A stretch of DNA of 39,895 bases from a virus. A program made the translations under genes and the position numbers. The DNA lies in the IMG/VR virus record IMGVR_UViG_3300020057_000078, positions 1 through 39,895 of that record; one strand, 5' to 3'. Every line of letters begins with the position of its first letter. Positions within the stretch are counted from its first letter, which is position 1. The notes beneath the pieces are model-generated. The model did no database searches. It saw nothing but the letters and a program-made list of their open reading frames with translations, and was not told the DNA's origin. Below are positions 1-39,895 of this stretch, in pieces.

Positions 1-195
1 TGTTTGAATTTTCGGTTCAATTCTGCTTGCTTCCAGCCCGATATTTATTTTCTTTCGTTCCCATTTATCGCACCATCGACACCTTCTGATCATATAGAAG
101 TCATTGAGATGTTCCCAGCGCTTGACGATGGACCACCGGTGAACACAGAATCTACCGGAGTAGATACGAGAGGAATCGGGATTATTAAACAGCAA
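1..195 (-). CDS. Small zinc-finger protein, left copy, 3' end cut by window edge
   Basis: The reverse frame is open from a TTG at 195 to the window start and matches the complete copy at 38799-39026. Key residues are a C-x-H pair followed about 20 residues later by C-R-W-C-D-K, a zinc-knuckle pattern seen in small phage proteins. Many differences from the right copy fall at silent third positions, which favours this frame over the forward one. The start differs (TTG here, ATG in the right copy) and one Asn codon is inserted. It is transcribed away from the early genes. Function unknown. Confidence 0.5.
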   Translation of the reverse strand, partial: MLFNNPDSSRIYSGRFCVHRWSIVKRWEHLNDFYMIRRCRWCDKWERKKINIGLEASRIEPKIQT

Positions 196-198
196 TTG

Positions 199-266
199 TG
201 AAAACCCTAGATTTAAACAAAAAAACCCTTTACCCTGAGGGCTGGTTATTTTTTTCCCTATTGGTG
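199..266. promoter_or_regulatory. 68-base block identical in both repeat copies, hairpin between A7 and T7
   Basis: The block is unchanged against 39030-39097 although the surrounding sequence differs by about a tenth. Its centre has AACC...CCC-TGA-GGG...GGTT flanked by seven A and seven T, so it can form a weak hairpin followed by T on either strand. A bidirectional terminator or a protein-binding site are both possible. Confidence 0.4.
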
Positions 267-497
267 ATTGCGGGAGAGAAACCAGTTTGCGCTGAAGCTG
301 CTCACCCTAAAACTCTCTCACAACGATCAAGGCTGCCTGCCGTCGGCTCGTTCTCGGGGGAACGGTGCTGTCTAATTCTCATCCCTAAGCCCCGGAGTTT
401 CTTTGATATCGCTCTCTCCACCAGATGCTGGAGCCCGAATAAGCGGACCTTCCGCTCCCTCAACCATATCATCGATCCTTAATAAGTCAAGCGGGCA

Positions 498-537
498 TTG
501 AAAAAATATTGCATTCTCCTTATATATATGATATATC
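498..537 (+). promoter_or_regulatory. Promoter of RHH gene with GATATATC operator
   Basis: TTGAAA at 498-503, a 17-base gap, and TATATA at 521-526 form a sigma70-like promoter. The perfect palindrome GATATATC at 530-537 lies just after the -10, six bases before the RHH start codon. The same palindrome sits in the next promoter. Autoregulation by the RHH protein is an inference. The leader is too short for a normal ribosome site, so translation may start leaderless or nearly so. Confidence 0.6.
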
Positions 538-543
538 CCCCGC

Positions 544-732
544 ATGGATAACCTTAATAATCGAATTTCCCGATTCAGCATCTACCTTGGCTACGGAGAC
601 GCTGGCAAAATCCTGCGCCAGCGGATTGAATCAGCAGCCGGCGGTAACTTGAATAGATTCATCGTCGATGCCATTCTCGAGCATCTGAAAATCAATGGGT
701 CCAAGGACCCAAGCTCTATCATCCATAAATGA
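544..732 (+). CDS. Ribbon-helix-helix-like regulator (62 aa)
   Basis: The order of elements fits an Arc/CopG-type fold: a strand near residues 8-16 (ISRFSIYLG), a helix at 19-33, and a second helix at 36-49 (LNRFIVDAILEHLK), in the style of RHH proteins that bind DNA as dimers. The nearly identical right copy at 39383-39571 differs mainly at silent sites. Palindromic GATATATC sites lie in its own promoter and in the promoter just downstream, so it probably represses both. Its last codons overlap a palindrome (697-710) whose base pairing is kept in the other copy. First gene of the rightward early unit. Confidence 0.65.
   Translation: MDNLNNRISRFSIYLGYGDAGKILRQRIESAAGGNLNRFIVDAILEHLKINGSKDPSSIIHK
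697..710. repeat. 14-base palindrome inside the RHH gene, covarying with right copy
   Basis: GGGTCC-AA-GGACCC here corresponds to GGGTCT-AA-AGACCC at 39536-39549. The two base changes are compensatory and both are silent in the RHH reading frame. It may be an RNA hairpin or a dimer binding site. Confidence 0.5.
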
Positions 733-756
733 GTCTAAAGGCCCATACGATTTAGC

Positions 757-785
757 TTGACTATGGGTGATATATCCGGCATACT
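757..785 (+). promoter_or_regulatory. Early promoter with GATATATC in its spacer
   Basis: TTGACT at 757-762, a 17-base spacer, and CATACT at 780-785. The palindrome GATATATC occupies 769-776, inside the spacer where a bound dimer would block RNA polymerase. It drives the run of small genes from 825 onward. The right copy has the same layout at 39596-39624. Confidence 0.65.
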
Positions 786-824
786 ATATACATGAAGCAG
801 ACCACACTAACAGGGGGAAACACA

Positions 825-986
825 ATGAAAAACAAAAAAGCGTATATGACAAAAGAAGGGACCGGACAATGGGTGATTTATCAATGGGACGAACACGTGG
901 GATGTTACCGCTCAGGAATTTCCCAGAATTACTTCGCGGCCCGGGCAGCCATCGGCGAGATTCGGATTGAAGAGGCCACACGATGA
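825..986 (+). CDS. Small conserved protein of unknown function (53 aa)
   Basis: The start is the ATG at 825, preceded by GGGGG (AGGAGG in the right copy, where the matching gene is at 39664-39825); an in-frame ATG at 792 lacks such a site and lies on the promoter's initiation region. The sequence has an aromatic-rich centre (GQWVIYQWDE) and an Ala/Arg helix at the C-terminus (AARAAIGEIRIEEATR). It overlaps the next gene by ATGA. I do not recognise a family. Confidence 0.65.
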   Translation: MKNKKAYMTKEGTGQWVIYQWDEHVGCYRSGISQNYFAARAAIGEIRIEEATR

Positions 987-1165
987 CAACCGAAAAACGC
1001 GAAGCGATCACGAAACACATTCTTACTTCGGAAGTGGCCATTGCTCAATGCACCTTAGAAATTCAGGATGCCGGACCGACGCACACAGCGGAAGCGAAGG
1101 CTGTATGCTTCGCAGCTCTTCAGCGGGCATATGCTGAGTACGATCAAACAATGGGAGGCAAATAA
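983..1165 (+). CDS. Small unknown protein (60 aa)
   Basis: Translationally coupled to the preceding gene through an ATGA overlap. It is predicted mostly helical, with a Thr/Glu/Lys-rich start and an Ala-rich second half. The first part is repeated, cut off, at the window's right end. It ends in the GGGAGGCAAATAATCATG module that starts the next gene. No known family recognised. Confidence 0.6.
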   Translation: MTTEKREAITKHILTSEVAIAQCTLEIQDAGPTHTAEAKAVCFAALQRAYAEYDQTMGGK

Positions 1166-1167
1166 TC

Positions 1168-1389
1168 ATGAAAACTAAACGGGTATTGAAAACTGCATCG
1201 ATCAACCATTCTACAGAGAATCGCCGAGTCAGAATCGAATTACGCCAAGACGGGGACGAATATATCTGGGTGACAACCGCTGGAAAAGCCGACACGGGAG
1301 TAAGTGGAAAAACAATAGAACTAGCAGTCATCGCAGCGCACGACTCATGGGGAATGGATTGCTGGGACCTTCGGATCAAGGGAGAATAA
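1168..1389 (+). CDS. Small unknown protein (73 aa)
   Basis: Begins M-K-T-K after a strong GGGAGG site in the shared junction. It seems built of short strands (RVRIELRQDGDEYIWVTT), a Gly/Lys turn, then a helix (IELAVIAAHDSW), resembling a small alpha/beta or dsRBD-like unit by eye only. It ends in another junction module. Function unknown. Confidence 0.6.
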   Translation: MKTKRVLKTASINHSTENRRVRIELRQDGDEYIWVTTAGKADTGVSGKTIELAVIAAHDSWGMDCWDLRIKGE

Positions 1390-1391
1390 TC

Positions 1392-1514
1392 ATGATCCAC
1401 ACTACCGATCGATCCGGATATCCAGTGATGCTGATTCAAATTGCCCCAACACGTTTCCAGTCGATCACGTGGTTCGGGATCAACGCACGTTATGAAATTC
1501 TAGGGGGAAAATAA
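1392..1514 (+). CDS. Very small protein (40 aa) in the early array
   Basis: The frame fits exactly between two junction modules: ATG two bases after the previous stop, and its own stop two bases before the ATG at 1517, with GGGGG as the next gene's ribosome site. The predicted product starts M-I-H-T-T and has a hydrophobic middle with no recognisable motif. Support comes from position, not from sequence similarity. Confidence 0.5.
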   Translation: MIHTTDRSGYPVMLIQIAPTRFQSITWFGINARYEILGGK

Positions 1515-1516
1515 TC

Positions 1517-1729
1517 ATGGAAACACTATACACGGGAGCAGGCTATCAGATTGTATGCGACGGGAATCAGCACGCATGGACTCGTCGGACTAGAGTTCAG
1601 CCGAAGCTTGCGCGGGTATTCGCAGGAAAACCATGCGATTGTGCGCGACTCCGGTCAATGGGTATTGCCTTCCCTATGACTATGGATGATCGCCGTGCGT
1701 TAAGCTACACGTCCGAAGGGAGCAAATAA
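1517..1729 (+). CDS. Small unknown protein (70 aa)
   Basis: Starts after GGGGGAAAATAATC. It has a Cys pair (C-D-C at about residues 40-42), another Cys near residue 14, and an Arg-rich region. The C-terminal codons G-S-K form the next ribosome site. Unknown function; could be a host-takeover peptide, as is usual for small early phage genes. Confidence 0.55.
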   Translation: METLYTGAGYQIVCDGNQHAWTRRTRVQPKLARVFAGKPCDCARLRSMGIAFPMTMDDRRALSYTSEGSK

Positions 1730-1731
1730 TT

Positions 1732-1899
1732 ATGGATACAAGCATATCGTCCCATGCCATCGTTGATGAAAAAGCGGGACGTGCGGAATTAATCGTGTGC
1801 GTGTGTGGTGCCAGCGCGATGACATTCGACGGAAAAACGATTGAGCATTACGCGCCGTGGCCTACTCCGTGTTTCGGACCATCCAAAGGAGATAAATAA
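1732..1899 (+). CDS. Small Cys-containing protein (55 aa)
   Basis: The frame lies between junction modules, starting after GGGAGCAAATAATT. It contains C-V-C at about residues 23-25 and a lone Cys near residue 47, with a strand-rich pattern (AELIVCVCGASAMTFDGKTIEHYAP, quoted only as positions 19-42 in part). It could bind a metal, but the third and fourth ligands are unclear. No family recognised. Confidence 0.55.
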   Translation: MDTSISSHAIVDEKAGRAELIVCVCGASAMTFDGKTIEHYAPWPTPCFGPSKGDK

Positions 1900-1901
1900 T
1901 C

Positions 1902-2459
1902 ATGAGTACACCAAAAGAAACCACCTACAACATCGCATATGAAAAACATTCCATAGACTATGACGCTAATTGTATCGCCTATCAGGCGGAGATCGCCGAC
2001 GTCGAAGCAAATTTTGAAGCGGCTGAATATGCCGCGTGGGAAGCGTATGACAAAAAACAATACTCGGATAACTGGGCGAAATCTAAAGGCCTTGCGGTAC
2101 ACTCCAAGGCTGAAAAATCCGCAATTTCCAGTGAGAGAGACGTGGCAATTGCCACGGCCCGAAGGTCTAGAGACGCGGCAAAAGCGTTCGTCAAGGGTGC
2201 CCACACCTACAAAGTAGTTGTTCTGGATGCCGCCCTAGAAGCGGCAAAACATGCCTCATATGATGCCGACGCCATCGCGGCGAACATCGCTCATTACAAA
2301 GCAGCCTGCGATGCCAAAAAAATTGCCGCCGATAAAGCGGCCGAATCCCCGGATAAAGTGGCCGCCGACAAAATCGCTTATACAGCATACAACGACATGA
2401 GCGAAGCTGGCAGTAGGGAGTTTAGGGCGTATTTAGCCAAATCGCACGGGGGATATTAA
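1902..2459 (+). CDS. Alanine-rich helical protein (185 aa)
   Basis: Starts in a junction module (AGGAGATAAATAATC). More than a quarter of the residues are Ala, with regularly placed Tyr, Asp and Lys, giving a long charged-helix or coiled-coil pattern from about residue 10 to 175. It has no signal peptide and no Cys-rich site. The composition recalls the alanine-rich tails of the paired genes at 10215 and 10715, but I see no direct sequence repeat between them. Function unknown. Confidence 0.6.
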   Translation: MSTPKETTYNIAYEKHSIDYDANCIAYQAEIADVEANFEAAEYAAWEAYDKKQYSDNWAKSKGLAVHSKAEKSAISSERDVAIATARRSRDAAKAFVKGAHTYKVVVLDAALEAAKHASYDADAIAANIAHYKAACDAKKIAADKAAESPDKVAADKIAYTAYNDMSEAGSREFRAYLAKSHGGY

Positions 2460-2461
2460 TC

Positions 2462-2956
2462 ATGAAAATTAATAGCGATTCCAAAATTGAAAAACTCGTT
2501 GCCGACGAAACACGGGTAGTAATCAGCGCGCCATACCTAGACCTATCAGACAAAAGCGCGCCCGTATTAGTAGCGACGAACGGCAAGGTGCTGGCGGTAG
2601 TTCCCGTCATCCCCGATACCTCGGACACTCAGGGGTATATATCAGTCGATGCAATAAAATCGTCCCGCACGCGGGAAAACAATAACGAGATTCTTGTAAA
2701 CGGTACCCAAAAACTTAAATCGTGCGAAATGCCCCGTCCAGATTTGGGAGTTTTCCCAAACTGGCGTCCATTATTAGAATCAAAAAAGCCGGTTGTTGTA
2801 ACAATAACAATCGACGCGGCACTGCTCTCGGCACTTGCGAAAGCAGTTTCGTCGTCTGGCGTCGTGGAGTTACAGATTCGGGAGGAATCGGATCCCGTTC
2901 ATGTTCGCGGGGATATCGGTACGGGGCTACTTTGCCAAGTGAAGGGAGATAAATAA
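2462..2956 (+). CDS. Possible DNA sliding-clamp-like protein (164 aa)
   Basis: The order of short motifs resembles the last domains of bacterial beta clamp (DnaN) and related phage proteins: V-A-T-N-G-K-V-L-A-V-V-P-V around residues 36-48 (compare the clamp's T-D-G-x-R-L-A segment), a 'PNWRPLL' segment near residue 98 and 'ITIDAALLSALAKAV' near 112-126. The length is under half that of DnaN, so it could be a single-unit clamp, a clamp decoy, or only a chance likeness. No DNA polymerase gene is present, so it would act with the host enzyme. Starts in a junction module. Confidence 0.45.
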   Translation: MKINSDSKIEKLVADETRVVISAPYLDLSDKSAPVLVATNGKVLAVVPVIPDTSDTQGYISVDAIKSSRTRENNNEILVNGTQKLKSCEMPRPDLGVFPNWRPLLESKKPVVVTITIDAALLSALAKAVSSSGVVELQIREESDPVHVRGDIGTGLLCQVKGDK

Positions 2957-2958
2957 TT

Positions 2959-3135
2959 ATGAAAAAAGAATGCAATGGCTGCTTTAAACTTTTCAAGGCT
3001 ACAGGTGTCCGATTCTGTAAAAACTGTCTGATTAGTTTGTCAACGTTGAAGAAAAAAGTTACGGCAATACGAAAATACGAAGAGGCGATCAGATGCCGGG
3101 ACGCTTTCGGAATTCAAACGCAGGGAGACAACTAA
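2959..3135 (+). CDS. Small zinc-ribbon-like protein (58 aa)
   Basis: Contains C-x-x-C at residues 5-8 and C-x-x-C at 20-23, followed by a basic helix, which suits one zinc ribbon. A further Cys lies near residue 46. The gene sits exactly between junction modules. Likely nucleic-acid or protein binding; no more can be said. Confidence 0.6.
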   Translation: MKKECNGCFKLFKATGVRFCKNCLISLSTLKKKVTAIRKYEEAIRCRDAFGIQTQGDN

Positions 3136-3137
3136 TT

Positions 3138-3353
3138 ATGAATGAACATCTAGCCCTGTTAGAAAGAATAACGACGGCGGCCACACGATGGACGCGTTGC
3201 TGTGATTTGTGGTGTGACGGCATGGGCGGGATGCACTGTCTCGAGTGTGAGCAAAAAACATTTGCAATGCTTCGTACAGTTCAGGAAATAATTGGAGTGG
3301 ACAAAGAACTAAAAGCAATTCAAAAAAAGGAGACAACTAATTATGAAAACTAA
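3138..3353 (+). CDS. Small Cys-rich protein (71 aa)
   Basis: The ATG at 3138 is preferred over an upstream in-frame start at 3093 because it follows the shared junction module. Cys residues lie around 21, 22, 26, 34 and 37 (C-C-x3-C ... C-x-x-C), a probable metal site, followed by a long helix. It overlaps the next gene by 11 bases, unlike its neighbours, since the junction's TAA falls in another frame. Confidence 0.6.
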   Translation: MNEHLALLERITTAATRWTRCCDLWCDGMGGMHCLECEQKTFAMLRTVQEIIGVDKELKAIQKKETTNYEN

Positions 3354-3783
3354 AAACTGGGGTGCAGAGGAATGCCGCGCGCCAAAACTAGCAGACGGCG
3401 ACACGCTACTGTTTTCGGAGTGTGGAAGAATTTTAAATGATATTGATTATCGGGCTCACTATTTCCGGCTTGTCCGTGGGGAAAGCGGATATATTTCATT
3501 ACTCGTGGAGCACGGCGGGGGAAGCGAACGGATAACAGAGTTTTGTTTCAGAAAGATACTCTCAGGACTTGAATTACTTGATAGCGACAACCGTTACCTC
3601 ATGATCCATGGTATTTATCAAGCCTACTCCGAGGGGACGCGGAAGGCGCAAAAAGCTACCGCGGACATCTACCGGGCGGCATTCATTCAGGGACGCTTGA
3701 AGAAGCGGAAGGTCAAGGAAGGTATTAAAGTCTGGATTGAGCCGGATAATCGAGCGTCTGTCGAAATCGAAGGAGCAAAATAA
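3343..3783 (+). CDS. Unknown early protein (146 aa)
   Basis: Begins M-K-T-K like two other genes in this array. It is mixed alpha/beta: strands near residues 20-60 with three Cys, a helix-rich middle (HGIYQAYSEGTRKAQKATAD), then a basic stretch (RLKKRKVKEG) and a final strand. The basic segment could bind nucleic acid. No family recognised. Confidence 0.55.
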   Translation: MKTKNWGAEECRAPKLADGDTLLFSECGRILNDIDYRAHYFRLVRGESGYISLLVEHGGGSERITEFCFRKILSGLELLDSDNRYLMIHGIYQAYSEGTRKAQKATADIYRAAFIQGRLKKRKVKEGIKVWIEPDNRASVEIEGAK

Positions 3784-3785
3784 TC

Positions 3786-4000
3786 ATGAAAACTAAAACG
3801 GAAATCAGCACGTGTCCAAATGGGTGTGGAGTTTACAAAGTGGCGCACGACTACCAGCTAAAATATTTGCCCGGCTGCTCCTGTCTGCGTATGGGATCCA
3901 TCCGTCGGATGTCGGCGTGTCGGAAATCGGCGACGAAACAGCACAGGAGCTTCTGGCACGGATGGCTGAGAAGTATGCGCTGAAGGCACTACCAAACTAA
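3786..4000 (+). pseudogene. Frameshifted small gene or two overlapping frames
   Basis: A frame from the junction-module ATG at 3786 gives a credible start (M-K-T-K, then C-P-N-G-C-G) but turns into a basic, unlikely tail and stops at 3983. A second frame open at 3812-4000 has a credible end (PSDVGVSEIGDETAQELL) but a poor start. Joining them with a -1 shift around 3860-3885 gives one sensible protein of about 70 residues. It may be a disrupted gene, a sequencing error, or less likely real frameshifting. A stretch of about 110 bases follows without a gene. Confidence 0.4.
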
Positions 4001-4114
4001 GTCTAGCGCGCCGAGGCACGCCTAGCCAATTTGGTGTCGCTACCAGTATGGTCTAGAGAGATAAAAGAAGGCTTAACGGGACAAGTCATTGATTCTACAG
4101 GGAGCGAAACAATC

Positions 4115-4405
4115 ATGAAAACACTATTAGTTATCTCCACGCTGATATTAACAGGTTGTGCCTCATTACAAACGCAATGGCAGGGCAAAGATGTTAATGC
4201 CCTGATAGACAAAATGGGCTTACCGAATAAACAGATGGAAATTGATGGAAGTGAAATATGGGAGTATGTGAGCAGCTGTAGCGGGTCCAGCTATACAAGC
4301 GCGCCTCATAACGTGTTAATAACCAGCAATTTCTCACAATGCACACATCGTGTATTCAGAATTAAACAAGGCAAAATTGTATCCGCAAAGAAGCGGTTTA
4401 AGTGA
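4115..4405 (+). CDS. Small predicted lipoprotein, BamE/SmpA-like (96 aa)
   Basis: The ATG at 4115 follows GGGAGCGAAACAATC. Residues 1-14 form a short lipoprotein signal with lipobox L-T-G-C, giving lipidation at Cys15. The mature part has 'DVNALIDKMGLPNKQ...WEY', similar to the start of BamE/SmpA-OmlA domains (a helix pair then a strand with a conserved Gly-x-Pro turn). It would be exported to the periplasmic side of a membrane. Early expression of a lipoprotein fits superinfection exclusion or envelope remodelling, as in other phages, but this is inference. Confidence 0.6.
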   Translation: MKTLLVISTLILTGCASLQTQWQGKDVNALIDKMGLPNKQMEIDGSEIWEYVSSCSGSSYTSAPHNVLITSNFSQCTHRVFRIKQGKIVSAKKRFK

Positions 4406-4836
4406 TGAAAAATAAACACTTGACAACTTCAAAAATGAATTGCAAGATTACTCATATGAGAGTCCCCGCTGATAAAAGACAATTCGAAAACCTTTACAAC
4501 TTTTTTCCCCGGTGTGGGCATATCTTAGCGGGTACTTTCCACCGGGGATCTTTTTTCTTCCAAGATCCATCCTCCTGTTACAAAAACATGCCAGAAAATG
4601 AAATCTCATATATGTTATCGGGCCTGCCCGATTTGCGTTTTAAGGCCCCTGTTTATGAATTAAGCGCACTCGCCCATCGTTTAGAAGCTATTGCCTCTCA
4701 AATCCGCAATGCAACGCTTTATAGCGCATTAAGCAACGCGCTCTATCAGATAAAACCCCTCATTTCCAACCTGGACAAACTCCGAAATAAATGGGCAGAT
4801 GCCCGCGCCCAGACACGAAAGGAAGGCCGACCATGA
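4405..4836 (+). CDS. Unknown early protein (about 143 aa)
   Basis: The start overlaps the stop of the lipoprotein gene (TGATG); a GTG three bases earlier is equally possible. The first half has scattered Cys and aromatic residues (FPRCGHILAGTFHRGSFFF); the second half is helical (LAHRLEAIASQIRNATLYSAL). Overlaps the following membrane gene by ATGA. No family recognised. Confidence 0.55.
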   Translation: MKNKHLTTSKMNCKITHMRVPADKRQFENLYNFFPRCGHILAGTFHRGSFFFQDPSSCYKNMPENEISYMLSGLPDLRFKAPVYELSALAHRLEAIASQIRNATLYSALSNALYQIKPLISNLDKLRNKWADARAQTRKEGRP

Positions 4837-4994
4837 GCTACTTGCTTGTAATAATTGTCACGGTTATTTTTATGTGTGTGGTTGTTTTTGCGTACGCGCT
4901 ATGCCGAGTGTCAAAAGTCAGCGACGAGGCCGAATTCCTTAGGATGGAGCGCAATTTTCATATGCGCCATTTTGAAAAGGAGAATCCCAAATGA
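4833..4994 (+). CDS. Small single-span membrane protein (53 aa)
   Basis: One strong hydrophobic helix covers residues 3-23 and is followed by a charged cytoplasmic or periplasmic tail rich in Arg, Glu and His. The ATG at 4833 overlaps the previous stop. In an early region this is more likely a host-membrane effector than a lysis protein; a spanin role cannot be excluded. Confidence 0.6.
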   Translation: MSYLLVIIVTVIFMCVVVFAYALCRVSKVSDEAEFLRMERNFHMRHFEKENPK

Positions 4995-5128
4995 CAACGC
5001 GAAATGATCCGAAACTTATTTTCAAGGGGATTACGAAACGCCGACTCAGAGCCGTTGAAAAGGTCCAGTATTGGAAATGGGAAATCCTTGAAAAGTGGTC
5101 GTGGGATTTTTTCTGGAAGGTCGTTTGA
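4991..5128 (+). CDS. Very small Trp-rich protein (45 aa)
   Basis: ATGA overlap with the previous gene and TGATG overlap with the next one define the frame. The product is basic at the start, with five Trp in the second half (YWKWEILEKWSWDFFW). It may be membrane-interfacial. Supported by tight coupling on both sides rather than by similarity. Confidence 0.5.
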   Translation: MTTRNDPKLIFKGITKRRLRAVEKVQYWKWEILEKWSWDFFWKVV

Positions 5129-5388
5129 TGAGAATCAGCAAGGATGATTGGCATCAAGAATTTTGCGATCAACAATGTGTTCGCGGGTATTGCTCGGATC
5201 ATCGACTGATCTTTCAGTTCTGCCAGTCTGCTCAGAAAAGTTTTGAGCATGACGAATGGGGACGGTATCTGGTTATCGCCGGTGATAACGAATGCCCGAC
5301 CTGCAAACACGATTACGAGAACAAAGAATTGATACGAATGATGGAAATATCCCAAAGAATTAGAGAAAACCAAAAAGGGGCTGCATGA
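5128..5388 (+). CDS. Cys/His-rich protein, possible zinc binding (86 aa)
   Basis: The start is the ATG at 5128, coupled to the previous stop; an upstream GTG at 5095 would overlap that gene more deeply. Cys at about residues 13, 17, 22 and 32 with His nearby, then C-P-T-C near residues 56-59, suggest two metal sites. It precedes the RecT-like gene by an ATGA overlap, so it may belong to the recombination unit. No family recognised. Confidence 0.6.
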   Translation: MRISKDDWHQEFCDQQCVRGYCSDHRLIFQFCQSAQKSFEHDEWGRYLVIAGDNECPTCKHDYENKELIRMMEISQRIRENQKGAA

Positions 5389-5978
5389 CAAATGAACTAG
5401 CAATACCACTTTCCGATCAGATGGCACAAGCAGAAGCTTTTGTGAAATCCGGCCTGTTACCCGCCAGCGTCAACACACCAGAAAAAGCGTTAGTCATTAT
5501 CCAGAAGGGGCGGGAATTGAATATTCCCCCGCTTGAAGCTTTATCTAGCATCAACGTTATTCAGGGTAAACCTAGCGTTTCTCCTCAGCTAATGCTGGCC
5601 TTGGCGCGACGCACGGGCCAGCTTCACGATATTCAAATGAAGATTACAAATGACGGGGCAACGGTGACTATTACGCGCACCGGACAATCTCCCTACACCA
5701 CCATGTTCGGAGTCGTTGAAGCTACCGACATGGGCCTCATCAACAAGGATAACTGGAAGAAACAATTCGGGATTATGTGTCAGTGGAGAGCCTTAGCAGC
5801 AAATCTCAGAATTACATTCCCTGACGCTATATCAGGTTTATATACCCCCGACGAGGCGGGCGCGATTATGGACGCAGAAGGAGCTTTAGTATCCCGACCT
5901 ACGATCCAGATGCCGAAAGCGATTCAAAAAGATTTTGTCGAAACATCCGAAATCATCGAAAACAAGGAGCTTATATGA
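5385..5978 (+). CDS. RecT-like single-strand annealing protein candidate (197 aa)
   Basis: Features match the phage proteins usually annotated as RecT-like: 'PEKALVIIQKGRELNIPPLEAL' around residues 31-53, 'GKPSVSPQLMLALARR' around 61-77, an SPYTTMFGVVEATDMGL block near 105-121, then a W-K-K segment, a 'CQWRALAANLRITFPDAISGLYTPDEAG' run near 134-162. Such proteins pair single strands during recombination. It is shorter than classic RecT (about 270). Neighbours are an SSB-like protein and an exonuclease-like protein, which strengthens the call. Start is coupled by ATGA. Confidence 0.6.
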   Translation: MTNELAIPLSDQMAQAEAFVKSGLLPASVNTPEKALVIIQKGRELNIPPLEALSSINVIQGKPSVSPQLMLALARRTGQLHDIQMKITNDGATVTITRTGQSPYTTMFGVVEATDMGLINKDNWKKQFGIMCQWRALAANLRITFPDAISGLYTPDEAGAIMDAEGALVSRPTIQMPKAIQKDFVETSEIIENKELI

Positions 5979-6340
5979 AAGAGCGAACAAACACGTCGGA
6001 CCGATTACAACTGATCCCGGAAGGCACGCATTCATTTATGGTGGCTGGAGAAGTGAAGATTTTAAAGGTCGGGCCCAAAAAAGACATGACCATGTACATT
6101 TTCCCTGTTCAATATGCCAAGGGGCTAGGGGAACAGTCTTTTATGGCGAATCAGGCTGGCCCTATTCTGGAATTTTTAGGTGCAAAGAAAATTGGAGAGT
6201 CTCAGTATGAATGGGATACCACTGAATTTGAGGGCAAGGCATTCTTAGCCACTGTCTCTCACTTCATTGATAAGAAGGGCGTTGAACGCTCAGGGATGAA
6301 AGACGTTAAGGCCGTACCTGAAGACAATATTCCATTCTAA
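5975..6340 (+). CDS. SSB-like protein with IPF tail (121 aa)
   Basis: The body is rich in strands (residues 18-100), as expected for an OB-type fold, and the C-terminus ends in acidic residues followed by N-I-P-F, very close to the D-D-D-I-P-F tip by which bacterial SSB recruits repair enzymes. It lies between the RecT-like and exonuclease-like genes with ATGA overlap before and stop/start contact after. It probably coats single-stranded DNA during replication and recombination. It is not clearly homologous to cellular SSB by eye; the DUF669-type phage proteins are an alternative. Confidence 0.55.
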   Translation: MKERTNTSDRLQLIPEGTHSFMVAGEVKILKVGPKKDMTMYIFPVQYAKGLGEQSFMANQAGPILEFLGAKKIGESQYEWDTTEFEGKAFLATVSHFIDKKGVERSGMKDVKAVPEDNIPF

Positions 6341-6993
6341 TGCATAAGCTCGTCACGGACGAAAATAACCGCATTCTTACTGTAGATGGTGAGGGTAAGC
6401 CTCATATTACGCAAGTGCTTGCGGATCTAGGCCTATCAAAGTCATTTGAAGGGGTAGCAGACCTTGAATGGTATGCGACACGCGGCAAGGCCGTCCATGC
6501 TGCTTGTAGATTGATCAATGAGGGGTGCTTAGATGAGAAAAGTGTTGCCGAAGAGATTAAGGGATACGTCTTCGCATACCAGCAATTCATTAAAGAAAAA
6601 CCAATTACAGTCATTGGCTCTGAAATTCCTCTCTATTCCGAACTCCATGACTTCTGTGGAACTTCAGACCTTTTTTGCTTTGTGGAAAACCAAAGATCTG
6701 TTATTGAAATAAAAACCACTTCAAACATTGATCCAGCCGTCGAAATACAGGTCGGAGCGCAAGCCATCCTCTGGGACGAAAACAATCAAACAAAACAAAT
6801 AGAGAAACGCTACGTTCTCCAACTTAAAGCGGATGGCACCTATCGCCTCAAGGATTTAACGCATGTTCCCCCTTATCTGTTTTTAGATGCATTGAAGGTA
6901 TGGCGTTGGAAGCAAACGCATAAACGCACAAAAGCACAAAAGCATAAAAGTATGTCCGCAGAAATTGAAACTTGTAAAGAGATTGCAAAGTAA
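6340..6993 (+). CDS. PD-(D/E)XK exonuclease-like protein, RecB/Cas4 type (217 aa)
   Basis: Catalytic pattern: R-G-K-A-V-H at residues 49-54, G-T-S-D at 107-110 (Asp110), E-I-K at 123-125, and Q-V-G-A-Q near 137-141, which is the RecB-family nuclease order (H, D, E-x-K, Q). Such phage enzymes resect double-strand ends to give the single strand for the annealing protein two genes upstream. The last 30 residues are basic (HKRTKAQKHKS). Starts right at the previous stop. Confidence 0.7.
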   Translation: MHKLVTDENNRILTVDGEGKPHITQVLADLGLSKSFEGVADLEWYATRGKAVHAACRLINEGCLDEKSVAEEIKGYVFAYQQFIKEKPITVIGSEIPLYSELHDFCGTSDLFCFVENQRSVIEIKTTSNIDPAVEIQVGAQAILWDENNQTKQIEKRYVLQLKADGTYRLKDLTHVPPYLFLDALKVWRWKQTHKRTKAQKHKSMSAEIETCKEIAK

Positions 6994-7707
6994 ATGGCTT
7001 GGATTAAATCACACAGTATTTTGTCTCGGAACAGAAAGCTTAACGAACTGGCTTTATCATTGCGAATTAAACCCGTCTACGCAATGGGGCATCTTCACGC
7101 ACTCTGGCACGACGCACTTGAACAGCAGGAAGATGGCGATCTCTCCATGTGGTCCGATGCTTTGATCGCTAAATCCTCGCAATACGACGGCGACGCTCCT
7201 CGGTATGTATCCTTGCTCCAACAAACTGGATGGCTCGACAATCGCTTAATACATAGCTGGCTTGATTACGCTGGAAGATACCTCGAGTCAAAATACCACA
7301 CTAGTAACCCTGAAAAACTGAGAGGGATCTGGGCTAAATATGGCTTAGTCAGACTAAAGTCTGACTGTAGTCCGCCTCTAGTCACGCTAGATAAGACTAG
7401 ATTAGACAAGATAAGAAAAAACAAAACACCGACAAGTTTTTCGTTTGAAACGGTGTGGGAAAACTACCCACGGCGTGATGGGCGAAAAGCAGCACAGCGG
7501 CATTTTGAGGCATCTGTTAAGACCGAAAAAGACTGGCTGGATATACAAAAAGCCCTCAAAAACTACACCAAACAACTCGAACGCGATAGGGTGGAGCCAA
7601 AGTTCATAAAAATGGCCTCCACCTGGTTTAACAATTGGAGAGACTGGGTCGATCATTCGATTGATGTTTCTGCCTCACCAGAGGCCCCCGCATGGATGAG
7701 TCAGTGA
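6994..7707 (+). CDS. Phage replication initiator / replisome organiser (237 aa)
   Basis: The N-terminal 100 residues read as a winged-helix unit (NELALSLRIKPVYAMGHLHALW) that resembles phage replisome-organiser proteins; the C-terminal part has the typical 'FETVWENYPRRDGRKAAQRHFEAS' motif (about 153-176) and a final 'KMASTWFNNWRDW' block. Such proteins bind the origin and hand over the helicase. The helicase gene follows with a 16-base overlap. Start is the ATG immediately after the exonuclease stop. Confidence 0.7.
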   Translation: MAWIKSHSILSRNRKLNELALSLRIKPVYAMGHLHALWHDALEQQEDGDLSMWSDALIAKSSQYDGDAPRYVSLLQQTGWLDNRLIHSWLDYAGRYLESKYHTSNPEKLRGIWAKYGLVRLKSDCSPPLVTLDKTRLDKIRKNKTPTSFSFETVWENYPRRDGRKAAQRHFEASVKTEKDWLDIQKALKNYTKQLERDRVEPKFIKMASTWFNNWRDWVDHSIDVSASPEAPAWMSQ

Positions 7708-8558
7708 CGTTTGAAAACTACTCGGGGCCCGATCGTGTTGTCTCGTCAGTCGTGTTTAATCAGATGCTACAGGACCGTCCTGCAATCCCAAAACACAAAA
7801 TGGGAATTACAGAACTGGATTCTGCACTTGATGGGTTTGAACCCGGAGAGTTAATCGTTATTAGCGGACCAACGGCAATGGGAAAAACTACGTTGTGCGA
7901 TACCATCGTTCAAAATCTGAACAAACAAGATAAAAAGTCTATTTTTTTCACGTTTGAAGTGACCCCCGCAAAGATGATCCAAAATCACAAAGACCCAGAG
8001 AATTGCGTTTATTTGCCTCTTGAACATAAAGCCATGGATTTGAACTGGCTTAGAGACAGGGTCGATGAAGCTATCGCGAAATACAAAGTGACAGCGGTTT
8101 TTATCGACCATCTGCACTATGTTATTGACATGACAAGCAATCGAAATATGAGCCTGGAAATCGGAGCCACGATGAGGTTTTTAAAGCGTGACGTGGCCTT
8201 GGCTCTTAGTATTCCTGTCTTTATCGTGTGCCATGCTTCAAAGGTGCCTTTTGACCAAGAGCCCTCGATGGCACATCTGCGCGATTCAAGCTTCGTTGCT
8301 CAGGAAGCCGACACCGTTCTGATTGTGTTTAGACGCTTCGACAAAGACTTCATGGGAAAACCACAAAAAACGATGTTACAGGGACTCTCGACAATAAAAA
8401 TTGACAAAGCTCGGCGAACGGGAGCTATGGGCGTAAAAATAAAAGTGAGAAAGGATGGAAATAAGCTTGTCCCCTCTATTGATGAACCAGAAGAAAATGA
8501 CAGTTCAGAACTTACGACAAGAGTTGAAAAAAAGAGTTACAGATATGGAGCCTATTAG
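7692..8558 (+). CDS. DnaB-type replicative helicase core (288 aa)
   Basis: Walker A G-P-T-A-M-G-K-T at residues 59-66, Walker B V-F-I-D-H at 136-140, and a downstream 'FIVCHASK' strand plus 'HLRDSSFVAQEADTVLIVFR' match the RecA-like motor of DnaB helicases. There is no primase-binding N-terminal domain, so it is about 170 residues shorter than DnaB. It should unwind the fork with the initiator encoded just upstream. The first 35 residues may dock to partners. Confidence 0.8.
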   Translation: MDESVTFENYSGPDRVVSSVVFNQMLQDRPAIPKHKMGITELDSALDGFEPGELIVISGPTAMGKTTLCDTIVQNLNKQDKKSIFFTFEVTPAKMIQNHKDPENCVYLPLEHKAMDLNWLRDRVDEAIAKYKVTAVFIDHLHYVIDMTSNRNMSLEIGATMRFLKRDVALALSIPVFIVCHASKVPFDQEPSMAHLRDSSFVAQEADTVLIVFRRFDKDFMGKPQKTMLQGLSTIKIDKARRTGAMGVKIKVRKDGNKLVPSIDEPEENDSSELTTRVEKKSYRYGAY

Positions 8559-8787
8559 CGTGGATGAAATGGAAATGGTCAATACGTTTTCACGGATGGA
8601 AACGATGAAAAAAAATACACGCGAAATGACTGCATTTTTATTTGGAGATCTTCCCCCCTCTACTCATGAAGCGTGTGATGTTTATGACCACCTTGCGATT
8701 GATTGGGTTTACGGAAGCCAGTTGGAATGGGCAGGATCTTTACCGGAAAAACAGACAAACAAAATTCTTGCTTCGATAGTTAAATGA
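8545..8787 (+). CDS. Small unknown protein after the helicase (80 aa)
   Basis: The frame is open from 8455, but the ATG at 8545, which overlaps the helicase stop by 14 bases, gives the normal spacing of this cluster. The sequence is acidic at first (VDEMEMVNTF), then helical with W-V-Y-G and W-A-G-S segments. It might be a helicase-associated factor by position only. Start uncertain (8482 is an alternative). Confidence 0.5.
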   Translation: MEPISVDEMEMVNTFSRMETMKKNTREMTAFLFGDLPPSTHEACDVYDHLAIDWVYGSQLEWAGSLPEKQTNKILASIVK

Positions 8788-9053
8788 ATTTTGTTCTTAA
8801 AAAAAGGTTAACAAAATGCGATTACGTCACAAGGAAAGTCTTCGAAGATTTAAAGCCCATTATGCGTTTAGCAGAACCCTATGGCTGGTTGGCCGAATCT
8901 GTGGATGGCTTGGCGAAAAGTTTATCAGTCTCTCGCTCTATGCTTTATCGGTCTCTTGCAACGCTAAAAAAGAACGGAATTCTGCGGCAGGGGAAATCGA
9001 GCCTTTATTGCCCCTTCATTGTTGCGGAAATAACGGGCAGAGTGAATCAGTGA
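8784..9053 (+). CDS. Winged-helix DNA-binding protein (89 aa)
   Basis: A clear helix-turn-helix lies at about residues 44-68 (LAKSLSVSRSMLYRSLATLKKNG) and is followed by a short wing (ILRQGKSSLY). Possible roles are a transcription regulator of the early-to-late change or an origin-binding factor. Coupled by ATGA to the preceding gene and by GTGA to the next. No sensor domain is present. Confidence 0.6.
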   Translation: MNFVLKKRLTKCDYVTRKVFEDLKPIMRLAEPYGWLAESVDGLAKSLSVSRSMLYRSLATLKKNGILRQGKSSLYCPFIVAEITGRVNQ

Positions 9054-9214
9054 AGCCTGAGCTGACTTGTCCTTCCTGTAAACGCAAGGTGGATGAACTG
9101 AGAGAGGTTGTGGCAATGGATGGACCGCTCTGGATAAAAGCCATTCGTTGCGTCGACTGTATGGATATCGCGCTGGAACACCTCTACCAGCTTGAACAGT
9201 TTAGAGAAAACTGA
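9050..9214 (+). CDS. Small zinc-ribbon-like protein (54 aa)
   Basis: The GTG at 9050 overlaps the previous stop (GTGA), which sets the start; the longer open frame upstream is a shadow of the winged-helix gene. C-P-S-C at residues 7-10 and C-V-D-C at 34-37 form a two-pair zinc site. Helical end. Function unknown. Confidence 0.55.
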   Translation: MKPELTCPSCKRKVDELREVVAMDGPLWIKAIRCVDCMDIALEHLYQLEQFREN

Positions 9215-9339
9215 TGCGTCATAAACACAAATGCCCTAAATGCCGTAATCGTTTCTTCTGCCTGAATCCTAATTGCGAAAGAGTTCTTGGAAATCCGCTC
9301 TGTAAACGGTGCTGGAATAAGATTGTGAAGCAACAGTGA
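9214..9339 (+). CDS. Very small multi-Cys zinc-finger protein (41 aa)
   Basis: ATG at 9214 overlaps the previous stop (TGATG) and its own stop overlaps the next GTG (CAGTGAG). Cys at residues 7, 10, 16, 21, 30 and 33 (C-P-K-C, C-x4-C, C-x-x-C) and a high Lys/Arg/Asn content fit a compact zinc module. Supported by coupling on both sides. Confidence 0.55.
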   Translation: MRHKHKCPKCRNRFFCLNPNCERVLGNPLCKRCWNKIVKQQ

Positions 9340-9740
9340 GCGCGAAATCTAAAGGAAATCAGTTTGAAATTGAGGCAAAGAACCAGCTTGAAATGAGCGG
9401 CTGGCAAGTGTTTCGTTGTCACCGTAAACCCATATTTATGAAGGGTCGCATGATTACAAAAGGGGCCGATATCTTTGGCTGCGACCTCGTGGCTAAGAAA
9501 CTAGGGGAAAAATCCAGGTGGATTCAGGTTTCAGTGATCGGGGCACGTTCCGCAAAAGTCAAGCAGGTCCTGATTTTCCCATGGACTCTGGAATATGAGC
9601 AGGTCGAACTGTGGTTAAGGGTTAAGGGTAATAAGAATTTCAGGAAGTTCATGCTGATGAAAGACGGCTATGGCGAACTCGAATTTGTTGAGTATGTCGG
9701 TCGGGATATGTCGACTGATAATAATGAAATTAAGAACTGA
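9336..9740 (+). CDS. Holliday-junction-resolvase/endonuclease-fold protein (134 aa)
   Basis: The start is the GTG at 9336. K-G-N-Q-F-E at residues 6-11, then G-W-Q-V-F-R, G-A-D-I-F-G-C-D (Asp45 and Asp50) and W-I-Q-V-S (62-66) follow the order of archaeal Hjc/VSR-type PD-(D/E)XK proteins. The usual E-x-K is replaced by Q-V-S, so activity is in doubt or the lysine has moved. If active it could resolve recombination intermediates before packaging. Last gene of the tightly coupled replication unit. Confidence 0.55.
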   Translation: MSAKSKGNQFEIEAKNQLEMSGWQVFRCHRKPIFMKGRMITKGADIFGCDLVAKKLGEKSRWIQVSVIGARSAKVKQVLIFPWTLEYEQVELWLRVKGNKNFRKFMLMKDGYGELEFVEYVGRDMSTDNNEIKN

Positions 9741-9843
9741 TTTTGTCTCTGGTAGTTTTTGGGATGTTCCGAAAAGGCCACCGTTGTCTCGTGCGCTTTC
9801 CAATTCGGATATGGACATCCCTCATATTTCCCCGTATCCGTAG
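9724..9843 (+). CDS. Possible very small protein (39 aa)
   Basis: A frame starting inside the end of the resolvase-like gene gives M-K-L-R-T-D-F-V then a Pro/Ser/Asp-rich tail. No good ribosome site is visible. An alternative frame at 9764-9919 is very Arg-rich and less likely. Weakly supported; the interval 9741-9919 may be non-coding. Confidence 0.25.
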   Translation: MKLRTDFVSGSFWDVPKRPPLSRALSNSDMDIPHISPYP

Positions 9844-9919
9844 GCACCGTTCCCGTCCGGCAGATGGGCGTTGTTCACTAAATGCGCTACTTGAGAAGCG
9901 GATGCGGGGATTCATTTGA

Positions 9920-9991
9920 GAGTCAGAAGTGTTGCCGGTAGCACGACAGTCTCCAAAACTGTGGGACAGGGTTCGACTCCCTGCTGGCTCG
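9920..9991 (+). tRNA. tRNA-Trp (anticodon CCA)
   Basis: A 72-base cloverleaf can be folded by hand: acceptor arms 9920-9926 and 9984-9990 pair over seven positions with one G-T, the D arm is GTG/CAC with GG in its loop, the anticodon stem is ACAGT/ACTGT around CTCCAAA (anticodon CCA), and the T arm is CAGGG/CCCTG around TTCGACT. The discriminator base is G, as in bacterial tRNA-Trp. No CCA end is encoded. It stands alone between the replication unit and the duplicated genes. Confidence 0.85.
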
Positions 9992-10024
9992 ATTTTCAGA
10001 AGTCAAAATAAAAGGAGGATACAA

Positions 10025-10033
10025 ATGAGATGA
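10025..10033 (+). other. Two-codon minigene ATG-AGA-TGA behind a perfect Shine-Dalgarno
   Basis: AGGAGG at 10013-10018 is best spaced (6 bases) for the ATG at 10025, whose frame is only Met-Arg-stop and overlaps the next gene's ATG at 10030. Such minigenes are known in lambda bar regions to trap tRNA. Here it may couple or dampen translation of the next gene. Confidence 0.4.
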
Positions 10034-10218
10034 AAAAGTTATCCGTTACAACGGAAGAACGGTTTTTGATAGAGAGTGTCAAACAGCGTGCTATTCGTGA
10101 CAGTGGCCGCATTTATAAGGACGCACCAACCCTCAGAGAATCCTACTTGGGGTGGGAATCATGGCGTATGGCTGATCTGGCTGAAAGATTGGCGGATGAA
10201 TTGGAGGCTAAACCATGA
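10030..10218 (+). CDS. Small unknown protein (62 aa)
   Basis: Highly charged helical protein (TTEERFLIESVKQRAIRDSGRIYKDAP) with two Trp near residues 42 and 45. AGGAGG lies 11 bases upstream, a rather long gap since the minigene start comes first. Overlaps the following gene by ATGA. No family recognised. Confidence 0.55.
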   Translation: MKKLSVTTEERFLIESVKQRAIRDSGRIYKDAPTLRESYLGWESWRMADLAERLADELEAKP

Positions 10219-11190
10219 TTATCAATCGGAAATGGCTGGAACGTCATAATGCGTGCAATAACGGCAAAGAATGGTTTCTTGCTCAGAGAATTACAGATCC
10301 AGTCGACGGACTGATAAACCTGATTCAGAACGACAAACTAGACTGGGCAAATTGGCTCATCTTGCGTGTGATGACCAAACACCAGTGTTTGGCCTATAAG
10401 ATATTTTCAGCTGAGCAAGTGCTACCTATTTATGAGGCAAAACATCCAAAGGAACTAGAGCCACGCAAGGCTCTTGAGGCTGCAAAGGCTGTATTGGTGA
10501 ATGATACGGAGAAGACAAGAAGGGCAGCCGCCGCCTACATTGCCTACGCCAACTACGCATCATCCACTTACGCCGCCGACCCCGTAGCCGACTACGCATG
10601 GCACGCCGCCTACGATTACGTCTACGCCCACACCGCAGCCGCCGCCATCAACGCCAAAAAACAGATGCACCTTAAAATCCTGAACTATGGGGTGAGTTTA
10701 TTGGAGGAGGAACCATGATTATCAATCGGAAATGGCTGGAACGTCATGATGCGTGCAGTGACGTCAAAAAATGGTTTCTTGCTCAGGGAATTACAGATCC
10801 AGTCGACGGACTGATAAACCTGGTTCGGAACGACAAAATAGATTGGGCAAATTGGCTCATCGTGCGTGTAATGACCTGGCCACAGTGTTTGTCCTATTCG
10901 ATATTTTCAGCTGAGCAGGTGCTACATATTTATGAGGCAGAAAATCCAAAAGATCTACTGTTGCGCAAGGCGATTACGGCTGCAAAGACTGTATTGGCGA
11001 ATGATACGGTGGCGACAAGAAGGGCAGCCAACGCATCAGCCTACTCCTCAGCCGACGCATCAGCCGACTACGCCTACGCCGCCGACGCCAACACATCAGC
11101 CGCCGTCGCCGACAACGCCGCCGTCGCCGCCAAAAAACAGATGCAGCTTAAAATCCTGAGCTATGGGCTGAGTTTATTGGAGGAGGAATT
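10203..11190 (+). repeat. Tandem duplication of about 500 bp
   Basis: Two consecutive units (about 10203-10702 and 10702-11190) share their ribosome site, start, N-terminal domain and last 50 bases, differing mainly in the Ala-coding tract. It is the source of the two paralogous genes. Confidence 0.8.
10215..10718 (+). CDS. Duplicated Ala-rich-tail protein, copy A (167 aa)
   Basis: The first 95 residues form a conserved domain starting M-I-I-N-R-K-W-L-E-R-H-N-A-C with E-W-F at about 19-21, a start seen in many phage and bacterial hypothetical proteins. Residues about 98-145 are an Ala/Tyr/Asp-rich stretch, then a conserved end (KKQMHLKILNYGVSLLEEE). The next gene is a tandem paralogue: ends and N-terminal domain match closely, the Ala-rich part does not. 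Overlap ATGA on both sides. Function unknown. Confidence 0.65.
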   Translation: MIINRKWLERHNACNNGKEWFLAQRITDPVDGLINLIQNDKLDWANWLILRVMTKHQCLAYKIFSAEQVLPIYEAKHPKELEPRKALEAAKAVLVNDTEKTRRAAAAYIAYANYASSTYAADPVADYAWHAAYDYVYAHTAAAAINAKKQMHLKILNYGVSLLEEEP

Positions 11191-11194
11191 GTGA
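10715..11194 (+). CDS. Duplicated Ala-rich-tail protein, copy B (159 aa)
   Basis: Paralogue of the preceding gene with the same N-terminal domain (about 80 percent alike by eye) and the same C-terminal helix, but a shorter and differently ordered Ala/Ser/Asp/Tyr tract (residues about 106-140). The tract is GC-rich and made of degenerate GCC-GAC and GCA-TCA units, unlike the AT-richer flanks, so it likely changes by slippage or recombination. Function unknown. Confidence 0.65.
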   Translation: MIINRKWLERHDACSDVKKWFLAQGITDPVDGLINLVRNDKIDWANWLIVRVMTWPQCLSYSIFSAEQVLHIYEAENPKDLLLRKAITAAKTVLANDTVATRRAANASAYSSADASADYAYAADANTSAAVADNAAVAAKKQMQLKILSYGLSLLEEEL

Positions 11195-11520
11195 GTGACT
11201 GCAAACACTGCGGCAGTTCCGTAGCGGAGGCTGTGCAAACCGCCCTGGAAGATCCTGATGCGAAGATATTTGGGCTCACCAAAAAACAGATTCTCGAACT
11301 GGAAAGATGGCGCACTATGAAGAATATCCCTCTTCTGTGGGTGGATCATTATTTGAGTACGAATACGAAGGCAGCCGTTCGATTTGCCCGTCAGGAAGCT
11401 TTTCAGGAAATGCTGCGAATTGGTGACGACAACATGCCGGAACTGAACGATATCCACCCACAGTTAAAACGTTTTTTAGAACTCATTCGATCCCGCGCCA
11501 AACAAGAGGAGAACGCATGA
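11191..11520 (+). CDS. Small unknown protein with N-terminal C-x-x-C (109 aa)
   Basis: GTG start at 11191 in a GTGA overlap, behind GGAGGA. Residues C4 and C7 form a lone C-K-H-C pair, then a helical body with W-V-D-H-Y near 50-54 and a basic end. It may be a small regulator; no family recognised. Confidence 0.5.
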   Translation: MSDCKHCGSSVAEAVQTALEDPDAKIFGLTKKQILELERWRTMKNIPLLWVDHYLSTNTKAAVRFARQEAFQEMLRIGDDNMPELNDIHPQLKRFLELIRSRAKQEENA

Positions 11521-11768
11521 TTCCTTTGACATTCACAGACGAAGATTTAAGGCTAATGAAAAAAGCATTAGACGGGAAAGACTATATCCCGGAAGTCTGG
11601 ACGACCGATATTTCAGCCCTCATTGCCAGGCTGGAAGCGGCTGAGAAGGTAGTCGCCTGCCACATTCTCCTGGAACGAGAGATGATTAATTACGACTCGT
11701 TTATGTCGAACCTCAAAGCCTGGCGCGAGGTGGCTGGGAAACAACCAAAAGGCCAGAACGCTACTTGA
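11517..11768 (+). CDS. Small unknown protein, last gene of the rightward arm (83 aa)
   Basis: Coupled by ATGA. An acidic start with T-D-E-D-L-R-L-M-K-K-A-L, then a helix 'ALIARLEAAEKVV', typical of small phage ead/ea-type proteins ('LIARLEAAE' is common in these). It ends inside the last codons of the opposite-strand holin-like gene (8-base overlap). Confidence 0.5.
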   Translation: MIPLTFTDEDLRLMKKALDGKDYIPEVWTTDISALIARLEAAEKVVACHILLEREMINYDSFMSNLKAWREVAGKQPKGQNAT

Positions 11769-12024
11769 TGACCTGTGTGGATGTCTTGTTTAGAACAATG
11801 CCAACTGCGCCCAAAAGCGAGTAAATAAACGGGGGGATGTTCGGGAATCCAAAATACACGGCTGCCGACTCATACGCCCCGATCAGAACAATTGCAACCC
11901 CGTTCCAAATGCGTTTTGATGTGTACCAGTTTTTCGATCCAACTAACCGTGTTTCTGCCATATCATTCTCCAATTTTATTTTGCTCTTAATGAACCTTCC
12001 TGCAATCCACGCAAACAATTTCAT
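11761..12024 (-). CDS. Holin-like membrane protein (87 aa; or 66 aa from 11961)
   Basis: Two hydrophobic spans at about residues 42-60 and 64-78 follow an 'SKNWYTSKRIW' segment, a familiar start of small phage holins. A good ribosome site (GGAG) precedes an internal ATG at 11961 (66 aa), while the upstream ATG at 12024 overlaps the previous stop (TAATG); dual starts, as in holin/antiholin pairs, are possible. It is the last gene of the late arm. Role in host lysis is inferred from topology and place. Confidence 0.55.
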   Translation of the reverse strand: MKLFAWIAGRFIKSKIKLENDMAETRLVGSKNWYTSKRIWNGVAIVLIGAYESAAVYFGFPNIPPFIYSLLGAVGIVLNKTSTQVIK

Positions 12025-12272
12025 TACTTAGACTTAATCGCAGCTGCATCAATCGCCGCCTGAATGTCTGCATTGTCTCCGGTGATGTTCGCCGATATTG
12101 CGCTGATCGCCGCCACTTCTGCCGAGAAGTCCTCCGCGTTGGGAATAATCTCGATCTTTGCAATCAGATCATTAACCGCCGTAATCAACTGCCCCACTTG
12201 GGCCTTGTCTGCTGTGATCGTCGCGTCTAATTCCGAAATTGCTGCCTGTAATTCAACGAGTGTCTGTGCCAT
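12024..12272 (-). CDS. Small helical late protein (82 aa)
   Basis: The start is the ATG at 12272 behind AAGGAG; the frame continues upstream to 12350 with a hydrophobic stretch, but that start has no ribosome site. The product is Ala/Ile/Asp-rich with heptad-like spacing (LVELQAAISELDATI, LITAVNDLIAKI), so coiled-coil is likely. Placed between holin-like and signal-peptide genes. If the longer start is used it would be a membrane-anchored coiled coil like an inner spanin. Confidence 0.5.
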   Translation of the reverse strand: MAQTLVELQAAISELDATITADKAQVGQLITAVNDLIAKIEIIPNAEDFSAEVAAISAISANITGDNADIQAAIDAAAIKSK

Positions 12273-12346
12273 GTTTTTGTTGCTCCTTTTATTTTGTTCA
12301 CTGATAAGAACCAGTGCTGATATTACAGTGAAAAACAAAATGTAAA

Positions 12347-12982
12347 TCACGGTAGTATTTTAGGCGGTATCCCACCCCGTTGCGTGATGGTGCTTTTAAT
12401 AACATCATACCCGGTCAGGCACCCCTCTAGAAATGCGTTGGCAGTGCCTGTTTGATTCGTTTTATAGCCTCCGCACGTATTCGTTGACGAAGCATCGACC
12501 TTGTAGAAATTGATTAGTTGAAGGTTTGAATAGCGTTCTTCTTCCATCCCCATCACAAACCCATATGTCATGCAGCGATCAACCGCTGTCGCATTGGCAA
12601 TAGGAGAGCTGATAATCGGCGGTGAATAGTTTGTGTTTTTACCTAAAACAGTCAGGGCAAACGTATTTGCGAAAAATGGACTCTTAACTAAAGTCGCTTT
12701 ATATTGGGCTGTTGCAGAAGCAATGAATTCTGATTCAAGCGTGGCCGCCGAAGTCGAGAAGTAAACGTTAACGGTTGCTTCTGCCGAGGCTGAAAAGAAT
12801 AATCCGGCCCAGATAAATAGTAAACGACGAATCGTTTTATTCTTCTTTTGTCCGAGTTTTTTGTTACCCCGCATAAGCAACGGCAAAATGAAACATTTGG
12901 GTCTAAAAAAAAATGAACCCCATCCGAACAGCATAGAACTTTCAAAAGCAGAGTCGGTCCAACCTTTATCGTTTCCATTCAT
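12347..12982 (-). CDS. Exported or membrane-anchored late protein (211 aa)
   Basis: The ATG at 12982 has GGAG eight bases upstream and overlaps the previous stop. A basic stretch (residues 38-53) then 'LLFIWAGLFFSASAEA' look like a Sec signal with cleavage near residue 67; an inner start at 12874 would place it at the N-terminus, but has no ribosome site. The mature part has three Cys and an Asn/Thr-rich sequence. It is one of four late products with export signals. Unknown role; could be a lysis or cell-surface protein. Confidence 0.5.
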   Translation of the reverse strand: MNGNDKGWTDSAFESSMLFGWGSFFFRPKCFILPLLMRGNKKLGQKKNKTIRRLLFIWAGLFFSASAEATVNVYFSTSAATLESEFIASATAQYKATLVKSPFFANTFALTVLGKNTNYSPPIISSPIANATAVDRCMTYGFVMGMEEERYSNLQLINFYKVDASSTNTCGGYKTNQTGTANAFLEGCLTGYDVIKSTITQRGGIPPKILP

Positions 12983-13413
12983 TTACTCATCTCCGATGCG
13001 GAATATCCACCTAAAATAGTCAGCCAAACCTCTTCTTGGGGATCCTTAAACAAAGGCAGAATCACCTTGTCCATTGCATCAATGCTCCGATAGACGCTAA
13101 TCTTTTCCGCGTTACGAGCCTTGTCAAACCCAGGTAAAAAACATCCATCCGTATCCTCGACCACGTTACCGCTGTGAAAACGGATTCCAAAAAAAAGAGG
13201 GACGCCGATAAGTATAGGAAGCATGCGATTGAACCGACCGCTGCGAGTGAATTCAATGCGATATCGACCGTTCGGGATAGCAGTCTTTCCATAGATTTTG
13301 ACCTTTCTTACTGCATCTTCAAGGATGTTGCACTGATACTCGGAGCCAACGTAGAAGGCCCCTAGCGTCGCCTGAGTCGTGAATTCATGTCTTGCCAGGG
13401 TTGTTTCGATCAC
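12979..13413 (-). CDS. DUF5675-type protein, candidate lysis enzyme (144 aa)
   Basis: Start GTG at 13413 behind AAGGGG; the longer frame from 13563 would bury the zinc-ribbon gene. Conserved blocks of the DUF5675 family: 'CNILEDAVRK' (residues 28-37), G-K-T-A-I-P-N-G-R-Y (42-51), a G-V-P-L-F-F-G-I-R-F-H-S-G-N run (70-83), D-T-D-G-C (87-91). The His80...Gly-Cys91 pair recalls the H...(S/T)-x-G-C site of L,D-transpeptidases. No other lysozyme, amidase or peptidase is visible, so this may be the cell-wall enzyme; that is inference. Confidence 0.6.
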   Translation of the reverse strand: MIETTLARHEFTTQATLGAFYVGSEYQCNILEDAVRKVKIYGKTAIPNGRYRIEFTRSGRFNRMLPILIGVPLFFGIRFHSGNVVEDTDGCFLPGFDKARNAEKISVYRSIDAMDKVILPLFKDPQEEVWLTILGGYSASEMSK

Positions 13414-13582
13414 TTTTTTCCCCTTCTTCTCGAGGTGTCCCGTCCACTCGATTGTTCTGGATAACGTCAGCGAAAGGGAGCGAGACTTCAACACGGCATC
13501 CTTGCCTTGAACAGACAAGAACTTGCGCAGTAGCATTGTCAGAAAAGATCTCAAGCCTTTCATCGCAGCGAGGGCATCGCAC
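13385..13582 (-). CDS. Small zinc-ribbon late protein (65 aa)
   Basis: GTG start at 13582 with GGAGG upstream, right after the previous stop. C-P-R-C at residues 3-6 and C-S-R-Q-G-C at about 24-29 form a zinc ribbon of the kind common in small phage proteins; the second half is charged and disordered. It overlaps the DUF5675 gene by 29 bases. Confidence 0.6.
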   Translation of the reverse strand: MRCPRCDERLEIFSDNATAQVLVCSRQGCRVEVSLPFADVIQNNRVDGTPREEGEKSDRNNPGKT

Positions 13583-13849
13583 TTACTTCCTCCTGATTTC
13601 CCTGAGAATCGCTTTTATATCCGAACGCATTTCGGGCATTTCCTTAACCACTGCTTCTAAAGTCGCAATCTGTTTTGACTGTTCGTTGTTGATCTTTTCA
13701 CCGTCGTCAACGCGAACGCTGATCCCTGAAATTGTACTGCTGGCAATGCCTAACGCAAACGCGAGAGTCACAATACCCATAATCACAGGCCAGAATTTCA
13801 TGGCTTTGGCTACCCCGGCGTCGTCCCATCTTTGTTTAGTGTCGGACAT
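13583..13849 (-). CDS. Membrane-anchored coiled-coil protein, spanin- or XhlA-like (88 aa)
   Basis: One membrane span at about residues 19-38 is followed by a coiled-coil region (DGEKINNEQSKQIATLEAVV) to the end. This topology fits phage inner-membrane lysis partners such as XhlA or i-spanins. Ribosome site GGAGGGG. No outer-spanin lipoprotein is seen next to it. Confidence 0.55.
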   Translation of the reverse strand: MSDTKQRWDDAGVAKAMKFWPVIMGIVTLAFALGIASSTISGISVRVDDGEKINNEQSKQIATLEAVVKEMPEMRSDIKAILREIRRK

Positions 13850-16342
13850 TTATAGGGCCCCTCCGCCTGCCAGTACCACCGATGCGGAAAATTGGCGTAC
13901 CGCTGTTCCGACCCCTGTTAGAACACCTGTGGTCGGAGCTGTGCCAGAAGTCCCTGCCTCTACGGCACACCCGAGATTACTACCACCAGTGCCAAAACGT
14001 GTGAGTGTAACGGCCACTGTGTTGAAGGTTAGCGCGTAGTAATAGATGCCGGGGAGTAGACCAATCGCTGTAGTGAAAGCAGTTGTCCGTAACCCTGTCC
14101 CTGCAACAAGGACACTCCCAGAGTTGGCAAGTCTGGTCCCGTAAATATCCATGATTGCCACGTCGATACGTCCATTGACTCCTGTGGCACCAACGTCGTA
14201 TCGTATTCCGGTTGCAAAGACAGGTTCGGTAACGGTCAGGGGGCAGTAGTGAGTGTTTGAGGAGATTGCCGTACCAGCGGCTGAGTTTGGTTCTGCGATA
14301 TTTCCAAGGAACGCTGTCTGGTATGGCAACGGACCGTCTGCATACCACTTGGTCAGTCCGTCACTGATGAGCTTTATTTTTTGACCCGGTGCGAACATGT
14401 TGACTGCGCGTGTAGACTGGATCATGTCAGTCCCAGCAGACTCGACACGGATAATAGCTGAGGATCTATCGACCTTTGCAATCAGGATACTTTGTCCTAG
14501 CCGAGTATTCGCGGCTGGCAGAGTGAACGTAATGCGCCCGGCGTTTAAGGCGGCACTGGCAAAGATAACCGAGTCACTCCCGGTTAGTGTCGTTGTCGTT
14601 GTCACAACACGGGCCCCTGAATAGTACATCCCACTGTTAAACGATATTGTCCCAACACGGACTTCCGACTCAAAAGTCGCCGTGCTTTTGGCAGTAAAGA
14701 AATTGGTGACCGTAATGCTGGATGTGAACGTCGTAATGTTTGGTTGCAGAGCATTCGCTGTAGTAGTAAGTGATCCTCCCGCGGTCGTAATAGCACCCGT
14801 CAAAATAGGGAAGCTGGCCGCTTTGAGCTGGCCTGTGACCTCCGCACCGGTTAGGTCAATGTCAGGCCCCAGTTTCGTCACACTGGACCCGTCAATCACA
14901 GCGAGAGGCACAAAAGAGAATGCGTTTGTCTGGACGAGCTGAGTCGCCCCGTTGAACGTGTTGGCCTGTAAGGTCACACTGGACGAGTTTAGCTCAAGGA
15001 AGGCCGTCGCCCCGCCTCGGAGCGTGACCATAAAAGTGGTTGAGCTGGCGTTGATGACGGCTGTAGGTGAGGAGGTTGGTACGCCTGTCCATCCCGTGGC
15101 TGTGCCTGTGGTGACGGCGAGAGTGGAAGAACCGCCACCCGCCGCGGGGGTTGTCCACGTGGGGGCTCCTCCAACGCCTGTCGTGAATACTTGCCCGGAA
15201 GTCCCCTGCGCACCGTTGAGAACCACGTTTGAACTGACCACCACCGTTCCCGCGAACGTCGTTGAGGACGTCGATGTTTTACCGCCTGTGATAGTTTGCG
15301 TTGATGCAAGGATCATGTCCCCGGTCCCGGACGCAGTTGTCCACGTCGGGATTGTTCCTGCGCCGCCGGAGGTGAGAAACTGGCCGGATGAACCGGCTGA
15401 GTTGCTGGCGATTAACCCGCTGGATATGCCGACGGTCCCGTTGAAGGTTGCGCTACTAGCAACCGTCACGGCTCCTAAGCTTCCAACGGTGAGCAACTTC
15501 GTAGTATTGTCCCCACGAATTAACTGAAAAATGTCGCCAGTATCGTTTGTATCGTTAGATGTTATACGGAACAATGGGAGAGATTGAACACCGGCAATAG
15601 AACCTCTGCTGAAATTAAAGGACGCAGCAGTGTCCGAGGCGTTTTCTCCAAATCCAAAAGAAGGGGCAGAGTTACCTCCTCCAACGGTTAAAACCTTTCT
15701 CCTGTTTGCTGACAAGCCATTTGGAGTCAGCCATAAATCAAAAGTTTCTCCGCTTGCTCCGTTATCTACAAATTCCAACGACCCTTGTTCAAATTGTCCT
15801 GACGCTCCCTCTGTAAAATAAATCCTAGACCCTGTACCAGTCCCAGAGGTTCCTATATTCCGCACTTCGATAATTGTGCTGATTACGCTGTTTTCACCAC
15901 CGTATGCGATCAATTTTTTTCCAACAGTCCCGTCACCAACAAAAACAGAGCTTGAAACAGTCAACAACCCTGCAATAGACCCACTCGACATTTGAATCGT
16001 CGTACCGCTTAACAATCCTGTGACATTGAGCGAAGAGGTGAACACCCCAGTACTGGCCGTAATCCCCTGCCCCGCCACGAATGTCCCGCTGGATGGGTAG
16101 TTCCAGTAGTTCGTTGCCCCGCCAGGGAGAGGAAGGGTTGCTGCCCCGCCACCCCCTCCGCCGCCGGTCGTAATCGTTGCGGTTTGCCCATTGCATGTAA
16201 GTGTTCCCGGAGAAACCTTAATCTGCCCAGCCATGCAGGAAGGGGAAAGGTCAGTCTCGGTCACGCGAATCGTGTCCTTAAACCCGGTGTCTGCAAAAGA
16301 AAAGGCAGACAGCAAAGTCAGCAAAATCGCTTTACGCACCAT
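13850..16342 (-). CDS. Large fibre-like protein with Sec signal peptide (830 aa)
   Basis: Residues 1-17 form a standard signal peptide (M-V-R-K, hydrophobic core, SFA before Asp18). A seven-Gly run near residue 60 leads into Ser/Thr/Gly-rich repeats with recurring strand units (SSSVTLQANTFNGATQL type) for about 550 residues, then a distinct C-terminal domain from about 690 with beta-sandwich character (NTHYCPLTVTEPVFATGIR), as in receptor-binding tips. It looks like a tail fibre or an elongated adhesin. Such low-complexity fibres are also found in secreted bacterial proteins, and transfer from a host surface protein is possible. Confidence 0.6.
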   Translation of the reverse strand: MVRKAILLTLLSAFSFADTGFKDTIRVTETDLSPSCMAGQIKVSPGTLTCNGQTATITTGGGGGGGAATLPLPGGATNYWNYPSSGTFVAGQGITASTGVFTSSLNVTGLLSGTTIQMSSGSIAGLLTVSSSVFVGDGTVGKKLIAYGGENSVISTIIEVRNIGTSGTGTGSRIYFTEGASGQFEQGSLEFVDNGASGETFDLWLTPNGLSANRRKVLTVGGGNSAPSFGFGENASDTAASFNFSRGSIAGVQSLPLFRITSNDTNDTGDIFQLIRGDNTTKLLTVGSLGAVTVASSATFNGTVGISSGLIASNSAGSSGQFLTSGGAGTIPTWTTASGTGDMILASTQTITGGKTSTSSTTFAGTVVVSSNVVLNGAQGTSGQVFTTGVGGAPTWTTPAAGGGSSTLAVTTGTATGWTGVPTSSPTAVINASSTTFMVTLRGGATAFLELNSSSVTLQANTFNGATQLVQTNAFSFVPLAVIDGSSVTKLGPDIDLTGAEVTGQLKAASFPILTGAITTAGGSLTTTANALQPNITTFTSSITVTNFFTAKSTATFESEVRVGTISFNSGMYYSGARVVTTTTTLTGSDSVIFASAALNAGRITFTLPAANTRLGQSILIAKVDRSSAIIRVESAGTDMIQSTRAVNMFAPGQKIKLISDGLTKWYADGPLPYQTAFLGNIAEPNSAAGTAISSNTHYCPLTVTEPVFATGIRYDVGATGVNGRIDVAIMDIYGTRLANSGSVLVAGTGLRTTAFTTAIGLLPGIYYYALTFNTVAVTLTRFGTGGSNLGCAVEAGTSGTAPTTGVLTGVGTAVRQFSASVVLAGGGAL

Positions 16343-16539
16343 TTAATCCCGTCCTCAATCCCCTTGCGGTAGATGTATTCAAGTTCAGCGTTCCCTCTTA
16401 AACTATGTAAAGCAAAATGCGCGTCGTTCTTGTCCTGCTGAATCTTCTGCCATTCCAGTTCGATTTCACGTGCCATGCCGACCAACCGAAAGAATCTGCG
16501 AATGAGTAATACCCGAGCAACAAAGTGTTTAAAGATCAT
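16318..16539 (-). CDS. Small basic late protein (73 aa)
   Basis: Overlaps the fibre start by 25 bases and begins at the previous stop. The N-terminus is hydrophobic and Arg-rich (FKHFVARVLLIRRFFRLV), the rest helical and charged. Possibly a membrane-associated or fibre-assembly helper. No family recognised. Confidence 0.45.
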   Translation of the reverse strand: MIFKHFVARVLLIRRFFRLVGMAREIELEWQKIQQDKNDAHFALHSLRGNAELEYIYRKGIEDGIKWCVKRFC

Positions 16540-16838
16540 CAGTGCAAATCAAAATTAACGCGATACGTTCCGTCCTGAGATGCGCTTTCAATCAGAACTG
16601 TGCGCAGGATACCCAGACTCAGTTCCAGCATTTCCGAGACAGTCCCTGTATTTCCCGTTCGCTTTACCATTACGTCCCCATTGGCATCTTTAAACGTGAC
16701 ATCAAACGTGTCCGTCTCAGCAATGGGATGGACTCGAATCCATCTGGCAATAGTCCACTCGTTCGTTAATGTTCCTGTTCCGGTTCCTGAACTGACCGTG
16801 ATATCGAGGCGACGGACCTGTTGTTTACCGGGAGCCAT
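16539..16838 (-). CDS. Small beta-rich late protein (99 aa)
   Basis: Strand-rich with Thr/Gly turns (DITVSSGTGTGTLTNEWTIARWI ... FDVTFKDANGDVMV), a likely small beta-barrel or sandwich that could be a virion decoration or fibre connector. Starts inside the end of the upstream internal-protein gene (14-base overlap). Confidence 0.5.
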   Translation of the reverse strand: MAPGKQQVRRLDITVSSGTGTGTLTNEWTIARWIRVHPIAETDTFDVTFKDANGDVMVKRTGNTGTVSEMLELSLGILRTVLIESASQDGTYRVNFDLH

Positions 16839-18330
16839 TTGATTTCCTCGACAGATATTCGTCCATCAGTGCCTTTTTTTGTTCTGGCGTTCTTTGAGTC
16901 CCCATAGCTGTTGCACGAATGCCACCAGTGGCGATACTTGATCGGACTCCTGATCTGTTCCCCTGCCTAAGGAGATTCGAAATAGAGTCAAGTGTTGTCG
17001 CGCTTAGTTGATGTCCAAATTTGTGATAGATACGATTAGCAAGGTTGTTTACGATTGAATTTCGACTGCCACCAACTTCATATGCAAGACGCTGCTGGTT
17101 TATCGTGTCCATCTTCGACAAATCGCCATAGTCCTGAAGGTTCTTCCGATATTCCAGCCCTTTTTGAGGAGGAAGGCCCTTTATCAGGGCCTCGTCATTG
17201 ATCCGCGAGACAGTGTTTGCAACATCTGTGTCAGCACCAGAAGGCTGAAGCATCTGGGATTTACTTTTTGCGTGCTTGTTTATTTTCGTTGCCACATCAG
17301 CAACAGAGTTAAATGTTGTTGGTCGATGAAGGTCGTATTCTGGAATGAAATTAGGATCTTCCTGGAATTGCCTGAATCGCAGATACTCTTCTTGTGGAGT
17401 TAGTTCGGAGTGCTTCATAACTGAGAATGGATCAGCATCTTTTGACGCAACACCGTTTTTAATTGTCCCCTTTTGCATCCGTGGAATCATTTCTTCCGTA
17501 GGGGTTAATTTATCGACGTTCTCCAACTTCAATACTTCTTCAATTGCCTTTTTAAGGTCCCCCTGTTCGCCAGACTGGATGCCTGTCTTGTATTTGGGAG
17601 ATACATCCTGATAAATTGCTTGGACAATCTTCTTGGCTTCCGGAGAGTCAGTGTAAAGATCTCCGAGTCCACGCAACGAACCAATTCTTTCTCCTGATTG
17701 TTTTTGAAGTTTCTCAATCATGGCGTTTTGCGATTCAGGACTATTCCAAGCGGTGATGATCCCCTTGTTCTTTGCTGCTCTTCCGAGACGGAGCGTTTCT
17801 TCTGCCCCTAGTTCTTTGGCATGGGGAAGAGTTCCACCTAACCCTTTAAACCAGCGAGAACTTGCGCTCTGTTCGGCTTTGGCAGCTACCCCTTCAACGG
17901 CAGACGATAATTTTGCGGCAGGAATTCCTCTCGCAGAAGGAATAAGCATGTACGGTGCATTTTGAACGACTGCGCCCAATCCAACGCCAAGCGCTTGCCC
18001 TGTTTTGGGATATCCTGCTTTTACTCCGAGTTCGCCGCCTTTTTCAGCAATATAGTCCCCGGAATCTGAGATTGCTTTTGCGACGACGCCTAGTCCCTTC
18101 ATGCCGTAGTGAACAGCTTCTGGTCCTACGAAGGCCCCGGCGAATTCTGACGCGCCCTTAACAAAGGGTTCCAACACAGCGTTTTGCGCCTTACTAGAAA
18201 CATCTGCCACCCTGTCTAATAAGGAAGGCTGATATGGCTTGGCCTGCTGAACGGACTGCTGTTGCGCCTGCTCCTGCTCCTGCTCTAGCCTTAAACGGAA
18301 CTTAAACTTCTGCTCTTGTGATAACTCCAT
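16825..18330 (-). CDS. Internal virion/ejection-type protein (501 aa)
   Basis: Gln-rich charged start (residues 5-30), an Ala/Gly-rich hydrophobic middle (about 60-160) and a long helical remainder. The last 17 residues contain A-L-M-D-E-Y-L-S-R-K-S-N-G, nearly the same as a peptide near the start of the neighbouring 368-residue protein. Size, helicity and place between nozzle and fibre genes fit podovirus ejection proteins (T7 gp14-gp16 or P22 gp7, gp16, gp20 in role). No lytic domain seen. Confidence 0.55.
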   Translation of the reverse strand: MELSQEQKFKFRLRLEQEQEQAQQQSVQQAKPYQPSLLDRVADVSSKAQNAVLEPFVKGASEFAGAFVGPEAVHYGMKGLGVVAKAISDSGDYIAEKGGELGVKAGYPKTGQALGVGLGAVVQNAPYMLIPSARGIPAAKLSSAVEGVAAKAEQSASSRWFKGLGGTLPHAKELGAEETLRLGRAAKNKGIITAWNSPESQNAMIEKLQKQSGERIGSLRGLGDLYTDSPEAKKIVQAIYQDVSPKYKTGIQSGEQGDLKKAIEEVLKLENVDKLTPTEEMIPRMQKGTIKNGVASKDADPFSVMKHSELTPQEEYLRFRQFQEDPNFIPEYDLHRPTTFNSVADVATKINKHAKSKSQMLQPSGADTDVANTVSRINDEALIKGLPPQKGLEYRKNLQDYGDLSKMDTINQQRLAYEVGGSRNSIVNNLANRIYHKFGHQLSATTLDSISNLLRQGNRSGVRSSIATGGIRATAMGTQRTPEQKKALMDEYLSRKSNGSR

Positions 18331-19436
18331 TACCTCTTACCGCCATTTTTTTGTGCCTTGTACTCCTGATAAGCAGCCTCTTCGTCTGGATTGGAATAGC
18401 TTTGACTGCCCTGCGGCATCTCTGGCAGAACTGTTCTCTTCCAGTTCTCATAATGTGTTTTGATCTCATTGAGTCTTTGGCTCAACTGTTCAGGGGATTG
18501 CGCCTGATCCAGTTCTGCGATAGTCGCGCTGAGGAGTTTTAATTCTCTGTCAGAAACATTGCCTAGAGCCCCGCCTGTCGGAGAGTTCCGGCGCATTTCT
18601 TGAAGGGTGTTAAACCCCATGTTTGCTTTGATCGTGTCGATATCGGCAGCAAGATTTCTAGCAGGTGTGCCCGGGATAGATCCCAACTTAGAACCCATAC
18701 CAGCAGTCCAGCCGCTAACATTGCTCAGGGCTTGGTCAACTTTGTTCATGACGAGATCAGCCTGGCTGATTGAGTTCTGAACCAGACTTTGTTCCTTTGC
18801 ATCAACTCTTGCGTTTTTAATTGCTGCGGGACCACCTGGGATTGGCTCTAGTTCTCCAGAAGTGGTGTATCTATACCCAGTCGGGGCCTTTAGATTTCCA
18901 TCAGCACTTGGTGGCGTTAGAATCCGATCATTCTTATTGACTGAGAAAAGTTTTTTCCCAGATTTGTCGTAAACATCTTCTGGCGTATTCGGATCAGTCG
19001 CCAGATCCCGCTCCATCTTCTGGATCTGAAGGTTCTTTGCGTACTGTTCCATCCCGTATTTGCTAGTCGGTCGACCCGTTGGACGCATTCCGCTGGGAGC
19101 CTGAGATTGACCGCCCTGCATCGAGTCCCAGTAATCAATGATTGACGATCCCTCAGGATTCTCAGTGGGAATGGTGATCCCGTATTGTTCAGCAACCTGT
19201 GGGATTTGATCCTCAGGAACATAGTGAGCAACCGCTCCGAACTGAGTGGCTTTGCGGGTTGCATCCTGAGATGCCAGTTGTTGCTTCTGGATATCCTGGG
19301 CCTGCTGTTGCTGCTTCATCTGGACGTAAGTATTGAGCCCCCCCTGAATCCCTTCCGATAATTGCTGACCAGCGGATTTTCGACTCAGGTACTCCTGCAT
19401 TAACGCAGGATCCATCCCTCTAAATTGAAGTGCCAT
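18330..19436 (-). CDS. Internal virion/ejection-type protein (368 aa)
   Basis: Starts M-A-L-Q-F-R-G, then D-P-A-L-M-Q-E-Y-L-S-R-K-S (about residues 9-21), then a Gln-rich helix (QMKQQQQAQDIQKQQLA) and a helical C-terminal half. The start abuts the previous gene's stop region. Likely packed inside the capsid or in the tail channel and released on infection. The shared peptide with the next protein may be an incorporation signal. Confidence 0.55.
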   Translation of the reverse strand: MALQFRGMDPALMQEYLSRKSAGQQLSEGIQGGLNTYVQMKQQQQAQDIQKQQLASQDATRKATQFGAVAHYVPEDQIPQVAEQYGITIPTENPEGSSIIDYWDSMQGGQSQAPSGMRPTGRPTSKYGMEQYAKNLQIQKMERDLATDPNTPEDVYDKSGKKLFSVNKNDRILTPPSADGNLKAPTGYRYTTSGELEPIPGGPAAIKNARVDAKEQSLVQNSISQADLVMNKVDQALSNVSGWTAGMGSKLGSIPGTPARNLAADIDTIKANMGFNTLQEMRRNSPTGGALGNVSDRELKLLSATIAELDQAQSPEQLSQRLNEIKTHYENWKRTVLPEMPQGSQSYSNPDEEAAYQEYKAQKNGGKR

Positions 19437-19444
19437 ATTCCCCC

Positions 19445-20497
19445 CTAGTACCCTTGAATTCCAGTTTGTGCTGCTCCACCCAAACCACTGCCAATCTGAT
19501 AACCTGCCTTTGCCCCGGTAGGCCCCCAGATAGCACCCAACCCACCGCCAATAAGCCCGCCAACCATTTGACCGACTCCATTACTTCGCTTCCCGTACTT
19601 CCTTAGATACTGGTCATATGCTTGTTTCTGCGTGTTGTAGTCCTGCATCTCGTTTAAGCGTCCATAAGTGCGGTCAGCCGTGAAAGCATTCCGATCTCTG
19701 GAATAATCCTGATTCCCGTAGTAGCGATTGAGCGTGTCCTGATAGTCGCCACGAGCGTTCGCGGTCTGGTTTTGGTACTGACTTGCTGAAAGGTTTGATA
19801 GGAACGATTCCCGGTTGTTCGACTGATCCTGAGCAGCTAAGGCGAGAGCCGACGCATACCCTGAAGAATCAACACTCCTGCCTTGTTGAAGGAACTTGTT
19901 TTGAATGGAGGGCATGACCTTGTCGGAGAAATACTGCTGGTTCTGGGTATCCAGTTCGCCAGACAATTGAGTCCGAAATTCTTTATCCTGCTTCCGAACG
20001 CTGTCCGGCAACTGATTGACGAACTGCCCTAGCTGGTAAGCATCTAGCTGACCAGACGCCATCAGCGACCCAAAATGCTCCTTCTCCTGATCGCTTGCGG
20101 CGCGGCCAATAGAGGACTGAAACATCTGGTCAATAGACCCGTAATGCTGAGGTGCGTTTTTCTTGTATTCATCTTTCTGGCGAGCCGCCTGCTTATCAGG
20201 GCTATTCTGAATCTGGTTGTAATACTGCCCCACAAAGGCTTTCCCACCGGATACATTGGCAACATTGGGATCGTCAGACATATAAGCCGCTGATACCTGT
20301 GCCAACTCTGATTTGGTCGGGAGTCTCCCGAACATGGACTGGAAATCGGTTGCAGCATAATGTTCGGCAGCCTGCTGAGACCCGCCACGCCCACCATATT
20401 CCGGGATGTCAGGGATTAGCTTCTCCCCGTTGTAGGTTCCCGGATCGCTTACCTTGCCACCTTGGACAACACCTTTTTCAGATATTTCCTTACTCAT
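19445..20497 (-). CDS. Internal virion protein with DUF4214-like units and Gly zipper (350 aa)
   Basis: Two segments (about residues 50-95 and 115-160) share the pattern F-Q-S-x-x-G-R-x-x-x-x-x-E, like DUF4214 repeats. The middle is Gln/Asn/Tyr-rich. The C-terminus (about 305-350) is a glycine-zipper run (MVGGLIGGGLGAIWGPTG) able to insert in membranes, as in DNA-ejection proteins. A GGGGG ribosome site follows the hairpin terminator at 20515-20560. Confidence 0.55.
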   Translation of the reverse strand: MSKEISEKGVVQGGKVSDPGTYNGEKLIPDIPEYGGRGGSQQAAEHYAATDFQSMFGRLPTKSELAQVSAAYMSDDPNVANVSGGKAFVGQYYNQIQNSPDKQAARQKDEYKKNAPQHYGSIDQMFQSSIGRAASDQEKEHFGSLMASGQLDAYQLGQFVNQLPDSVRKQDKEFRTQLSGELDTQNQQYFSDKVMPSIQNKFLQQGRSVDSSGYASALALAAQDQSNNRESFLSNLSASQYQNQTANARGDYQDTLNRYYGNQDYSRDRNAFTADRTYGRLNEMQDYNTQKQAYDQYLRKYGKRSNGVGQMVGGLIGGGLGAIWGPTGAKAGYQIGSGLGGAAQTGIQGY

Positions 20498-20514
20498 TTG
20501 ATTCCCCCATAAAT

Positions 20515-20560
20515 AAAAAGCGCGGCGTCAGAAGGTCAGGCTCCTGACAGCCGCGCTTTT
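20515..20560 (-). terminator. Bidirectional hairpin within the late operon
   Basis: AAAAGCGCGGC at 20516-20526 pairs with GCCGCGCTTTT at 20550-20560, with an inner GTCAGG-CT-CCTGAC hairpin (20535-20548). On the leftward transcript it ends in five T and lies just before the ribosome site of the 350-residue protein. It may attenuate or process the transcript between tail and internal-protein genes. The gene-free gap is about 120 bases. Confidence 0.7.
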
Positions 20561-20617
20561 AAAATCCTGCTATTCGTTACTTACCCATATTCGGCAATAA
20601 AATCAATACGTCTACTT

Positions 20618-21184
20618 TTAACGGACCCGCCTTGCTGACAGCCGCCCATAGCGGGTAGGCGTGGCTGCCGTATATTCAAGATACCCTTTTAAATAAACCG
20701 TAGAGTTTCCAGAAAGCGAGATTCGATACGACGGAATACTTAAACTTACGTAGTTCTGGGTAGTACCAGCGGCAGCGGGGTAGTAATATATGTTGCTTGA
20801 TCCTGGTACAAGCCCTGTCCCGCTATTACCAGAGGTTTGACTGATTCCGATTTCAATCCCAGTCCACGACGCTCCATTGCGGAGATACATACCAATCCCA
20901 GTAACATCCCAATCACCAGCAGTGAGTGGAATCGATGTAATGTCAAAATATTGTGAAGCCGTCCCTACGCTGCCAGACGGTACGACCGACTCAACATATT
21001 CTCCGACCATTCCAGCGGCAGCGGCATCACCCGCAGTTGTCCCACGAATTCCTGAAGATAAAACACCCCTGATGTCCTTATAAATGTTGTTAATCTCATC
21101 ATCCAGTTTTGCATCTGAATACCCATACCTAGGTCCTCCTGCGAAGGCTGTGGACGAAAGGAGTAATAACAGTAAAGTTTTCAA
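20618..21184 (-). CDS. Fibre/receptor-binding-like protein with signal peptide (188 aa)
   Basis: TTG start at 21184 in a TTGA overlap with the nozzle gene. Residues 1-15 are a clear signal peptide (LLLLLLSSTAFA then Gly). The rest has 'GDAAAAGMVGEYVES' and 'ITSIPLTAGDWDVTGIGMYL', motifs common in small phage tail-fibre ends with a jelly-roll head, and a final 'YGRLSARRVR'. It probably decorates the tail tip and binds the cell. The signal peptide is odd for such a protein. Confidence 0.6.
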   Translation of the reverse strand: MKTLLLLLLSSTAFAGGPRYGYSDAKLDDEINNIYKDIRGVLSSGIRGTTAGDAAAAGMVGEYVESVVPSGSVGTASQYFDITSIPLTAGDWDVTGIGMYLRNGASWTGIEIGISQTSGNSGTGLVPGSSNIYYYPAAAGTTQNYVSLSIPSYRISLSGNSTVYLKGYLEYTAATPTRYGRLSARRVR

Positions 21185-23928
21185 TTGCTTGGCCTGTATG
21201 GCTGAGGCTCAAATGTCATCCGGAACCCTAAGAATTCCCATTGTCCAGTAGTCGAGTTGTCAGACACTTTGTAGTTGAACGTGTTCCCGAACTTCCCGGA
21301 TGGAAGCAGCTTCTTATTCACGATCATTGTTTGTGTGGAGCTGGATAAGCCAACAGAGAACGAGGTGGAGGTGGTCGAAGTGTTTAGGGCATAGGCGACA
21401 GTTGCAGTCGCATTTTCCGTCTTTGTGAAATAACTGTCCAGTTGCTTATATTGATTCTCCATCCACGGATCTTGACCCGTGAAGTCCTTGGACTTCCAGT
21501 AAGAATTGATGGCGGTTCCATTGTCGGAGTTCTGTGTGCCGAACTTGAAGGCATTGCCGGCTGCGGTATCTCCAAAGTAAAGAGAGTTGTTCTGTACAGC
21601 AAACCCGCCCGTTCCAAAATTGTAAATAGACCAACCATCGTTAATCAAGTCATTTTTGAAAATGTAATTGTTCGTTGCTTGCCCTGCGCCATAAGCCACG
21701 GAGAACCAGATCGAATTGTCAAAGTAGATGCTGTAAGCCTGGTCAGAAGCAGAACCTTCAAACCAGTTCACTGAGAAATCATTTAACGTTGGAGTGGCTG
21801 TTGCTGTCGTTATTGCGAAGTCTGCCCTGACTTGGAAGTATGTTCCTGTTGATGCAGAGACAAGCCCACCACCGGCTTGAGAAACCCATGTTGGGGTTGC
21901 TGACAAAACAGTGAACACGCTCGTGGATGCACGCATGAAGTATGTATGAGATCCACCATTATTCTGGACGTTTGCACCAAACGTACTCCATTGGGCTAAA
22001 TTAGGAGCGTTTCTTACTGCTGAATAAAATGTTCCAGAGGATGAGGCAATCAGAGTTACATCATTAAGCGTTGTAAGAGGAAGTTCATTCCCAGAAACAG
22101 TGAAACTTGCCACGTACCGAGCATACCGGTTCGACTGCGTATTCGTCCCTGAACTTAAAGAGAGTGTTGTCCACGCACCTAAGGTAGATGTCGCATGTTG
22201 AATAATGAAAATAGGCGTTGAACTGTTGAGTGTCCACGATGCTTGTCCTTGGACAAGGGCTGTGTTGAATCCAGTATCGTAAACCTTTGAAGTATAGCTC
22301 CCTGCCGTGATTGTGCTTGACCCTCCGCTTACATTGTCAAAACTGCATGACTTCTGTGTCCCAAGAGTCCCGTTATTGCAGGAATAATAGTAGGAAACTG
22401 TTCCACTAAACATATAACTAGCCTTCGTTGTTGCCGTTGACATATATGTGCCAAAAAGCCCACCAGATAAACAATTATCTGAATATTGAAAGAAAACAAA
22501 TTTTACGCGTTTGCCAGTATTTGCTTCCGACGTAAATGTTTGTTCAGTCCAACCGCATGAATTATTTGTCGCTGTTGTTTGTTTTGTGTCTAAAATATTC
22601 CCATTAAAATCGACAATTTTTACACCATAAGCTGTATTGCACTCATTAAGGGCTGAATTACCTGCTCTTCCGGCACGTAAAAATTGGGAACCAGATTGCG
22701 GAGATAATGTGCAACCAGAATACGCTTCCGAAGTATCAAAAAAAGGCTGTGGGGATACACTTACATCAAAATTAGTCCCAATGGTACCCTCAAAACTTTG
22801 GTCTGTAATGGTCCCAGAGTTGTTTGTAGAAATCTGGATTGAAGATGAATTTATTGTGAGATTCACAATGGTTCCTGAGTTAAAAGAAGAAGAGTCTGTC
22901 TCAGTAACAGAGAAGCTAGACGGAACAATAGACCCAGAAAGAATTGCTGTACTTAATGAAACAGAGGGAGGGTTTGACGAAACTGCCCCTGCTGCGAAAT
23001 CGCTCTGACTCGTCTGTGTCCAGAGATTAGATACACGCTTTGTCGATGCCTGTGTCAGCGGGGTAATTTCGATAGATTCCTTCGTCAAAGCCGAACAGTC
23101 ATACTTCCAGATATTCCCATCCTGCCCACGAAACCAGACAGACCCACCAGGATCTAATGCGGATGTATTATCAAAAGTGCCTACGTTGTCCGAAACGATG
23201 TTGTTCTCAATGTTGAACTGGTCAGATCCATTGAGATAACCAAAAGACTGATCTTTCCACCAGAGAAGCTTTCCACAGCCCCATCGGATATGGGTGATCT
23301 TAGACCCCTGAGAAGCAATGACTTCGGAGAAAGGGCTCGTAACCTGAATACCATTAACGAAGTTTGTGAAGACTCCGGACTCTGAGAAATGAATCGTGTT
23401 TGGTGTTCCCGATACGCCAGCAACTACTATCCGCTCCGGCGTTGCCTCTACCATGGTCCCCAGCGGCGTGGAATACCACGTTCTTGTAGCCCCATCTGTT
23501 CTGAGATACATGTTTCGGCTGGATGTGACACAGTAGGCGTTGCCCTGCGTATCCGCACAGTCCCATGTCGTATTCAGCGTTGCGGATGAAACGAGCTGAA
23601 CCGGCGTCGCATCAGCAGTAATGCCATAAAGAGAAGTGCTGGAACCCCAGACTTGAACGTCATTGCCGGAAGAGTCGAAAAAGTGCGCTCCCCCGCGTAT
23701 ACTTTGGCCTGTTGCCAAAGCCTTGTAGAGCCCGTATCCAGGCCGTTTTTTGACTGACTTGCCACCCGGTGTTACGTCAACGTTAAGAAGATCCTGCGCC
23801 TGATTCGGATCAATAACCAGACTGGATTCATTATTATTAATGAGTTTAAACGATTGAACCTGTACGTTCTCTGAAAAGCAGAACGTGGATAACAGGACCA
23901 TCAGTAGTGAGAGTTTATTTCGCAACAT
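21181..23928 (-). CDS. Tail nozzle/tubular protein B-like with signal peptide (915 aa)
   Basis: Start ATG at 23928 (14-base overlap with the adaptor gene) gives residues 1-19 as a signal peptide (LSLLMVLLSTFCFS). The following 'DPNQAQDLLNVDVTPGGKSV' and KKRPGY are the hallmark N-terminal block of phage nozzle/tail tubular B or stabilisation proteins, with beta-propeller-like strands to about 310. A long Ser/Thr/Asn-rich middle (about 330-690) resembles inserted carbohydrate-binding or fibre domains, then propeller-like repeats return. Larger than T7 gp12 (about 790). Confidence 0.6.
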   Translation of the reverse strand: MLRNKLSLLMVLLSTFCFSENVQVQSFKLINNNESSLVIDPNQAQDLLNVDVTPGGKSVKKRPGYGLYKALATGQSIRGGAHFFDSSGNDVQVWGSSTSLYGITADATPVQLVSSATLNTTWDCADTQGNAYCVTSSRNMYLRTDGATRTWYSTPLGTMVEATPERIVVAGVSGTPNTIHFSESGVFTNFVNGIQVTSPFSEVIASQGSKITHIRWGCGKLLWWKDQSFGYLNGSDQFNIENNIVSDNVGTFDNTSALDPGGSVWFRGQDGNIWKYDCSALTKESIEITPLTQASTKRVSNLWTQTSQSDFAAGAVSSNPPSVSLSTAILSGSIVPSSFSVTETDSSSFNSGTIVNLTINSSSIQISTNNSGTITDQSFEGTIGTNFDVSVSPQPFFDTSEAYSGCTLSPQSGSQFLRAGRAGNSALNECNTAYGVKIVDFNGNILDTKQTTATNNSCGWTEQTFTSEANTGKRVKFVFFQYSDNCLSGGLFGTYMSTATTKASYMFSGTVSYYYSCNNGTLGTQKSCSFDNVSGGSSTITAGSYTSKVYDTGFNTALVQGQASWTLNSSTPIFIIQHATSTLGAWTTLSLSSGTNTQSNRYARYVASFTVSGNELPLTTLNDVTLIASSSGTFYSAVRNAPNLAQWSTFGANVQNNGGSHTYFMRASTSVFTVLSATPTWVSQAGGGLVSASTGTYFQVRADFAITTATATPTLNDFSVNWFEGSASDQAYSIYFDNSIWFSVAYGAGQATNNYIFKNDLINDGWSIYNFGTGGFAVQNNSLYFGDTAAGNAFKFGTQNSDNGTAINSYWKSKDFTGQDPWMENQYKQLDSYFTKTENATATVAYALNTSTTSTSFSVGLSSSTQTMIVNKKLLPSGKFGNTFNYKVSDNSTTGQWEFLGFRMTFEPQPYRPSN

Positions 23929-24622
23929 GGATATACCCACTGTTCCAATACCGCCCACCTGATAAACGTTTTGGTTCTGCTGCCTCTAGTGCCTTAAAGG
24001 TTTGGATAACCTGGTCCAGAACCCCGTTGGCAATGTTTTTGTAATCTTCCGACTTCTTCGCATTGGCTGTGCTTGGATCTCGGAGCAAAAGTCGCGCCGC
24101 AGCGTCATAAGCCAATCCATAGTCATACGGCGTTGTTAGGAAACTGGAAGATCCCGCATACCACTGAAAAGGCCTGTCAGTCGAGGCGGACATGGGGATA
24201 TGGGCTGTAATTGTTTCGTAAACGAGAGACTTCCCTGCGTCGGCAGAAGTGGGCGTGGGGTACAAATAGATGCGTTCCACGCCATAGGAAACGTCGATAT
24301 AGTAGATAGTCGGCGTCCCTGTATGTGCCGACCAGTTAGTTCCTGTGTAGAGATCCATCCAGGCTTTGCTTCTTTTTTTTAATGGTAGGGAATCCAGCGT
24401 AACCCGATCATACGCCAGCACAATATTGGTCGTAGTCAGACCAAAATAATTACTTCCGTCAGCAATTACCGAACTAGTTGTTAATTTAAGAATCTTTGCT
24501 GAAAGATTCCATTTGGTCTGGCTATTCCCAAGTTCTGCGTTAATGTCAGACAAAGAGTACCTGTCATAATTAGGATCATTGGTTAACGCGCCAACCTGGG
24601 CTTGAAGTTCTGATAAAGTCAT
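23915..24622 (-). CDS. Head-tail adaptor, tail tubular protein A-like (235 aa)
   Basis: Helical N-terminus (SELQAQVGALTNDPNYDRYSL), a beta-rich centre with 'YYIDVSYGVERIYLYPTP' near 120-140, then 'YDYGLAYDAAARLLLRDPS' helices. This is the pattern of T7 gp11/P22 gp4-type adaptors that ring the portal. The nozzle gene follows, as in other podoviruses. GAGGTGG ribosome site. Confidence 0.6.
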   Translation of the reverse strand: MTLSELQAQVGALTNDPNYDRYSLSDINAELGNSQTKWNLSAKILKLTTSSVIADGSNYFGLTTTNIVLAYDRVTLDSLPLKKRSKAWMDLYTGTNWSAHTGTPTIYYIDVSYGVERIYLYPTPTSADAGKSLVYETITAHIPMSASTDRPFQWYAGSSSFLTTPYDYGLAYDAAARLLLRDPSTANAKKSEDYKNIANGVLDQVIQTFKALEAAEPKRLSGGRYWNSGYIHVAK

Positions 24623-25839
24623 ATAAGCACCACCTCTTCATCCAGCGCATCTTGGGGAACCGACACATTCGCCAGTTTCTTTAAGAGCCGGAGATATTTT
24701 GGAGCGTTCTTCTGAACGTTAAAATCTTTCTTAACGCGCTTGTAGGCGTTATTCCCGATTGTTTCGCGTCGGGCTTGATCTTTAATAAGGCCAACCAAAG
24801 AGGCGTACCACTCACCCAAGTTTTCTGCCTGAACGAGACAACCGTCGTTCCCATTCCTGATGGTGTGCGTGTAATGCCCCACATCCGAGGCAACAGTCGG
24901 GATCTTTAAGGCTGAGTATTCGAGCCATCGGAGGTTTGACTTTGAACGGTTGAAATTACAGTCGACGAGTGGCGCGATTCCAATATCGAAACCAAAAGAA
25001 GCTGCAAACTTGGCGTAACGGTTAATAGATACGGAATTGTCCGAATAATGAACATTCTTAAGTCCTTCAAATGGGTAGTCCCGCTTCAATGCTTCACAAG
25101 AGGATTTAAGAGCAGAATTGACGAGGCAAAGCGTCACGCTTGGATACTGGAATAAGATCTCGCGCAATGCGGGAGCGACCATCATCAAATCGTTAAAGTG
25201 AGATCTCCCGCCAATCCAGCCAATCCGAGTTCCCCGGTGCTTTCGTACTGCAACAGTATCCCAACCAACAAACTTGCGATCCCCTTTAAAGTCTATGGAG
25301 TTTTCAATCAGGTAAATGTTGTCATTCATCTCTGCGTAGGTTTGCGCTAGATGAGGGGTTGTCACCATGACTGCATCGGCGTTTCGCAATGAGTCCATCC
25401 CCATGCGCCGATAAGGGCTACCGTTACGGAACGAGTGATAGGCTTCGTTCCAAGGTGGAACGTCTACGTAGTTGTCGTCCATTTCGATGATGAATGGCTT
25501 CTGATGTTTGTGCTGCATCTCTAAAAAGAATTCAAAGGACCAGTCATAGCTCATGGGATGCCAGATGACGATATCTGCCCACTCACAAGCCTGGTCGATC
25601 CTAAATCGGATGTACTGCCCTTCGGTCAAGCCTTCCGCCCTTGACGACGGATGCACGGACTTGAAATCTTCCTGCCAAGTCTGAAGTGTGGAGGGGTCGC
25701 TGTCATAGCGAAACCACATAAGGGCGACTTCTATTCCTTTGTATTTCCGCATCTCAAATGCCCATGCGGCCATGCGGTAATAATTAACCCCGTCCATTAG
25801 TGACGGGATCATGGCAACCTTAAGCTTAGGCTTCGACAA
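24619..25839 (-). CDS. GT-B glycosyltransferase, GT4-like (406 aa)
   Basis: A TTG at 25839 is taken as start because it gives a full first strand (KLKVAMIPSLMDGVNYYR). Two Rossmann halves: N-terminal with 'DIVIWHPMSYDW' and 'PFIIEMDD', C-terminal with 'RIGWIGGRSH' and a donor-binding 'FDIGIAPLVDCNFNRSKSNLRWLEYSALKIPTVAS' order near 270-315 (Glu in 'LEYSALKIP'). These features are typical of retaining GT4 enzymes that use nucleotide sugars. Overlaps its neighbours by 14 and 4 bases, so co-translated with the other sugar genes and the adaptor. Confidence 0.75.
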   Translation of the reverse strand: MSKPKLKVAMIPSLMDGVNYYRMAAWAFEMRKYKGIEVALMWFRYDSDPSTLQTWQEDFKSVHPSSRAEGLTEGQYIRFRIDQACEWADIVIWHPMSYDWSFEFFLEMQHKHQKPFIIEMDDNYVDVPPWNEAYHSFRNGSPYRRMGMDSLRNADAVMVTTPHLAQTYAEMNDNIYLIENSIDFKGDRKFVGWDTVAVRKHRGTRIGWIGGRSHFNDLMMVAPALREILFQYPSVTLCLVNSALKSSCEALKRDYPFEGLKNVHYSDNSVSINRYAKFAASFGFDIGIAPLVDCNFNRSKSNLRWLEYSALKIPTVASDVGHYTHTIRNGNDGCLVQAENLGEWYASLVGLIKDQARRETIGNNAYKRVKKDFNVQKNAPKYLRLLKKLANVSVPQDALDEEVVLI

Positions 25840-26518
25840 GGTAAGTTTCCTTCATCTTATTCACTTCATTCTGATCCCTTGTTGCCATCGTGTTATCGTC
25901 TGTTAAACGGTAATAGCTCAAAGCATTCCGCACGTTCTTAATTTTGTAGCCAGCGCGGTACGCATCCCACTGGAATTTCCAGTCATCCAAACCAAGACGG
26001 CTCCACTCGCCTTCGCTGTATTTGATCTCGTTCGCCAGCTTCTTTGTGTAGGCCATGGTTGAGTGACAAATAAAGTTCAATTTCTTTTCTTTGGAAACCT
26101 CAGGATCAAACGGGCTTGAAACAATCTTCTGGATTGTGTTGCCCATCGAGTCCACAGTAAAGAACGAGCCATACATAAGATCCGGTTTCTTTAGTTGGAA
26201 GGTCGCGATCGTATCGTTCACGCGGGTGCGAGCAGCCATGTCATCCGCATCGAGGACCAGAATCAGGTCAGACTGTGCAGCTTCATTGCCAAAATTACGA
26301 GCCGCAGAGCGTCCACGGTTTTCTGTGTGGTAAACACGGATTCGTTTGTCTTCCTTTTCATGGAAATCCAGGATGTCTTTGGTCGAATCCGTAGAGCCAT
26401 CATTGACCACGATAATCTCAATTGTCTTAACCGTCTGATTCCGGCAGGAATAGAGAGCTTTGGAAATCCATCGGTCGGCGTTATATGCGGGAATTACAAA
26501 AGAGGCACGAGGCGTCAT
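25826..26518 (-). CDS. GT2 family glycosyltransferase (230 aa)
   Basis: Classic GT-A/GT2 features: FVIPAYN at residues 7-13, V-N-D-G-S-T-D at 38-44, R-G-R-S-A-A-R-N near 68-75, and the metal-binding L-D-A-D-D at 89-93. A later D-D-W near 177-180 may hold the catalytic base. Inverting transfer from a nucleotide sugar, in the cytoplasm. No membrane segments, so soluble. Coupled by ATGA to the neighbours. Confidence 0.8.
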   Translation of the reverse strand: MTPRASFVIPAYNADRWISKALYSCRNQTVKTIEIIVVNDGSTDSTKDILDFHEKEDKRIRVYHTENRGRSAARNFGNEAAQSDLILVLDADDMAARTRVNDTIATFQLKKPDLMYGSFFTVDSMGNTIQKIVSSPFDPEVSKEKKLNFICHSTMAYTKKLANEIKYSEGEWSRLGLDDWKFQWDAYRAGYKIKNVRNALSYYRLTDDNTMATRDQNEVNKMKETYLVEA

Positions 26519-27978
26519 TGGACCACCTCTAGGACGGGTTTCATGTACGCCAATAACCCATTCTTAAACTGATCGGGATCGGCCAGTGCCGTGTAATAAG
26601 CCTGCGCCTCCATGTTGAAAGGCTTGTCTTTGATCTCTCTGATTTTATCGTAAAGAGCCCTCTTAAACTTCTCCCACGTTTCCTCAGGATCAATGAACCC
26701 GCAGTAAGGAGCCTGAATATTAGAGATCACGTTACGCCCGTTAACCAGGGCTACGAGCATGGCGTTATCTACCGTCGCAAACTGGTAGAAGGACATAAAG
26801 CATGAGAAGTCTGAGACCTTGGATGAGTTAAACAAGAATTTGATGTGGGGAAGGTCAATCGTTAACTCTTTCAAGAGCTTCGCGTAGGCTTCGTCAGTGG
26901 CAACGAGGACCGTGAATTCCTTCGGTAGCTTTGTGCTGACCTTGGTTAGATCGGCTTTGGATAGTGGCAGCGGCATGACCAGTGCAGTAATCCCCAACTC
27001 TTCCAGCTTCTTCTTCTCGTAATCCGTGTTGCAGATATTGGTGACGCCTTTGGCTATCCGAATCGTCTCCATGACCACGTTGTATTTGGCTTCTGCAAGT
27101 CCAGCGATTTCACCCGGCAACCAGTACTGAATCTTGACCGTCTCCTCTGAGATACCGTCAAACCGGCTCATAAACCCGTAGCCCAGGTTTACGATCATCT
27201 TGTAAACGGTCGGAGTGTGGCCGGTTGACTTAATGACATCGGCATCAAGGATTTGGGCTAAGTGGACCGCCCGTTGTCGGTAGCTCTGGGAGAAAACCCC
27301 AATATGGCGGTCGTCGATCCCATGCTTCTTGCGAATAGTAGAAATCGTATTATCGCGGTTCTCGTTGCTCCATTTGTCCCCAGAGATACCGGAACGGGGT
27401 GTGTCAGTAACGAAACCAGGCCCTTCAATCCACGCCCCTTTGCATCCCTGTTCTACGGCAGTCAGCCAGTAATCCCAATCCTGTCCAGCTTCCAGCGATT
27501 CATCCCATTTAGGAGCTTTCTCCCGCTTGATGGGCGACATGGACGAAATGTAGTTTCCGCATTGGAGGCTGTAGGCATCAAAGGATTCAGCATCAAAAGT
27601 GCCCAATCCTTCTCCCATTTCGTAGCCGGTATAGACAAAATCGACATCCGGAAGAGCTTCAAATTCTTGGAGCCAGCGTTTCGCCATCTCGGGCTTGGCG
27701 TAACAATCAGCGTCCCAGCAGGCAACATACTTGCCAATGGCCAAAGAGATCCCGTAATTCCGCGCTTTCGGAGCCCCACCATGTTCGATTACATAGCACT
27801 GGACTTTCGGAAAACGACTGGCAATTTTTTCCAGGTCAATATCAGGTCCATCAAATACGGCGATCACTTCAATATCCTTAAAAGACATATCGAAGAGACT
27901 TTTCAAACACCGCCCAAAGACTTCTGGAGGTTTTTTATAGACCGGAATAACGAAGGAAAATACGGGTTCTTTAGGCAT
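26515..27978 (-). CDS. Two-part glycosyltransferase: GT2 plus GT-B-like C-terminus (487 aa)
   Basis: Residues 1-235 are a GT2 domain: FVIPVYK at 9-15, V-F-D-G-P near 41-45, W-D-A-D at 88-91 as DxD, and E-A-G-Q-D-W-D-Y-W near 163-171 as catalytic region. Residues about 240-480 resemble a GT-B half-domain ('HLAQILDADVIKS', 'ITALVMPLPLSKADL') without an obvious donor motif. It could add two sugars or use the second part to hold the acceptor. Ribosome site GGAG seven bases upstream. Confidence 0.7.
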   Translation of the reverse strand: MPKEPVFSFVIPVYKKPPEVFGRCLKSLFDMSFKDIEVIAVFDGPDIDLEKIASRFPKVQCYVIEHGGAPKARNYGISLAIGKYVACWDADCYAKPEMAKRWLQEFEALPDVDFVYTGYEMGEGLGTFDAESFDAYSLQCGNYISSMSPIKREKAPKWDESLEAGQDWDYWLTAVEQGCKGAWIEGPGFVTDTPRSGISGDKWSNENRDNTISTIRKKHGIDDRHIGVFSQSYRQRAVHLAQILDADVIKSTGHTPTVYKMIVNLGYGFMSRFDGISEETVKIQYWLPGEIAGLAEAKYNVVMETIRIAKGVTNICNTDYEKKKLEELGITALVMPLPLSKADLTKVSTKLPKEFTVLVATDEAYAKLLKELTIDLPHIKFLFNSSKVSDFSCFMSFYQFATVDNAMLVALVNGRNVISNIQAPYCGFIDPEETWEKFKRALYDKIREIKDKPFNMEAQAYYTALADPDQFKNGLLAYMKPVLEVVQ

Positions 27979-27989
27979 GCTGTTCTCCG

Positions 27990-28418
27990 TTACTTTTTAT
28001 ACGTATCGTGATGCGCCGATTTATGAGCATCTTTTGCAGACTGAGCATCTTTCTTCTGATTGGCTTTTTCATACTTTTCAGCTCGGTGATCCTGGCTGAC
28101 TAAGCGAACAGGCTTTTCACCATCTGCCTTCGAATACCAACCCTTTTCGGTTTCATCCCAAAAGATTCTCTTCTGAATCATGTTGATAATCTCGGGGGGA
28201 AGCTTCGGATTATCTTCAATGATTTCAATCATGTAGTCGGCCACCTTTTCAGAAGTCGTTCCGACAGGGAATTCGACCTCGAAACGATTTGTGTGTTCAC
28301 CGTCAAACACTTCAATTGCTAAGAACAACTGCTTCCCGTCGCTGTTTCCGCCAACCAATCCAACACTCATCGCCTTCAGTTTGTCGTACTCCTTGTTTCC
28401 TGTGATGTGTTCAACCAT
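27990..28418 (-). CDS. Unknown protein within the sugar gene cluster (142 aa)
   Basis: Begins with a mixed alpha/beta part (LFLAIEVFDGEHTNRFEVEFPVG, about residues 31-53) and ends in a disordered Lys/Asp/His-rich tail (about 112-142). GGAGG upstream; its start overlaps the stop of the GT gene before it. The tail may be a scaffold-like or capsid-binding region; possibly a partner of the glycosyltransferases or the glycan acceptor. No family recognised. Confidence 0.5.
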   Translation of the reverse strand: MVEHITGNKEYDKLKAMSVGLVGGNSDGKQLFLAIEVFDGEHTNRFEVEFPVGTTSEKVADYMIEIIEDNPKLPPEIINMIQKRIFWDETEKGWYSKADGEKPVRLVSQDHRAEKYEKANQKKDAQSAKDAHKSAHHDTYKK

Positions 28419-29247
28419 TTACAGCCTCCTTAACTTTACTGAACGACTCAAATTCATCTCGGTACTTTTCAAAGACAGCGGGGATTGGTTCTTGGGACTC
28501 TTCAAATTTGAATACGCCAAAACGTGTACTAGAGGATTCCAGGGTGACACGTGGGTGCTGGAAAGCTGCCTCTTCAATGGCGTCTGCGGATTCGTAAGGG
28601 TCCAAAGTTTTAAGGCAATGCTTCATCTTTTCCAGCCGCCGCTTGTATGGTTTGTTCTCGCAATAGTGGTTAACGGTCAGCCCCGAATCCGAAACAACAA
28701 ATGGATATTTAGAAAACTCCGTACCGTAGTGCTTGTAGCTCTTGCCGGTAATGTCGGAGTGGTAAAAGTCCTCATTCTGTGAACCGTATGCGCCGTAATA
28801 GTGGACTCCAAACGCCCGAGCGCTGATGTTCTTCCACCGATTAGCCCGACCCTTTGTAATCACGGTCTGCATGTCACCAGAGAAACTTTTCATCCCAACT
28901 GTCCAGGCCATAGGGCCTGGCTTAATCTCAGAGATCAATTCAGGGTTCGTGATAATCATGTCCGGGTGGAGAAACATGACCGCATCCCCATCAGCCTTCG
29001 CAATACAGTCATCAAAAGACTGGTTGTATGGCTTCATGTCCAGCGGGTGAAAGTTTGGCGTTTCCAAAATGATGAGCTTTTCATGTGCGTAATTTTGTTT
29101 CACGTGGATCAATAATTCCCGCGTTCCATCGTCAGACTTTTCGTCCAGCGCATAGATGAACTGGTGCATATGTTCAAGGCTTGCCATGATCGAATAACCG
29201 ATCCACTCGACCTCGTTTAAAACTGGCGTAACCGCGCTAATTCTCAA
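28411..29247 (-). CDS. GT2-like glycosyltransferase (278 aa)
   Basis: TTG start at 29247 in a TTGA overlap. VTPVLNE at residues 6-12, L-D-E-K-S-D-D-G-T at 34-42, and L-H-P-D at 93-96 stand for the nucleotide- and metal-binding motifs of GT2; the DxD is changed to H-P-D. The C-terminal third is helical. It precedes the unknown gene at 27990 and follows the methyltransferase. Confidence 0.65.
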   Translation of the reverse strand: MRISAVTPVLNEVEWIGYSIMASLEHMHQFIYALDEKSDDGTRELLIHVKQNYAHEKLIILETPNFHPLDMKPYNQSFDDCIAKADGDAVMFLHPDMIITNPELISEIKPGPMAWTVGMKSFSGDMQTVITKGRANRWKNISARAFGVHYYGAYGSQNEDFYHSDITGKSYKHYGTEFSKYPFVVSDSGLTVNHYCENKPYKRRLEKMKHCLKTLDPYESADAIEEAAFQHPRVTLESSSTRFGVFKFEESQEPIPAVFEKYRDEFESFSKVKEAVNG

Positions 29248-29792
29248 TTGGTAGCCTCAACATGGACAAAAATTAAAGAACCCGTTACCGTATCAACCAA
29301 TTTCGAGCAATTCTTTAGACCGTAGGGCATTTCCTGTATTCTTTTAATGTCTGAAAATCCTGCTTCATAACAGGCTTTCGCCAGAGATGCGAAGGTAAAA
29401 CTGGTGTAGTGATAGGCCAAGTCATACCCCTGATCGCCATAAAGCAGATTCCGCACAAAATCAACCATCCCATGGCTCTTGTATAGATTCACCATCTTGT
29501 CGAAATCAGGAACGGAGACGTAACACTTTCCACCGTTCTTAAGGACCCTTCGCCATTCCTTCAGGACATCGACAGTCTTGGTATGCGAAAAATGCTCCAA
29601 AATATGACTGGCATAGATCTCTCGCGCGCTGGACGACGCAACGCTTTTTAAGTCGGAGGCATCTTCCACTATGTCGGTGTCAGGGCCTACTCTTAGATCC
29701 ACATTGAGAAATCCTGGAATACGGGCACTTTTAGACCCATGCCCCGTGCTTCCGATATGGAGTTTCAATTCTTTTTCAATCGTTTGCGTCAT
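29244..29792 (-). CDS. Class I SAM-dependent methyltransferase (182 aa)
   Basis: ATG at 29792 chosen; a GTG at 29819 lies inside a strong hairpin. Motif I L-H-I-G-S-T-G-H-G-S (11-20), acidic D-L-R after strand 2 (32-34), 'YASHILEHF' (60-68), 'EWRRVLKNGGKCYVSVPD' near 79-94: the Methyltransf_11-type order used by glycan- and lipopolysaccharide-modifying enzymes. It could cap the sugar made by the adjacent glycosyltransferases. Directly downstream of the capsid gene. Confidence 0.7.
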   Translation of the reverse strand: MTQTIEKELKLHIGSTGHGSKSARIPGFLNVDLRVGPDTDIVEDASDLKSVASSSAREIYASHILEHFSHTKTVDVLKEWRRVLKNGGKCYVSVPDFDKMVNLYKSHGMVDFVRNLLYGDQGYDLAYHYTSFTFASLAKACYEAGFSDIKRIQEMPYGLKNCSKLVDTVTGSLIFVHVEATN

Positions 29793-29800
29793 AAAGTGTG

Positions 29801-29823
29801 CCGGGTGGATTTTCGCCACCCGG
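29801..29823 (-). terminator. Stem-loop just after the capsid gene
   Basis: On the leftward strand CCGGGTGG and CCACCCGG pair over eight bases around CGAAAAT, 20 bases past the capsid stop. No T-run follows, so rather an mRNA-stability or partial-termination element that lets capsid mRNA exceed the sugar genes. Confidence 0.5.
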
Positions 29824-29842
29824 ACTTTGGAGCTAGTAGTTT

Positions 29843-30889
29843 TTACGCAAGGACCTCGTGCGCGAAACCAATCCGACCAGCAGACGGGTTAAGAGCCGCA
29901 GCAGCTGCGTAGATTTTGTAAGTCACGCTTGTGAACTGATTGAACGGGTCCGATTTGTCTGGACCACGCGCAATAAGTGTTTCCACGGTTCCGTTTAAGG
30001 TCGTCAAGCCAAAAGCCTGTTGACCAAACACGAACACCATGTTTACGGAATGAGCCGCAACCGCATACCGAGGAGCTTCCGTCGAAGTCACGAACCGGAT
30101 GCCTTCAACCATGCCCGTCTCTCCTCGATAAAACGTCTCTTTGGAGTTCTGGTACATGTTGAAGTTTATCCATGTCGGATCGCGGCGTAACCCATGCAGA
30201 GCATTCGGGTGCGTATAGCCGACGAAGTTTCCGTCAGCCATTGGCCGAGCATTCTGGGAACGCAGAGCAGTCGCGAGCTTGCGGAGCAAGTTCACGCCAC
30301 ACTGAGCCGAGATAGACGGTGCGCTTTTGTTCACAGCCGACATCCGAGTCGTGGATGCCCCAAACACGGCAGGAAACTGAAACAAGCTGTTCGAGCTGTT
30401 ATTGTTCCCGGTGACAAGAGACATTGCCGACACTCTGGACGACATGAGAGCCGACAGGATTGCGGTCGTCGAGAGGTTATTCACATAGTTCGACTTGTAA
30501 ATACCAGTCTGGCAGATACGTTCAACGGTTTTAGCCGCAGAATCAGCCAGGATATCCATCGACCCGTTAACCACATTAAAGATCGCAGTAACCTGGAAGA
30601 GGTCCGTCAGTCTATGTCCACGTCCGTATCCGACAATGGTCGCCGTCACTCTGCGAGACGAGAGGGCTACCAGGTCGTTTTTCGATCCTTCGCCTAGCGT
30701 CGAGGACGCTGCACCGAGGGATCGCCAGCCGTTCCATGAAGCGGTTTTGCCCGTCCGAAGAGGAATTTCATCCCGTTGTGCGAATTCGACGAGCTTCACC
30801 TGTGGTTCCAATCGCACAAGAAGCTTGCGCGAGAACCACGACTGCATTAAGTTGTCGTTTGTCGTTGAAGTCGAGTTTGCGTCAGCCAT
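29843..30889 (-). CDS. Major capsid protein, N4-gp56 type (348 aa)
   Basis: The start 'MQSWFSRKLLVRLEPQVKLVEFAQ' and 'RTGKTASWNGWRSLG', then 'TATIVGYGRGHRLTDLFQVTAI' near 82-103, are the sequence pattern of N4-gp56 family capsid proteins (HK97-like fold). 'GYTHPNALHGLRRDP' near 223-237 and 'RGETGMVEGIRFVTSTEAP' near 252-270 are further family-like blocks. Placed after the scaffold gene and followed by a stem-loop. It is the likely most abundant virion protein. Confidence 0.8.
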   Translation of the reverse strand: MADANSTSTTNDNLMQSWFSRKLLVRLEPQVKLVEFAQRDEIPLRTGKTASWNGWRSLGAASSTLGEGSKNDLVALSSRRVTATIVGYGRGHRLTDLFQVTAIFNVVNGSMDILADSAAKTVERICQTGIYKSNYVNNLSTTAILSALMSSRVSAMSLVTGNNNSSNSLFQFPAVFGASTTRMSAVNKSAPSISAQCGVNLLRKLATALRSQNARPMADGNFVGYTHPNALHGLRRDPTWINFNMYQNSKETFYRGETGMVEGIRFVTSTEAPRYAVAAHSVNMVFVFGQQAFGLTTLNGTVETLIARGPDKSDPFNQFTSVTYKIYAAAAALNPSAGRIGFAHEVLA

Positions 30890-30937
30890 TTAAGTACTCT
30901 GTTTGCACATTAATTTGTCAGCAGACGGTCCAAATCA

Positions 30938-31894
30938 TCAGCCTTTTCCCTGCAAAAAAGCGCGAATTGCTTCGTCGCCCAAGGCTTCCTGTTTGCGGTC
31001 TCTTAGGTCCAGTTTGTCCAGGTTGCCGATCACGTTTTGCGGGGTCTGCGCTGATGTCGACGGGGTGGAAGGTGGTGTGCCGCCGCCTAAAACAGGCGTC
31101 AGCATTCTGCTTGGCTGTGCGTGAACCGTTCCCGGTTCGCCAAGTCGCAATTCTTCCTTAACCTCTAACCAGGCAGCTTTATGAGGATTCTTCAGTTTCC
31201 AGAGGTCCGGATCACTCACCAGCTTGTCGTTAATCGCCTTAAACACTTCTGGATTAAGAACACGAGCGTCCTTCTGTGCAAGGGCTGCAATATTGGAACG
31301 AACGGAGTCTTCTTTTTCCTTCCTAAAGACAGGCTCCATGCGCTTTTCGATTGCAACTTCGATCAATCGGCTGGTGGTAAGGACTGGATCGGAATTATAA
31401 TCTTGCCTAATCGCCGCTTCCAGTTCCGCATCCGTCATATTTGAGGGATGGGTCTCCTGAATGACAGGTGCCGTAGCCGCCAGTTTCTGCGGATTTGGCA
31501 TATTCCGGAACTTCGATTCTTTCTCCCGGTATTCCGCCAGATAATCCTCTACCGATTTAACCGCCTCTTCCTTCTTCTGAATGGCCTCATCAAGTTGCCT
31601 GGTTGAAGCTGTTATTTTCTCGACGTCTACTACCCCGTCTGGGGTTAAGAACTTCTGCGGTACATCTAATTTTGGCTGTTCCTGAACAACAACCGGAGTT
31701 TGAAAAGAATCTAAATCCGACAACTTTGCAGACATCGGATCTTGCCCGTTTTTCTCTGCGTTCGCTAGCGCCTGGCGTACAGCGTCGTCGCTCAATTCGG
31801 GATCAAGCCCAGACAATATGCTGACAGGTTGTGCCTGTGAACTGGTAACAGGAACGGGCTTCTCTACAAGCTGTGGGGCGTCAATAATATCCAT
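30938..31894 (-). CDS. Scaffolding protein (318 aa)
   Basis: Hydrophilic and largely helical: a Pro/Gln-rich disordered start, a coiled coil at about 107-140 (QLDEAIQKKEEAVKSVEDYL), an acid/basic alternate middle and a short basic helical tail (KLDLRDRKQEALGDEAIRAF) suited to bind capsid subunits. Position between portal and capsid is the usual place of scaffold genes. AGGAGA ribosome site. Confidence 0.7.
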   Translation of the reverse strand: MDIIDAPQLVEKPVPVTSSQAQPVSILSGLDPELSDDAVRQALANAEKNGQDPMSAKLSDLDSFQTPVVVQEQPKLDVPQKFLTPDGVVDVEKITASTRQLDEAIQKKEEAVKSVEDYLAEYREKESKFRNMPNPQKLAATAPVIQETHPSNMTDAELEAAIRQDYNSDPVLTTSRLIEVAIEKRMEPVFRKEKEDSVRSNIAALAQKDARVLNPEVFKAINDKLVSDPDLWKLKNPHKAAWLEVKEELRLGEPGTVHAQPSRMLTPVLGGGTPPSTPSTSAQTPQNVIGNLDKLDLRDRKQEALGDEAIRAFLQGKG

Positions 31895-31952
31895 ACTATT
31901 CTCCTTGGTTCGCCCGTCTCCGGGTTATGAACCGCTTCATTCTCGTGCAGGG

Positions 31953-32285
31953 CTACGCCGTCACCCGGTCAAGATCAACTACTGATCTTTTCGGCTGATT
32001 GGGGCGTATCTCCTGCGTAACTATTCTCTTAGCACTGAGTACGAACTGCAAAATGTCCTGATACGCCTTGCGTCTGGCGCATAAATCCTGTAATCCCATG
32101 TCCGTCGATGTCAGCAGACGCCGATCCACTTCCAAGTGGATGTTTTTCAGTTCTTGCTGCATATGCAGAAGCCACATAGCCCGAATTCCTGGATCGTTAA
32201 AAGCTTCTGAAACAGCATCCATTGAAATATCCTCAATGGACTGCACATCGAAAATTTCACTTAACCACGCCTTCACCTTTTTCAT
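31953..32285 (-). CDS. Small helical late protein (110 aa)
   Basis: ATG in the portal's stop (TCATGA). Helical throughout ('WLLHMQQELKNIHLEVDRRLL') with a basic end (RPNQPKRSVVDLDRV). Many phages have such a gene between portal and scaffold; here it may help head assembly. No family recognised. Confidence 0.5.
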   Translation of the reverse strand: MKKVKAWLSEIFDVQSIEDISMDAVSEAFNDPGIRAMWLLHMQQELKNIHLEVDRRLLTSTDMGLQDLCARRKAYQDILQFVLSAKRIVTQEIRPNQPKRSVVDLDRVTA

Positions 32286-34270
32286 GAGATCACCGGTTGT
32301 CTATTCACAGGATTTGGCGGTAGGAATGCTGGCTGATTGCCATTTGGACCACCCTTTGCACCTGGAATGTCCTTTTTATTGGGCTGGCCGGGACCTTGTG
32401 GTGGGCCACCTTCTCCCGGCATTCCAGGGGGCATCATGGGCATGGGCATAACCATCTTTTCGGCGTCGTCATTGCCCTGAAGCTGTGCAGAGTATTTGGC
32501 CGCTTCCGGCAGGTTCACAACCGGCTGAAACACCTTCGTCCAGTCCATGAACTGCGCGTTTTTGATGACCTTGTTCTCCAAAGTAAATATCCCCATGGGT
32601 TTAAACCGATAAGACCGTGCCAACTCTTCCGGAGGAACGAAAGCGAATGCCATAAAGCGCGGAACGGTAATAGGAGGTGCGCCCGGGAACGGAGGCGGCG
32701 CAATTTCGACAGGCGCGTCGCCCAGGATGGGCTTTAAATCCTCCGGAGTCAGGTTCTGGTAAACCAGTCCGTAGATCCGATCTGCCAGCCGCATCATGAA
32801 AGAGTCTTCGTAAACCATTCCGTAAGCAGCAGAACGCTCATTGGACATCTGTTTTAAGAGTTCCATACCGCCCAGGGTCTGGTTGGTGTCCTTCACTAAA
32901 CCAGAAGATCCAAGCGTAACGCGGTTCACTCCTGTCTTTTCCTGCACCATTCGTTCAATATTGAACCGATGCTCGAACCATGATCTGCTAAGGTCCGGAA
33001 ATTCAACGGGCATCAAGGCTTTCCGGACATCTTCGACATTGCCTTTAAGACGGATGAGTGCGCCTGGCTTTGAAACAAGATCCTGATCGGGATTAACCAG
33101 CGCAGTTTCGATAACAGCGATCATCTTGTTCATGATGAGATTCATGTTGTCGATTCCGAGATTGCCAGACTCGTTAATCTCGTCCTGATCGTCAAAGAGG
33201 GTTTCGGGTACTCCCTTCCCATAGGTTTCGCCTGTGCGAATGTAATCCATTGGGATAATCGGGTTTTCGCCGTCAAATTCGGCGTTAACGTCTGAGGACA
33301 AAAGAGCAATCCCTGAGGCCACGAGGACTTTAGCGGGTACCAACTCTTCCGCATCATCCCCATCCTCAATATCAAACTGAATCCACTTGCGCGGAATTGC
33401 GTTGTGCATCTCCCAGACCGTATGGCGTTTTTCAAACTTAGCCAGTTCTCGGTGAACGTCGGAGTAGCCTCGCGCCTGTTTAATGTCTTGAATATCCTGC
33501 TCAAATCGTTCGCCCTCTTCGACGTTATGCAGCTGGTCCTTCACGTCATAGAACCGACCGGCTTTGATCTCTTTACAGATCGTGCCGTAGGTGATCTTGT
33601 CTCGGTGGATCACCTTATCCCAAGTGGTCGTGTTGGGTTCAGGGAAAATGTCTCGAATATGGACCCATTTGGCACAGAGATTGTTTTTAAGGAGGACCTG
33701 GACGGGCTGCATTTCAAATCCGGTGATTCCCGGCTGAGGCATGGGAACCATTCCCATCAAGGCTTCCTCTGGGGCCCCCAGGACAACCTGCTCCGGGGAT
33801 TGCTCCATTGGAATGCGACGGATTCGGACATCCTCGACCCGTTCCCAATACACTTTCACGAATCCCTTGCCGTATTTGACGGATTCTTTTAAAGCGTCAT
33901 AGAAGGCCAACTTAAAGCCTGATTTGCGAAGCTGGTAATCAATGACATCTTGAATCAACCTCGCCTGTAGCTCGTCTCCGGCAGGCCCCGCCGCAGTCTG
34001 AATCGGAGGGTTAGGAGCCATCATTGTTTTGTAGATCTGAGAGCAAATGATTTCGACGTTCTGAAATGTGATGTCGATGAACATGGTCGACTGCCAGGGT
34101 TCCTTTTGAGCGGCGCGAGTAGGGTCATAAATTCCGTGGAAATTGCGGTCGCAGCGGTTCCATCGTTCATGGAAACGAGTCGAACGCCAATCCCAGGATT
34201 TGCGGTAGAAATTCTGAACGTAGCTCAGAAGTTCCTGCTTGCGCTGCTCAATCAGATCTGGTCTAGGCAT
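32282..34270 (-). CDS. Portal protein (662 aa)
   Basis: Start ATG at 34270 behind GGAG. The N-terminal clip/wing area has 'RFHERWNRCDRNFHGI' and 'QSTMFIDITFQNVEIICSQIYKTMM'; 'DYQLRKSGFKLAFYDALKESVKYGKGFVKVYW' (about 135-166) and 'RTGETYGKGVPETLFDDQDEIN' (about 350-371) are portal hallmarks; 'DTNQTLGGMELLKQM' near 460 belongs to the long helix region. The final 50 residues are Pro/Gly-rich and disordered. Forms the 12-fold vertex ring for DNA entry and exit. Confidence 0.85.
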   Translation of the reverse strand: MPRPDLIEQRKQELLSYVQNFYRKSWDWRSTRFHERWNRCDRNFHGIYDPTRAAQKEPWQSTMFIDITFQNVEIICSQIYKTMMAPNPPIQTAAGPAGDELQARLIQDVIDYQLRKSGFKLAFYDALKESVKYGKGFVKVYWERVEDVRIRRIPMEQSPEQVVLGAPEEALMGMVPMPQPGITGFEMQPVQVLLKNNLCAKWVHIRDIFPEPNTTTWDKVIHRDKITYGTICKEIKAGRFYDVKDQLHNVEEGERFEQDIQDIKQARGYSDVHRELAKFEKRHTVWEMHNAIPRKWIQFDIEDGDDAEELVPAKVLVASGIALLSSDVNAEFDGENPIIPMDYIRTGETYGKGVPETLFDDQDEINESGNLGIDNMNLIMNKMIAVIETALVNPDQDLVSKPGALIRLKGNVEDVRKALMPVEFPDLSRSWFEHRFNIERMVQEKTGVNRVTLGSSGLVKDTNQTLGGMELLKQMSNERSAAYGMVYEDSFMMRLADRIYGLVYQNLTPEDLKPILGDAPVEIAPPPFPGAPPITVPRFMAFAFVPPEELARSYRFKPMGIFTLENKVIKNAQFMDWTKVFQPVVNLPEAAKYSAQLQGNDDAEKMVMPMPMMPPGMPGEGGPPQGPGQPNKKDIPGAKGGPNGNQPAFLPPNPVNRQPVIS

Positions 34271-34466
34271 TAAGTACTCCGGATGTGTTTCAAGCAGACA
34301 GAGGTCTGCCCTTGCGCTATGGGATTGCCACAATCACAGAGGCCCTGACGAGACTGGATCACTGGCTTTTCCGGTTGGACCGCAGTCGCAACCGGTTTTT
34401 TAACAGGCTTTGCTTTAAGAACCACTGTTACTTTTTCGCTTTTTTCGACTTTGCTTTTTTTTTCAT
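34270..34466 (-). CDS. Small protein readable only by -1 frameshift (65 aa)
   Basis: The ATG at 34466 has a perfect ribosome site (GAGGGG) and adjoins the previous stop, but its frame ends after 12 residues (M-K-K-K-A-K-S-K-K-A-K-K). Right after ATG comes A9-GC; a -1 shift there (A-AAA-AAG type site; a second such site follows at the A6 tract) gives a sensible 65-residue Lys/Val/Pro-rich protein with C-D-C-G-N-P (about residues 47-52) and a further Cys. Its stop overlaps the portal ATG (TAATG). Either programmed slippage or an A10 miscounted as A9. Confidence 0.6.
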
Positions 34467-34802
34467 TTAGTTCCCCTCATGTGTTTTGTGTTCGCCGCGT
34501 TTCTGCTGGATGGTTTTGAGTGGATCGCCGCTTGGCTTCTGCTCATCTCCTTGAGTATCCCCAGAGGAAGGCGATGCCTGGTACTTCCCTTCTGGCAGGT
34601 GATGTCCGTCTTCTTTCATCTGGCTTGTGCGTAGGTCTTCCATGTTGTTTTGTTCTCCATTTCGTCCGACAGTGACGGACTGTTTAAGCGGATTTGATTC
34701 GTCCGTTAGTTGTTCATCAAAGCCATTGCCTTCCGGCAATTCATCAATGTTTTGCTGTGAGACCTGCCCGTTGTTTCGTAACGTCGGTTTGTAATCGCTC
34801 AT
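34467..34802 (-). CDS. Hydrophilic disordered late protein (111 aa)
   Basis: Almost wholly polar (Asn, Gln, Gly, Glu, Lys), without strands or helices of note ('GRNGEQNNMEDLRTSQMKED'). Such proteins near terminase and portal could be head-assembly or decoration factors. The end of the gene makes the strong ribosome site for the frameshifted gene. No family recognised. Confidence 0.5.
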   Translation of the reverse strand: MSDYKPTLRNNGQVSQQNIDELPEGNGFDEQLTDESNPLKQSVTVGRNGEQNNMEDLRTSQMKEDGHHLPEGKYQASPSSGDTQGDEQKPSGDPLKTIQQKRGEHKTHEGN

Positions 34803-34810
34803 ATGTCCCC

Positions 34811-34996
34811 CTAGATAAATCCTCGGGATCTATCGAACGCCAGACATGGCTGGCAGTACGAACACCCTTTAAACAGCACGTTCGCTCTCTCAGAGCAGCG
34901 CACACACTGAAAAATCTGAATAAGCACCGGATCAGACTTCACCACATGGTCAGGTGGTGGAACTTCAATAGGGATCTGTTTCTGGAATGGTTTCAT
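34811..34996 (-). CDS. Small zinc-ribbon protein after terminase (61 aa)
   Basis: ATG at 34996 overlaps the terminase stop (GCATGA). C-V-R-C near residues 31-34 and C-S-Y-C near 45-48 form a zinc ribbon. It may assist packaging, as small zinc proteins often lie beside terminase genes; no direct evidence. Confidence 0.55.
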   Translation of the reverse strand: MKPFQKQIPIEVPPPDHVVKSDPVLIQIFQCVRCSERANVLFKGCSYCQPCLAFDRSRGFI

Positions 34997-36465
34997 GCGG
35001 CCTGCTTGTCTGCGTGGCGTCTGTCTAATTTTGCCCACATAGAGTTCAGAGACTTATTCGGTGCTTCATGGATAGCCTTTTGACCAACTGAGAAAAGTGG
35101 GCGTGAATCGCGGTAACTGGTATCGCGCATTGAGCGTTTCCCGGTATTTGGTTGGGCCATCTCGGGAGAAAAGCAATCCGCAAGGGCGTCAATCAAGTCG
35201 TCGTGGGAATGAGAGTCGTCCATCCGGAATTCATAGATCTGGCGAAGGAAGTCCGTCATGTTCTTATGCAGATGAACAGAACGAGCTTCCCACCGGGGAA
35301 CAAGGCCGCCAATGCGGGACTTGTCCGTCTTGGACTTGGTGTCTTTGATCTCGACGTACTTAAAGTCCCACTGGTTTTCGCGCACACGTCTTTCGTTGAA
35401 CGTAAAGCTGATCGCGTCACCCTTGCGCCGCTTGATCCCCACCGCGTCGGGGTTCCAGGCGCGGATGTGCTTAAACAGTTCATCCACGATCAGGCCGGGG
35501 TTCTCACGCCGGATAGCGGTCGCCGCCAGGACATAGCCATGGTTCCCATGGGTAATGCCTGTCGTGACAATGGCAGTCGCGTCGCCGTCCCCTTCGCTGT
35601 AGGCAGGGTCGCAGACGGTTGAGACATGCATCATCCGTTCGCGGGGAGGTGCAACGTCATAAAGCGTTTCGTATTCGCGTTTAAAGGGTTGGGTGGAAGG
35701 ATCTATTCGCTGAAGCAGGAACTCACGCGCGAAGTTCAGGCTTCCCATCTCCTGGCGGCGCATGTTTAGAGTTTCCAGATCAAAGAGTCGTGGGCAAAGC
35801 GGTGCTCCGTCTTGGCTAATAGCCGGCTTCTTCCAGTGGAAGTAAACGGGATTGGTTTCGAGCTTTTCCAGCAGATCGCCAAAACCGACCGGCGTACCAA
35901 TGACATGCATCCGGGTATCTTTGATGGCCATCCCGGTAATAATCCCGAACCAGGCCCGCTCCTGATCCTCGGGACTCATCCCGCCCATGTCCTTTAAAAC
36001 GTCGTCTCCGATGATCCGCTTGGGGTGGAGTCCTCGGGAAGATGTACCAAACCCAAGGCCCGAGATCGTTCCCATGTTATTCGGAAACTCCAACATGTCG
36101 GAGCCCCAGATTTCTTTGGTGGAAGGCCGGATCTCGGACAGAAAGGGGTTTGTTTCGACTTCGTTCTTAATGATCCGGATCAGTTCCCGGACTTGACCTT
36201 CTGAGTAGGAGACTAAAAGGACTGAGGCGCGCCCCCGGATCACGTCCCACAAGGGCACGGCGTAGCTCCAAAACACGGATTTGCCATGCCCACGCGGGGA
36301 CTGGATATCCGAGCGTTTCTGGTCCAGGACGATTTTGTACCAGTCGTCATAATGGGGCAACCATTCGAGCGGCGTCCCGTGCTTAGGATCACGCAGGAAC
36401 TTGACCATGAAATATTTAAGCGAGGTCTGCGCCAATAGCCACGGGCTAACCTTAGGCTGTGACAT
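34993..36465 (-). CDS. Terminase large subunit (490 aa)
   Basis: Start ATG at 36465. Walker A variant S-P-R-G-H-G-K-S at residues 56-63, Walker B R-I-I-G-D-D at 150-155 followed by a D-M-G-G loop, and the nuclease half with V-C-D-P-A-Y-S-E-G-D-G-D-A-T near 275-290 (first catalytic Asp) and a late 'HSHDDLIDALADCF' (about 435-448) with further acidic residues. Packs DNA through the portal and cuts the concatemer. Separated from the small subunit by the DegT-family gene, which is unusual. Confidence 0.9.
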   Translation of the reverse strand: MSQPKVSPWLLAQTSLKYFMVKFLRDPKHGTPLEWLPHYDDWYKIVLDQKRSDIQSPRGHGKSVFWSYAVPLWDVIRGRASVLLVSYSEGQVRELIRIIKNEVETNPFLSEIRPSTKEIWGSDMLEFPNNMGTISGLGFGTSSRGLHPKRIIGDDVLKDMGGMSPEDQERAWFGIITGMAIKDTRMHVIGTPVGFGDLLEKLETNPVYFHWKKPAISQDGAPLCPRLFDLETLNMRRQEMGSLNFAREFLLQRIDPSTQPFKREYETLYDVAPPRERMMHVSTVCDPAYSEGDGDATAIVTTGITHGNHGYVLAATAIRRENPGLIVDELFKHIRAWNPDAVGIKRRKGDAISFTFNERRVRENQWDFKYVEIKDTKSKTDKSRIGGLVPRWEARSVHLHKNMTDFLRQIYEFRMDDSHSHDDLIDALADCFSPEMAQPNTGKRSMRDTSYRDSRPLFSVGQKAIHEAPNKSLNSMWAKLDRRHADKQAA

Positions 36466-37708
36466 GAACCCGCCTTGGTGTGCCGCAGACTTCACGCAGG
36501 GATTCGCCTAGATGGCTGATATCGTCATGGGTTAAAAGCTGGTGACAGCCAACGTAAAAGCCTCGGGTGGTCGATTCGTAGGCCACAGGGTAATTCTTGG
36601 CAATGTTCCCAAACAGGTCTTTATAGACCGGCTGTGTTAAAAGTGGCATTAAGGGGCGAGTCTCAATGCCGCGCTTTTCCAGTTCCAGGCATACCGAGTC
36701 CCGGTTAAGCGATGGGTCTTTCAAAACAAGCGGATACATCATCCAAGCGCGGGTGCGGTTGATGACGGGAGTCTCGGGGAGCTTGAGGGAGCCGTCTACC
36801 CCATTCCAGAAAAGCGGATAGAGTTCCATGGTGATTCGTTCGGCGTTGGCCTGTCTGCGCTGGATAATGCTCGGGAGCTTCTTCAATTGAGCTAATCCCA
36901 CAGCCGCTTCAAACTCGGAAACCCGGCTGGAATAACCCACCCGGTGGTACAGGAACCGCTTCTGGATCATCTCTTCGGGGTCTAAATCCCCGGACATCCG
37001 GGAATAATCCCCCAGAAAATAAGGATCGCGACCGTGGTTAGCGTAAGAACGCATGATTTCCGCGTATTGGGAATTATTAGTGATTGCGATCCCGCCGACT
37101 CCGGTCACGATTAAATGGCAGCTATAAGTGGAAAAGCAGGAAATGTCCCCGAATGTCCCGACCTTCTTGTCCCGGCCAAACCCGACATTGCCTTCTGACG
37201 CCCCAACGTAGCGAATCCCCATGGTTTCACAGGAATCCTCAATGAGTTTAATGCCCCGGTCCTGAAGGGCACGAGCAAAGAGATAGTAGTCGGCCATGTT
37301 CCCAAACAAATTGACGCCCATAACAGCGACCGTCTTATAAGTAATGGCCGCTTCAATCTTCTCGGGATCAATGCAGTAGTCGCGCGGGGAGACATCTACG
37401 AAAACGGGTTTGAGTCCAGCCTGAAGGATCACGTTAACGGAAGCCACAAAGGTCATGGCAGGGACAATAACCTCGGAACCTTCAGACCAGCCGTGAACCT
37501 CTTTTAAGGTAAGCAGAGCAATGCGTAGAGCGTCAGTGCCAGAATTAACCATGACGCCATGCTTAGAATCATGGAGTTGCGCAAACCGGCTTTCAAAGGC
37601 TTTGACCTTTGGACCCGGACTAAGCCAGCCCGAATCCAGCACAGACAGCACCTGTTCTTTCTCATCCTCACCCAGTTCTGCGCAACCAACCGCTACTTTC
37701 CAGTTCAC
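36452..37708 (-). CDS. DegT/DnrJ/EryC1-family sugar enzyme with His at the PLP-lysine site (418 aa)
   Basis: The whole family pattern is present: 'MVNSGTDALRIALL' (53-66), 'VIVPAMTFVASVNVILQAG' (80-98), F-V-D-V near 103-106, E-D-S at 157-159 (Asp158 for the PLP ring nitrogen), then S-C-F-S-T-Y-S-C-H-L-I-V-T-G-V-G-G. In aminotransferases the residue at the His198 position is the PLP-binding Lys; His is known in 3-dehydratases (ColD, DdhC/E1). So it more likely removes a 3-hydroxyl from a keto-sugar nucleotide than adds an amine. Lies between the two terminase genes with overlaps on both sides (3 and 14 bases). Confidence 0.75.
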   Translation of the reverse strand: MNWKVAVGCAELGEDEKEQVLSVLDSGWLSPGPKVKAFESRFAQLHDSKHGVMVNSGTDALRIALLTLKEVHGWSEGSEVIVPAMTFVASVNVILQAGLKPVFVDVSPRDYCIDPEKIEAAITYKTVAVMGVNLFGNMADYYLFARALQDRGIKLIEDSCETMGIRYVGASEGNVGFGRDKKVGTFGDISCFSTYSCHLIVTGVGGIAITNNSQYAEIMRSYANHGRDPYFLGDYSRMSGDLDPEEMIQKRFLYHRVGYSSRVSEFEAAVGLAQLKKLPSIIQRRQANAERITMELYPLFWNGVDGSLKLPETPVINRTRAWMMYPLVLKDPSLNRDSVCLELEKRGIETRPLMPLLTQPVYKDLFGNIAKNYPVAYESTTRGFYVGCHQLLTHDDISHLGESLREVCGTPRRVHVTA

Positions 37709-38274
37709 GCCGCATCCTCAGCTTCCACCGCAATGGCATCGGCAAAGGACCGCAACTTGGCTTCCTGCTCAGCTGAAATGGATGGCATATTGAAAACGTT
37801 GGTCTGGATATTAACGGTGGCTTGCGTCTTATACGCCCCCTGCATCTTGGCCAGTTCTTTAAGGGAGTCTCTTTCAGACTCTTCCAGCTTTCCCCCATCT
37901 AAAATATTCTCCACGTGCTTCGCGGTGATCCAGGTGGTCGAGGGAATATCAGCCAGAGCCCTTACGCGCTCCTCTTCATCCTTAAAAACAGCCAGCTTCG
38001 TAATCAACCGCTTGGCCTGGTCATGCGAAAGCCCAGACTTCTTTAAAGCCTCGTCTTCATTCCAGCCGCTTTCACGATAGACCTTCAGAAACGCCAGGTC
38101 AGTCAGCTTCAATTTCTTTAAATGAATGCGGATGTCGAACGTCTCTGGGGTAAGCGGAACACCTTCATCGTCAAACTTCTGAGGAACATAGTAGTCATTG
38201 CCCACCCGGGCAATCTTGCGGCAGGCGTCAGACACTTCTAGTTCGAGGAGCTTGTCCTCAGGGTTCTGCGACAT
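37705..38274 (-). CDS. Terminase small subunit-like protein (189 aa)
   Basis: First gene of the leftward operon. A helix-turn-helix at about residues 62-90 (FLKVYRESGWNEDEALKKSGL ... QAKRLI) and a helical middle for oligomerisation, then a Thr/Asn strand region (TQATVNIQTNVFNM) and an acidic end. This is the build of small terminases that select the packaging site. AT-rich repeats at 38498-38571 just upstream are possible targets. The sequence itself is not diagnostic. Confidence 0.6.
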   Translation of the reverse strand: MSQNPEDKLLELEVSDACRKIARVGNDYYVPQKFDDEGVPLTPETFDIRIHLKKLKLTDLAFLKVYRESGWNEDEALKKSGLSHDQAKRLITKLAVFKDEEERVRALADIPSTTWITAKHVENILDGGKLEESERDSLKELAKMQGAYKTQATVNIQTNVFNMPSISAEQEAKLRSFADAIAVEAEDAA

Positions 38275-38312
38275 AGTGAAACGGAACCTTTCGGATCCGC
38301 CTCAGTCTGTAA

Positions 38313-38375
38313 GGGCCACCAAACAGAAATAGGCCAGTTAAACAAACTGAATAAATTCAGGTTGTTCGGTGGCCC
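38313..38375 (-). promoter_or_regulatory. Long stem-loop at the 5' end of the late transcript
   Basis: GGGCCACC at 38313-38320 pairs with GGTGGCCC at 38368-38375 (the pairing extends with AACA/TGTT), enclosing a second hairpin CTGAAT-AA-ATTCAG at 38347-38360. The transcript from the promoter just upstream should begin within a few bases of the stem, so it may protect the 5' end or regulate the small terminase. Confidence 0.65.
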
Positions 38376-38384
38376 ATCACATTA

Positions 38385-38412
38385 ATAATACGCCAAATCC
38401 CCGTTTCGTCAA
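38385..38412 (-). promoter_or_regulatory. Sigma70-like promoter of the leftward late operon
   Basis: On the leftward strand TTGACG (38412-38407), a 16-base spacer and TATTAT (38390-38385). It is the only strong promoter I see for the late arm of about 26 kb. Start of transcription expected near 38378. Confidence 0.65.
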
Positions 38413-38798
38413 GTGGGCACTGAGAATTACGCCCGCTCGTCGTCAATGAACCAATCACCAAAACAGAACTCGGGCTGTAATCACTTGGTCTACTAGAATA
38501 TTTTCTTTTTTTATACTGGAAAATTTTCTTTTTTACCGGAAAATTTTCTTTTTTTTTACCGGAAAATTTTCTTGGAGGGGTAGTATAAACATATCCTTTA
38601 AAAAACTTTACGATTGACTTTCTCGGGCGCTGTTCACATTGTTCCAGTGTTGCAATTCTCTTGCATTAATCATCATCACTGGGTCCTTTGGTACTACTGA
38701 GTTTTATCTAAACGTGTTGAGTATCAACGATTTTAGATGATTATTGTTGATAACCTAGATTATGTTGCATTTTTATTTGCTCTATAACTAGCATCGTT
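38413..38798. other. AT-rich intergenic control region
   Basis: No supported gene. It holds the phased AAAATTTT repeats (38498-38571), a promoter-like spot around 38583-38590 (tagtataaac), and three TTTAGATrA elements (38701-38713 inverted, 38727-38743, 38793-38809). Origin of replication, packaging site or operator cluster are all possible. Confidence 0.5.
38498..38571. repeat. Four phased AAAATTTT repeats with TTTACCGG linkers
   Basis: Palindromic AAAATTTT at 38521, 38541 and 38564 plus a degenerate AATATTTT at 38498; spacing 23, 20 and 23 bases, about two DNA turns each. Each is followed by CTTTTTT and then ACCGG (ACTGG after the first). Such phased A-tracts bend DNA; they lie about 90-160 bases upstream of the late promoter and beside the small terminase gene. 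Confidence 0.7.
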
Positions 38799-38809
38799 TT
38801 AGATAATCA
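38701..38809. repeat. Three TTTAGATrA elements
   Basis: TTTTAGATGATTA (38731-38743) and TTTTAGATAATCA (38797-38809) are direct repeats; GTTTTATCTAAAC (38701-38713) is an inverted copy. The last overlaps the stop of the reverse zinc-finger gene. Iteron-like or operator sites. Confidence 0.45.
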
Positions 38810-39026
38810 GTGATTTGTGAGTAACTATCGGCTCTGTTTGAATTTTCGGTTCAATTCTGCTTGCTTCCAGCCCGATATTTATTTTCTTTCGTTCCCATTT
38901 ATCGCACCATCGACACCTTCTGATCATATAGAAATCATTGAGATGTTCCCACCGTTTGATTATTGACCAACGATGACCACAGAATCTACCGGAGTAGTTA
39001 CGAGAGGAGTCGGGATTAAACAGCAT
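38799..39026 (-). CDS. Small zinc-finger protein (75 aa), complete copy
   Basis: The protein is basic, with C-G-H at about residues 16-18 and C-R-W-C near residues 38-41, a likely single zinc site resembling the DUF1660-like prophage zinc proteins. The ATG at 39026 is chosen because the frame is conserved with the partial left copy by silent changes. It reads leftward towards the late promoter region, and its stop overlaps a TTTAGATAA repeat. It could be a small regulator, but no function can be assigned. Confidence 0.55.
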   Translation of the reverse strand: MLFNPDSSRNYSGRFCGHRWSIIKRWEHLNDFYMIRRCRWCDKWERKKINIGLEASRIEPKIQTEPIVTHKSLII

Positions 39027-39029
39027 TTA

Positions 39030-39097
39030 TGAAAACCCTAGATTTAAACAAAAAAACCCTTTACCCTGAGGGCTGGTTATTTTTTTCCCTATTGGTG
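39030..39097. promoter_or_regulatory. Second copy of the invariant 68-base block
   Basis: Identical to 199-266, with the same A7-hairpin-T7 layout. It lies just upstream (in the leftward sense) of the reverse zinc-finger gene and ahead of the rightward RHH promoter, so it sits between two divergent units. Confidence 0.4.
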
Positions 39098-39336
39098 GTT
39101 GCCGAGAGAAACCAGTTTGCGCTAAAGCTTCCTGCGCTTACCCTAAAACTCTCACAACTGATCAAGGCTGCCTGCCGTCGGCTCGTTCTCGCGGGGATCG
39201 TGCTGATCACATTCTCATCCGATCAATTCCGGGAGTTTCTTTTTTATCGCTCTTCCCACCAAAATACTGGGACCCGAATAAGCGGGCCTTCCGCTACCTC
39301 AACCATACCACCGATCCTTAATAAGTCAAGAGGGTA

Positions 39337-39376
39337 TTTAAAAAATATTGCACTCTCCTTATATATATGATATATC
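39337..39376 (+). promoter_or_regulatory. RHH promoter with GATATATC operator, right copy
   Basis: TTTAAA at 39337-39342 (TTGAAA in the left copy), 17-base spacer, TATATA at 39360-39365, then GATATATC at 39369-39376. The -35 is weaker than in the left copy. Confidence 0.5.
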
Positions 39377-39382
39377 CCCCGT

Positions 39383-39571
39383 ATGGACAACCTCAACAAT
39401 CGAATTTCCCGATTCAGTATCTACCTGGGGTACGGCGATGCTGGCAAAATCCTGCGCCAGCGGATTGAATCAGCAGCCGGCGGCAACCTGAATAGATTCA
39501 TCGTCGATGCCATCCTCGAGCATCTGAAAATCACTGGGTCTAAAGACCCAAGCTCTATCATCCATAAATGA
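39383..39571 (+). CDS. Ribbon-helix-helix-like regulator, right copy (62 aa)
   Basis: Differs from the left-copy protein at one residue that I can see (Thr for Asn near position 51), while the DNA has about ten silent changes, so selection keeps the protein. Same strand-helix-helix order, same flanking palindromes. Confidence 0.65.
   Translation: MDNLNNRISRFSIYLGYGDAGKILRQRIESAAGGNLNRFIVDAILEHLKITGSKDPSSIIHK
39536..39549. repeat. Right-copy partner of the covarying palindrome
   Basis: GGGTCT-AA-AGACCC, with the C-to-T and G-to-A pair that keeps the self-complementarity seen at 697-710. Confidence 0.5.
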
Positions 39572-39595
39572 GACTAAAGACCCATACGATTTACC

Positions 39596-39624
39596 TTGAC
39601 CATGGATGATATATCCGGCATACT
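39596..39624 (+). promoter_or_regulatory. Early promoter with GATATATC in spacer, right copy
   Basis: TTGACC at 39596-39601, a 17-base spacer holding GATATATC (39608-39615), and CATACT at 39619-39624. Same geometry as at 757-785. Confidence 0.6.
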
Positions 39625-39663
39625 CTATGTATGAAACAGACCACACTAACAGGAGGTCACACA

Positions 39664-39825
39664 ATGAAAAACAAAAAAGCGTACATGACAAAAGAAGGGA
39701 ACGGACAATGGATGATTTATCAATGGGATGAAAACGTGGGATGTTACCGCTCAGGAATTTCCCGGAATTATTTCGCGGCCCGGGCAGCCATCGGCGAGAT
39801 TCGGATTGAAGAGGCCACACGATGA
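39664..39825 (+). CDS. Small conserved protein, right copy (53 aa)
   Basis: Counterpart of the gene at 825-986 with a stronger AGGAGG ribosome site, which confirms the chosen start. Differences are few (Asn for Thr, Met for Val, Asn for His and Arg for Gln). Confidence 0.65.
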   Translation: MKNKKAYMTKEGNGQWMIYQWDENVGCYRSGISRNYFAARAAIGEIRIEEATR

Positions 39826-39895
39826 CAACCGAAAAACGCGAAGCGATCACGAAACACATTCTTACTTCGGAAGTGGCCATTGCTCAATGCACCTT
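39822..39895 (+). CDS. Small unknown protein, right copy, cut by window end
   Basis: Starts by ATGA overlap and matches the gene at 983-1165 for 24 codons until the sequence ends. Confidence 0.6.
   Translation, partial: MTTEKREAITKHILTSEVAIAQCT

Follow-up and report, generated by a model that had tools for sequence, protein, structure and literature searches.

A clade of uncultured short-tailed viruses has tail nozzles and receptor-binding fibres that begin with Sec-type export signals, which suggests, judging from the sequences, that these viruses send tail parts out of the cytoplasm. The window, the whole stretch of DNA that was analysed, is one complete virus record of 39,895 bases, whose late genes lie on the minus strand in the order terminase, portal, N4-gp56-type capsid, sugar-modifying enzymes and SU10-type adaptor (PF24175), followed by a 915-aa protein that we assign to the tail nozzles, a 188-aa protein, three ejection-like proteins, an 830-aa protein and the lysis region. 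Tailed-phage assembly is taught as cytoplasmic, and a clade with export signals on its only nozzle gene and on all of its receptor-binding proteins would break that rule. The relevant features of the window are as follows:

23915..24622, minus strand: head-tail adaptor without a signal (PF24175 SU10_adaptor, E 3.3e-12; signal score -6.9), its stop codon overlapping the nozzle start
21181..23928, minus strand: tail nozzle protein, 915 aa, with an N-terminal Sec-type signal (Foldseek matches to nozzles; directly after the SU10-type adaptor gene; 22-member family)
23872..23928, minus strand: signal peptide MLRNKLSLLMVLLSTFCFS of the nozzle, with cleavage predicted before ENVQ and no canonical start within 40 codons after the leader
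23530..23559, minus strand: invariant nozzle cysteine pair C124/C133 (22 of 22 sequences)
23095..23277, minus strand: second nozzle cysteine pair C218/C278 (six nozzles have both; every other nozzle with residues at these positions lacks both)
20618..21184, minus strand: tail fibre, 188 aa, with a signal, a constant anchor segment and an exchangeable C-terminal jelly roll (phrog_11393 tail fiber, E 2.6e-16; family alignment; Foldseek)
21140..21184, minus strand: fibre signal peptide MKTLLLLLLSSTAFA, TTG start, score 10.5, predicted cleavage before GGPR
13850..16342, minus strand: large fibre-like protein, 830 aa, with a signal (relatives in loci L011 and L014 share parts)
16292..16342, minus strand: large-fibre signal peptide MVRKAILLTLLSAFSFA, score 8.7, predicted cleavage before DTGF
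12979-13563: DUF5675 gene of the lysis region
12347..12874, minus strand: orphan predicted-exported protein, 175 aa, with a signal from the internal ATG at 12874 (one signal-bearing homologue, in L006)
11761..12350, minus strand: holin-like and i-spanin-like genes (holin by membrane profile only; i-spanin by a weak phrog_739 match)

N-termini were scored with a small Sec scorer trained on 37 known E. coli signal peptides. The scorer is crude and no substitute for SignalP (leave-one-out median 12.9, tenth percentile 7.0); on an annotated stretch of E. coli K-12 it ranked the exported FkpA, ChiA and GspD first, second and fourth and gave one cytoplasmic protein a score of 7.07. An earlier note on this DNA had read Sec signals in the products starting at 23928, 21184, 16342 and 12982. 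The first three readings hold, each N-terminus combining a basic n-region, a hydrophobic h-region and a small-residue cleavage site, with the signal of the window nozzle being moderate (its score of only 4.3 is below that of 90% of the E. coli controls, and Ser stands at -1). The fourth holds in altered form: a signal is missing when translation starts at 12982 (score -6.5), but from the in-frame ATG at 12874 a long basic n-region leads into the strong signal MRGNKKLGQKKNKTIRRLLFIWAGLFFSASA, with cleavage predicted before EATV (score about 10). The description of this protein as a virion-type product gained no support: it is an orphan adjoining the lysis genes. The remaining late genes of the window score at most 2.6, except for the i-spanin-like gene (12024-12350) at 5.9, which we attribute to its membrane anchor, and none reaches 6. 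We also considered lipoprotein (SPase II) signals and rejected them, since none of the window's four leaders has a lipobox at the end of the h-region; among the relatives only one nozzle, that of L008, has one (LAGC), and this case is ambiguous.

The observation is real and reaches well past the window. A nozzle search of IMG/VR yielded 15 contigs, two wider nozzle searches yielded three more, and a capsid-gene search that was blind to the nozzle yielded 80 loci, five of them with new nozzles; the resulting set comprises 22 non-redundant nozzle sequences at about 31-77% identity to that of the window. In each of the 22, the conserved core is closely preceded by a hydrophobic leader that ends in a small-residue site; most leaders begin with basic residues, and D, E, G, Q or A follows the site, within a few residues of the core. 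Distant leaders share little sequence identity. The five nozzles retrieved through the capsid gene all have the leader, and a Sec-type signal is found in every fibre encoded next to the nozzle (15 out of 15). Across 111 further late proteins encoded by the relatives, the score never rose above 3.9, a value exceeded by 9 of the 17 scored nozzles and by 12 of the 15 fibres (Mann-Whitney p ~1e-8 and ~2e-9, respectively); the other 8 nozzles lie at or below this best negative. In distant capsid relatives, about 1% of genes score at least 7. Because the window nozzle scores weakly by itself, conservation across the family is the stronger argument for that copy, and on the sequences as a whole the signals on nozzle and fibres are very probably genuine Sec signals. 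That they are chance hydrophobic N-termini or the product of wrong starts is true of the 12982 start and could be argued from the several nozzle leaders that lack a usual start codon, but the conservation throughout the family and the clean negatives make it extremely improbable as a general explanation. Separately, in one distant relative (L078:3580-4679, plus strand) the capsid gene is followed closely by two adjacent genes for small proteins, both with strong signal peptides.

The 915-aa protein appears, from its predicted structure, to belong to the podovirus tail nozzles and would then be present in virions. Its AlphaFold2 model is modest (mean pLDDT 63) and global TM is low; nevertheless, the first 16 Foldseek hits in the PDB all come from podovirus tails (E 2e-10 to 3e-6), with the nozzles of Pa223, LME-1, Carin1, A4, SU10, Pan3, T7, VP1 and P22 among the top matches, and a viral fold library returned nozzle or gp10-like names and nothing further. 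The gene lies directly downstream of the PF24175 adaptor, in an order that is identical in relatives. At the sequence level, T7 gp12 did not align to the nozzle profile, the only cultured relative found for the nozzle was Bacillus phage Pascal, a weak homologue (E 1e-10), and the adaptor of L010 matched no cultured phage. Within the capsid-tail operon lies a cluster that encodes glycosyltransferases together with a methyltransferase and a sugar aminotransferase-like protein (24619-29819 and 36452-37708, minus strand), of which the glycosyltransferases are retained in most relatives. Elsewhere in the window (10215-11194, plus strand), two tandem overlapping ORFs share a near-identical N-terminus, MIINRKWLERHxAC, and are probably a recent duplication.

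The family of the 188-aa protein appears, from its alignment, to have the usual build of a receptor-binding protein, with the N-terminus as anchor. Its constant segment (GPKYxYxDPxLDxExxNIYHDI), with the conserved start GGPKY directly after the cleavage site, is followed by C-terminal ends that vary among relatives (a phrog_11393 tail-fibre domain, tail collar, pectate-lyase tailspike, C1q-like or lectin-like), so that this gene combines a conserved anchor end with an exchangeable receptor-binding end. The window copy, which has no cysteine at all, is modelled as a helix plus a TNF-like jelly roll, as in lectins and phage fibre tips (Foldseek). For the 830-aa large fibre we found no Pfam or PHROG match and no match among cultured phages; its relatives in L011 and L042 retain the signal together with an N-terminal cysteine pair. 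The signal-bearing large fibre of L039 (17095-20179, plus strand) includes a polysaccharide deacetylase domain.

The nozzle cysteines fall into two pairs. C124 and C133 probably face each other in a predicted hairpin, as they lie on the AlphaFold2 strands 122-127 and 130-135, and the six nozzles with C218 and C278 fall in two separate branches (one of the six on a separate branch). Disulfide-bonded cysteines typically leave such patterns in alignments, and these would fit folding outside the reducing cytoplasm, with the caveat that conserved cysteine pairs may exist without disulfides. The three ejection-like proteins (window 16825-20497, minus strand) are cysteine-free, as they are in L008, L010, L012, L013, L029, L039 and L042 (0 cysteines in 24 proteins and 10,320 residues from eight genomes), possibly because these proteins have to cross the periplasm without forming disulfides.

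Relative to the adaptor stop, the nozzle leader starts at a point between about 13 bases upstream and 6 bases downstream, and either alternative frame is used. In about eight nozzle relatives this start would be ATC, CTG, GTC, unrecognisable, or a usual codon that truncates the leader. At L013:9971, L014:9965, L042:8998, L012:9986 and L049 near 17830, the leader could start only from an ATC, CTG or GTC located at the adaptor stop, and these nozzles may use coupled, non-canonical initiation; the likeliest reason for the odd starts is that initiation is coupled to termination of the adaptor. Two observations led us to reject a programmed frameshift from adaptor to nozzle: some relatives have the nozzle in frame -1 and others in +1, and the leader is invariably located at the adaptor stop. 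Internal initiation of a leaderless nozzle was likewise rejected as a rule, since a usual internal start is available in only 7 out of 22 nozzles, is not conserved and is absent from the window.

From these observations we favour a mechanism, to which we give about an even chance, in which the tail parts are exported, cleaved, folded in the periplasm and joined to filled heads at lysis. The nozzle, the 188-aa fibre and probably the large fibre would be synthesised in the cytoplasm and exported through Sec; signal peptidase I would cut their leaders, and they would fold in the oxidising periplasm, where the nozzle would form at least one disulfide bond. Heads with only portal and adaptor would be filled with DNA in the cytoplasm, and once the holin opened the inner membrane they would meet the exported nozzles and fibres, the tail being completed during lysis. 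Accumulation of nozzle and fibres outside the inner membrane is, taken by itself, probable: the idea in the earlier note that these proteins are exported and act there gains indirect support from leaders that are kept as a property rather than as a sequence, from SPase I-like sites before the core and from the nozzle cysteine pairs. Of these steps, joining at lysis is the one we are least sure of. It is feasible, since for several phages heads and tails can join in lysates. P22 heads without the nozzle-type gp10 lose DNA, so an untailed head here would need another plug, and retention of DNA in such a head is the main difficulty of the mechanism. The several nozzle leaders without a usual start codon and the 8 out of 17 nozzles that do not exceed the best negative also count against it, as does the cysteine-free 188-aa fibre of the window. 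We therefore advance only tentatively, at somewhat below even chances, the wider claim of a tailed-phage lineage that builds its tail outside the cytoplasm, with nozzle and receptor-binding proteins that are exported through Sec, oxidised in the periplasm and attached at the onset of lysis.

The chief rival to this mechanism is that some nozzle and fibre escapes export and builds virions in the cytoplasm, and that the exported remainder serves to mask receptors or block superinfection. Cultured phages do have signal-bearing fibre-like proteins beside signal-free virion fibres (BcepC6B gp19 and PBR31 orf035), and the unusual start codons would lead to low synthesis of the leader. However, how an exported nozzle would contribute to masking is not obvious, the fibre retains directly behind its leader a constant segment typical of virion attachment, and no internal start is conserved, which counts against the simplest form of this explanation. 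We regard the explanation as unlikely. Receptor masking alone, one of the roles suggested earlier, leaves the signal on the sole nozzle gene unexplained, and co-option of the signals from host secreted fibres, also suggested, gains no support: the nozzle is not a host-type fibre, and the leader is present in every sampled member of the clade.

It is quite unlikely, in our view, that the leaders stay uncleaved and hold the tail parts at the inner membrane, with virions finished on the cytoplasmic side. Hydrophobic N-termini by themselves would suffice for this, and such leaders would match the membrane anchoring proposed in the earlier note; the conserved small-residue site, followed by its characteristic residues shortly before the core, fits less well, as does the fibre GGPKY that starts directly after the site, and the cysteine pairs would be left unexplained. 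A host with unusual export handling (e.g. an oxidising or atypical compartment), whose rules the phage simply follows, would accord with the uncultured status of all clade members and with our search of 84,980 genomes, in which neither capsid nor nozzle matched a cellular genome. This is very unlikely, however, as leaders are missing from the capsid, adaptor and ejection proteins and from the enzymes that these genomes encode.

If true, export and joining at lysis would link tail maturation to lysis and to disulfide formation, and would make it directly testable where and when heads and tails join; we know of no parallel to periplasmic tail assembly among tailed phages. Cleaved Sec signals are present on virion coat proteins of filamentous phages (pIII and pVIII), but these phages are extruded through the envelope, whereas the window is a podovirus with an N4-gp56-type capsid, terminase and portal. 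A signal peptide is also found on late-region phage proteins of the envelope, such as lambda Lom (PMC12309495), but these are not tail parts. Among tail proteins, PBR31 orf035 has a Sec-like leader (score 13.0) and a C-terminal domain that matches the window's 188-aa fibre by direct hit, BcepC6B gp19 has a Sec-like leader (9.5) and a C-terminal domain linked to that fibre through PBR31, and a Manatee Spring phage has a single accessory fibre-like protein with a leader (10.0). Leaders on fibre-like proteins thus exist elsewhere and are little remarked on in the open-access papers searched; our searches of these papers turned up no tail nozzle described as having a signal peptide. BcepC6B and PBR31 each have one accessory protein with a leader, and the nozzle and tailspike of PBR31 have none, unlike this clade. 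The window nozzle resembles T7 gp12, the SU10 nozzle and P22 gp10 in fold class, size and position directly after the adaptor, but signal peptides are absent from the known nozzles compared here (T7, PBR31, Pascal and a Manatee Spring phage), and the Pascal nozzle, although homologous, has neither a leader nor an alignable cysteine pair, in contrast to all 22 nozzles of the clade. Leader and cysteine pair together offer a simple sequence marker for more such phages, and among the phages compared, leaders on nozzles occur only in this clade.
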